NCBI GenBank assembly: GCA_024138025.1
Contig: JAMXBD010000364.1
Location: 310,001-374,000 of the forward strand
Source of the DNA: Combretum micranthum
Taxonomy: Eukaryota; Streptophyta; Magnoliopsida; Myrtales; Combretaceae
DNA length: 64,000 bases
Direction: 5' to 3'
The translations under genes and the position numbers were made by a program. The notes under the pieces were generated by a model. That model was not told the origin of the DNA. It worked only from the letters and a program-made list of their open reading frames with translations, and made no database searches. Shown here one piece after another: positions 1 through 64,000 of the stretch (position 1 is the stretch's first letter; each line of letters opens with the position of its first letter).

Positions 1-816
1 CTAAATAAGCTAAACCTCCTTCTCCTTTTACGTCCCTTCATTGAATTGAACACCCTCTCCATGCTCCTCAACTGAAATTTATAATTCCACTCCACCATGC
101 TCTTTGTCTTATTCGATAGCCTCATCTGTAATGGAGTGAGCTCGATTTTAAGCTTTTTTTTTTTTTTTGTCGTACGTTCTCTTGCTCAGGGTCTATATAA
201 GGAAGAGTTAGATGAAACCTCTGGTAATGCTTGGCAAAACAATTGTCTTCACAAATAACTCCTAGATCAACTTAGCACCTGACTCCATAGCAAATGACAT
301 TAAATTCTCAAGACTGTCATTATCCATAATTGTATTAACATGTAAACCAATCCATGAAGCATATAACGAGCATGCTTGTGTATTACCTTAACTTCAATAA
401 TGTTTGAATTACACTAATCTTTACACATATTGTTTCAATGATTTGTTGAAAATTAATAAATCATCATCACCTTATCAATGGAAATCTCATATTGTGGCCT
501 ATAATTTCCATCCATAATATTCTCATTAACATATATGATGAACATTAAATAATTTGCCATTTCAAATCTATTGACAACAAACTAGTAAGGGTAGATGGTA
601 CTTCTTTCTTAATAAGTCATGCAAAACAATTCTCACAACTTAGGTACAATATTTTACTCGCTCACAATCAAAGCTTTTCAAACATAAAGTAATCATAAAC
701 CAATCAGACTGTTCACCAAATTCCTTGTATGTAACCATAGATTTTAAAAGAAAACCATGTAGATCAATCAATGCAATCACTAAAATATTTACAACACCTT
801 ACACGCACATCTATTG
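1..816. other. Unidentified flank, left host of element D
   Basis: AT-rich sequence outside the D insertion (TSD tattg at 812-816). No protein family is recognised. A 15-base T run lies near 164-178. On the minus strand about 40 codons are open around 275-400, ending ...NDSLENLMSFAMESGAKLI-stop, which reads like decayed coding sequence, but I cannot assign it. It should continue into the right flank from 13804 if the D insertion is removed. Confidence 0.5.
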
Positions 817-2959
817 TGTATTATACGGAAAAATATTTTATAAAGAAGGACAAAGGAATGTCATTTGTTAATTAAGGAGAGGGAAATTTTGGTCATTCCT
901 AATAAATGAGATATATAATAATCATCCCTCGCATTGATGATAGTCAACAAGTCTTTAAAAATAGTAAATCTTCAATAAATTATGATAAAGGGCAAAAGTT
1001 GTCATATGTTCAAAAATAAGAGGGTTCTATGGTTCATCCTTATTAGTTTTATTTATGTGTATTATATGGCAAGCATATAATACATGAGGTGCCTTTTCGT
1101 TTCTTGTGCTGTTACAAGAATTGAAGGGTTTCGTGTCTTTTCGTTTCCTATGCTGTTACAAGAATTGAAGGATTTCTTGTCTTTTTGTTTCTAAAGTACT
1201 GTTATAGAAATTAAAGGATCACAAAAGTTTATTTATATCTTTACCCTATTCCTCTTCTTTCTAAACCTAGAAACCTCTCAAAAAAGATCTATTGTGAGTT
1301 TTTCATCAAGAGGAGATCAAGATTTGGTTCAAGTAAGAAGATCTAATCATGATTTTTCAAGGATTCAAGAAATCTACATCTTTCTTAGGATTCTACTTGT
1401 GGTTTTTGAAGGAGCTTTCGAGGAAGAATCCTATTCTGATTCAAGATCTGGTTTTTGGAGATCTAATAGAATTGTAAGCCCTGGAAAATTTCAGTAAATA
1501 ATTTTAAGATGAACTTTGAAAATAAACCCTAAAAATCACTCCAAATCAAAACCGAATTTCAACTAGTCCAAAAACACGAGCAAATCCAGAAATTTCCAAA
1601 TCTTGAGAAAAATAAGAATCCTTAAAACCAAAATAAGAACTCAACATACTTCATTCCAAAACCACTACGAACAACAAATTTTATACGTAACTCCGACTTA
1701 TAGAATCGGGTAATATAGAACCCAAAAACAAATTATAAAAAAAAAAGTAAATAACGATTAAACTTTCGGAAATGAAACTCAATTCAAAGAATTCCGAAAA
1801 CGTCGAGAGATATTAAATACTTACAAAAATCAAATTTGAAATAAATTTCTCAAATCAATTATGTTGTATAAACATAAAATATCAGTTTCCAAATTGGTAA
1901 AGATATAAATCAAAAAGTCAACCGGAAAACCTAAGTCCACAAAACTCCCTAGAAACCCAGTAGCCTAGATTCGACAATTCCGTATTCCTAAACCAAGGAG
2001 TCAAAATAAGAGAAAAAGGTGTAATTGGCTCGTATTAATTCCAGGATGCTCTAAAAGATGAGATTAACGAATTTTCAATTTATTTCGAACCCGATCGGGT
2101 ACAGACCTTAAAAAACGTGCCCCAGGCTCGAAATATTAAATATACGATATTAGTACCATTAGAATCATAATTTCCTAAGATTTCCAAATATATCATTTTT
2201 ATAATTTTTAGATAACTAGAATAATTTGATTTTTGCGATTTATTCCGTATTTTATTACTATCGGTATTTAACTGGTCTTTTGATACTATTCAGTACTATT
2301 CATCTCACAATGTCATTATTCTTATAATATAAACCCAGTTTTTCTAGTTATCAAGTAAACTTCGAAACCCTGAAAACGAAACCCTAGATCGGCTCAGTCC
2401 AAATTTTGTGAGAAAAACCTAGAAGTCCTAGATCCGGCTTTCTTTCGGATTCATATCAAAAGAAATTTTATAAAATAATTTAATGTGGAATATTGTTTTA
2501 AAGTATGTTTTAGACCGTAGGAAGTTTTGATTTTGAAAAATTTTATATTCCGAGCTTTCTCGAGCTCCATTACGGAAAAGCGAGCCCTGGAACTAGAAAC
2601 TCAAAAAAATATTCCGGAATACTCTTTAGAACTGAAATTTTATAAGGATTTCAAAAATATAAGTTTTATAATTTTTCGGATTATAAAAATTATAGTTATA
2701 GCCTTTTTCTGTATTTTCCTTACTACCAATAAAGTAAATGTCTTATCTACTATTTATTACTATTCGCAAGTACAACCTACTACACACACACCCATACCCT
2801 AGTCTTACATCCTTACAAACACTCAAATATATTTTCTTTTCCAAGAAATTTTTGTTTCTTACAAAATTATTACATTTAACACTTTTATTACACAAATTCC
2901 AATTTTTCAAACAAATTCAACTCTTCCTCTCTCTCACTCAAGGCTTGGCCGGCGCAAAC

Positions 2960-2993
2960 CTAACCCCCACCCCCCACCCCCCCCCCCCCCCCA
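2960..2993 (+). repeat. C-rich simple repeat in S1 promoter
   Basis: Runs of C broken by single A residues, about 100 bp upstream of the TATA box. The same promoter position in S9 (55960-55995) holds a (CCCCT)n and (CCTCT)n tract. Confidence 0.8.
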
Positions 2994-3059
2994 ACATTTG
3001 TCCTCTATTCATTTTATTTATCTTCTTTTATAAAACAAAACAGACCCTAAACCACTTAA

Positions 3060-3067
3060 TATAAATA
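3060..3067 (+). promoter_or_regulatory. TATA box of S1
   Basis: TATAAATA downstream of a C/CT-rich stretch. It is followed by a pyrimidine-rich leader without ATG that ends at an AG-GTAAGA donor at 3224. The same arrangement recurs in the other S copies. Confidence 0.6.
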
Positions 3068-3639
3068 ATCCTTTTCTTTTCTCTCTTCATTTTCATTTCA
3101 TTTGTTTCAAAACTCAAAAACTCTCTCTTCCTCTCCTCCTCCATTTCCGTGACCTCCCCTCCCCTTTCTCACACACATACACTTTGTTTTTGCTTCAAAT
3201 CTATTACTCTACACAACAAATAGGTAAGAGATCTATACTTTAGGATCTTGAAACATGTAATGACAAGTTCATTCATGTGTGATTCCACATAAATCCCTAT
3301 GAGCTTCAAGCTAGAGAAGTGGAAACGCTTGAACATGAGATCCTTGCCATCAAAATGTTTAGATCTTGTTATTTGAGTTATTATGCTATTATCTTGTTTT
3401 ATTATTAAGGTATGTTGTTATTATTAGTGATTTGTGCATATATTCATCATCTATTCATGATTCACATAACTATCATAGTGTTTATACACTTATAACTAGT
3501 TTAGTAGACTAGATCTAGTTGTTTTAAGTTCATACATATATTAGACTTTGTTTCATGCTCTAGGATAACTTGTAATAGTTAGTTTCAACAAAAATTATTT
3601 TTGAAAATTCGGATGAAAATGGAACCATATTTAGAAAAG

Positions 3640-4960
3640 TTATATTTCAACTTCAAAATGTGTATTTTTCATTTAAAATGAAGGGCTTGGGGTATAGATA
3701 ACATAAATGAAAGATTTTGATGAGTAAAGTTTAGATCTATAAGTTTATAGTTTACTACTATGCATTTTTTTTTTATATTTATGTTCATATTATGTGTAGA
3801 TCTTAGATTTGAACTTGAACAAAAATAGTGAAATTCGTATTTTGGCAAGACCTCTATTTAAAAACCACTTTCCAAGTGTCAAAATGTAATTTTTACTTAA
3901 GATAATGAAGACCTAATATATGTATATCATCAGGACTTCTTTTTACAAGAATCAAAGGTGATTTTCAAAAGTTATTTTCAAAATAAAAATCTCGTTTTCG
4001 GATTTTGATCAAGACATATTTTAAAAACATGTTTTCCAACTTAAAAATGAAGTTTATATTCAAGATATGGAAGGCTGTTGAGATAAGATATGTAAGGAAT
4101 GGATTTTCATAAGTTTAGATAGATTTTATCAAAAGATATGACTAAAAATAAATTTTGTAAATTCGGATTTCAATCAAAACCAATTTTTAAAACCCATTTG
4201 TCAACTCCAAAACTCATGTTTTATGTGAAAAATGAAGGGTATAGGTAATAGGTATCATTAAGTAGTGATTTTTATAAGTTGAAAAGAGTTTTGATGAGAT
4301 TAAAGTGTAAAACAAGAAATAGAATCAAGATGAAAAATTTTGAGTTAGTAGTCAACTTGTAAAATTCGTAATTTTGAATAAAGACCATAAGAACACCTAT
4401 TATCCAAGCTCAAAAGGAAAGTTTTATGAAATGAATGGAGTCCTTAAGTAATGGATACCATAAAGTCTTAAATTTTAATGCATTACACAAGTTTTTCCCA
4501 AAGGAATCATTCAAAAGGTGGATTTTTAAAAATTCGGATTTTTGAGTAAATCTTATTTGAAAACATATTTGCAAAGTGTAAAATGCCAATCTTTATGTGA
4601 AAATGAAGTCCTTAGTGGTTATGGATGGTTGAGCCTTAATTTTCTAAGTATCAAATGATTTTTACTTAAAGGAATTACCTCAAAAACATTTCTTACAAAA
4701 ATTCGTATTTTAGAATGAACCAATTTTAAAAACATGTTTACAAAGTGTAAAATGGGAGTTTTTATTGAAAAACAAAGGCCTTAGGGAATATACATAATGA
4801 AGACTCAATTTTAACAAAGATAATTATATTTTCTTAAGAAATAAATCTAAGACAAATGGGAATGATCAAAGTTGGAAAACTAGATTTTTCAAAAAGTAGT
4901 TATTATTAAAGTCTTGCAAAATAAAGAGTTCTAAAATTTTCTTTTAGCAAGAATCATCAA
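3640..4960 (+). repeat. Diverged tandem repeat in S1 U5
   Basis: About seven diverged copies of a 160-230-bp unit. Each has a phrase like 'aaaattcg..ttt', then 'aaaacatgtttccaa', then 'aaaatgaag..cttagg' and 'tttt.ataag'. Unit anchors lie near 3655, 3885, 4045, 4215, 4405, 4575 and 4745. S9 has about four related copies at 57130-57860; S3 and S6 seem to have none that is clear. Confidence 0.7.
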
Positions 4961-5349
4961 GATCATGCATACATCAAACTCATCTCATGTCATTCATGTT
5001 AGGAAATCATCCATATTTCATGTATACTTGATTCATCAAATAGAAACATTTCAAACATTTACAAAATTATTTTTCGGAAATTGAAATTGTTACTGCCCTA
5101 ATCTGATCCGACCTTTTCGAAGCTTAAAAGTTTTCAAAAATTAAATAAAATATTATAATTAGATATATCTTTCGAAGTAGATAGAAATCGATATATAATT
5201 TGCGAGATTCGAGTCAAAATGACGAAGTTATGACCGTTTTAAGTTGGAATTCCCGCTTAGGACGAGAATTACGAATTTGATAGTTTGTATAAGATAGTTT
5301 GGATTAGTTAAGTGATGAAATACTTATTAGATTATTTCTTCCTTTTTAG

Positions 5350-5419
5350 GTGATCCCAAATTCGACGATTCCCTATCACCGGATTACTTTTACTAAAAGA
5401 CAGGTGATCCAATGGTTGA
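5350..5419 (+). other. Conserved mini-exon of S1 (peptide ...SPDYFY-stop)
   Basis: An acceptor, CCTTTTTAG (to 5349), is followed by GT and then codons reading DPKFDDSLSPDYFY with TAA at 5394-5396. The block ends at a GTGAGT donor at 5420. Length, reading phase and stop position match the other eight S copies, although the peptide here is the most divergent. Confidence 0.55.
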
Positions 5420-7534
5420 GTGAGTCTTCTTCTTATTTTGTTACCTTGTTTGTGCTTGTAGCTAGTTGCATTAGAATTATAGGAACAAGATAAAAATCGA
5501 TATGAATGGGGATGGGATATATGATGAAACTGTGATGAATGTATGCCAAAGAATACTAAAGTATATCGAAGCCATGATTCGATTAGATAACTGCACTGTT
5601 CATATTATTTATGTTATATGTATGATATTGGTTGGTCACTATAAAAAATGTATGAATATTTTGACCTAAGCAAAAATTAAATTGGTCATGCATCGCATCG
5701 GACATATTGCATTTGGTCGCATGCTACTCCTACGCAGGTCGATCGGTATGGTCTGCTAATTGTTCGTTTGGATAACGAGGCTGGTATCAGAGCTCATTCA
5801 TGGGAACTAAGGCGCATCAGGGATGCATTCCATGTGTGAGCCTAGCCGAGTCGAGTGCTATGAGCCGAGGGCTTGAAGACTAGCAGCGGTTGTGTAAACC
5901 TCAATACCATCCCTAACCCAAGATATGGAGGGCGTAAATCCGTTCTGTGTGTGGGTTCTGGATACCCATACATTATTGTTTGCACATGTGTTTGTTCATG
6001 CATAGCATATGGTTGATTATAACTTGCTTGTTATGGTACGGAATTAAGGGAATTCTCACTAAGCTAGTATAGCTTATACCCCAATGGTTGTTTAAATGAG
6101 CAAGTTATCTCAGGAATGCTAAGTGGGGACCGAGATGGTTGGAGCCGAACTTGACTGCAGGATTTCGGCAAAGAATAGGAATACTTGAAGTTATGCTAGA
6201 TTTTATGATTGCCTTGTAATAGTTTATGTAGAGAAGTCTGTGGATGAATGTAATTGAGGTTTAATGATTCGTATTTTGAAGTATAGTGATTCGTATATGA
6301 AGTATAGTGATTTGTATTTGGAGTATAGTAAATTGAAATTCCTTTACTTTGTTACTCAAGTGTATTAACATAAAATGTATCACTTCGATGTGTCTCCTCC
6401 ATGTGTTAGACGCCTTGTACATAGTATGGAAGCCTTCGCGTAACTGAGGCGGTCATTCTTAGGCTTTAATATTGTGTACGGCGGACTGCCACGTTTAGGG
6501 TACCTTCGGGGCGTGACAAGAATATAGGATCAATTAAAGGTAAGATCCATCGTAGAATTTGTAATTTCTCAATATTAGCAAATTATATGATTATGATCGT
6601 AGTTTATTATTTGTTTAAATTAAGGTTCTATTCAAGAGAGCTCTGCACGTCTAGGTAAGTGTGGATCTAAACAAACGTTTGTGGTTCTAAAATTATAGTC
6701 TTTTCTAGTAATTGTTTTATTAATTGAGAATATATATATTGAAGGAATTGTGGAGATAACTAAGAATTTTGGTGAAAGATGTGTTTGAAGGTTTTACTGA
6801 ATTGTGAACAAAAAGAACAGGTATGTTGATCTTTTATAGATCTGTGATTAGAAGTAAAATTTATGGAATTAAGGGTTAGAATTTTATTATGTGCATGAAA
6901 TCGAAATTGATTGAGATATGTTGTGGATCAGGAATTCTTGTGAGATTAGGAATTCTTTTCTGATAGAAGTTCTGTTGGTGAGATTAGAGTTGAAGCGAAT
7001 CCAGGTACGACCAATCTTTGCTTGTTGTTTTTGTTTGTAAGATTAGTATTGCTTGATTGGTTGTAGGATAGAACTCTATAATGAACTTAATTTTATTCAG
7101 CTTAATAATTGTCTGCTTGGTTGTGTTTGGCTTTGACCAGTAAAGATCTGGCAGATAGTGATACCGGTGAGGCACCCTGATGATCTATGTGTGAGGTTGT
7201 CCCGAGTGGACTCGTGCATAAAGATGATTCCGATAGAATTAGGAGGAAATGGGGATGTTTGGGGAGTACCCACTCATCTATATATGTATATAATTACCTT
7301 ATTTTCAAAGAGTTGGTTGTTTTTAAAGAGGAGTCTGAGTTAATTCGAGTTCGAGACTAGAGTATACATAGTTCTGAACTGTGTTGATTTGTTGACTATA
7401 AAAAGATAACAAATTGATTGCTTGCATTAGACTAAGTGCATTTGATATATATACCTCTTGTGTGTGCATTTGCATTTGCTTTAAAGGATTGGAGTTATCG
7501 TACTGGGTTTCGCAGCTCACTTTTAAAATTTCAG

Positions 7535-7635
7535 GTGTAGGTGATGAAGACATTGTATATGATCTTTTGGGTTATGATTTGATCTTTGATCAGGAGGACG
7601 GCGATAGTAGACCTGACTACTCAGTTGAGAGTTAG
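7535..7635 (+). other. Acidic exon-like ORF end in D 5' LTR
   Basis: The acceptor AAAATTTCAG (to 7534) is followed by GT and an open frame beginning VGDEDIVYDLL and ending EDGDSRPDYSVES with TAG at 7633-7635. The stretch is strongly acidic. Its phase after the acceptor (two bases, then whole codons) equals that of the S mini-exons. It is preserved in the 3' LTR and its start is also kept in D2. I cannot find the upstream coding exon. Confidence 0.45.
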
Positions 7636-8011
7636 ATTTGCAGTTTACATGTTCATGGAAGGAGAGAAGTGTTTAGATATATTGAAGACTTGGAAATTAT
7701 CTATTCATGTTTTATGTGAAAGCTTTAGGATTTTATGTTATAGGAAGTTCTGTGTTGTAGAGAAGGTTTTCATTATGAATTGGTGGTTTGGTTTAGTTGG
7801 CCTAGTATTGCCAACTCGTATGATTGTTTTAAATCAGAAGTTTGTTCAAAAGCTGTATTCCAGGTTATATAGGTTATGTTGAGTACCTTATGAGATACCT
7901 TATGTGTGTTTACAGGTGATATTTGAAAATTTATGTATATTAGAGCCTTAGCGTGTCCTATTCAAGGGAGGACACGTGGCAGGTTGTAATGCCTTATTTT
8001 AAGGCGTTACA

Positions 8012-8036
8012 GCTTAATTGATATTAGAGCATAGGT
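8012..8036 (+). other. Primer binding site region of D
   Basis: Directly after the LTR comes GCTTAATTGATATTAGAGC. Its part TGATATTAGAGC differs from the tRNA-iMet primer site TGGTATCAGAGC at two positions, one G-to-A and one C-to-T, as expected from decay. Confidence 0.65.
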
Positions 8037-11000
8037 TTATGATCTTTAGGGAAATTTGGTTATGAACTCCTTAGGATGGTGAGATGAAGAGAGGGGATAG
8101 ATCACAAGAAAGTTAGTAGCTATGGAAAGCATAGAGTTGTTTCTTTTAATGAAATTTTTCTAAGTTGACCTCTTCATTATGATTTCTTATTGTTTCATTC
8201 ATTATAGCTTATTGCTTATAAGTATTATATTTATTTCATTTATGTCATTATGTTTTCATAATTATTTTCATATATTTTCTTGGAATATTTGTTATTTTAT
8301 TTTTGTTTTTGTTGTTGCTTCCTTAAATACATAGAAAAGTGATCAGTAAAACAAATAAAGCTCAACAAAAATCTAGAAATGATAATTTATAAAACCAAAA
8401 TACCCTCTTACTAAACTTATGATCTTTTAGGATTCTACTATAATACATATACATGTTTATACAAGAAGTTAATGACATTTAATGAAATGTAATAGACAAA
8501 ACAATAATGACCAGAGTAAGTTAAAGAGAATATATAAATACATAAATTAATAATCATAACTTACATAAAGAAATTTTTAGAACTCAACCGTTACAATTTT
8601 AATGACTATAAATTCCAAAATTAATTGAATGAAATAAATTATTGAAACCTCCTCTTAAGTTAACCAAGAGACAACCTATAATAATCAATAAATCTTTAAT
8701 GACAGTCAACAAATCCTTAATGACACAACGCCAACAAATCTTTAATGATTGTTAATTATGAAATTAAAAAAAAAGTTAAAAAAAAAAAGAAGAAGAAGCA
8801 TTATTTGAATTAAATTATGCAAATTCAAAAGGCACAAGGATTAAAAAAAAAGAATTTTATAAGCATCTCCAAAGATTTTAAATAAAAAATAACAAAGGTA
8901 AAATATTAGAGCCATGAAAGAGAATGAAAATGAGAACTACCATACCAAGTTTCCATAGTGGTAGTGACGATTAAATAATGATAACTTATAAAATTCAAGG
9001 ATTAAGAATAATTATAGTAATTTGAATCTTCAATTAGTATACAAACATGTAATAACAATGAATCTAATACAAGAAAATGTGAAGTGGGACTGACGAGTTC
9101 ATGGTTTGTTTTATTCTATAAATGTTATGTTTAGTAAGTATTGTCTATTGTTTTATCATGCTTTGTCAAATCTTGTTACCTCCATTCTTGTCATGTCTAG
9201 CCTTTTTGTTTTGAGTAATGTTATTTTGAGTCTGTCTTAAAATTCAAGTCATATGTTAGTTTAGTACCGGTCAGTTTAGTTACTCTTGATATTTGTCAGC
9301 CCCTCTCACTATTAAATTTATGATAGAATAAAAAAATTAAATTATTTTTTTATTACAAGCAAAACAACAATATATATGAGAATATATATATACATATATA
9401 AATGTATAACATAACTAAATGAGTAAAGAAAAGACAAAATAAAATCATAGTTATGATAGAAAAATAAGAAATAACTACGACAATTAGTTGACTTTGTATC
9501 TATAGCATTAACATTAATAACAAATGTAATAAAAGTTGTTAGTTATGGCAAAGGTCAAAATTGTTAATGAAATGGTAAACTCATAAAATCAACTTAAATA
9601 AAAAGGAAGAATGTAAAATGATTATGAAAAAAAAAAATCGAGAATCAAAATGACAAAAGTTTAAATAATGATAATACCGGCAAGTGAAATATACCAATAA
9701 ATAACTCATATATTAAAATTTATTGGGAGCATAACAACCAAATTAATACAATTATATATATTTGTGGTTTTTCTTTCATTTCTTTTATATAATGAAGTGG
9801 AATAAATATGGTGTTTGAAGGAACTATGGAAATAAATAACCGCTTAAAGTTATTTGCAAGTGTAAGGATGAAGAAAATGCTAATATAGTTATTGGAGGAG
9901 TATTCAAAGTAATTTACGGTAAAGTTTGAGATAACAAGTATTAGTATAACAATGAAGGGTCAAAACTATAAAAAAATAATTGGTGAAATGGGAGAGAAAT
10001 AAAGACTTTTATTGAGATAAGACCACAGTATTAAAGATAATATGTAGACAAAAGTTAGAGGTGAAAGAAAGATGACTAAAGTTGATTAGAAGAAACTTGA
10101 GATATAAAGAAAATCTTTATAGATGGTTGACAATTATATTGTAGCCTAGTTGACACATGAAAGTAAGTGACAAAGGTCATGTTAAAGAATAAAAGTAAGT
10201 GAGAAAGATTATATTTAAGGCTAGATGAGAAGGATTGGAATAATCAGTAAATAAGAGAATAGTTGAATCTTATATAGATATGAATGTATATGTGGAACAT
10301 AGTTGGACGAAAGAAATGTGATATTAGTGAGTTGTAAGATATGAGAAATCTAATGAATGATGACGATAATGACATCTAACTAATATATGATGATGGGTTT
10401 TGGGATGGATCTTAGAAAGTAATATGAGACTACATATATAATCATTAATAAAGTAGTTATACAAGTTTAGGAGACAATTGGAATGGCACAAATGGTAAAC
10501 AAATTGTGGATTAACATTGTGTCTGACAATAATGAAAATAAAAAAATAAAAAATTGATTAACCAATAGAGACTAGATGTTATGATCATATAAAATAACAA
10601 AGTAAATGTAAGGTTTTGATCATTAGAGTTAGATTGAAAAATCTTAAATTTTGTGATTTGAGTTTCTATTATTTAATAAGGTGACTATGTCCTAACAAAG
10701 TTTCGATGGAAATGGTGGTAATTAGATAAAGTATAATGTTTTGATTGTGTTAATGAGTGGATTGAGTTTTCTACATTTCAATCTATAGTTGTTTAGAGGA
10801 TGTAATGATTGATTTATGAACTAAGATAAAAGTATGTAATCAAAGAAAATCTTTCGTTGAGAAGTAGATTTAATAGTTATATAAGGATACCAAGTCCAAG
10901 TGAAGAACAATCACTTAATATTGGGCCAATAAATGGATTTGTATGGTAAAACCCTGGAGACAAAGTGCATTAGTAATCTAAATATCAAAGAATTATTGGA

Positions 11001-11677
11001 ACGTTAAGAGCAATGATGTCAAAAGAAGAGTTAGAAGTCATTTGATGATTTTAAATGTTTACTTAAGAACATAAGTATTAATTTTAATCTTCATGTATAT
11101 ATTGATGGAAAATATATTGGAGATTGAGAAAACATATTGGAAGAAGTATGGTTAGTTAATGAGTATTTTGAGATTAGATGAATGATATACAAGTGATGTG
11201 AATTATTTTTGATATGGAACAATAAGGATAAAATCTAAGTTGAATAAATGGAAGTATAAGTAACATAGTGACATTTGGAGCTCCAGGTTAATGCAAGATT
11301 TGACTTTTAGAATTTAAATTGGGAGCTATAGTTATGAGATTTTTAGCTTTCTAAACATCGCTCGAGCAAACTGAATTGGAGATTTAATACAATGAGGTCG
11401 AGGCAAGATTTCTTGATGAATATTCTTAATAAGTTTAAGTTATAGTCAAGAGATGTTGTGAAGTAACGGAGGAAGTGAATCCAAATTGAGTGGTAAAAGT
11501 TAACAATTAAAGAGACGTCGATAGAATTAAATTCTAGCTAGCATATATAAACATGAAGATGGGTTAATATGGTGTAAAGAATCAGAAACAAGAAGAAAAG
11601 GAGTGACAGAGAACTGATGGATGCATGGATAAAAAGGAGATAGTGATTCGGGTAACTTTCGAGGACAAAAGTTTCTT
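8037..11677 (+). other. Interior of D, no gene recognised
   Basis: 3.6 kb of A-rich sequence with stops in all frames. I looked for zinc-knuckle, protease, YxDD and integrase signatures on both strands and saw none. It may be a non-autonomous internal region or a polyprotein too degraded to read. Confidence 0.6.
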
Positions 11678-11692
11678 TTAGGAGGGGAGAGA
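11678..11692 (+). other. Polypurine tract of D
   Basis: TTAGGAGGGGAGAGA lies directly before the 3' LTR start (TGTAATATACGG at 11693). It fixes the plus-strand orientation. Confidence 0.85.
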
Positions 11693-13798
11693 TGTAATAT
11701 ACGGAAAAATATTTTATAAAGAAGGACAAAGGAATGTCATTTGTTAATTAACGAGAGGGAAATTTCGGTAATTCCTAATAAATTAGATATATAATAATCA
11801 TCCCTCACATTGATGATGATCAATAAGTCTTTAAAAATAGTAAATCTTCAATAAATTATGATAAAGGGAAAAAGTTGTCATATGTTCAAAAATAAGAGGG
11901 TTTTATGGTCCATCCTTATAAGTTTTATTTATGTGTATTATATGGCAAGCAAATAATACATGAGGTGCCTTTTCGTTTCCTGTGCTGTTACAAGAATTGA
12001 AGGATTTCTTGTCTTTTTGTTTCCAAAGTACTGTTAAAAATTAAAGAATCACAAAAGTTTATTTATATCTTTACCCTATTCCTCTTCTTTCTAAACCTTG
12101 AAACCTCTCAAAAAAGATCTATTGTGAGTTTTTCATCAAGAGGAGATCAAGATTTTGGTTCAGGTAAGAAGATCTAATCATGATTTTTCAAGGATTCAAG
12201 AAATCTACATCTTTCTTAGGATTCTGCTTGTGGTTTTTGAAGGAGCTTTCGAGGAAGAACCCTATTCTGATTCAAGATTTGATTTTTGGAGTTCTAATAG
12301 AATCTAGGATCAATTAAAGGTAAGATCTATCTTAGAATTTGTAATTTCTCAATATTAGCAAATTATAGGATTATGATCGTAGTTTATTATTTGTTTGAAT
12401 TAAGGTTCTGTTCAAGCGAGATCTGCACGTCTAGGTAATTGTGGATCTAAACAAACCTTTGTGGTTCTAAAATTATAGTCTTTTCTAGTGATTGTTTTAT
12501 TAATTGAGAATATATATATTGAAGGAATTGTGGAGATAACTAAGAATTTTGGTGAAAGATGTGTTTGAAGGTTTTACTGAACTGTGAACAAAAAGAACAG
12601 GTATGTTGATCTTTTATAGATCTGTGATTAGGAGTAAAATTTATGGAATTCAGGGTTAGAATTTTATTATGTGCATGAAATCGAAATTGATTGAGATATG
12701 TTGAGGATTAAGAATTCTTGTGAGATTAGGAATTCTTTTCTGATAGAAGTTCTGTTGGTGATATTGGAGTTGAAGCGAATCCAGGTACGACCAATCTCTG
12801 CTTATTGTTTTTGTTTGTAAGATGAGTATTGCTTGATTGGTTGTAGGGATAGAACTCTATAATGAACTTAATTTTATTCAGCTTAATAATTTTCTGCTTG
12901 GTTATGTTTGGCTTTGACCAATAAAGACCTGGTAGACAGTGATACCGGTGAGGCACCCTGATGATCTATGTGTGAGGTTGTCCCAAGTGGACTCGTGCAT
13001 AAAGATGATTCCGATAGAATTAGGAGGAAACGAGGATGTTTTGGGAGTACCCATTCATCCATATATGTATATAATTACCTTATTTTCAAAGAGTTGGTTG
13101 TTTTTAAAGAGGAGTCTGAGTTAATTCGAGTTCGAGACTAGAGTATCATAGTTCTGAACTGTGTTAATTTGCTAACTATAAAAAGATAACAAATTGATTG
13201 CTTGCATTAGACTAAGTGCATTTGATATATATACCTCTTGTGTGTGCATTTGCATTTGCTTTAAAGGATTGGAGTTATCGTACTGGGTTTCGCAGCTCAC
13301 TTTAAAATTTCAGGTGTAGGTGATGAAGACATTGTATATGATCTTTTAGGTTATGATTTGATCTTTGATCAGGAGGACAGCGATAGTAGACCTGACTACT
13401 CAGTTGAGAGTTAGATTTGCAGTTTACATGTTCATGGAAGGAGAGAAGTGTTTAGATATATTGAAGACTTGGAAATTATCTGTTCATGTTTTATGTTTTA
13501 TGTGAAAGCTTTAGGATTTTATGTTGTAGGAAGTTCTAAGATTGTAAAAAAGGTTTTCATTATGAATTGGTGGTTTGGTTTTGTTGGCCTGGTTTTGCCA
13601 ACTTGTATGATTGTTTTAAATCAGAAGTTTATTCAAAAGCTGTATTCCAGGTTATACAGGTTGTGTTGAGTCCCCTATGAGATACCTTATGTGTGTTTAC
13701 AGGTGATATTTGAAAATTTATGGATATTACAGCCTTAGCGTGTCCTATTCAGGAGAGGACACGTGGAGGGTTGTAATACCTTATTTTAGGGCGTTACA
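11693..13798 (+). repeat. 3' LTR of element D
   Basis: An intact 2106-bp LTR, TGTAATATACGG to GGGCGTTACA, followed by TSD tattg. It is uninterrupted, so it shows the empty site of S1 and provides the reference for the broken 5' LTR. It carries two copies of the 45-bp unit (11960-12045). Confidence 0.92.
13314..13414 (+). other. Acidic exon-like ORF end in D 3' LTR
   Basis: Second copy of the block at 7535-7635. The acceptor TTTCAG, the phase, the frame and the TAG stop are all kept; one visible replacement is G to S in EDxDSRPDYSVES. Confidence 0.45.
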
Positions 13799-14920
13799 TA
13801 TTGCATAAGACATTAAACCATAGCCACTAAAACACATCAATTCTAATGAAATTAAACATTCAACATTTTCCACCAATTTCAAAGACACTTAAAGTTAAAT
13901 AGAAAAAAATTACAGAGAAGAAAAAGAAAAATACGTGGGAATAGAAATGAAGATTAAGTGGTGAAGGGATAGATATGTAGGAGGAAGTTGAGGGATTCCT
14001 TAGGGGGGCGAAAAGGTGTTTGAGAGGGAGGAGAGAGTGCTGGAAAGATTGGAAAGAAGGGAAAAAAAGGAAGTAGGGCATACGTTCTGTGGAGTTTTAA
14101 TTTTATGTCGAGTGAAGGCACCATTGATGATAGCAAATTTAATATCTACACTAAAAGCACTATTCTTATTAGCAACTTCTTTGCAACATGAGGGTATTAT
14201 TAAGATTAGCGCCTTCATTGTAAACATGCCTTCAATATAAATTAAGCCCTCCTACCCAAGTGACATGAACCCTAATCTAACAATATATCATAAAGTGCCA
14301 TGCGAAACCTTTAACCCTAAGTTGCATGAACTCTAATTTTAATGGGTCTCAAATCAATTCTACAAGTTATCATGCCCATAGAAGTAAAAGTAAGGTAAAC
14401 ACCAACCTTTTAAATCTAATTCACATTTCCCAACTCCACTTCAAGTACTTTGTCTTTTTCCTTCGCGCATAAAAATTCTTGATAATGTTGAGTATTCACT
14501 CCACTGGTTACGGGAACCACAAAACAAAATAAACCTTCTTTTTTGCCCAAAGGGTGGATCTCTTATGCGATCTATGAGTTTCGTAGCATATAGGGTTTCT
14601 TAACCATCCTGCTATAACAACATCTTGTGTATTTAGGTTTCACAAATATGATTTAGTGGTCTCACGAATGTAGAATTTGTGGAATTTAGAGATAATGGTT
14701 GCACATGGAAATTTTTATGGGTTAAGGTTTTAATGGTCTCCCCTTAGTTCAACTTGTCTATCAAAATTTTCATTCCTTCTCCCTTGTAATTAACTCGAGT
14801 TGAGTTTTCCATGTTTTCCTTTTTTTTTTTTCACTGTTGACAACTGTTTTCATTTTCTTTAGTTTGATTTCTTAAATGAGCCACACCCAATTTCTCATTC
14901 ACTCATTCATTCATGTGATG
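13799..14920. other. Unidentified flank between D and C
   Basis: Begins with the right TSD of D (tattg). It contains a purine-rich stretch on the plus strand (13905-14070), a T-run near 14820 and short open frames that look like chance. No protein family, RNA gene or transposon terminus is recognised before TGTCACACTCC at 14921. Confidence 0.5.
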
Positions 14921-15363
14921 TGTCACACTCCTCTATACTTCGATGGCGAGCTCAACATAAGTAAAAGAGTCACATCATGTCACGCTACAAAGGGTACTCT
15001 AAATGCGACAGTCCGTCATACTCAATATTAAAGTTTAAGCATGACATTCTTAGTCATCCCATAAGCTTCGATACCGGATGTAAGGTGTACATTCACGATC
15101 ATAGAGAACCAATTTTAAAACAAGTTATTTAAGAAGACATTCACATAGCAGTTTAATCATGAAAATCATAACATAATATCTGAAATATGGAAATATAAAG
15201 GTCTTAAAAATATCAAAGGGGCATTCCCCTATCAAAAGATATAGTTCATCAAGGTCTATCAAAGCCTAATCAAAATAATTACATTTAGAGATTTACTTAA
15301 AAGTTTAAGTTTACATCTAGTCTTTGACTTCTTTCAAAAAATCCATAGACCAAAAGGTAATAC

Positions 15364-15405
15364 CTGAGAGAAATAACCCTGAGGCTTTAATCACAAATAG
15401 GGGTA
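15364..15405 (-). other. Second exon-like block of S2
   Basis: On the minus strand TTTTGCAG precedes a 42-nt block, which ends CTCTCAG followed by GTATTA. Related blocks after TTGCAG or TAACAG lie near the 3' part of S3, S5, S6, S7, S8 and S9. It lies beyond the stop of the mini-exon and would be untranslated in that frame. Confidence 0.4.
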
Positions 15406-16078
15406 CTGCAAAAGATATCTATAAGGGGGTAAGCTTCTTACTTAGTGAGAATTAGTTCCATAAGTAAAGTACTCAACAATCAATATTCAATCAAGTTATT
15501 TAACAAGCATATGAGATGTAATAAATCACGTGAGCAAACAATACATACGATTTTTTCAAAAATCATATGTTTGAATGGATTTACCCCTCCACTTGGTGGT
15601 TAGGTGTTCCGAGCATCAAGGCCATAGTTCACAAATGATGTATTTGTATTTTTTATACAGATTCCTACTAATCACTAAATTATAGTTAATTCGAGTGCCC
15701 ACTCACCATTTAATTACGGGCAATCAAAGCCATAGAGTATATTTTCAAGTTCCTTGACCTCATTACTATGCCCTTATCTAACCAAGGGTAAAGTAATGAA
15801 TGTAATGTGATACTACGTGTCATGCATGAATCATTTTATTTAAGTAATCATGGCATAATATTAAACAATTTATAAGTGATCATAGAATTTGCAGACAAAT
15901 CATTCATATGTTAAATCATACAATGATTAGTTAACAATTCTCGCTTCCATATATTTGGCATAATTTCATTCATATAAGTAAAACACATGCGCTATCATAT
16001 TTTTATCTTTGTCTAAAGTCTAATGCCATTAAACTACAAACAAAAGCATAAGTACAAGAATGTAGGAAATAAACTCAC

Positions 16079-16147
16079 CTGGCTATAGTAGTAGAAGCTT
16101 CTAATCAAAGTAAACCTCCGGATAAGGTAGCTCGGATTCCACGTCAT
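16079..16147 (-). other. Conserved mini-exon of S2 (peptide ...YPEVYFD-stop)
   Basis: Minus strand: T-rich tract, GTATAG acceptor, AT, then codons DVESELPYPEVYFD with TAG at 16103-16101, then CCAG followed by a consensus GTGAGT donor. Confidence 0.6.
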
Positions 16148-16483
16148 CTATACAAAAAAAAAAAAAACCTAAAATGAGTATTTTTTGAAAGTTCTACTTA
16201 AACTTGCAATTCTATTTCACTAAGTTCGTCAAAAATCGTATGGGGTGAAATTGCAACTTAAAATGGCCATAACTTGCTCATATTAACTCGGAATTTCGCA
16301 TATTATATATCATTTTCTATCTACTCGAAAAGATCTATTCATTTTTAAGGTTATTTTCTTCATAAAAGGTCATTTATGTCTCTAAAAAACAAGGTATAGA
16401 ATAAACACGAAAATTCCCATATTTAAAACATGATTGTTCTAATTTTGTATCAACCAAAAATTCCATAGAAAACACACACACAC

Positions 16484-16508
16484 ACGCATATATATATATA
16501 TATATATA
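16484..16508. repeat. CA and TA microsatellite in S2
   Basis: A run of CA units passes directly into about ten TA units. A second TA run lies at 18000-18016. Confidence 0.85.
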
Positions 16509-17131
16509 GTTGAAAAATCCTTTGAATACACGTATATATAGACTCATATTGTATGTAAAAGTTAATGGTGTTGTCTCAATGTTTATTTTCTATAAAATAA
16601 TTTATCTTATGGTGTTGAAAACATAAGCTTAACAATTTTTTTAAGTGTTTTGGAGGAACTTTATACCTTCATAGGTTATTGTAATTGAATATATTCTTAT
16701 TTTGTTTTTTCAATTTCTTTTCTAAAACAAATAAATTTTCTCTTAACTTTGGTCTTCTACAATATTTACTTCTAATGATAAAAATTAAGTTTCCAAAGTT
16801 TTTATTAAGTTGTTGATAACCTATAATGAATTTGAGTTGTACATATTTTCCTTTAAAAATGGTTTTGATAAATAAGTCTTTTTCTTCTTATATTTTCATT
16901 TCCTAACTTCTTTGAGAATAATTTTTATTTCTAAAACTTGATCTTTTAATTTCTTTATCTATTTTAAATTTTTTGAAAATGGGTTTATCATTTAAAAACT
17001 TGGCAAACCTTTATTTTTTTTCTAAGTGGGTTCATAGATTAATGAGTTGGTTTTTATTTTAACTTTGAAAACTAGTCTGGTTTTTTATTTTTATTATGAA
17101 ATTGGGAAAAATACTATAAGTAAGCTTTTTA

Positions 17132-17407
17132 GGGAAAAGGAAAAAAATAACCATTTTTTAAAAAACAATTACATAAATCCGCCATATGAAAAAATAATCC
17201 CAGGAATAGGTAAGTCCGCCTCGTCTCTTCAAAAGACGAAGTCACAAGTGGTCGACGAGGTTAATGTATTTTGTATTAACCTCATCTCTTGAAGAGACAA
17301 GGTTGAAGACAAGAGATGAGGTTAACTTACCTATTTTTGAGATTATTTTTATCATAATGGCATTTTTGTAATTTTTTAAGAAAAATCAATATTAATTTCC
17401 TTTTCCC
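17132..17407. mobile_element. Mutator-like foldback MITE in S2
   Basis: A 276-bp element starting GGGAAAAGGAAA and ending TTTCCTTTTCCC. Its arms pair over at least 83 bp (17132-17214 with 17325-17407) and the pairing continues inward to the CTCGTCTCTT/AAGAGATGAG region. It is flanked by an exact 9-bp duplication, agcttttta, at 17123-17131 and 17408-17416. The related S5 copy has the unoccupied site agcttttta once at 33265-33273. Long arms and a 9-bp duplication indicate a MULE-derived, non-autonomous element. The RNA would fold into a long hairpin. Confidence 0.88.
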
Positions 17408-18423
17408 AGCTTTTTAAGAAAGAAAAATTTATTTATCAAAAAATTGTTAACAATAATTTTAATAAACTTCATGCGGCTTATTACAAACGAAAAGTTTAGT
17501 TTGTTAGTTAATTCCTAATCATCATCTTTTATTTATCATTTAAGAAAAACCTTGATGAGTTTGAAAAGAAGTTGTAAAATAATTTTTCCTATGTGTTTGA
17601 TAACAAAATCTTGATTTAGAGACAAGTTATATATTAAAAAAGTTCGGTTTCATTCCCCTTTACTAATGAAAGTTCTACTTTAAATTTTGTTGAGACAATA
17701 TTATTATAATGATATATGTATATGAGCATGTAGTATGAAAATGATGAAAATATGGAAAAGATATAAGAAGCAAAATAATAAGTAAGATCATAAGGTCAAG
17801 TGTTGGGAATCTAAGCTTCATCAAGGTATTCCGATTAAGTATTGGGAGCCTTAGCTTCATCAAGGTATTATGGGACTAAGAATAGACTAGTTCCAAAAAA
17901 AAAAGGAAAGAAAAAGAAAAGCAATAATAATAATAAGCTTGTTAGTGAGTTAGTGATCATTTAGGCTCTAAGAAAAATATAAATATACATATGGATAGTA
18001 ATATATATATATATATACAGGGTTAGATTAGGAGCATAATAACAATTATAATAACATAACATCATAATAATAACAAGATAACAAAAATCGGAATTCTTGG
18101 CTTGTGTAAGAAAAAAACATAAACATGTTGTTGCTTCTACAAATCACATGAGTCTTTGAGAAACAACTCTATAATCATGCTAAGTTACATGATATCGAAA
18201 ATAAATGGTAGAAAGATATAAGTAAGAACATTTACCTGAGGTGGAAAAATGAGAGTAGTAGTGTAAGAGTGGTTTTGGGTAGTATGTGTGTGTAGATAGA
18301 ATGTAGGAAAAAGATGGTAAATAAAAGGAAGTAGATTTTTTTGGGAGAGAGGATTTGTGGAGTGAATTTGAGAGGGTTTTGGTAAGGTAAATGAATGTGT
18401 GAAAGAAATGGAGGGATAGACGG

Positions 18424-18431
18424 TATTTATA
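18424..18431 (-). promoter_or_regulatory. TATA box of S2
   Basis: TATAAATA on the minus strand, followed after roughly 190 nt by the leader donor CTCAG-GTAAAT at 18235. Confidence 0.6.
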
Positions 18432-20567
18432 AATTTTTGAGGAGGAAAATTTGTGTGAATTAAATAAATTGTGTGTGTTTGTGTGTGTAGCCGGTGTGAA
18501 TGAGAGAAAGGGGAGAGAGTGTGTGTTTTGATTTATTTTGTATTTTTGTTAGTTAAAAGTAATAAGTTGTAAGGTTTTGTATGAATGAAGATATATAAAA
18601 AATGTAAAAGTAGAGACTAGGTATGTAAAGTGTAAGAATAGGTATAAAACAAGTAGAAATAGGTGAATAGTAATAAATAATGTAGAATAGTATTATGAAT
18701 AGTAGATAAAACAAATTAATATCAGTAGTAAAAAAAATACGCATAATTAAGCTATATTTGATATTTTTAGATACCGAGAAATTATAAAACTGATATTTTA
18801 AATTCTTGTTTTTTTATGAGTTTATTGGTATTATCGAAATATTTTTGTTGTCGGCTACACTAGGGCACGGTTTTCAAAAACTGATTCCATTTGGATCCGA
18901 AATACACTAAAAATTAATGAATATGATATTTTTAAGCTTATTTATATTATTACGAATTATTTTCCATAATTATTTCAATTTCATTGTTTAGGGGTTTAAG
19001 AACGCGAGATTATCGAATCTAATTTTACTAGAGTTTTGTTATAGGTTTGTTGACTTTAGAGTTTTCGATTGACTTCTAGTTTAGGATTTAAACATAAATT
19101 GTATCACAAAATTTAGGGGATTGCACATCAAGTAGCATAACTATGCACAAAAACTTTGCTTGTGTATCAAACTAATAGTTTTGAAGTTTATATAGTTAAT
19201 TACATATTTAGACAAACTTCAAATAGCAAATACAATAATATGGTCTAATTTAACAAAATTATAAAAGGAGACTTTGTAAAATAACAAATAAATACAAAGG
19301 TAGAATTGAATTATAACTTTTAAAATGTTACTTATAAAAGCCAAAAGTAACGTTCTTTTCTCATTCTGTCTCTCCCTTTGTCTGTCTTTTCTAATGGGCA
19401 ATTTTCTCTTGAGAAGACACAATAGGACTCTATTATAATGCAATTGAGAGTGATGGAATTGTAAAAGCTAAGTAACACCAAAGAAAAGTCAATTATGCAC
19501 TTATATAAATTTCTTTTAAAAAACTAAAGCCTAATTCATGCATAACAACAAATATATTCAACAATAATAAATAAAGAGATAAGGGAAAGGAAAGTTTACA
19601 CCATAGTTTTAACTTAGAGTTTGGTCCACCCTCTAATCTCCACAACGCACAACAATTGCCTTTCTCAATAGAGGACTTCACCACTTCATTTACAACAATA
19701 ATTTGTCTTAATAGAAGACTTTAACATATCAACAACACAAATGCTTGAGTTGAATTTTTATAAACTTGAACATACTAGACTTAACTCAAGATTTTACCAA
19801 CTTACTCATAACTCACTTAGTGTAGTGTTTGATAAATGATATCAATTACAAATCAATTAGCATTACACTTGACTCTCACTCTCAATATATCACAAATTAC
19901 AATTAATGCTTATAAAGAGAGTTTACAAGGAGATATTTGCAATAATTAAGCTCTAAAGCTTTTCTTCAAGTCCCCAAACACTCGCATTTATAACATCTTG
20001 AAGCGTTCTAGTTGTTGCCAACAAAACACCAAAAATTGGTTAGAAAAGTAAAGCTTTAATGGCTAGTTTTCTACTAACTGGCGTTTGGATATTACAGGCT
20101 TATTGTCTAAATGCTACCTACAAAATAAAGCAACAAACTATCTACCGTCTAAATGCCGCATCCTACCATCCGAAGATAGTCTATCGGAGCATGACCAAAA
20201 TGTTTTTTATCATTCTACCGTCCATATGCCATATTCTAATGCTCGATTCCAACTTCGACACTATTTCATATTTTAATCATAACTTTCTCATCTGAACTCC
20301 AATTAAGATGATTCAAGATGCTATACAAAAGCTTAAAGAGAGATCTACAACTTTTATGTTTTAAGTAAACAAAATAAGGTCTAAAAAGAGTTTGAATCAA
20401 GATAAAATAGCAAGCATAAATAAAAACAAAGCTAAACAAGTTCAAACATATCCAAAACAAATTAAACACTTGTTTTACTAATTAAATATAACTTAAATAT
20501 GATCAAGTGATTAATTGTGCATTTCATTTCCTCATCAAAACATACATTGAACGCCACATGATCAACA

Positions 20568-20582
20568 ATCTTCCCCTTATTT
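20568..20582 (-). other. Polypurine tract of copia element C
   Basis: Minus strand AAATAAGGGGAAGAT directly before the LTR start TGTTGATC. A second purine tract on the same strand lies at about 20757-20770, as known for Sirevirus-type elements. Confidence 0.7.
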
Positions 20583-21039
20583 ATGAGGACAATCATGCAT
20601 AATCAATTCCCCTTGAATTAAGCATCCAAGTTATAAAAGATATTTAGCAAATAAGTTTAAAAAATTTTATGCTTAATTAAAAGAAATTCTAAGTTGTACT
20701 TAATTTCTAAAGACATTACACTTGTACATTCTTAAACATGTTAACATGTACACATTTCTCCCCTTTGGAATCATCAAAAAGCAAACTAAAAATATGCCAA
20801 ACAAAGAGAGATGTATAAGCAACATGAAAGTTCTAAAATATATTTTCGACATGTTTGAGTGTTTCAAAACCATGTAACATTACAAACCACAGAATTTGTG
20901 TAAGTTTTTTTAATAAAAAATTGCATGATATATTTCTCAATAGTGTACAAACTTGTTCAAAAAGCGTTTCAAACATTTTCAATCATTCAAACAAGTCTAA
21001 AAATTAACATTAAACATGTCTAAACATTGTTTATAGATC

Positions 21040-21500
21040 AAAAGCGTGAAAAACCATTTCCATGTATTCAAAGTCCAATTTTGGCAAAAATTTAGTTCAA
21101 ATCATGCATAAAATCAACATATCATCAAAGATTCATGCTTAAGCACATCCAACACTTCATGCAAGTTTAAAAAGATATATTTAGTATGTTGAAACTAAAC
21201 AAACTCACATGAGTTCACACATAGCAAATTTGTGTACATTTTAGTAATCAAAGGCATGATTTTTCCTTAAATATGTGCACAAATTTATCTAAAAGCACAT
21301 TCATACAAATTTGAACTCACATACAAGTTTGTTTAGGTTCATTAAGTATGAAAAAACATGATTTAGGCACAAAAACATTAGAATCCATTTTTGTGCATTC
21401 CAAACTCAATTTTGGTTCATTTTTAACCCAGAGCATGCATGAGAGCATCTCAACATCAAAAAATTGCATATTCAAGCACATCAATACATTCTTACCATAA
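21040..21500. repeat. Direct duplication about 330 bp apart in element C spacer
   Basis: The wording 'tccaattttgg' near 21074 and 'ctcaattttgg' near 21404 opens two diverged copies. Each goes on through 'gcatgcat/catgcata', 'tcaacat' and 'tt.aagcacatc'. The region is the non-coding or lost env-like stretch downstream of the gag remnant. Confidence 0.6.
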
Positions 21501-21589
21501 ACAAAAAGAGCATAAACTATAAAACTTGAACAAATTGAGATTATACCTCATTTTTTCCCTTGAAGCCCTTTTAGGTACCTACGTAAAAC

Positions 21590-22742
21590 ACATTTATCTC
21601 TTTGGTACCCTTTTTTGCTTGGGTCCTTTTTGGTTAGTCAAAATAAGAACTTCCTTTCTTGGTAGCTAAACAAACTTGCTTATATGACCTAAATGTATAG
21701 CATTCTTTATTGCATAATTGCATGCAATATGGTTAAGCTTACCACAATAGTTACAAGTACCATAAGTAGTTTTTATAAACCAAGTCTTATGGGAATTGTA
21801 ACTATTGTTCATATTATAACCAATTCTATACTTGTTAAAATCAACTTTTACTTGCCAAGAAGAGCACTTAAATTATTTTCTCTCTTGGTGAATTTGGCTA
21901 TGGTAGCATTTGCAATGAAGCTAGCTTTCAACATTTCATTTTCAATTTTTAAACCATCTAGCTCTTTTAGAATTTTCTCATTACTACTGCTACTAGCACA
22001 TGCAACATTATCATCACTCTTATCATCATCTTTTAAAGTTTTAAATTAAGATCAAGCAAATCATTTTCAACTGTCAATTTGTCATTGATCTTGCCCAACT
22101 AATCATTTTTGCTTTTTAAATTCTTATTTTTATCATTTCACTTAGCATTACCCAATTTCAAAAATTCAATTTTTTCATGCAACTTTTCATTTTCAATTGT
22201 AATCATTTAAGCATGCTATTTTTCTTTTTCATCTTTATTAACTCATCACATGCTTTATCATACATATCAACTATCTCATCATAAGGAACATGTGAGGAAA
22301 TTCAACACACCTCATCATCAATGGACATCAAGCATACATCTTCATCCGAGTTGGATGAGTCTTCATCGCTTCAAGTAGCCATATATGCTTTCTTCTTCTC
22401 TTCTTTGTTTCCTTTTCCTGCAATTAAGCAATATTATTGAATATGTCCCAATTGATTGCATTTGAAGCATGTGATAGTCTTTTTTTTTTTTTTTTTGAGA
22501 AGTTTTAATCATCCTTCTTCATCTTCTTGTGTTCATCTTCAAGAACACGGTGAATTTCTTTGTAAGCTTGTCTAACTCTCCATCATCTTTCTCACTCTCT
22601 TCCTCTTCTTCACTTGAGCTTGTACAAGAGGCTTTGAACGCAACTTTCTTTTTTGTTGGCTCCTCTCTATGGTTTTTGACCATTTCATGAGTCTTGAGGG
22701 TTTCAAGAAGTTCTTCCTTACTCATTATGCTCAAATCATGTG
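21590..22742 (-). pseudogene. gag: Ty1/copia Gag remnant
   Basis: Decayed Gag of a Ty1/copia element, which would form the virus-like particle and bind element RNA. On the minus strand: an open stretch with MSKEELLETLKTHEM, a Lys/Glu part and ASCTSSSEEEEESEKDD (22734-22519); a CCHC box CFKCNQLGH with an in-frame stop before its last Cys (22469-22428); an acidic piece SDEDSSNSDEDVCLMSIDDEV (about 22375-22310) in another segment; a low-complexity, coiled-coil-like part; and a second CCHC box, CNYCGKLNHIA, whose final Cys position reads Tyr (21755-21715). A Lys/Pro-rich piece near 21610-21650 matches the sequence that normally joins Gag to protease. Frameshifts and stops make it non-functional. 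The N-terminal part is missing beyond 22742. Confidence 0.75.
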
Positions 22743-23791
22743 TGTAAACCCCCTGAATTTTTCATAATTATGAGAAAATAATTCTAGAGTTAAAAACCAA
22801 AACTAAGACCCTGAAAACCAACCTAAGTTAAAACTAAATTCTAAATAAGATCAAATACGAAAATTCTTAACCTTGAGAGAAAGAGAATCCTTAAAACAAA
22901 ATGGAAAATTCAACAATCGTTTGTTTCAACATCTGCACGCCAACCAAATTTGCTATTTGATCCCTAACACACAAATCAAGATGATATATCCAAATAACAC
23001 TTAATGAAAAAAATACTAAAACATTTAATGCTTCGGTAAATTTTAGAATAAAAAATTTTAATTACCACGAAAAGTCAAATGGAGTCAACCCACAACCCTA
23101 GACTTGGTTAAATAATTACGGGATTTGAAAAATATTAAATAAATCACAAATAAAATAAAACATAAATGTTGAACAAAAAATATAACACAGTCAAAAAACC
23201 CAAAAATTTATGATGTCACAAATAAATAAAAAAGCCGGAAGTCAAATCAGAACCCTAGAAATCAACAAAGTCTACAACAAACCCTAGTGTATAGATCCGG
23301 TAAACCCATACTCTAAAACCCTAAGCAACGGAATTGAGATAATTATAGATAATTGTTTGTAATAATATAAGGAAGCTTAAAAATATCAAATTCGTTAATT
23401 TTTAGTGTGTTTTGAACTCGAACGGGATCAGTTCTCCAAAAGCGATGTCCCGAGGTTTGGAATAGTAAAAATATTCTGATAACACCAAAAGACTTGTAAT
23501 TATACAATGATTCCAAAAATATCAATTTTTTAATTTTTCGATAGCTAAAAAATATCAGATATCGCATTTTTACACGTATTTTTCTTATTACTGGTATTTT
23601 AATTATCGAGTCTATTATTTATAGTACTATTTCTATTATTCATTACTATTTTACTATCTCTATCTTTTCTTATAATATATTTTTACACTCTACTACATCT
23701 ATCTCTTACAATTTACCTTTCTTATACAACTTTATTCACATCACACCTTACACATTATTAGTTTTATTACAAAACAACAAAAAAATCAACT

Positions 23792-23812
23792 GTCTCTCTC
23801 TCTCTCTCTCTT
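23792..23812. repeat. CT microsatellite in S3
   Basis: About ten CT units upstream of the TATA box of S3. Confidence 0.85.
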
Positions 23813-23907
23813 CCGCAATAGTGGCTGGTGATACCCCTCTCTTCCTCTTCTTTAATTTATTTCTTTTTTAATTTATTTTATTATATCTAATTTTCACTCC
23901 GAAATTC

Positions 23908-23915
23908 TATAAATA
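23908..23915 (+). promoter_or_regulatory. TATA box of S3
   Basis: TATAAATA followed by a pyrimidine-rich, ATG-free leader. The leader donor expected near 24111 has GT changed to AT. Confidence 0.6.
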
Positions 23916-24403
23916 CTCTCTTTCCCTCCACTTCTTCCACACTTCTCATTTTTTCTACCAATCTCTCCACAAATTCTCTCTACAAAAATCTTCTATAAAC
24001 AATTCTTTCCAATTTTCTTTCCTCTACACAAAAGCTATCTTTCGCATATTACTACCCCCATATTCTTACAACAATCTTTTCCTTTCTTCAACAAATACAC
24101 ACCTTAGATAAAAAGTTCTAATATTGATCCTTCATATTATGTAACTTAACATACCATAGTATGTGTTTCCTAAACCTATAAGGTTATGGAAACAATAATA
24201 TGTTCATGTTTTGTTCTTGTTCATGCTTAAACTCCTATTATATTATTGTTATTTTGTTGTTATTATTATGTTGTTATATTACTATTGCTCTAATCTAACT
24301 TTATATACATTATTATGTATATGTATATTTATATTTATATTTCTTAGAGCCTAAATTGCTCACTAACTTCTCACTAACATGCTCTTGTTATTATAATTTT
24401 TCC

Positions 24404-24442
24404 TTTTCTTTCTTTTCTTTTCTTTTCTTTTCTTTTCTTTTT
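24404..24442. repeat. TTTTC pentanucleotide repeat in S3
   Basis: Seven or so near-perfect CTTTT/TTTTC units. Related copies keep only an imperfect T/C-rich stretch at the matching point (for example 34965-34985 in S6). Confidence 0.85.
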
Positions 24443-26186
24443 GGGACTAATCTATTCTTAGTCCCGAGAAGCCTTGATGAAGCTGAGGCTCTAATCTAAC
24501 TTCTATATAGTATTATGTATATTATGTATATATATTTCTTTAGAGCATATAAGCTTACTTGTTATTTATTTATTTTAATGCTTTGCAATTTATTTATTTA
24601 ATTCATGTAATTTATTAAGACTAGTCTTTTTACTCTTAGACTTGTTAATATCAAGTCAAAACGATTTTCTTTCTTTTTTTTCTTTTCTTTTGAGACTAGT
24701 CTATTCTTAGTCTCGTGTTGCCTTCATGAAGCTAAGGCTTCCAATGCATGATCGGGATACCTTGATGAAGCTAAGGTTTCCAATGCTTGACCATATTATT
24801 ACGTTTATTTGCTTATGAGTATTTCTTTCTATTATGTATTATTCTTATTTTTTCATTGCTACATAATCATATTCATGTATGATTAGAATGTTGTTGTCTC
24901 AAATAAAAATAAAAATAGGTTCTTTCTTAAACAAAGGAAAAATGAACTAGATTTCTTAACAAAGGATTTTTCAACAAAAAGTCTAAGTATTGTTTTTAAT
25001 AAAGTCTTTTCAAAAGCTTAAATAAGTTAATCATAAGTTTTAAAGTATTAGTGCCCAAGAGTTCTTCAAATAAACCATAAAGATACAATTTTTTTGCATT
25101 AAACTTAAGATTTTAACTCAACCATATCTTTTATAAAACTTAAATAGGTTTACTATAGAGTTAGAAACTCACATACCCAAAAAGTTTTTTCAAAACTTAA
25201 TTTTTATATGTTGTTATTCTCTTTTCAAAATTAAAATGAAATTTTGCTAAGATTTAATATTGACAATTCTTTATTAAGAAAGCTTTTCTTATAAACTTAT
25301 CTAAAAGAATTATTCCACCACTTGATAAATGTTAAGAATAAAACAAGTTTTTCCAATCAAGGTAAAATCAACTCACTAGTTTAGAAACCGACTTAGAAAA
25401 ATAAAATTTTCCCAAGAAAGTAAGGTTTTAAAGATAAACTTATTTTTTTTAAAGAAGAAAAAGGATATAAAAATGAGAGGAAAACATACATTTAACACAA
25501 CTTCAAATAATTGATCACACCAACAACTTAAGAAAAAAATTTGAAAAGCTTATTTTTCAATCACTAGAAATAAAGTTGGTAGATAACTTAAAGAACCAAA
25601 TTTTTGGAAATTAATTTACTTTTGAAAAGATAGGGAATGAAATTATAATAGAAAAAACACTCACTCATAACAACCCAAGTATATTTTAGTTTTCCTTCTA
25701 GCAATTCAAAAAAAGGAGAAATTTTCAAAGTTTTATCTTTTAAAACTCTTAAAAACAAATTGTTTGTGAAATATCAATATTGAGACAACACTACAAAAAT
25801 CATGCATAAAATATGAGTGTATATATATGTTCAAAGGATTTTTTCAACTATATAAATATCTATATATTTTGCTTAAAGATTTTTGAGTAAAGAGAAGTTC
25901 GGAAAATCATATTATGTGGACTATGAAATTCGTAACTATTATGTACCGTAGTATTTTGCATCCCAAATAGATTTTATGACAAAAATAACCTTAGAAATGG
26001 TTAGATCTTTTCGAATAGTAGAAAATAGTATATAATATGTAAAATTTCGAGTTAAAATGAGCTAATTATGGCCATTTTAAATTGGAATTTCCTCTTATTC
26101 GAATTTGACACAAATGCTAGAATAAAATTAGAAAGTTCAAGAAGAGATTCCACGAAATACTCATTTCAGGTGTTTCTTTTGTTTAG

Positions 26187-26257
26187 GTAACGAAGTTTGG
26201 GAGGATCCATATTCGAAGGACCATTACGAGTAAAGAGTTTTTAACAAGGATGGCCGA
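26187..26257 (+). other. Conserved mini-exon of S3 (peptide ...YSKDHYE-stop)
   Basis: TTTTGTTTAG acceptor, GT, then codons NEVWEDPYSKDHYE with TAA at 26231-26233, then CGA followed by a GTGAGT donor. The peptide is diverged but keeps phase, acidity, length and stop. Confidence 0.55.
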
Positions 26258-27322
26258 GTGAGTTTATTCCATACTTTTTACATACTTGTTTAAGCTTATA
26301 GCTAGAGGCACTAGAAGTAGGAAAAGATGAAAATGAATTATGCATGATAATATTGGTTAAAAGAATGCTAAGCATACCGAGACATGAATTATTGTTAATT
26401 AAGTTGTGTTTTATTATTATTATTATGTTGGAGTGTGTGCAAATTCTATGATCATCTTTAAATTACTTTAATAATATACTCTGAGTTATATTAATTGAAT
26501 CATGCATATCATGTAGTTAGTTTCATTTCATAAGCTACTATACTCGATGGGATAAGAGTATAGTAGTCGAGTTTGTAGGAGCCATAAATCTGCAAGATGG
26601 GCGAATAGGAGCCAGAAAGAACTATTTCAGGATGGACGAGTAGGAGCCAAAAATAAACTACATAAGTTGGATTTCAAAGATGGGTTTTAAAGGGCCTGAA
26701 ACACCTAACTTCTGAATGGAAGGGTAAATCCATTCACAACATATGATTTCCGGTAGATCATATGTATTGCTTGTTCATTTGCTTGATGCATTCATATGCT
26801 TGTTTAATAACTTGTTTGAAATTATTGATATGAGTACGTTGGTTCAGGAATATTCTCACTAAGCTAGTTATGCTTATACTCCAATAAACTTTTGTTGTAA
26901 CAGGACCAATATCTTTTATGCCTAAGGACTTCATATACTCCAGTGGAATTATGTTTTTGGGAGCTTCTAGAAATCTTTTGAAGATCTTAGACTAAATATC
27001 CTTTAATATCTTTTGGTGTTAGTATTGTTTCCTTATGTAAAGGACTAAGCTGATATTATGATTGTTTGGAGATTTATAGGGGAAAGCCCTAAGATGATGT
27101 GAGGATTATATTCCTATAATGTTGAAATTAGATGGTTATTTAGATTTCTTGTATGTTGTATTTACTATATCGAACTACACATCCCACCGGTGTCTCCTAT
27201 TGTTGTGATAGATACCTTACATATGGTGTTGAAGCTTTCGCATGACTTCGGAAAGTCATTCTTAAGTTTTAATACTGTATATGGTGGACTTCCACGTCTA
27301 GGGTACCCTTTGAGGCGTGACA

Positions 27323-27341
27323 ATATCATCTTCACCTATAC
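27323..27341 (-). other. Start of acidic exon in D2, cut by S3
   Basis: Minus strand: a TTTTTCAG acceptor followed by GT ATA GGT GAA GAT GAT, reading IGEDD in the phase found in the D LTRs. The rest is lost at the S3 junction. Confidence 0.4.
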
Positions 27342-29020
27342 CTGAAAAATGAAAGGAATGAGTGAAATTGTCCAGTACGCCAAACCACAAAACAAATGCA
27401 TATGCACACACAACATATATAATCAAGTTCAACTTATTCTAACACAAACAATACTATTTATTATCTTATTTAAGCCATCAAAACAACACAATCTAGATCC
27501 ATTGTACACTAGTCCCAAACCTGGAGTATCTCAGACCCTTGAAAACAAATAATATCGAAAATAGGTAATATATATTCATATATGGTGAGCGGGTACTCTC
27601 CAAATACCCGTAGCCATACTGTCAAATCCTAATCTACCAGAATCATATCGATGTACGAGTCCACTAGGAACAACCTCACACAAAGATCATTAGGTTGCCA
27701 ATGTTAGTATCACTGTTTGCTAGGTCTTTACTAACAGCAGCCAAACACAAACAGCAGATAGTGTAATTAAGCCAAATAGCATTAGGTTAATTATCAATCT
27801 GCTCCTACAACCAAACAATCAATATATAAATCCTAAAAACACATACAATAAACAAGGTAAGATCATACCTGTTTCCAAATTTAGGAATAGATTTCCAAGT
27901 CACAAAATCCTTTAAGAAAACAATCCAATTCTGTAAATTTCCTTATTATAACATATGGACATAAACAAATTAAAGGTCTATTTATTTAGCTTTTCTAGAT
28001 AGATATAGACATTTATTTTCAAACTTTTTTCTAACAAATTATTAATTAAGAAATACATTAAGATAAAAAAAAATTGACAGTTCTCATGAAAAGATCAAAC
28101 ATAGATGAAACATAAATACAAATCAGATATATTTACACATATCGTTTCGATACAAATACAAATATAGATAAAAAACAAAACATCCAAACAGACCCTAAAT
28201 CACCAACATAAAACAAACCCTAACATATCAAATTCTTCAAAAACCTTAACCTTTCAATATAAACCAAAACTGCACCTTCTTTCTTGATTGAATTCCACAA
28301 AAATGCCATAAGAACAGATTTTTCTTCAAAAACCCTAATCTGCCATATAACAAGAAGAGACATTCATCATAAAAAATTTATCTTATATTGAATCTAGGAT
28401 TGAGAAGATAGAGCTTACTTTGATTTTATTCTTAATTCTCGATTGCTTTCCCAAAGATCGGATCTTGAACAAGAACTAGGGCTTTTCTCCAAAAATCCCT
28501 TCAAAAATCCAAACAAAAACCCTAAACAACATGTTTTATGCGTAAAGAACTTGTTATAAAAGAGAGAAACCACTTACTTTGATCAATCTTAACCCTCCTT
28601 TGAAGCCTCACACCTGGAATAGAAGAAACAAACCCTAGAGACGCTCTAAAGGAAGAAAAGTTTGAATAAAACAATTTGTTTTTGAATTGTCATCAAAACA
28701 TCCTATTTATAGATTTTAGGCCTACGCCGGCGGCCTTGATGTGTACGCCAGTGGCCTTCTTGTTGGCATATGGCTAAAATCCTCAAATTTTCCCAAAACT
28801 CCAAAGCCGTTGTTTAGGCCGATGTCGTACATATTTAAGTCAATGTCTTTTATCAAAAGCTGGCAGCTTTAAGGCCGACTTTGATAGTATTCATCCAGTC
28901 TTTGTCATGTGACTTCATCGTGTCCAAATCTATCTGTTCAAAGACAAAAAAAAATACCCTTTTAACAACACTTTATTACAATTTTATCCTTCGATATAAA
29001 TTATTTATTTGTATATTACA
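27323..29020 (-). repeat. D2: truncated D-type LTR, minus strand
   Basis: On the minus strand it starts TGTAATATAC at 29020 and runs for 1.7 kb in register with the D LTR, including a counterpart of D positions 7158-7275, up to the place equal to D 7553, where S3 interrupts it. The remaining 450 bp of the LTR are missing on the other side of S3. The right flank atgtg (29021-29025) should be its TSD in S4. It keeps the acceptor and first codons of the acidic exon (27341-27323, IGEDD). It is a third, older copy of the D LTR family. Confidence 0.75.
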
Positions 29021-29280
29021 ATGTGTATGCATGAATCGATTTATTAAGCTCTTGGCATGTAATTAAAATATCTTAGAGGTGATCATATAATTTACAAACA
29101 CTTTAACATGGCAATAAATAAATCATGTGATTATCGACAATTCAAGACTAGATATGCTTAGTATAATTTCATCAAATATTATAAATCACATGCACTTTCC
29201 ATTTTTATCTTTTCCTATTTCTAGTGCTACTAAACTACAAGCACAATCACGAGTATGAAAAATAGATAGAGTAAACTCAC

Positions 29281-29352
29281 TCATCCATGTCTTCATAAAA
29301 CACTTCTAATCGAAATAGTCTTCTGGGTAGAAAGTATCACCTTCTGTGTCGC
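29281..29352 (-). other. Conserved mini-exon of S4 (peptide ...YPEDYFD-stop)
   Basis: Minus strand: TTGTTTAG acceptor, GC, then codons DTEGDTFYPEDYFD with TAG at 29308-29306, then ATGA followed by GTGAGT. Confidence 0.62.
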
Positions 29353-32210
29353 CTAAACAAGAGAAACACCCAAAATGAGTATTCCATATAATTTCTACTT
29401 GATTTTCTAATTTTATCTTCTAATTCGCGGTAAAATTCAAATTGCAGAAATTGCAACTTAAAACGGTCATCACTTGCTTATTTTAACTCAAAATTTTGCA
29501 TATAAGTAGTCGTTTTCTATCAACTTGAAAAGATCTATCTATTTCTAAAATTACTTTTAACATTTAAGGTCATTTGGATCAAGAAATATGATGGTACATA
29601 TCTGGTCATAAAGCTCTAGCCCTTATATTTTTACAACTTTTGAAGTTCTACACTATTTAGACACCTTAAAACAAGCACGAAATATTTTTTTATTTGAAAA
29701 TCATTTTATATTTATATTAGCTCACATCATATGCATAATTTTAGTAATTTTACCTTAAGAGTGATTTTTCATAAAATAATTTAATTTAAAGTTTCTAAAG
29801 TTAACTTTAGGAGGAAAATCTTTTGTCTTATAAAAAGGGAATTACAATTTTTGGTTTGTAGTAATGGAATTATATAACCACTAAGATCACTATTTCTACA
29901 TTTTCTTAATCCCATAAAATAAATATCATATTTTATAAACTTGGTCTTCCCTATGTGGAGTATAAATTTCTATTTTAGATTAGATGATCCTAAATTAGCT
30001 TATAAAAAATTGGCTTGTTCTTAGTACTTAGTAAAACATTAATATGTCTAATAATATTTTAAGAAAACTTTACATAGCAAAGAGTTGTCAATATTTACTC
30101 TTAAAGAAAGTATGTTCAACCAACCATTCTTTTCCTTAAGGAAAAGTGTTGTGAATTTATTTTAAAATCCTTTAGTCTCATTTTATAAAATAGGACAAAA
30201 TTTCTATTTTTATTTTGACAATTTTTACTAAGGCAACAATATTACTTGATGATCATGCATGCAAGTGAACATATTATTTATGATAAGAATCAACTTATAA
30301 ACTCATGTAGCAAATATAAAAAATATAAAATCAAAAAGCTAAATAATGATAAGAATATGGAAGTCTTAGCTTATTATCAAAACTTTCCAGGACTGAATAA
30401 ATTCTAGTCACCTTAAAAAGAAAAATAATAAATGAAAAACAAGGAAAAGGAAAATAAGAATAAAATCATAGAAGTCTTAGATTAATTCCAAGCTTCCTAA
30501 GACTTGTAATACATCCAGTCTCATAAATCAAGCAAGCAATAATTATGGGAGTCTTGGACTTTATCAAGGCTCCTTGAGACTTGATTATTCCAACTCAAAA
30601 ATATAGCAAATAAGAAAAAGAAAGAAAAGAAAAAGAAAGAAATTTGGAGTCTTAGATTAAGTACAAGGCTCCTGGGACTTAAATTATAAACAAGTCCTAA
30701 AACATATTTTAACGTGATAAAGGATAAGTCTAAGACTAGAATGATTAGTCTTGTTTATTATAAGCAATAGATAAGAAACAAAATAAGAGCATAATAAGAG
30801 GTTAGATTAGTAAGTTTTAGGCTCTAAAAATATAGATACATATGTATACAGTATAGAAGTTATGTTAGGAGCATAAACATAACAAGAATCATAAATGACT
30901 ATAGTGTTGAACAAGACATGAACAAGTTGTTGTTTCCATGATTTTTTTATTAACATAATGCTCATGGGGTTTTAGAAATCATAACGCACAAAGTGTTTAT
31001 GTTATGTTAACATGAAGAAAAGAGAGGGTTTAGTGTTTACGAAGATGGAATGTGGAAGATGAAGGAAAGAAAATTTTGTGAAAACACAATAGCTATGGGA
31101 TGGGGGGCTTGTCATGCCCTAAAGGATATCCTAAACGTGATAATCCACCACTCTATGTATTAAAGCTTAAGTATGACAACCTTAGTCATCCCATAAGCTT
31201 CGATACCGGGTGTAAGGCGTACACTCACGATCATAGAGGACCAACTTTGAAATAAATTGTTTAAGAAGACATTCATATAGCAGTTTAAGAATGAAAATCA
31301 TAACATGATATTTGAAATATGGAAATGTAAAGGTCTTACAAATATCAAAGGGGTATTCCTCATTCAAATGATATAATCTGTTAAAGTTTATCCAAAATAA
31401 TTACATGGAGATTTACTTAGAAGTCTAATTCTACATCTACTCTTTAACTTCTTCCAAAAACTCCTTAGGAGAAAAAAAAAAAAAAGGGTAGCACCTAAGA
31501 GAAATAACCCCAGGGCTTCAACCATAGATAGGAGTGCTGCAAAAGGTATCTATAAGAGGGTAAGCTTCTTGCTTAGTGAGAATTAATTTCATAAGTAAAG
31601 TACTCAAAAATCAATATTCAATCAAGTTAATTAACAAGCATATGAGATGTCATCAATCACATGAGCAAACAATACACACGATTTTTTGGGAATTATATGT
31701 TTGAATGAATTTACCCCTCCATTCGATGGTTAGGTGTTTCGGGCAATAAGACCATAATTCACAAACTGATGTTTTTGTAGTTTTTATACAGATTCCTACT
31801 AACTGCTAAATTATAGTTAACTCGGGTGCCCATTTACCATTTAATCATGGGCAATCAAAGCTATAGAATATATTTTCAAATATTTAACCTCATTACTATG
31901 CCGTTGTCCTACTAAGAATATAGTAATGAATGCAATGTGACTCACTACGTGTCATGTATGAATCATTTTATTTAAGTCATCATGGCATAATATTTAGACA
32001 TTTTATAAGTGATCATAGAATTTGTAGACAAATCATTCCTATACTAAATCATACAAGGATTAGTTAATAAGTCTTGCCTCGATATACTTATCATAATTTG
32101 AATCATATAAGTAAAGCACATGTGCTATCATGTTTTATCTTTTTCTAAAGTCTAGTGCCGCTAAACTACAAGCAAATACATAAGTATAAAATGCAAGAAT
32201 TTAAACACAC

Positions 32211-32279
32211 TCGGCTATAGTAGCAGAAACTTCTTAGTCGAAGTAATCCTCTGGGTAAGATAATTCGGACTCCATGTTA
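32211..32279 (-). other. Conserved mini-exon of S5 (peptide MESELSYPEDYFD-stop)
   Basis: Minus strand: an acceptor-like GTATAAG, displaced by one base relative to S2, then NMESELSYPEDYFD with TAA at 32236-32234. The donor is degenerate (GTGTGT). An ATG lies in frame at 32275, but S2 has GTG there, so it is not a family feature. Confidence 0.58.
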
Positions 32280-34426
32280 CTTATACAAAAGAAATATAAA
32301 AAATGAGTATTTCTTGGAAGTTCTACTTAAACTTGTAAATCTATTCTACTAAGTTCGTCAAAATGCATAACTTACTCAATTTAACTCGAAATTTCACATA
32401 TTGTATACTGTTTTCTACCTACTTAAAAAGATCTATCAATTTCTAAGGTTATTTTCCTCCATAGAAAGTCATTTGGGTCTCTAAAAGACACAATATAGAT
32501 TTACCACGAAAATCCCAGCCTTTGAAAAACAATTTTCCTAAACTCATCTTTATTCAAAATTCCTTTAGCAAAAATATATTTATTTATATAATTGAAAAAT
32601 CCTTTGAGCGTATATATAGACTCGTATTGTATGCAAAAATTCTAATAGTGTTGTCTCAAAAATGATTTTTTGTAAAACAATTTATCTTAAGGTATTGAAA
32701 CTTGAAACTTGACAATTTCTTTTCTAAGTGTTTTTGAGAAACTTGTAATTCCTTAGGTTATTGCAAATAAGTATATTTTTATTTTGTTTTTCCTAATTTC
32801 TTTTCTGAAACAAATAAATTTTTCTTTAACTTTAATCTTCTAAAATTTTGCTTCTTGTGGCCAAAATGGAGTTTCTAAAGTTTTTACTAAATTATTGATA
32901 ACCTATAATGATTTTAAGTTGTATATATTTTTTTTAAAAGTGGTTTTGATAAATAAGTCTTTTTCCTCTTTTATTTTATTTCCTAACTAAAAAATAATAA
33001 TTTTATTTCTAAAACTTGGTCTTTTAATTTCTTTGTCGATTTTCACTTGGAAAGAAACCATCTTCTTAAGTTTTTAATAATATCAATTGTATTTGAACTT
33101 ATTATGTTTATATTCTTTTTATCTCTTTGAAATTGGGTTTATCTTTTAGAAGCTTGACAAACTTTATTTTTCTAAGTGGGTTTATAAATTGGTGAGTATC
33201 TTAACTTTGAAAACTAGTCTAGTTTTTAGTTTTTATTAAGGAGTTGGTAAAAATATTATAAGTAAGCTTTTTAGGAAAAATTTGCTTATCAAAGAACTAT
33301 TACCACTAGTTTTAATAAACTTAATGTGACTTTTTATAAAAGGAAAAGTTTAGCTTTGTTAGTAAATTCCTTGATAAATTCATCTTTTATTTGTTTTTTA
33401 AGAAAATCTCAATGGATTTGAAAAGAAGTTGTGAAATAACTTTCTACGTGTTTGGTAACAAAATCTTGATTTAGAGACAAATTTATATACATTAAAAGAG
33501 TTTAGTTTCATTTTTCTTTATTAAAGGAAAATTACACTTTAAATTTTGTTGAGACAACATCATTATGATGATGCATGTATATGAGCATGTAATATGAAAT
33601 GATGAAAATATTAGAAAAAGATAAGAAGCAAAATAATAAACAAGATAATAAGGTCAAGTATTGGGAACCTTAACTTCATCAAGATATCTCGGTCAAGTAT
33701 TGAGATTAAGAATAGACCAGTTGTAAGCCCTTAGATTTTTTTTGATAATATAAGAAAACCCTAGAACCGGAAGTCAAATCGGAACCCTAAAAGTAACCTA
33801 GTTCTATATTTAGTCTAGTGAATCTAGATCCAGCAATCTCGTGTTCTTAAACCCTCGAAAACGAAATTGAGATATTGTGGAATATGGTTCGTAATAACAT
33901 AGGAAAGCTTAAAAATATCATATTCGTAACTTTCAAGTGTCCTCCAGATCCAAACGGGATCAGTTTTTGAAAACCGCGCCCTAGTACACCGGATAATAAA
34001 AATATTCCGACAACACCAATAGAATTGTAAAAATATAAAGATTTCAAAAATATCAGTTTTAGAATTTTTCGGTAACTAAAAATATCAGATATAGGCTGTT
34101 TACGCGTATTTTCTTTACTACCGGTATTTTAATTGTCTAGTCTACTATTCATAGTACTTTTCTACTATTCATTACTATTCACCTATCTCTACTTTTTCTT
34201 ACACTCTATTCTTACACACTACCATACCTATACCTTACAATTTACATTCCCTATACAACTTTAATAACGTCACACCTTACACATTACTTCTTTTACAAAA
34301 CAAACAAAATAAATAAATTTCTCCCCCCTTAAACACCCAAAACTGGCGCCCCCTCTCTCCTCTTCCATCACAATTTATTTTCTTTTCCAATTTATTTAAT
34401 TACATCTAATTTTCACTCCAAAAATC

Positions 34427-34434
34427 TATAAATA
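34427..34434 (+). promoter_or_regulatory. TATA box of S6
   Basis: TATAAATA, followed about 180 nt later by the leader donor at 34612. Confidence 0.6.
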
Positions 34435-36177
34435 CCCCCTTCCTCTTTCATTCTTTCACACAACATAATTCATACTAAAACTCTCCCAAAATCACTCCAC
34501 AAAATCACTCTCTCAAAATCTCTCTCAAGTTTTCTCTTTTCCTTAGAAAACCAAGTCCCATATAATACTACAACCCATTCTTTTCTTCTTTTACCAACAC
34601 ATAAACTTTAGGTAAAAATTTCTCAAATTCACTCATCATGTTCATACAACTTAACATAAGTTTAGTGTATGTTTCTTAAACTCATTAAGTTAAAGAATCA
34701 ACAATTTATTCATGTTTTGTTTTTGTTCATGTTCTTATTTTCTTTATGTTACTATTATGTTGATATTATTATTGTTATTATTATTTGTTCTAATCTAACT
34801 TATATAAAGTATTATGTATATTATGTATATATATTTATTTAGAGCATATAAGCTCATTTGTTATTTATTTACTTTCAAGTTATATAATTTATTTATTTCA
34901 TATTGTTATTAAGATTAGTCTTTCTAGTTTTAACTTATCCATGTCAAGTCAAAACAATTTTCTTCTCTTTGCTTCTCTTTTTCTTTTGAGGACTAGTTTA
35001 TTCTTAGTTCTGGGATACCTTAATGAAGCTAAGGTTCCCAATACTTGACTTTACTTTTATGCTCTTATATAATTTATCTTATTTATGTTGTTTTTATGAT
35101 ACTTCTCATAGTTACATATTCTCACTCATACATGAACATGTTGATATTGTCTCAACCATAATAGGAAATGAGTTTTCTTAAGAAATAAAAATGAACTCTC
35201 TTTAAAAATAAATTTTGTCACATAAGGAATAATTTCTATCTTAACAAATATTTTCTAAGATTAGATAAGTTTAGCTCAAGTTTTAGTAATAACACTATAG
35301 GTGATTTTATCAAGAAATACATAAAGTAAAGTTATTATAAACTTTCTTTTCAAACCAATAAAATAAGAAAGTTCTTTAAACTTAATTTTTAATTTAACCA
35401 AAAGTTTTCCTAAACTCCTTTATCAAAGTTTTATATCAATACTCTAAAATACTAAGGTCAAGATAAGTTTTTCAAAATTTACTTACAAGATCATTGATAT
35501 TATTCTTTTAAAGAGGGTGAAAACTTTAGAAAAACTTTAGAACATAAAACCATAAAACATTTAGAAAAAACTATATTTTCCGAACTACTAGAAATAAATC
35601 TTAAAAGAGTAAAATTCCTTTTTGAAAATGTAAATATTCTCAAAGTTAAGAAATGGTGTTAAAAGAAGGAAATACTTACTAATAAATTTTCCAAACAAAA
35701 TTAAAAAAAAAAAAAAGGAGATTTTCAAAGTCTTAACTATCTCACTTTTAAGACACATTATTTTACAAAAATCATTATTGAGACAACACCACTAAAATCA
35801 TGCATAGGGTTTGAGTCTATATATGTATTCAAAGGGTTTTTTCAACAATACAAAATATCTATATTTTTATACAAAAGTCCTTGAATGAAGAAAACTTGAA
35901 AACTCTATTTTTGAAATTCGTATCAAATTTGTACGTTACTATTCCAAGACCCAAATAACTTCTTTTGATAAAAATAACCTTAGATATAGATAGATCTTTT
36001 TGAGTAGATAGAAATCGGTATATAATATGTGAAATTCCGAGTTAAAATGAGCAAGTTATGTCCATTTTAAGTTGGAATCTCCATTCCATATGATTTTTAC
36101 GAATTCAATAAGATAGAATTATAGAGTTTGAATAGATCTTGGATGAAACACTCATGTCGGGTATTTCTTTTGTTTAG

Positions 36178-36241
36178 GTGTCGAGGATCAAGATCTTGTC
36201 TTCCCCGAGGATTACTTCGACTCCTAGATCGCTATGGATGA
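36178..36241 (+). other. Conserved mini-exon of S6 (peptide ...FPEDYFDS-stop)
   Basis: TTTTGTTTAG acceptor, GT, then codons VEDQDLVFPEDYFDS with TAG at 36225-36227, then ATGA followed by GTGAGT at 36242. Confidence 0.62.
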
Positions 36242-38396
36242 GTGAGTTTCCTTTACGCTTATGTATTCGTGCATGTGCTTGTAGAATAGAGCACTAGATG
36301 TTAAGAAAAGATAAAATTGATATGCATGTGGGATATCATGGGAACTATGTATGTGAATCGTTGTGTGCAATCAATGAACAATAAGTATATCGGAACTTGA
36401 TTTGTGATTGATATAAATGTTTCCATATATGTATTATTATGTGTGCAAATATTGTTTGATCGCTTTAAATGATTTAACGTCATATTGAAATCCCATATAA
36501 TAAATTGGTCATGCATATCACTTAGAATATCATTTCGAAATTTTGCTACTACTCCTCAACGTGGGACCGGAAAGGTAAGCTGCCTTGCTACAACCTTGAG
36601 AGTTAGGACGTTCGGGGAATACGGTCTCAAGTTGTAACCGAGCCGGATCGATCGCTTTGGGTAAGGAAAGCCCGGGGACTAGTAGTACGGTTCATTGGAA
36701 CCCCAAGGCGCGCCCAACTTTAAGGAGGTCGTTGGGAACCCAGTTCAAAGCATTCCCTAAACACCGATGGAGGAGTAAATCCATCACACATACGAAACCG
36801 GATAGTCGTATGTAATGTTTGATCAAATGGTTGTTGCATTTCATATGCTTGATTAATAAACTTGGTTGATTGCTTGTTATGTTTATACTCTTATAGACTT
36901 TTGATATTGCAGGATTATCCTTTTTGCACCGAGACCATCCTGACCACCCGGGTAGAATCTTTATTTTGAGAAGCTTTTGGAGGAATTTTGTTTTGAAGTC
37001 TAAGAGTAGATTTCTTCTAAAATTTTCTAGCTTTAGCTATTTTATCTTTATTAGAACCATGTTGTTATTATCGGGGGAATGCCCCTTAGAAGATGTAAGA
37101 CTTTATATTTCAATGCAATATATTAAGTGTTATTTTGTATGTTCTGCTGCTAATATCTTAAAATGCATTACTTCACCGGTCTCCCTTTGATGTGAATGTA
37201 TGCCTTATACTGATATGGAAGCTTTTGAGCGACTGAGGTAGTCATTCTTAAGTTTTAATATTGCGTACGGCGGGCTGTCACGTTTAGGGTACCTCTTGGG
37301 GCGTGACACCAGTCCTAAAAAGAAAAAGAAAAGCAATAATAATAAGTGTCACGCCCCAGAAGATACCCTAAAGGTGGCAGTCCGCCGCATATAATATTAA
37401 AGCTAATGAATGACAACCTTAGTCATGCAGGAGCTTCGATATCACATGCAAAGCGTGCTTCCAAGATAGTAGGAGACTTACAGGGGTATTACATTTAAGT
37501 AGATAATAAAAGCAAGCAAGAACTTATATAAATAAACATAATATCTTCATAATACTATCCTTACATCATCTTAGGGGCATTCCCTCGCTTTAGAAGTCTT
37601 TCATCAAATTAATAACAACTATAACACAAGCCTACTATAGAGATTTTCCTAGAAGCCTATGTTCAAAACTTAAATACATATAGCTTCTCCCAAAAACTTC
37701 TAATAGCTTAAACTCGTACCTGGCATATGGGGTTCCTTGGGGCCAACCAAAGGTAATCATACTGTAACAAAAAGCTATAAGGGTATAAGCAAATCTAGCT
37801 TAGTGAGATAATTCCATCTACAAGACATTCCCATAATTCAAACAAGTATTTAATCAATCATATGAGAATGCACCAAACATATGAACAAACAAAATACACA
37901 TGATTAACCAGAAAATCAAGTGTAGCATGGATTTTATGCCCTTCATGTCAAGGGTTGGGAGGTTACAAGCCCTTACGACCATCAATATTTGCAGATTTAC
38001 TGGTCCCTGCTCGCCTTATAGATTTTCTTACTCCTACTAGCCCATGTAGACTTTCCAACTCCTACTAGCCACCACTACCATTTCCTCGTTTCCCACACGA
38101 AGAGTAGTAGTGAAATGAATGTGACTCACAATTATGATATGCATGAATTAATTTCAATATATGATTAACCAAATAATGTTTAGTTCATGTTGAAGATGAT
38201 CAACATAATTTTCATCATATCAATACAAGAATCAAAATTTATTTATCAAACCTTCTTTCGATATTCTTAACTTGTATTCAACCAATCATAATTCCAAGCC
38301 ACATAACCAATATTCATTTATCTTTTTCTTAATTGCTAGTGCTATTACTTACAAGCACAAAACAAGAAAATGTAACTTAGTAAAGGATTAACTCAC

Positions 38397-38459
38397 TCCA
38401 TGTCGGTAGATCCTAATCGAAGTAATCTTCCGGAAAAGTGATATCGGGTCCTTCTCCAC
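38397..38459 (-). other. Conserved mini-exon of S7 (peptide ...FPEDYFD-stop)
   Basis: Minus strand: CTTGTTTAG acceptor, GT, then codons GEGPDITFPEDYFD with TAG at 38415-38413, then ATGGA followed by GTGAGT. It is one of the cleanest examples. Confidence 0.62.
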
Positions 38460-39911
38460 CTAAACAAGATGAAATATCGAGAATGAGTCTTTCATGAAAT
38501 CTCCATTCTTGAAGATTCTAAATCTTTCTCAAAATCGTGATAAAATCGTATAAGAGGAAATTTCCAACTTAAAATGGCCATAACTTGCTCATCTTAACTC
38601 GGAATTTCGCATATAATATACCGTTTTCTATCTATTCAAAAAGATCTATCTATTTCTAAACTTATTTTCATCAAACTAAGGCATTTGGGCTTCGAAAAAG
38701 TGGCAGACAGATTCACTACGAATTTTTATAAACTTGTTTTCTTTCTTTTACTCAAAGCTCATTTTGAAAAGATAGATATTATAACAATTTGTAAATCCTT
38801 TGAAATGTATATTCATACATTTATTGACTCATATCACATGTATGAAGTTTAATGAAGTTATCTCAAATAAAAGTAAAGTCTTTTAAATATTTTAGGAAGT
38901 GAGAACTTTTGAAATATTCCTTTCTATTTTGAATTTGAAAATATCTTATGTTGTTTCAAATGAGTATTTTCTTTTCCTAAGTTTAATTTCGGTAATCTCT
39001 TTAACTTCTTAAGGAATGATTTTATTTTCTAAACTTAGCTTCCAATTTTTCTTTTGAAAATAACAATTCTATGTTTAGAGAAATAATTCTTTGTTCCTTA
39101 AGATCATTTCATTTTGATGAAAAGAATTTCTAGTACTTGATAAAAAGTGAAGTTTTAGTAAAACTTTTGTTTATTTCAAAAAGTTGTTTTCTATGTATGT
39201 TTATGAGCTCCTCTAGATTTCTTAGGAAAGTTTGTTTAAGAAAATTACTTCTCATTTCTAGAAAAAAAAATTTATTTTTAAGAAGACACTTCCTCATTTA
39301 TTTTTGTTGAGACAAAGTCATTGTGTTCATGCATGAATATAAATCATAAAGTTATGAAAACATAAAGAAACATAATAACTTGAAATAAGCTAATAAAGAA
39401 ATAAATCAAGTATTGGAACCTTAGCTTCATCACGGTATCCCGGGACTAAGAAAAGACTAGTCCTAAAAAAAGAAAATGTTTTGACTTGATAAAGACAAGT
39501 CTAAGACTAGAAAGACTAGTCTTAAAAACATTATGAAAGTAAATAAACTGCAAGGAAGTAAATAAATTGCATGGAAAGTAAATAAATTGCAAAACAATTG
39601 ATCTTACATGCTCTAAATGATATATATATTTACATAGATATATTAGATAGTTATAAACATAAAAACAACATAAGGAAATTGGATTATGAACAAAAAAAAA
39701 GTATAAACCTATTGTTGCTTTCCTTAACTTTCATGGTTTAGAAAATACACACTAAGCTCATACTAAGTAAATGAACATAAAGAAGACTTGAAGAAAATTT
39801 ACCTAAAAGAACTAAACTTGAGAGAGCTTCTTGAAAGGAAATTCTTGGAGAGTTTTTGAGATAGTAACTTTAGTAGAAGAAAGGTGTGAAAGAAGTGGAA
39901 GTAAGAGGAGG

Positions 39912-39919
39912 TATTTATA
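39912..39919 (-). promoter_or_regulatory. TATA box of S7
   Basis: TATAAATA on the minus strand, upstream of an ATG-poor leader ending TTTTAG-GTAAAT at 39802. Confidence 0.6.
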
Positions 39920-41032
39920 GGAAAATGTGGGAGATAATTTGTGTTAATTAAATAAATGAAAAGTAAAACAATTTGTCACGCCCCAAAAGGTACCCTAAAC
40001 GTGATAGTCCGCCACACTCAATATTAAAGCTTAAGTATGACAACCTTAGCCATTCCTAAAAGCTTTTATATTAAGTGTAAGGCATGCTTTCATAACTTTA
40101 GAGGACCATATATGGAACTATGAAGCTTAAGAAGATATAAATAACACATTAAGAAAAGGGGATTCATAATAATCATTCACTTATAACAATGATCTTTACA
40201 ACTTAGGGATATTTCCCCGTGATTACTAATCTATTACAATAATCTTTGTACATCAATACTAATACTACACTTCATCTAAAATTTCCTTTATCCAAAAAGA
40301 AATTACCTGACCGCAGGGTCCTCGTGGTCTTAACCATAAATAGAGAAACTGCAAAAGATATCTATGGGGATATAAGCTAACAGGCTTAGTGAGAATTATT
40401 TCATAAATAACTTATTGTAACAAAGTTTCAAACAAGTTAGTTAAGCAAACAAATGGGATGCAACATACACGTGGGCAAACAAGGCATATAGTTTTCCGGG
40501 AACTAAATGTTGAATGGATTTACGCTCTTCATTCGGGGTTTGGTGATACATAACCTCAAAGAAGTAGTTTTTAATAAAAAATTTTATGCTTTCGATCAAT
40601 ATCACCAAGCACATAAAGTCTACTTGAATTGAGCCTTGCTTTCGGATCTTCCGCCAAGCATTTTCCTTTTTCCATAACACCACCAAGCAATCGCTTTCGG
40701 ATCTTTCGCCAAGTGTTGCTTTTGACATGAGCTTACTATCCTTCTCACCCAAGGATAATAACCCAAAATGAAATGTGACTCACTTCGTGGTATGCATGAA
40801 TCCATTTATTTATAATATCAAATTATTATTATTATCAAGTTTATGGTGATCAAAGCATTTCATATAAAGCAAGTGTTATACTAAAACAATCATTTAAAAC
40901 AATTCCGGCCTCAATATTCTTTAGGATTCTTTCAAGGAATATTTTACATACATATTTATTTGTCTTTTCCTATTTCTAATGCAACTAAATTACAAGCACA
41001 ACAAGTGTAGCATTTAATGGAAATAAACTCAC

Positions 41033-41130
41033 GATGCCATGTCGACTATTCCTCTACGCAGATGAGTCGTTCACACATTCCTCTTAATCAAAATAATCTT
41101 CGGGATATAGATATCCTTCCTCGGAGTCAC
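41033..41130 (-). other. Conserved mini-exon of S8 (peptide ...YPEDYFD-stop)
   Basis: Minus strand: CTTTGGCTAG acceptor, GT, then codons DSEEGYLYPEDYFD with TAA at 41086-41084. The untranslated remainder is longer than in other copies (98 nt in all) and ends ATC followed by GTGAGT. Confidence 0.6.
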
Positions 41131-42795
41131 CTAGCCAAAGAAAATACCCACAATGAGTATTTCTTGATGATTTTCTTGAATTTTGACAAAACAATGTCGA
41201 AAGAACGTTAAAATTCGTATAAAGGAATGTTCCAACTTAAAATGGTCATAACTTGGTCATTTTAACTCGAAATCGCGCATATAATATATCGATTTCTACC
41301 TACTCGAAAAGATATACCCATTTCTAAAATTATTTTTAACAAACAAGGTCATATAGGCCTCCGAAATAGTGGCAAAAAAATTCACCACGGATTTTCCCAA
41401 CACAAAACAACTTTGGTTCAAGAAATCAAAATTTGTTTGATAAATACTTAGTTATCTATATAGTTGAAAAATTCTCCTTTTTATGGTTACTTAGCTCATA
41501 TTTATTCATGCTCAAGTGTTTGTTGTCCATTCATATTGCTTAAATAAAATCATGTTGGTTTTGGAGTTTTTAGAAAAATACAGTTTACAAGAATCCATTT
41601 TTGTTGGTCTCTTAAAATGAATATTTTGTTTCTTTTGTTTTACAAAAATGTTTTACGTTGGCTTATATATATATCTAAGTAACTTTTTGAAAGTAAATTT
41701 TCTTCCTTCTAAGTTTTGTATACTAATACTATTTTGGAGTTTTTAGAAAATACACTATTATTCCTATTTATTTTTCTTATACAAATTCCTTTGTCTATTT
41801 GTTTGCAAAAATCTTTATTTGAAAAATTCTCATCCTTTCCTCATGTTTTATGTTTTTCATAGAAATCATCCATGCATAAAAATTTATTTTCTTTATAAAA
41901 ACAAAGTTGGATAATAAATGTTTTTAAGAAGCTTTTTATAGTAGTTTCTAAAATCGTAGTGGTTTCTTCTTGTAACCTGAAAAGAGATAAATATATTTTT
42001 GTTTTCAAACCATAGATTTTCTACTTTACATAAACTTATTTCTAAGTGTCAAAATCTCCTTTTTGTCAATTATTTTTAGAACTTGAAACTTTGGACAACA
42101 ACTTAAACGAACATGAATTATGAGAAAATAATAGCAAGTAAAATAACATGAGTAATAAAGTCAAGTATTAGAGTCTTAGCTTTTTCAAGGCTCCCGGGAC
42201 TAAGAAGTAGACTAGTCCCAAAATAAAAATAAAATGAAAGAAAGAAAAATTTGTTTTGACTTGATGAGGACAAGTCTAAGACTAGAGACTAGTCTTAATT
42301 TAACAAGGAATAAATAAATAAATAAATTGCAATGGAATAATAAATAAATTGCTTCGCATAAAATAAATAAATTGCAAGTGAGCTTATATGCTCTAAAGAA
42401 TATGTACATACATATTTAGATAATAACACTTAGATATAGTAACAATAACATGGACAAAGATAATAACAGGAACATAAATAGATTTTTCATGAACAAGAAC
42501 AATACATGAACATAATGTAGCTTCCTTAACTTTTAGTCTTTGAAAACTCACACTATGGTCATGTAAAGTTACATAACATGAAGAAGAAGAAAATAATAGA
42601 AGATGGTTACCTAATGAAGATTTTGGTAGTAATATGTGGTTATGGGTTTTTGTTGTAGGTAGAAGTTGTTTTGGAATTATTTTGAGAGAGTTTTAGGATG
42701 GTAGTTGGAGAGAGTTTTTAGAGAAGAATTTGAGAGAGTTTTAGTATAGAATTTGTGGGTAGTGGATGTGTGAAAGAAGTGAAAGAGAATGGGGA

Positions 42796-42803
42796 TATTT
42801 ATA
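42796..42803 (-). promoter_or_regulatory. TATA box of S8
   Basis: TATAAATA on the minus strand; leader donor at 42610. Confidence 0.6.
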
Positions 42804-44642
42804 GGAAAATATGGAGTGATTTTTGTGTGATTAAAATAAATAAAAATTGAAACAAAATTGAGGAGAGGGGCAAGGGGGCGCCGGCCATATGCATAGAGAG
42901 GGGGAAGAGATTTTATTTTATTTGTTTTATTTTTGTTAAATAAAATATGTAATATGTAAGGTAGATGTGAAATAAAGTTATGGAAAAGGTAAAAAGTAAA
43001 GGTTATAGGTTATGGAGTGTATAAGAGTAGGTGTAAGAAAAAGCAGAGATAAAAGAATAGTATAGAATAATAATGAATAGTGTAATGTAAAGTAGATATA
43101 ACTAATAAAGTATCGGTAGTAAGAAAATACGCGTATAAATGCGATATCTGTTATTTTTACTTGCCGAAAAATTACGAAATTGATATTTTTGAAAACCTTA
43201 TATTTTTACGAGTCTAACGGTGTATTCGGAATATTTTTACTATTCCAAGGTTTCGGACACGTTTTTCAAGAATTATGTCTGATCGGGTTCGAGACGAGTT
43301 GCGGTTTTACTAATTTGATCTTTTTATATTGCCTTAGATAATTCCGCATTATTCTACATTCTAAACTTCTACTTAGCCTCACCGAGTTTCTTATTCAGGA
43401 GTGCCGGACTTAACCTATTACGTCTAACTAGGGTTTTGTTGACCATAGAGCTCCGGTTGACTTTCGGTTAGGGTTTTAGGCTTAAACCAATGCCAAAAAT
43501 TTGGGGGTTTACACAATTAAAGGGAAAGGAGAAGGGGGTTAGCGCAAATTTAGTGAAGAGAGGAAGAGAAAATTTATTTTTTTGTATTTTTGTTAATTAA
43601 AAGTAAGATATGAAATATGTGAAGTTATATTGGAAATGAAAATGTGTAAGAAATAGAGGTATAAGTTGTAAGAGTAGGTTGTAAGAAAAAGTAGAGATAG
43701 ATAAATAATGTAGAATAGTAGAAAATAGTGTAGTATAAAGTAGACATGACAATTTAAGTACCGGTAATAAGAAAATAGGTGTATAAATGCGATATATGAT
43801 ATTTTTAGCTACCGAAAAATTATGAAGTTGATATTTTTGAAAATCTTATATTTTACGAGTCTAAAAATATATTCAGAATATTTTTACTATTCCGAGCCCC
43901 GAGACATGTTTTTCAAAAACTGTGTCCGATCGGGTTCAAGACGAGTTGCGGTTTTACCAAACTGATCTTTTTAAGCTTTCTTGGATAATTACAAACTATT
44001 CTATCACCTAAGCGTTTTCTTACTCTCCTAGGGTTTCTTAAACAGGAATGCCGAATTTAAGCGGTTATGGTAAACTAGGGTTTTGTTGACTTTAGAAATC
44101 TGGTTGACTTCTAATTATGGTTTAATCTTTAATTTGATTACAAAACTTCGAGGGTTTACAATAAGCTTGTTAGTGAGTTAGTGAGCATTTAGACTCTAAA
44201 ATATATAGATATACATATAGATAATATATATATAAATATAAAGTTAAGTTAGAAACATAATAACAATAATAATAATATAGAATCATAATAATGACAAGAT
44301 AATAAAAATCAGAATTCTTGGCATGTGCAAGAATAAAGCACGGACATGTTGTTGCTTCTACAACTCATATGAGTTATTCAGAAACAACACCATAGTCATG
44401 CTAAGTTACATGACATGAAAAATAAATGGAAGAGTTATAGGTAAGAATATTTACCCAAAGTGGGAATATGGAAGTGGTAATATAAGAAAGGTTTTGGATA
44501 GTTTGTGTGTATAGAAAGTATGTAAGAAATGGGTAGTACAGAAAGTAAAAAGAGGATTTCGAGAGAGAGGATTTGTGAAGTAAATTTGAGAGAGTTTTGT
44601 TAAGGTAAATAAGTGAGTGAAAGAAGTGGAGGGAAATGAAAG

Positions 44643-44650
44643 TATTTATA
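44643..44650 (-). promoter_or_regulatory. TATA box of S5
   Basis: TATAAATA on the minus strand, followed by a leader that ends TTTGG-GTAAAT at 44454. Confidence 0.6.
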
Positions 44651-45463
44651 AAATTTTGAAGAGTAAAAATTGTGTGAATTAAATAAATTGGAAAAAAAAA
44701 GAATAGGGATGAAAGAGAGAGAGGGGATGCTGGTTGTGTAAGCGAAGGAGAGAGATGGGGTGTTTTAATTTGTTTTGTATTTTTTTTAATTAAAGTAATA
44801 AATGGTAAGGTATGATGTGAATGAAGATATATGAGAAATGTAAAAAGTAGAGAATATGTATATAGAATATGAGAATAGGTATACAAAAAGTAGAAATAGG
44901 TGAATAATAGTGAATAGTATAGAATAGCATTATGAATAGTAGATAAGACAAATTGATACTGGTAGTAAAGAAAATACGCATAATTATGCTATATATGATA
45001 TTTTTACATACTGAAAAATTATAAAAATAATATTTTTTAAATCCTTGTATTTTTATGAGTTTATTGGTATTATCAGAATATTTTTGCCATGCGTGTACAA
45101 CAGCACAGTTTTCAAAAAACGATCTCGTTCGAATCCAAAAGACACTAAAAATTATCGAATTCGATATTTTTAAGCTTCCTTATATTATTACGAATTATTT
45201 TCCATAATTATTTCGATTTCATTATTTAGGGGTTAAGAGCACGAGATTGCCGGATTTAAATCTACTAGGGTTTGATATAGATTTATTATCTTTAAGATTT
45301 TTGGTTGACTTCCGGTTTAGGGTTTAAGCATGAACTATATCATAAAATCTAGGGCACAGGGCTCATGGTTTGGGAAAGGGAGAATAAAGGATCTGAAAAA
45401 TAAATTTGCAAGAGTTTTGATAGTGTTTAGAAGATGTGTATAAAGAATGAATGAGAAAATGGG

Positions 45464-45471
45464 TATTTATA
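45464..45471 (-). promoter_or_regulatory. TATA box of S4
   Basis: TATAAATA on the minus strand at the usual place in the S LTR. The leader beyond it is interrupted by S5. Confidence 0.55.
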
Positions 45472-46175
45472 GAGTTGGAGAGTGAAAATAATAGTGAATA
45501 AAACTAATTGGAAAAGAAAAACAAATAGATAGAGAGAGGAGGGATGGCACCGTTTCCATGGGAGGGGGCAGAAAAAATTGATTAATTTTGTATTTTTTAA
45601 TAAAAAGTAAGTAATGTGTAAGATAAGTTATATATGAAGTAGTATACGAAATGAAAATATAAGAGTAGGTATTGTAAGAGTGTAATAATTGGTAGTAAGA
45701 AAAATAGAGATAGAGGAATAGTAATAAATAGCAGTAATAGTAACTTAAATAGTAAACAAGACAAATAATTTAGCGGTAGTAAGAGAAATCGTGTAAAAGA
45801 GCTATATTTGATATTTTAAGAAGCCAAAAAATTCTATAACTAATATTTTACGATTCCCCATCTTATTACGAGTCTAGATATGTTGTCGAAATATTTTCAC
45901 CATTTTGCATGCCAAGACCCTTATTTTAGAAACTGAACTCATTCGGGTTCAAAACGAGCAAGTTTTGAGCGAATATGATCTTTTTAAGCTATAAGACATT
46001 ATTCTGGACTATAATATATGGTTATCTCATTTTATTGTTTTAGGGTTTCAAGCGCAGGATTGTTGGATCTAAACACTCTAGTTCTTAGGGTAAACTTAGG
46101 TTGACTTTATGGTTTCTGGTTTGATTTCTGGTTTTAGGGTTTACTTATAATTATCGTAAAATTTAGGGATTTACA

Positions 46176-46531
46176 CTTTGTTTGTCTTTATTCTTATTTT
46201 TTTATTAAAAATATATTTATTTAAGTGTTAAAACTTTTTTTTAGTAAGAAATGAAATACTTTCCCCATTTCTTATTTTTTATATTATTTTTTGTAAAATC
46301 CATCTAAATAACAAAACCGATTTATACCCAAAAGGTGGATTAACCTCATTCCCAAAGCCTATTTTTTAGTATCATCTTTATTTATATTTTGAACTTTTCT
46401 TCAAAAAATAAAGGAAATAGGAAAAGAAATAAAAAAAGAAAAAATGTTTTCTTTATTAGATTAAAATTATTATAGAAGATAAAAAAGAAGAGAAGAAAAA
46501 CTTACTAGTGATGTCTAATTGACATACTTTT
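46176..46531. other. Unidentified spacer between S4 and G
   Basis: 356 bp of T- and A-rich sequence. It starts with ctttg, the presumed right TSD of S4, and ends with ctttt, the left TSD of G. No coding or repeat family is recognised. Confidence 0.5.
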
Positions 46532-49500
46532 TGTCACGTTCCGAGGGTGTTCTAGTAGTAGTATACATGGCACCCATATATACTATTACTAGTTTACCAC
46601 AAGAGAGTGATATATTTTCAAACAAATAAGATCTTTTAGTTGCATCGATAAGAAATGATAAATACATGTAAGCCATAAATTAGTAAAATAACTGTCATCA
46701 CAAGTTTGGAGTAATATAATATTATAGAGCAAATTCCTATTCTATAAGTTTCTAGAATACATAAACTGATATTTCAAATACTAACTAAATAACAAATAAG
46801 AAATAAAAGTAAAATAACTTATCCCATAATCCCCTAGCTTCTAATTATTGCTGGAGTCATGCACCTAGAAGTACAAGTTAGGGACAGAGTGTCAATTTGA
46901 AAGGTTTTTAGGAGTGTGAACGAAACCACGAGCTTAGTGAATAACCATATATATTACACATTAAGCAAGTTTATTAACAAATCATATGTAATGCAACAAT
47001 CAAACATATGCACATATACAAGCTTGGATGATCTAAAATCCAAACAAGAAAATGATTTGTGCCTTTTTTTCAGGGTTGAAGAATATTTACTTAATAACCC
47101 ACCTGCCTTGGAGAGACTAAGTACACAGGAAAATCAATGATTTCTTGTTTTAGGATTATCACTTCAATTTAAAATATTTTAAACTGATCATTTCCTGCAT
47201 CATATCTCAGAAACTCCCTAAGTATTAGTAATTTTAAAGCGATACCATAGGTGGCATCCTTCATTACCACTTAGTTCATGTAGAACCGATGAAACAAAGA
47301 AAATCTTGAAAGAACTAACATTTTAGAAAAACCAAGCATCAACAAAGAACTAAAATACTAATACGTAACAGGATATCACCCTTTTTGAATATGCATTGAA
47401 TGCAATTCATGTAATGCATGTCTGTTTTAATTGTAAAGCCAATAATTTTTAGTTAGGCTTATGATGATCATACATCACACACACAACATATGACATGCTT
47501 TTCTCAAACCATCAGACAATTTGTATTATCACTTTTATTATCTTGGTTTGTCAACCAAACAAACAACTTACAACACATACTTAATAGATTTTCACAACAA
47601 CCATATTATTACTTTGCATTTCATATGCCACTAGTTACAAACACAAACAATGTAATAGATCTGAGTTACTCTTCTGCTTATTTTGTCTAATTGTAATAGT
47701 CAACAAAAAAGTTCTCAATAGTTTCAAGATCATCTATTGAGATGAATAAAAATATTCATCAGTAAAACATTTATTATATAATTAAACTTCTATGAGTGCC
47801 TAAGTTTTCTATATTGGTATTTGATTTGATTTCTATTACTTGTATTGGTCTTTTAAGGTAATAAATTTTCATTATTTAATATTTATTTTTATTTTGCTTG
47901 TCTTGATATTATAATATTTTATTTTTATCGAGTAGTTATAGAGTTTGTTATTAATAACTCAGTTCTTTATTATCATCATCATCATTATTTTTATACTGTT
48001 CGCTAGTTTGACCACTTTATGATAATTAATATTTATTTTCTATCATTTAGTTTCATTGTGTTTCTCTTGATCTCATTTCATGTTATTATCTGTTATTTAT
48101 GAAATCACATTATTCTTAATTATGAATTATTTAAAATTTCAATTCTTATATACGTGCCTATATAAAGTAATTATTGTACAATTATTGTAATCTAACATTT
48201 TTAGTTAATATAACACAAGTGTTTTCTATTTAAGGATTATTAAAGTTTAATACTAAATAAATATTTAAACACACTAATCTTAAATATTTATATTTATTTA
48301 TTATTTAAGTTTAATGTTATGTTTTTTTAAATATGTATATAATATTGTTAAGGAAGAAACAATTTTCATCCAGGAAAAATTTTGCATGTACGACATCCAA
48401 TGTCATCGGCGTTGAACTCTAAACTGTCTGCGTTCGTTTAATTTTTCACATGTTCTTGTCTCAGGGAATGCTAGCTTCACAAGCTGCCAGCGTTACAGCG
48501 TACGCCACTAGCCTTAAATTCAATATTGTCAATGTTTGTTCATTTTATGTGATAAGAAAATGTACATATCTCTATTCGATTGCACGCCAATCTGAAGGCC
48601 ACCGGCCTATCGACGTACGTCGTTGGATTTGCATACATACACCACCGCGCGTATGGCTGATGCAGGCACTATTCATCATCTTTCTCGCTTTTTTCTAGTT
48701 CAAACTTTCATTTTTCTTATATTATATATGTATTATACTTAGTGTTTTAGTTATTTTAAGTGTGTCTCCATAATCCTTAGCTATTGTTTATGACATACTA
48801 ACATATATAACATTTCATAATCATTAAACTTATGATTTCTTTGCTTCTACATATATTGTAATGTATAAATAGGATTTTTGATTTAGATATTATCTTGTTT
48901 GGGTCGATGAGGTTATGTTATACTCCTTCCCCAAGCTTAACACGAACTTAGGATAATAGAAACATTGTTTAAGACAATGTTTAATACATAAATTAACTTA
49001 GAACTAATTTTTACTTACCTCTCTTGTTGATTCCCTAAGCTTGCTGTGTATCTTAATGAAGCTTGTTTATATAGTTATGTTTGTGTGTGTTTTGTGGTGT
49101 AATGGAGGACAAATTTGGTTGTTGTTTGGTGTGGTTTTATTGTTGTTTTGGTGTAAAATAAGAGTTTTTTTTTTTTTTTGCTCATTAAGTGTTATATATA
49201 TGTATATATATAAATATATACATATATAGACACACATACACAAAGGTAGCAACTTCTTCAAGATTTTTCTGGTAAGAAGGAGAAAATTTCCACCGAAAAT
49301 CAATTTGCATGCCTAGCCTCCTTTGCATTTAACGAAGTGTCTTAATTGGATGATTTTAATTGGTTCATCATCTCTTTTCTTGACTTTTATTAATTTTTTT
49401 TTAACCCACTTGCTTTGGAGATTTCAGTTGGGGAAATTTTAGGCAATCTCAACGGCAACTTCACATCAATTTGCACCGAATTAGATCAATAATTAATATA

Positions 49501-50155
49501 ATATTACTTAATTAACTAATTATCCTAGTTTTAAGGAATTTATTAAGCTAAATGGGTATATTTATATCAATTATTTAGGAGTTATATCTCCAAAAATTTA
49601 TTTAAATCTTCTATAAATTTTTTATATTATCTTTGAATTCAAACTTGAGTTTAAAGTTTATACGATTAATTATTTTTAGGGTTTTATCTTATGCGATTAG
49701 GGTTTTCTAAGCTTAATAGATCAATTTTTGTTTCAGTTTCTAAGAGCTTCAGAATTCTCCAACTAGAACAATAGTGTGATCTAAATATATATTTGGAGTC
49801 TAGATTATTAGTTATGAATATGTTTTTGCTCTTATTGTGTATTTATAACCTTAACGGTTCATCCTTGAATTATCGTTTTCTAACTATAGGCTTTATCGAT
49901 TATTTACTTTCTAATGCGATTGAGATCATATCTTAATCGTTTCTATATTTTATGTTTTTTATACTGACTACGAAGTCTTGTCTTTGGTAGCTGTTAGTAT
50001 CTAAAGGATCATGTTTTAGGGTTTAAAGATATATATAGATTTATAATTACATGTGGTCTTATTCTAGGGTCTTTATTGAGTTCTACATTGATCATCTATT
50101 TTTATATTTGTATTTCTATCTATTTTTACTAGCATGAAAAATCTCAAGGTTTACA
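46532..50155 (-). repeat. 3' LTR of element G
   Basis: 3624 bp, plus-strand reading TGTCACGTTCCGAGG to CAAGGTTTACA. It matches 60539-63996 end to end but contains two segments of about 100 bp that the 5' LTR lacks (about 46705-46800 and about 49395-49500). A TA/CA microsatellite lies at 49190-49240. Confidence 0.92.
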
Positions 50156-50170
50156 TTCTTCCCCCCCTTC
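50156..50170 (-). other. Polypurine tract of G
   Basis: Minus strand GAAGGGGGGGAAGAA directly before the 3' LTR, the start site for plus-strand DNA synthesis. Confidence 0.9.
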
Positions 50171-50174
50171 TAGA

Positions 50175-50306
50175 CTTGCGTGCATACCTGAATTCTCAAA
50201 AAGATGAGGATAGCTCTTCTTGATCTCATCTTCCAGTTCCCATGTCATCTCTTCAGTTTGGGGATCCTATAACAATTTGGCATAACGAATCTCCTTATTT
50301 CTAAGA
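50175..50306 (-). pseudogene. Chromodomain-like C-terminus of G polyprotein
   Basis: On the minus strand the frame reads LRNKEIRYAKLL, an in-frame TAG, then TEEMTWELEDEIKKSYPHLF. This is the C-terminal part of the chromodomain-like module at the end of many plant Ty3/gypsy integrases, thought to steer insertion into heterochromatin. The stop falls where the family has Trp, consistent with TGG to TAG. Confidence 0.75.
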
Positions 50307-50404
50307 GTTTGCACTTTACTATCGAATATCTGAACATGGTGTTTCTCATATGTTAGGTTCTCCTTTAGGTTAATTGGTTCCAATTCAACCACTTTTTTGG
50401 ATCT

Positions 50405-51545
50405 GGTACCTAATTTCTTAGTACCGACACATGAAAAACATTATGTATACTAGATAAATTTGGTGGCAATGCCAAACGATATGCCAGATTTCCAACTCAT
50501 TCCAACATCTCAAATGGTCCAATATATTTGGGACTTATTTTTCCTTTTGTTTTCCACTACGAAGACTTTTGATTAGGCTTATCTTTAGACAAACATGATC
50601 TCCTTTAGTAAATTCTACTTCCCTTCTTTTCAAATCTATCTAGCTCTTTTGCCTGTCTTAAGCTTCTTTCATTTTTTGTTTTATCATGGTAACTTTATCA
50701 ATTGTCTTCTGTACTGATTTAGGCCCAACCATTACTTTCTCCAAGTTATCCCAAAACGATGGTGATCAACACTTTCTACCATACAGTGCTTCATATGGTG
50801 GCATCTAAATACTTGAGTGATAACTATTGTTCTATGCGAATTTCACCAATGGTAAGTGCTGATCCCAATTTCCTTTGAATTCTAGGATATGCAATCTCAA
50901 CATATCTTCTAATGTCTGAATGGTCCTTTTCTATCTGTCCATCAGTTTGTGGATGATACGCTATACTAAACTTTAATTGTGTTTCCAAGGCTTTTTGCAA
51001 CCCTTACCAAAATCTGAAAATAAATCATGGATCTCAATTTGACACTATACCAGCAGGTACACCATGTAGTCTCACAATTTCCTTTAAATATATTCGTGCC
51101 AATTTTTCCAATGGATATGTCACGTTGATTGGCAAGAAATGAGCTGATTTAGTGAGTTTATCCACAATGACCCAAACATCATCCCTACAATTGTCTTAGG
51201 TAGTGAACATACAAAAATCCATAGAAATTTGATCCCATTTCTATTCTGGAATTGGCAACGGTTTCCACCATGTCTTTGGTGTTCAGCTTTTACCCTTTGA
51301 CAGACATCACACTTGGCAACAAACTCAACAACTTCCTTTTTCATTCCATTCCACCAATATGCACTTTCAATTCTTGATACGTCTTTGTTTCTCCTAGATG
51401 TACAGAATATCTAGAATAATGTGCCACATGCATTAGTTCCTTGCTTAAGCTCACATCATGTAGTACACACAATCTTTTTTTCATTTTCAACACTCCTTCA
51501 TCATCTACATGAAAATCTTTATATTTACCTTGTGATACCCCTTGC
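50405..51545 (-). pseudogene. Integrase of G, broken
   Basis: Integrase joins element cDNA to the genome. Visible in order on the minus strand: a linker with KKRLCVLHD (near 51480); the zinc-binding part with MHVAHYSRYSVHLGETKTYQ and then KCDVCQRVKAEHQR (51440-51285); the core with KLARIYLKEIVRLHG, then SN-stop-DP-stop near 51035 where the family has SDRDPRF; YHPQTDGQIEK (near 50930); KGDHVCLKISLIKSLRSG (near 50590); and SPKYIGPFE, LPPNLSSIHNVFHVSVLRN (50520-50410). Frame changes and several stops interrupt it. The catalytic SD is SN here, so it would be inactive even if read through. Confidence 0.85.
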
Positions 51546-51629
51546 TTAATCTCTTGGAATTTTGCATCTTCCTTCTAAGCTTCCTTGATTCGTTGGAGTA
51601 AAGTAGGCTCCAAGACCAAGTTTCCAAGT

Positions 51630-52192
51630 TTAGCTTTTAAACTTTCATTGAGAACTCTAAATTCATCCTTTCAAATTCCCTAATGAGTTCCTTTTGTTCA
51701 ATCAACATTGAAGCTACTTCCCCATAATTTTTCCAACTTAGTGGATCAACTACGACATTCACTTTACTAGGATGATAATTAATGGTTCGATCATAATCCT
51801 TAATTAATTCCAACCATCTTTGTTGCCTCATGTTCAACTCTTTTTGTGTAAATATATGCCTCAAACTTTTGTGATCCGTATATATTTCATATTTTTGCCC
51901 TTACAAATAATGACTTCAAATCATGAGTGCAAAATGATAATAGCAAATTCCAGATCATGAGTGTAGTAATTCATCTCATGTGATTTCAGTTGTCTTGAAG
52001 CATACGCTATTACTCTCCTGTTTGCATCAACATATACCCTAAATTGTTCCTGGATCCACTACTGTATACAACATATGGATCCTTATCATTTGGCAAAACT
52101 AATATTGGTGTAGGTACTAGTCTTTTTTTCAATTCTTGGAAACTTTGTTCTCATTGATCGTTCCATTCAAATTTCTTATTTTTCTTTGTTAA
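51630..52192 (-). pseudogene. RNase H domain of G, broken
   Basis: RNase H removes the RNA strand during reverse transcription. On the minus strand: the connection piece QSFQELKKRLVPTPILVLP, then DPYVVYSSGSRNNLGYMLMQ, YASRQLKSHEMNYYTHDLEF and, in an open stretch 51864-51637, FTQKELNMRQQRWLELIKDY followed by YHPSKVNVVVDPLS. The family has an Asp in the VYCDAS motif; here it reads VYSSGS (52053-52067), so a catalytic residue is lost. Stops and a frame change are also present. Confidence 0.85.
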
Positions 52193-52842
52193 TTACGTTG
52201 GTAGTCGTGCAATCTTTGAGAAATATTGTACAAATTTTCGGTAATATCTTGTTAATCCCAAGAAACTTCTTACTTTCGTAACTGTTTTTGGTCTTTTCCA
52301 TTCCTTAGTAGCTTTAACCTTCACAGGTTCTATAGATATTCCTTCACCAAAAACATTGTATCTAAGAAATGATATGCCTTTAAGCCAAAATTCACATTTA
52401 GACAATTTGGCATATAGCATATTATCTTTCCGTGTTTGCAATACACTTCTCAAGTGTTCTTCATGTTGCTCTTTAGTAGATGAATACACCAATATATCAT
52501 TTATGAATATAATCACACAAATATCTAAGGGTCCGAATATTCTATTCATCAAGTCCATGAAAACTACTGGTACATTTGTTAATCCAAATGCCATGACCAA
52601 AAATTCATAATGACCATACCTAGTTCGAAATGCAGTCTTTGGAGCCTTCATTTAGATTTGATGATATCCCGATTTTAAATCAATTCGAGAAAATACTTTG
52701 GCTCATCGCAATTGATCAAACAGATCATCAATTCTTGGTAAAGGATATTTATTCTTGATAGTAACTCTATTTAATTCCTTGTAATCAATACAAAATCTTA
52801 TTGAACCATCTTTCTTCTTAACAAATAACACCGATGCTCCCT
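52193..52842 (-). pseudogene. Reverse transcriptase of G, broken
   Basis: RT copies element RNA into DNA. From 52840 down: [40 protein letters not shown], a TGA at 52706-52704, FSRIDLKSGYHQI with its catalytic Asp kept, a TAA, then 152 open codons (52651-52193) with [19 protein letters not shown] and [13 protein letters not shown]. The YxDD box reads FIND: the first catalytic Asp is Asn (codon 52501-52499, AAT for GAT). Downstream [15 protein letters not shown] is well kept. Two stops plus the active-site change show that it is dead, although the fold is easy to recognise. Confidence 0.92.
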
Positions 52843-53039
52843 AAGGTGAAACACTGCATCTAATAAATCCTTTATCCATCAATTCTTATGGCTGCACCTT
52901 TAATTCCTTCAACTCCATAGGTGCCATTCGATACAGAGCTTTTGATCCACTTCACTGTATGGGTGTAATCTTAGTAATTCATCTAAAAACACATCTAGAT
53001 ATTCACATACCGTCCTTATAGTTTGATTATCCAATTCTT

Positions 53040-53501
53040 TTGATTCACCCTCTGTAGCTCCAAAAATACATCTGTTTAACTCCATATTCTCTTCATTTTC
53101 AACCTCAATTATTGCTATCTTGCCTCCAACTTCTTTAAGTATCTTACCTATGCATTCCTTTCTTTCTCCTTTGTTGTTAACAAAAGATATCGTTTTGAGA
53201 CGACAATCAACTTTTGCTTTTACAGCAGTTAACTAAGTCATACAAAAAATAACATCATACTTCTGCATATCTACCAAGATCAGATCAATAAATGATTCTC
53301 GATCCCCAATCTTTAATGGACATCTTCTTATCATATTTCATGTTATCACCAAGTTTTCTGTTGGTGTAGTAACTCTTAACTCCTTATTCATAGTCTCAAT
53401 TGGTAGCCCTATACGTCTTTCTAATCCAGCGTTTATGAAAGAATGTGTTACTCCCATATTAAACAAGGCATACGCAGTTTGATCTTTCACTTGAATTGAA
53501 C
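53040..53501 (-). pseudogene. Protease of G, broken
   Basis: Aspartic protease that would cut the polyprotein. The minus-strand frame begins GSIQVKDQTAYALFNMGVTH directly after the proposed intron acceptor, followed by SFINAGLERRIGLPIETMNK. The family motif D-S/T-G-A-T reads NMGVT, so the catalytic Asp is Asn (codon 53460-53458, AAT for GAT). The following segment to about 53040 keeps the spacing to RT but contains stops. Confidence 0.82.
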
Positions 53502-53617
53502 CTATTTATCATTTATTAATTACAGGTTATTTCTAATTCATAAGCGTATTTACTATGCACCTATCGTGTTTGTGCTTTATACTATAAATTTAAATAAGCG
53601 CATATGTAACTACATAC
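53502..53617 (-). other. Putative spliceosomal intron between gag and protease of G
   Basis: On the minus strand the gag frame reads DYSLTV and then CTGTAG followed by GTATGT (donor at 53617). If not spliced it ends two codons later (G M stop). 116 AT-rich bases later ATAAATAG is followed by GTTCAATTC (53501). Joining the two gives T V G S I Q V K D Q T A Y in one frame, with the glycine codon split across the junction, leading straight into the protease motif. GT..AG borders, length, AT-richness and exact frame agree. Confidence 0.7.
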
Positions 53618-55013
53618 CTACAGTGAGACTATAGTCATCGGGTTTAGCTTCCTCCCATATGTTTTCTCCATCATTCTCCTCTATCTCCACTTCATCAATT
53701 GGAGTTCCATACATAGCAAAGACTTTAGCTACTGTAGTAGCTTTGCTGGCGTTACTGTTTCCATCTTTCCATCTAGTAGCTCCAATTGCTCCTTTGGTCT
53801 GTGATGAACCAACTACAGTGATAACTCTCTGTGCACAGTTGGTTGATACATGACCGACTTTGTTACAAACAAAACTAGTTGCGTTCTTCCTTTTACACAT
53901 GTATTTTCCATGTGTCCACTTTCACCACAACAATTAATCTTGTGCAGCAATATAGGCATTCTCTTGGATAGTGAAAGCCTTTGCATTTCCAACATGTGAT
54001 AGTGGTTTTCCTAGTTGTTCCTCCCTAACTCACTTCGGAGGAATTGAAAATTTTGGTTTTCTTAAACACGAGATTTGTCACAGAATTATCATAAGTTCTT
54101 TTTCCAAAGGTCTGTCCCCTCTTCTTATACCTCTCAATCTCATATTTCTTTGGACGTTTAATGATTCGAGCTTTTTCTATCATGGCCACAAAATCAGAAA
54201 TCTCAAACATAGCAAATCTCCTTTGAAAGTTAGGTTCTAACCCGACCATGAAAGTTTGCCTTTTTAGCTCATTGCTGTCTCGATAAGCATTCAGAGCAAA
54301 CTGAACAACCTATTGAATTCAAGTTCATATTCATCAATTGTTTTATTGCCCTGTGTCAGGTTCATTAGGTCAATATTATACTTCTCCTTTAAACTACTCG
54401 AGAAATATTCCTTCATAAATTCTTGTCTAAATACTTCCCAGGTAATAGGTCATGGCAACCCTCTTTGCTTAGAATCTCAACATATCCCTGCTCTTAATCT
54501 TAGCAAATAAGATTCACATGGTACCCTCAGAGCTTCTGATACCTAGAATACATCCAATGATCGCTCAATCTGAGCTAACCGATCCTCAGCTTCTTTTAGC
54601 TTCCCTAGTATCCCTTCGAAATACCTGTTAAACTTTATGAATTTAGGTAATAAGTTCCTTTGAGGATGTAATGGTGGTGGTGGTCGTAATTCTTGTCCAC
54701 GTCAAGGCGGTCCTTGCACTTCAACAGTAGATTCAACCCGATTGTTATGATCCACTGGTCCATTTACATGAAATTAGATTAGTGCAGCATGTCCCACATT
54801 TCTTTTGGTAGGTGCTGGAGGCTTTGCTAATGCTTTAGCTGGTAGGGCTACATGTGATCCTTGCACATTTTGCTAAGCGTACAGTATTAATGCATTTTGC
54901 TATTGGAGTGTTTACAAAATGTCCTCCAGCCGATTTTAGGATGGTGCAGACACATTTTTTGGTAGATTTTTATATATCCTTGCATTTCTACTCCTACTTC
55001 TTCTACTTGGCAT
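53618..55013 (-). pseudogene. gag: Gag of G, broken
   Basis: Gag builds the particle and binds the RNA. The likely start is ATG at 55013 (MPSRRSRSRNARIYKN). The frame then has several stops, mostly TAG where a Gln is plausible. Then come a proline run (PPPPLHPQRNLLPKF near 54660), LKEAEDRLAQIERSLDVF, the capsid part with WEVFRQEFMKEYFSSSLKEK and LTQGNKTIDEYELEFNRLFS (about 54450-54300), MVGLEPNFQRRFAMFEISDF (54249), and two zinc-knuckle-like boxes, CCGESGHMENTC (about 53930) and SFVCNKVGHVSTNC (about 53870), both missing the first Cys of the pattern. The end is acidic (IDEVEIEENDGENIWEEAKP). Confidence 0.85.
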
Positions 55014-55294
55014 TCTATTCGCATCAAACATGTCGATTGAGTTAAATTTCATTCATCATAACTCATTTTTACAAAAAGTAATTATAAGCATGCATATATA
55101 TATATATATTCACATATATCTATAAATCCAAAAACATACATAAGTTTCCATAGTTAATGCTATATGTACATAACAAAATTGGCACTAACCCTACTTCCTA
55201 TCATCTACTACTAATATCATCAAAGGTTAAGTGATCATCATTCTGCATAGTCCGTTATATACATATCATCATAAGTCCATCAAAATAACACATC
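55014..55294 (-). other. G leader segment between gag and S9
   Basis: Untranslated or degraded leader of G. A short TA run lies at 55095-55108. It ends with acatc (55290-55294), the left TSD of S9, and continues at 59387. Confidence 0.6.
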
Positions 55295-55954
55295 TGTAAA
55301 CCTCGTTTTCTTAGTAAACCAAACTCGGTTTCGGAAATCGAAATCGGAAACTGAAACCCTAAAAAGAATTCTTAGGGCTAGTTTGGAATCTAGGAACCCT
55401 AAGTTTGATAGTACCAAGAACAAAACCTTCGAACAATAAAAATGAATTAGCTTTAGAATATAGTCCTAAATAATATATCGAAACATAAAAAGATCAGATT
55501 TCGGAAAAATTCATTTGTTTTGAACCCGATCAAGATCTGTTTTCGAAAATCAATCCCCTATGCTCAAAAATAGAAAAATATTCCGTAGGACTCTTTAGAA
55601 CTGAAATTTAATAAGGAAATAAAAAATATAATTATAAGAATTTTTTCGGTTTATAAAAATTATAACTATAGTCATTTTATCGTGTTTTCATTACTACCGA
55701 TAATTTATTTGTCTAATCTACTTTTTGATTTCCAATCATTATTATTCACCAAGTACGACCAATCATACCAATTTCTTACATCCTTACAACCCATCTCTTA
55801 CATCCTTACATTCTATTTCTTATAATTTACTTTTCCAATACAATTTTATTACTTAAATTACTTAATTAAATTTGAAATATTACACAACACAACACACACA
55901 TCACTCTCTCTCCCTCTTTCACTCAAGTCCGGCGCCTCCCCCATCCACCCCCCA

Positions 55955-55998
55955 ACCCCCTCCCCTCCCCTCCCCTCCCCTCCTCTCCTCTCCTCTTT
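55955..55998. repeat. CCCCT/CCTCT repeat in S9 promoter
   Basis: Tandem CCCCT units changing to CCTCT units, upstream of the TATA box. Confidence 0.85.
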
Positions 55999-56062
55999 TA
56001 CTCTCTCAATTTGTTTTATTTTCTTTCGTTTATTTCATTACACACACCCTAATCCCATTTTC

Positions 56063-56070
56063 TATATAAA
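56063..56070 (+). promoter_or_regulatory. TATA box of S9
   Basis: TATATAAA, followed by a pyrimidine-rich leader to the donor at 56203. Confidence 0.55.
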
Positions 56071-56456
56071 ACCATTTCACTTTACACTTTCTTTCTTTTT
56101 CACTTAACCAAACTTTTGAAATTTTTCCTCTCAACTCCCCCTCCCTCTCTAACACACACATAAATATTTTCTTCAAGTTTTCTTGTCCCAAACACTTAAT
56201 AGGTAATAGATCTAAGACCTACCACAAATAAAACATATAATGGCAAGATCATACATGTGTGATTCCATCAAAATCCCCATGAGATTTAGGCAAGAGATGT
56301 GGAAACACTTGAACATGATATTCATGCCATCACATGTTGTGGATCTCTTGTTTTAAGTTGTTTTACTATATTCTTGCTATATTATTGCTATATATATTCT
56401 TGTTGATATTTTTGTTGATGTATCTTGCTACTAACCTTATCATCATAATGGTTCAT

Positions 56457-56836
56457 GTTAGGTATAAAGTCCAAAGGGGAGAGCCCAACCCAAAAGACTA
56501 GTCTATTAGGTGGGAGAACCCTTTAGGCCCATCCCTTAAGAAGCTGACGCCTTCGGTGGCTTACTCTAGGTGGACTACTCTAGATGGCTTTCACTCTAGG
56601 TGGCTGCACTCTAACTCTTTTTCTAGATAGCCCTTTCTTAAGTAGCCCTTTCCAGGTCACTCCTTCCTAGGTTGGCCCTTCCATTAGCGTCGATCTCTTA
56701 ACGAGAGTACCAAATGTTAGGTATTAAGTCCAAAGGGGAGAGCCCGACCCAAAAGACTAACCTATTAGGTGGGAGAACCCTTTAGGCTTAAGTACCATTC
56801 TACAATTTCTTGTAGAACCGATGTGGGTTCGTAACA
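56457..56836 (+). mobile_element. TRIM-like mini retrotransposon in S9
   Basis: A 380-bp element, TGTTAGGTAT to GGTTCGTAACA, between exact copies of gttca (56452-56456 and 56837-56841). The complete 3' terminal repeat is 56715-56836 (122 bp). The 5' repeat keeps only the first 73 bp (56457-56529) before sequence diverges, so its second half and any primer site were deleted. The middle has tandem CTCTAGGTGG-type units. The end ACCGATGTGGGTTCGTAACA is of a kind common to plant TRIM elements. GC content is clearly higher than in the surrounding DNA. Confidence 0.85.
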
Positions 56837-58329
56837 GTTCAACTTGCATTTCATGCATTTAACAACATCATCATACTAATGTAACTTTTGAGACTAGTCT
56901 TTCTAGTCTTGGGAAGCCTTGAATATGATCTAAGGCTTCTAAGCTTGCATTTACATCCATAAGATAAATGTCATTATACTCCTATTTTGTTTTAAGTATA
57001 TAAATGCTATAAAAATTTTGTTTTATGTGAATAAAAACTGGTAATATTATGGCATTAATAAGGATGTTACCAAAAGCTCAAGATTTATTTTTGTTTCCAT
57101 TTAAAACAAAATTTTAAATTCGCATTTAAAAAGACACCCATTTTGAAAACCTATTTTCTAACCTCAAAATGAAGATTTTATATAAACTATGAAAGGCTTA
57201 TGGAATATGTATAATAAAGGAATGATTTTGATGAGTTAAATCTAGTTTTACTAGGAGATATTTTCAAATTAAGAAATGTTTACAAAAGTTAAATTAGAAC
57301 TTTGTCTCAACTCCAACGACAACATAAAATTCATAATTAGGAGGAGTTGATATGTAAGCACTTAAATTCCAATCCCAAAATAATAGTTTTATTAAAAAAA
57401 AAATAGAAGTCTCAAGCAATAGGTTTGATTAGGACTTAATTTTAGAAAGATCAAATGAGTTTTGCCCAATAAATAACCTCAAAACAAATTAACAAAAATT
57501 TGAATTTGGAAAGATGCCACATTTAAACACCTATTTTAGAACTCCAAAATGAGGATTTTAATTGAGAAATAGAAGCCTTTAGGAATAGGTATAGTAAGGA
57601 TTTAATTGTGACAATAACAAATGGATTTTATCAAAGAATATTTCTAAAACAAAGGAAAAGCTTCAACATATAAATCAAACTTTATTTTCATCACCAACAA
57701 TTCTTGCAAAATTCGTAACTAGGCAAGATCCCCACTTAAACATCTATTTTCCAACTCCTAAATGAAGAAATTTCTTAAAATAATGAGGGTATTAGGCATA
57801 TAGGTCATCAAGGCTTCATTTTAGTAAGAATAAAGATGATTTTTCAAAAAACAAAACTAGTTTTCCTAAATCAAGTATTCTTGAAGTTTTCTCAAACTGA
57901 AATTTATCTAAAAATCCATTTTAACCAAATATCATCAAGAACATACATATAGATAGCTCATAACATGCCATTCAGGATATTAACTTGTGGATATTGCATG
58001 TACATTTATTATACATGGTAGAAATAATGTAAGTTTTCACAAAACAATTTTGGAAACATGATTTTTACCTACTGACTAGATCTGATCCGAACTTTTTGAG
58101 ACCTAAAAGTTTTCAAAAATTAGAAATAACATTAGAATTATATAAATCTTTTGAAGTAGATAGAAATGAACTACTTATTTGCGAAATTCCAAGTTAAAAT
58201 GACTAAGTTAAGGTCGTTTTAATTTGGAATTTTCACTAATCACGAAAATTACGAACTTGAAAGTTTTTGTTTGATAAGCTAGAATTAGATATGGTTGAAA
58301 ATACTCACTTGGGTATTTCTTTCGTTTAG

Positions 58330-58396
58330 GTGATTTCGAATCGGAGGATTATTTGCCCTTGGACTATTATGAATAGAGACCGGATACCATGGCCGT
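58330..58396 (+). other. Conserved mini-exon of S9 (peptide ...LPLDYYE-stop)
   Basis: TTTCGTTTAG acceptor, GT, then codons DFESEDYLPLDYYE with TAG at 58374-58376, then a GTGAGT donor at 58397. Diverged but same phase, acidity and stop. Confidence 0.58.
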
Positions 58397-59386
58397 GTGA
58401 GTCATACTTCCTATTTACGATTCCACATTGTGCTTGTAATTCGTAGTTACATTAGAATGACAAGAAAAGATAAAAATGGAAATGCATGATGGGTGATTAT
58501 GGGATTATGTATGCTTCCTTGATGTATTGAGAAAAACTTGCCAACTATATCGAAACCAGATGATTAATTGATGAATGTCCATATGCCATGATTATGATTG
58601 TTTGCAAATTGTTTGGTCACCTGTGAAATTATATTAATGATTATTCGGATTAATAAGTAATATGAACATAATCACTTCATGTTGGGAATGGTGTATTTAA
58701 TCATGTTGGTTACCCATGATCAAAAAAACAGTAAAGTTAATGGGTTGCCCGTGAGCCATATAATGGAATAGTAATTCAAAGATAGTACCACAAGATTCGT
58801 CAACCTGTTAACCCCGATGGAGGGCGTAAATCTATTCAACATATGATTTTTGATTGATCATATGTCTTGTATGCCCATATTGTTGTTGCAATTCATATGG
58901 ATGATTAAACAACTTGATTGTATGAAATTGTTGGATACTCACTAAGCTAGCGTAGCTTATACCCTCACAGCTTCTTTTTATTGCAGTTTCCCTATCTGTG
59001 GTTGCGACCCAGGAATTGGCTAACTCAGATAAAGCAAGAATAGGAGTTTTCCTTAGAAGTTTATGTTCAGCTTTTGTATAGACTTCCATAGGAAACCTTA
59101 AATACTCGAGTTGATGCCAAAAACTATTATCTGGACTTATTATTCTTTTGCGGGGGAATGCCCCTTAGTTTTTGTAAATGATCCTAAATATATGTGGCTT
59201 GTATTTTTATGTTTTTTCTATCAAATTAAACTATCTATCTCTAATTGTGCAAGTATTCTATTGTCGTAAGAGAACGCCTTGCATCTGATGCTAGATTTCT
59301 GAATGACTGTAGTAGTGATTCCTAAGTCTTGTATAGTATGCGGCGGACTTTTACGTTTATGGTACCTTTTGAGGTGTGACAACATC

Positions 59387-60290
59387 AAAACATAACTCAT
59401 CATCATGCATCTAAGGGCCGAGGTATAGGCGTTTCTTGCACTTGTCCCTAGGACTTAACTGGGGATACCTATCCTCGTCATCAGAATTGCTGTCACTACT
59501 ATCTATCTCCATAGCTTTATTCTCAAGTGGTGCCAAATTCAAATATGTATCTCTCATCTAGGTACCTTTAGTGGTTCTCCTCTACTAGCCTCTGGAAACA
59601 GGTAGAGGCTCATCCTCTACAATCCACCCTCTATGTGAAGTTCCAATCCATTTTCCATAATTATAATTTGAAATATATCTTTCATATTGTATTCTCTTTC
59701 TTTTTCCTTCTTTTTCATCCAATAAGGCAGCTGTCACACTCCTCTTGTGAACTTTAGTCTGTATTGACTCTTGTATTATGCTAACATGAAGATGAAAAGG
59801 ATGCTGAAACTTACCTTTCACCTCAGGAATGATGGGTGGTCTATTCATCAAAACATATATGGGAAAATTGCACCTGATAACATGTGCTGGCATCCAGTCA
59901 TCATTATAAGTTATGTTTTCCCTAACTTGAATAAATCATACCTAACATCTTGAGCATATATTCTTTCCTCTTTAATTGATATCCACACCCTGAGTGGATC
60001 TGGCTTCACTGATCTTGAGGACACTATAAATGCAATATTGTCAATCTCTAATCCTCCTCCCCTCTAAATTACAATCTCTCAAATCTGTAAATTATCTCTA
60101 TTATTGTTCTAGGATTGGGAAAATTTCTTTCCAACAAAAACAACCATTCTTTAAACAATGGTAGCAGACCTCTCTCCATGTGCTAAGGATCTCCTCTAGT
60201 GTCTTGATGATCCTGCATAGATATAAATCATCTACCAAAACTCGTAGTCTGCATCTGTAATAAGTCAAAGTCTCTTTCTCCTGCATGCTA
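59387..60290 (-). pseudogene. Unassigned open region between primer site and gag of G
   Basis: About 0.9 kb with interrupted coding character on the minus strand. From upstream: MQEKETLTYYRCRLRVLVDD (60286), then in a second frame SRSVKPDPLRVWISIKEER and YAQDVRYDLFKLGK (about 60030-59930), then a 102-codon frame from 59893 with CNFPIYVLMNRPPIIPEVKG and KRKRIQYERYISNYNYGKW. After three TAG stops the same frame continues as MRDTYLNLAPLENKAMEIDS, then SDSNSDDEDRYPQLSPRDK, to a stop at 59411. A perfect AAAG-GTAAGT donor lies at about 59815. I recognise no family. It could be an extra ORF, as known upstream of gag in Ogre/Tat elements, or captured host sequence. Confidence 0.45.
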
Positions 60291-60517
60291 AATATCTCCC
60301 ATCTAATATGACAAATGGCTGGATTAGTCTACACATAACAAAATCTGCATGACTAATAATAATCATACAGATTTCATTCTATTTGTGCATCTAATGCTAC
60401 TCATGACTATCCAACTAATGCTAAAGGGTTTCGATTGGGTCTATACTTATGCTTTCACTACTACATTTACCAATTTATATTCTTACACACATATATCTTT
60501 CTTATACTAGCATCCAC

Positions 60518-60529
60518 GCTCTGATACCA
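60518..60529 (-). other. tRNA-iMet primer binding site of G
   Basis: Minus strand TGGTATCAGAGC, an exact match to the usual initiator-methionine primer site, starting nine bases after the 5' LTR end. It sets the start of minus-strand DNA synthesis. Confidence 0.9.
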
Positions 60530-60538
60530 ACTTAAAAC

Positions 60539-63143
60539 TATCACACCCCGAAGGCATCCTAGTAGTTGTATACATGCCCCCATATATACTATTATCGGTT
60601 TAACACTAGAGTGTGACATGTTTTCAAACAAATAAGATCTTTTAGTTGCATCAATAAGAAATAACAAATACTATAAGCCATAAATTAGTAAAGTAATTGT
60701 CATCATAAGGAAATAAAATTAAAATAACTTATCCCAAACATCCCATAATCCCCTAGCTTCTAATTATTATCGTAGTCATGCTCCTAGAAGTAACAAGCCA
60801 GGATTGGAGTGTGAACTTGAAAGGTATTTAGTAGTGTAAGCAAAACCACGGGCTCAATGAATAACTAGATATATTGCACATTAAGCAAGTTTATTAACAA
60901 ATCATATGTAATGCAACAATCAAATATATTCACAGATACAAGCTTGGATAATCTAGAATCAAAATAAGAAAAAGATTTACACCCTCTTTTTAAGGTTGAA
61001 GGATATTTACTTAATGACCACTTGCCTAAGAGAGATTACGTACACAGGAAAATCAATGATTTCTCGCTTTAGGATTATCGCTTTAATTTTAAGATTTTTT
61101 AAAATGCATTTACTACATCATACCTTAAAAACTCCATAAATATTAGTAATTTCAAAACGATACCATGTGCAGCATCCTTCATTGCTACTTAGTTCTCATG
61201 GAACCGATGGAACAAAGAAAATCTTGGAAGAACTAACATTTTAGAAAAACTAAGCATTAACAGAGAACTGAAATACTAATACGTAGCAGATTGTCACCTT
61301 TTTTTTTAATTTGCAATGAATGCAGTTCGTGTAATGCATGTATGTTTTAATTATAAAGCCAATAATTTTTAATCAGTCTTATGGTGATCATACATTACAC
61401 ATACAACATATAACATGCTTTTCTCAAATCATCAAACAGTCTGTATTATCACTTTTATTATCTTGGTTTGTCAACCAAATAAATAGCTCACAACACATAC
61501 TCAATAGATTTCCACAATAACCATATTGTTATCTTTAAATTACATATGCTATTAGTTATAAACACGAACAATGTACTAGATCTGAGTTACTCGCCTGCTC
61601 ACTTTGTTTAATCATAATAGTCAACTAGAAAGTCCTCAACAGTTTCAAGATCACCTATTGAGATGAATAAAAATATTCATCAGTAAAACATATATTATAT
61701 AACTAAACTCCTATGAGTACCTAAGTGTACTATATTGGTATTTGATTTAATTTCTTTTATCTGTATTGGTCTTTTAAGGTAATAATCCTATAGTAATATA
61801 TTTTCATTATTTAATATTTATTTTTATTTTGCTTTTCTTGATATTAAAATATTTTATTTTTATCGTGTAGTTATAGAGTTTGTATTTAATAACTCGGTAC
61901 TTTATTATTACCATCCTTATTATCTTTATATTGTTTGTTAGTTTGACCACTTTATGGTAACTAATGTTTATTTTCTATTATTTAGTTTCATTATGTTTCT
62001 CTTGATCTCATTTCACGTTATTATCTGTTATTTATGGGAATCACATTATTCTTAATTTTGACTTATTTACAATTTCCATTCTTATATAATTGCCCATATA
62101 AAGTAATTATTGTACAATTATTATAGTCTAACATTTTTATTTAATATAACACAAGTATTTTCTATTTAAAGATTATTAAAGTTTAACACTAAATAAATAT
62201 TTAAATACACTAATCTTAAGATATTTATATTTATTTATTATTTAAGTTTAATGTTTTGTTTTGTTTTTTTTTTAACTATGTGTATATAATACTATTATGG
62301 ACAAAACAATTTTCTTCCAGGGAAAATTTTGCACATATGCTATCATCTAATGCCGCCGGCATTGAACTCTAAACTGCCGGTATTCATGTAATTTTCACGT
62401 GTTCTTGTTCTAGGGAAAGCAGGCTTCGAAAGTCGCCCACGTTATAATGGACGTCGTCGGCCTTCAATTCTACATCTACATCGCCAATGTTCGCTCATTT
62501 TAAGTAAAAAGAAAAAAAATTACATATCTCTATTTCAATACAAGCTGACCCGAAGGTCACCGGCCTATAGATGTACGCCACCAGCTTTAGGAGCATATAC
62601 CGTTGACATAGGGTTGGGGTAGGCACTGTTCATCATCTTCCCCATTTTTCTCTTGTTCAAACTTCATTTTTCTTATATTATATGTGTATTATACTCATCA
62701 TTTTAGCTATTTTAAGTGTTTCTCCATAATCCTGAGCTGTTGTTTATGACATACTAACACATATAACATTTCATAATAATTAAAGTTTACGATTTCCTTA
62801 CTTCTACATATATTGTAATATATAAATAGGGTTTTTGATTAGATATTATCTTGTTTAGGCTGATGAGGTGATGTTATACTCCTTCCCCAAGCTTGACACC
62901 TACCTAGGTTAATAGAAACATTGTTTAAGACAATGTTTAATACTTAAATTAACTTAGAACAAAATTTTACTTACCTCCCTTGTTGATTCCCTAAGCTTGT
63001 TATGTATTTTAATGAAGCTTATTTATAAAGTTATGTTTATGTGTGTTTTGTGCTGCAATGGAGGACGGATTTGGGTATTGTTTGGTGTGGTTTTGTTGTT
63101 GCTTTGGTATCAATTGAGAGTTTTGTTTGTTGCTCATTAAGTG

Positions 63144-63182
<39 letters not shown>

Positions 63183-63996
63183 TACAAAGGCAGTAACTTC
63201 TTCAAGAGTTTTCGGCCATGAAGGAGAAAATTTCCACCGAAAATAAATTTGCATGCCTAGCCTCCTTTACCTTTAATGAAGTGTCATAATTGGATGATTT
63301 TAATTGGTTCATCATCTCTTTTCTCGACTTTTATTAATATAATATTATTTAATTAACTAATTATCCTAGTTTTAAGGTAATTTATTAAGCTAAATGTGTA
63401 TATTTGGATAAGTTATTTAGGAGTTTTATCTCTAAAAAATTATTTAAAGCTTCAACAAATTTTCTAGATTATCTTTGAATTAAAACTTGAGTTTAAAGTT
63501 TTACGTGATTAATTATTTTTAAGGTTTTATTTTACACGATTAGGGTTTTCTAAGCTTACCAGGTTAATTTTTGTTTTAGATTCTAAGAGTTTCAGAATTC
63601 TCTAACTAGAACAATAAGTGATCCAAATATTTATTTAGAGTCTAGAGTGTTAGTTATGAATTTGTTTTTGTTCTTATTATGTATTTATAACCTTAACGAT
63701 TTATCTTTAAATTATCGTTTTGTAACTATAGGCTTTATAGATTATTTTCCTTCTAATGTTCTTGAGATCAATCTTAATCATTTCTATATTTTGAGTTTTT
63801 GATACCAACTACAAAGTCTTATCTTTGGTATATGTTACTATCTAGAGCACCTTGTTTTAGGGTTTGAAGATATATATAGATTCATAACTACTTATGTCTT
63901 ATTCTAGGGTCTTTATTAAGTCTTACATTGATCATCTATTTTTATATTTGTATTTCTATCTATTTTTACTTGCATGACAAAATCTTGAGGTTTACA
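60539..63996 (-). repeat. 5' LTR of element G
   Basis: 3458 bp. On the minus strand it runs from TGTAAACCTCAAG at 63996 to GGGGTGTGATA at 60539; the end should be ACA and has become ATA. It carries a (CA)n run at 63147-63178 where the 3' LTR has TA-rich sequence. The partner LTR differs at many positions, so the element is old. Confidence 0.92.
63147..63184. repeat. CA microsatellite in G 5' LTR
   Basis: About sixteen CA units followed by CATA units. The equivalent place in the 3' LTR (49190-49240) is a TATATA/CACA mixture. Confidence 0.9.
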
Positions 63997-64000
63997 CTTT

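What the first reader, a model, noticed from the sequence alone, without database searches (positions are those of the whole stretch)
38397..38459. Conserved mini-exon with a PEDYFD-stop peptide in all nine S LTRs
Nine separately inserted S LTRs each carry a 63-98-nt block with a T-rich acceptor (usually TTTAG) and a GTGAGT-type donor. The blocks are 5350-5419, 16079-16147, 26187-26257, 29281-29352, 32211-32279, 36178-36241, 38397-38459, 41033-41130 and 58330-58396. In eight of them the acceptor is followed by two bases and then whole codons (S5 is displaced by one base). All end in a stop after 14-16 acidic codons: FPEDYFD, YPEDYFD (three copies), FPEDYFDS, YPEVYFD, SPDYFY, LPLDYYE, SKDHYE. 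Among the PEDYFD copies nearly all nucleotide differences are silent (CCG/CCA/CCC, GAA/GAG, GAT/GAC, TAT/TAC, TTT/TTC, TAG/TAA). Non-coding LTR decay does not predict this. The upstream coding exon is not identified: the TATA-proximal leader lacks ATG, and the acceptor phase demands a partial codon upstream. An LTR that supplies a protein's C-terminus by splicing is not something I know from plant retrotransposon families.
Basis: partly seen in the sequence, partly recalled or inferred. Interest (0 to 1): 0.88.

Follow-up and report, generated by a model that had tools for sequence, protein, structure and literature searches.

The report
LTR exon starts Gag, ends Pol
In a family of plant jumping genes, one tiny coding block inside the terminal repeat appears to be spliced in twice, supplying the last amino acids of the polymerase at one end and the start codon of the capsid protein at the other, though no RNA has yet been seen to show it.

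Summary
The nine blocks are real, and two more lie in the window, in both LTRs of an element 'T' (46552-63996). The missing upstream exon is found. Pol of these Ty3/gypsy chromodomain elements ends ...LFEESG (S7 type) or ...LFENSG (T) at a donor, TCAG|GTATG, just before the polypurine tract, in phase 1. That is the phase the mini-exon acceptor (+2 bases) needs, so the 3' LTR copy would give Pol an acidic tail ending PEDYFD-stop. The same exon also ends in ATG, 0 or 1 codon, and two bases before GTGAGT. That phase fits an acceptor at the start of gag, which has no consistent ATG of its own in S7-type copies. One LTR exon would thus end Pol and start Gag. The 5' intron would remove U5 and primer site, the 3' intron polypurine tract and U3, so mRNA and genomic RNA would be different molecules. 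Substitutions follow codons (pN/pS 0.26 in the last six codons; third-position excess, combined p 0.001; absent in T alone). No RNA evidence was available, no spliced DNA copy was found, and partner sites are shown only for S7-type and T elements. A new variant of a known kind.

The parts
5350..5419 (+). S1 mini-exon; coding 5352-5396 (DPKFDDSLSPDYFY-stop), ends ATGGTTGA|GTGAGT
16079..16147 (-). S2 mini-exon; coding 16101-16145 (DVESELPYPEVYFD-stop); ATG position reads ATA
26187..26257 (+). S3 mini-exon; coding 26189-26233 (NEVWEDPYSKDHYE-stop), ends ATGGCCGA|GTGAGT
29281..29352 (-). S4 mini-exon; coding 29306-29350 (DTEGDTFYPEDYFD-stop), ends ATGGATGA|GTGAGT
32211..32279 (-). S5 mini-exon, decayed acceptor (TATAAG), frame displaced by one base (NMESELSYPEDYFD-stop), ATG position reads ATA; relative L024 keeps acceptor and ATG
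36178..36241 (+). S6 mini-exon; coding 36180-36227 (VEDQDLVFPEDYFDS-stop), ends ATGGATGA|GTGAGT
38397..38459 (-). S7 mini-exon (the finding); coding 38413-38457 (GEGPDITFPEDYFD-stop), ends ATGGA|GTGAGT
41033..41130 (-). S8 mini-exon; coding 41084-41128 (DSEEGYLYPEDYFD-stop), ends ATGGCATC|GTGAGT
58330..58396 (+). S9 mini-exon; coding 58332-58376 (DFESEDYLPLDYYE-stop), ends ATGGCCGT|GTGAGT
61595..61654 (-). T mini-exon in the 5' LTR (DLETVEDFLVDYYD-stop); ATG and donor decayed here (GTG, GC), kept in most other T copies
47674..47733 (-). T mini-exon in the 3' LTR (DLETIENFFVDYYN-stop), donor decayed
50187..50188 (-). Predicted splice donor at the end of T pol: TTCAG|GTATGC, last exon base 50188, codon phase 1
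   Evidence: seven further T copies
55014..55015 (-). Predicted splice acceptor at the start of T gag: GCGAATAG|A ATG CCA AGT, first exon base 55014, needs a phase-2 donor
46552..50155 (-). 3' LTR of element T (bounds approximate)
60559..63996 (-). 5' LTR of element T (bounds approximate; reaches the window end)

Best explanation
The block is a dual-use internal coding exon in the LTRs of a group of chromodomain Ty3/gypsy (Tekay/Del-like) retrotransposons. In the 3' LTR it is the last coding exon of Pol: the pol frame leaves through a donor just before the polypurine tract (codon phase 1) and enters the mini-exon, which adds 14-15 mostly acidic and aromatic residues (typically ...PEDYFD) and the stop. 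In the 5' LTR the same exon supplies the start: its ATG (0-1 further codons, then two bases) is spliced to the first codons of gag. The two introns remove U5 + primer binding site + leader, and polypurine tract + U3, so the translated mRNA cannot be reverse transcribed, while unspliced genomic RNA of S7-type elements lacks the intended Gag start and carries a short Pol ending (GMNFKF-stop). Shown: exon, splice-site sequences, phases, codon-wise constraint, physical pairing of the sites. Inferred: that splicing occurs, that the exon lies in the R region, the division of RNA roles, the function of the tail.
For: Pol donor TCAG|GTATG in phase 1 in L009, L011, L014, L016 and the window's T; in seven further T pol ends GT is kept in 6 of 7, TCAG|GT in 4 of 7. 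The mini-exon acceptor + 2 bases matches that phase in 8 of 9 window S copies. The length from the ATG position to the donor leaves two bases in 82 of 84 distinct copies; ATG itself is kept in 75 of 84. Gag acceptors needing a phase-2 donor in L009, L011, L013, L016 and T; L009 and L016 have no in-frame ATG between the nearest upstream stop and gag. Codon-wise substitution. The T and S groups share the exon although their flanks do not align. Genome-wide pairing: of 23 listed perfect donors on contigs C2-C263, 5 have a listed perfect acceptor 2.10-2.64 kb downstream on the same strand, 5 one 7.37-7.52 kb upstream, 3 both (read by eye). Three of nine named Zingiber officinale models among the proteins held end in short acidic peptides.
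Against: No RNA was examined. No spliced junction exists as DNA: 0 matches for pol|exon at 2 mismatches and for exon|gag in S7 and T at 3 mismatches, though the model expects this. T copies show no third-position excess (p 0.45). L011 and L013 have one and three in-frame ATGs upstream of gag, and T has an ATG at gag itself. The S7 gag acceptor has a weak pyrimidine tract. Partner sites were not found for S1-S6, S8, S9; two attempts (14 and 6 stretches) gave nothing. The closest protein relative, P0001, reads the unspliced ending. TATA and AATAAA matches are common in this AT-rich LTR, so the R-region placement is weak.
Confidence: 0.62

Rival explanations
1. Only the Pol half is real: the mini-exon is the last coding exon of Pol, and the ATG near its end is an incidental feature of the leader; Gag starts elsewhere, as T with its ATG at gag itself could do.
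For: T has an in-frame ATG directly at gag; L011 and L013 have in-frame ATGs upstream.
Against: ATG kept in 75 of 84 copies and its phase to the donor in 82 of 84, with linkers of different length between families. L009 and L016 have no usable in-frame ATG.
Confidence: 0.17
2. The block is a leader exon with a short upstream reading frame that regulates translation, its start lying in another 5' exon; Pol simply ends at GMNFKF-stop.
For: The exon lies downstream of a conserved stretch with TATA-like sequence in S LTRs.
Against: The frame enters at the acceptor in mid-codon and needs a coding exon upstream; the pol end supplies exactly that phase in S7-type and T elements.
Confidence: 0.07
3. 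The block is a conserved non-coding LTR signal or leftover whose coding look is coincidence.
For: No RNA was examined; about 40% of S9 flank columns are also invariant, and T shows no third-position excess.
Against: Codon-wise substitution in the right register only in S9, S4 and S7; exon shared by S and T groups with unalignable flanks; acceptor, pol donor, ATG and gag phases agree.
Confidence: 0.05
4. The ATG of the mini-exon serves the extra reading frame ORF0 between primer site and gag rather than gag.
For: ORF0 lies between the two sites and S7 copies have AAG where the L015 copy has ATG.
Against: At the U-rich acceptor before ORF0 (TTTTGATAG|CTAAC) the phase is wrong and a stop follows at once (by eye).
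Confidence: 0.03

Closest known systems
CRM group A centromeric chromoviruses (PMC3059260; passages read)
   Same: A chromodomain-type Ty3/gypsy element whose integrase C-terminus is encoded in the 3' LTR.
   Different: There the frame runs on contiguously into the LTR. Here it stops before the LTR unless an intron is removed, and the same exon also carries a start codon.
Tekay/Del chromoviruses (PMC6317226; passages read)
   Same: Domain content, chromodomain at the Pol end, long LTRs.
   Different: The passages seen describe no LTR-coded exon or intron for them. Here both ends of the polyprotein seem to depend on one.
Ogre, EVADE and BARE1 spliced plant retrotransposons (PMC12786077, PMC3735527; passages read)
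   Same: Splicing of plant LTR-element RNA changes which protein is made.
   Different: Their introns lie in the internal coding part: between gag-protease and RT in Ogre, removing the protease part in EVADE, just beyond gag in BARE1. None uses an LTR exon.
BARE separate RNA pools (PMC3735527; passages read)
   Same: RNAs for translation and for replication are different molecules.
   Different: BARE does it with two promoters, capping and poly(A); here splicing is proposed to do it.
Retroviruses that splice a 5' donor or gag start codon to a distant frame (recalled, not looked up)
   Same: A start codon or leader near the 5' LTR is joined by splicing to a distant frame.
   Different: I recall none that uses one repeated exon as both first and last coding exon of gag-pol.

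Membership tests
Tekay/Del-type plant chromovirus | Gag, protease, RT, RNase H, integrase in Ty3/gypsy order | tested here: met
   Pfam hits in order over separate stretches of S7 copies; the integrase core hit (25.9 bits) is below its cut-off of 32.6
Tekay/Del-type plant chromovirus | Chromodomain at the integrase C-terminus | tested here: met
   PF00385 in L014, 25.4 bits against cut-off 25.1; narrow margin
Tekay/Del-type plant chromovirus | Primer site complementary to initiator tRNA-Met | tested here: inconclusive
   TTGGTATCAGAGC follows the 5' LTR in L013 and L015; that this is the tRNA-Met site is recalled
Tekay/Del-type plant chromovirus | RT tree places it in the Tekay clade | not tested
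   no labelled reference set was used; the clade name is inferred
CRM group A | Pol frame contiguous into the 3' LTR | tested here: not met
   S7 pol stops at GMNFKF before the LTR start
Ogre-type intron | Intron between gag-protease and RT | tested here: not met
   the predicted introns lie before gag and after the chromodomain
EVADE/BARE1-type short-Gag splicing | Intron that truncates Pol just beyond Gag | not tested
   that region was not searched for splice sites
BARE-like separation of mRNA and genomic RNA | Separate RNA pools seen in tissue | not testable with these tools
   no RNA data
Spliced plant intron | Donor and acceptor dinucleotides, compatible phases | tested here: met
   GT 80 of 84 and AG 74 of 84 at the mini-exon; pol and gag partners in S7-type and T only
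Spliced plant intron | Removal seen in RNA | not testable with these tools
   no RNA; spliced DNA copies absent

The most novel reading that the evidence does not exclude
Flowering-plant Tekay-type elements more widely, from this species to ginger, use one LTR exon as both the first and the last coding exon of gag-pol. Host splicing then marks which transcripts are mRNA (no primer site, no polypurine tract) and which are genomes (no Gag start), and the spliced acidic C-terminal peptide next to the chromodomain directs integration.
Probability: 0.25. Interest if true: 0.92.

Novelty: new variant of a known kind. Interest (0 to 1): 0.76.

Why it matters
If true, it shows for an abundant class of plant elements how one kind of transcript can serve both translation and replication: the host spliceosome would sort them. 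It also means that the annotated C-terminus of these polymerases, next to the chromodomain thought to direct integration, is incomplete, and that the Gag start is misplaced in some families. Both can be tested at once in existing long-read RNA data.

Tried and rejected
Spliced DNA copies: none for pol|exon in S7 (up to 2 mismatches) or exon|gag in S7 and T (up to 3; the backwards control gave 1 match). The unspliced S7 sites match 2237 and 836 times, so the pol|exon search had power; the number of gag-side sites was not counted.

Partner sites of other families: 14 stretches 2.66-3.06 kb upstream of S9 mini-exons showed no pol end joined to an S9 LTR that I recognised; 6 stretches before S6-type LTR starts showed no pol end.

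Protein relatives: 120 best of 703 and 120 best of 7923 were listed. A search with the tail of P0008 found only itself. Of 232 proteins held, a script cut a tail from 199; the other 33 were dropped.

ORF0 as partner of the ATG: rejected on phase. Chance or non-coding reading: judged unlikely, with T as the exception. Profile search of the window: three weak extra hits (E 0.57, 1.1, 8.7); only the first was followed and proved to be T. Papers: six answered searches listed none that I recognised as describing a spliced LTR exon of this kind; six papers were opened, by passages only, and most listed papers were not.

Full report
Observation. All nine blocks exist as described. In sense orientation each reads T-rich tract, AG, two bases, 14-15 codons, stop, a short linker, then a GT donor (GTGAGT in eight, GTGTGT in S5). 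S5 has lost its acceptor (TATAAG), which explains its displacement; its relative L024 keeps both acceptor and ATG. A profile of eight of the nine blocks (S8 left out) found the nine and three weak further hits in the window. The best of these (E 0.57) lies in the 5' LTR of an element, and the matching place in its 3' LTR carries the same block: CAATAG, GT, DLETVEDFLVDYYD-stop. This family, T, has 20 further fetched copies. Outside the exon the T and S LTRs do not align well, so the exon is what the two groups share.

The missing upstream exon. S7 LTRs belong to Ty3/gypsy elements with gag, protease, RT, RNase H, integrase and chromodomain; in L009 the LTR is about 3.2 kb. The pol frame ends ...LFEESG|MNFKF-stop; at the bar the DNA reads TCA G|GT ATG AAC, a good donor just upstream of the purine tract. 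L009, L011, L014 and the S7-like L016 agree; L011 carries the place twice; L023 reads TCAA|GTATGA in a broken frame. T reads ...LFENSG with its last exon base at 50188. Of seven more T copies, GT is kept in 6 and TCAG|GT in 4 (two of the seven are identical). The donor leaves one base of a codon, and the mini-exon acceptor is followed by two. The predicted S7 product runs ...LFEES-G-GEGPEITFPEDYFD-stop.

The second use. After the stop, S1, S3, S4, S6, S7, S8 and S9 have an ATG close to the donor: ATGGTTGA, ATGGCCGA, ATGGATGA (S4, S6), ATGGA, ATGGCATC, ATGGCCGT; S2 and S5 have ATA. Most T copies read ATGAGCAG, though both window copies are decayed there. From the ATG position to the donor the length leaves two bases in 82 of 84 distinct copies; the ATG is intact in 75 of 84. 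The start of gag in L009, L011, L013, L016 and T offers an acceptor that needs exactly two bases: TTAACAG|A CGA GGT AGG in S7, ATTAACAG|A CGA AAT AGA in L016, AATAG|A ATG CCA AGT in T. In S7 a second candidate with a better pyrimidine tract, CTTTCC(A)AAG|A, is in the same phase (by eye). L009 and L016 have no ATG between the nearest upstream in-frame stop and gag; L011 and L013 have one and three. The stretch upstream differs between copies by single-base gaps, so it is unlikely to be coding. T keeps an ATG of its own, in frame after the acceptor.

Selection. Within families, diversity by codon position was 0.131/0.082/0.255 (S9, 30 copies), 0.168/0.124/0.350 (S4, 20), 0.033/0.053/0.090 (S7, 13) and 0.179/0.113/0.152 (T, 21). 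The S7 set leaves out duplicate loci and the L015/L016 subfamily. Permutation of columns gave p 0.003, 0.001, 0.14 and 0.45, combined 0.001; copies share ancestry, so these values are approximate. Leaving out CpG columns keeps the pattern in S9, S4 and S7. The stop codon varies more at its third base than at the first two in S9, S4 and T, and not at all in S7. Between ten representatives the values are 0.37/0.42/0.67 (p 0.0004), pN/pS 0.49 overall, 0.26 in the last six codons and 0.69 in the first eight. Flank control for S9: 3 of 752 windows reach the exon value, all overlapping near +440. In the 30 S9 copies acceptor AG, donor GT and the first two bases of ATG do not vary, but about 40% of flank columns do not vary either.

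Pairing in the genome. At up to 2 mismatches the S7 acceptor side occurs 2237 times and the S7 donor side 836 times; patterns read backwards occur 0 times. Comparing by eye the perfect matches listed (the first 100 of each), 23 donors lie on C2-C263: 5 have a listed acceptor 2.10-2.64 kb downstream on the same strand, 5 have one 7.37-7.52 kb upstream, and 3 (C72, C79, C237) have both. Joined forms occur 0 times.

Mechanism. If the exon lies in R, both RNA ends carry it. L009 has a TATA-like match at -167 and an AATAAA at +216 of the mini-exon, among many such matches in an AT-rich LTR; start and poly(A) sites are not mapped. Removing the 5' intron takes out U5, primer site and leader; removing the 3' intron takes out purine tract and U3. 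Such an RNA could be translated but not copied, which agrees with the absence of spliced DNA copies; an unspliced RNA could be copied but in S7-type elements lacks the intended Gag start. All of this is inference. The acidic, aromatic tail follows the chromodomain; a role in directing integration is a guess by analogy with CRM elements, whose integrase end also lies in the LTR (PMC3059260, passages).

Elsewhere. Nine proteins among the 232 held are named Zingiber officinale. Three have short acidic endings: P0008 (GEDVSPDTVEDLRME) and P0124 (GENDVDDIGGFDA) directly after ...YPELF, and P0016 (GEDVSLDTMEGLRTE) after a longer stretch. P0008 and P0016 are different loci with nearly the same ending. 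The other five show no such ending: P0033 ends differently, P0127 in GKF, P0054 stops short, and for P0131 and P0204 no tail was cut out. The closest relative listed, P0001 (80% identity), reads the unspliced form.

Known systems. A 2025 review says plant LTR elements generally lack introns, with Ogre and EVADE as notable exceptions (PMC12786077, passages). BARE1 also splices and makes separate RNAs for translation and replication from two promoters (PMC3735527, passages). CRM group A extends its frame into the 3' LTR. In six answered searches I recognised no paper describing an LTR exon used at both ends; most listed papers were not opened.

Verdict. Observation confirmed; interpretation supported and extended. 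RNA evidence is wholly lacking, and both partner sites are shown for S7-type and T elements only.

Noticed in passing
L009 about 3560-4700; L012 1-1130 (-); L013 2803-3770; L015 6733-7700: S7-type elements carry an extra sense-strand frame (ORF0, roughly 300-370 residues, acidic second half) between primer site and gag. L009 against L015 shows codon periodicity in several windows; pieces have no Pfam match at E 0.5. It lies inside the predicted 5' intron.
   Followed up: partly
window, about 100-200 bases upstream of each S mini-exon: A stretch with TATA-like sequence is conserved among the S LTRs and absent from T; probably promoter or leader.
   Followed up: no
window 18606-18816, 43032-43206, 43644-43854, 44843-45053: Repeats of about 175-194 bases recur within LTR sequence of this region; LTR lengths upstream of the mini-exon differ between copies.
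   Followed up: no
L011 about 4687-4830 (-); C364:930687 and 930806: The pol end with its donor-like site is duplicated in tandem about 119 bases apart in this copy.
   Followed up: no
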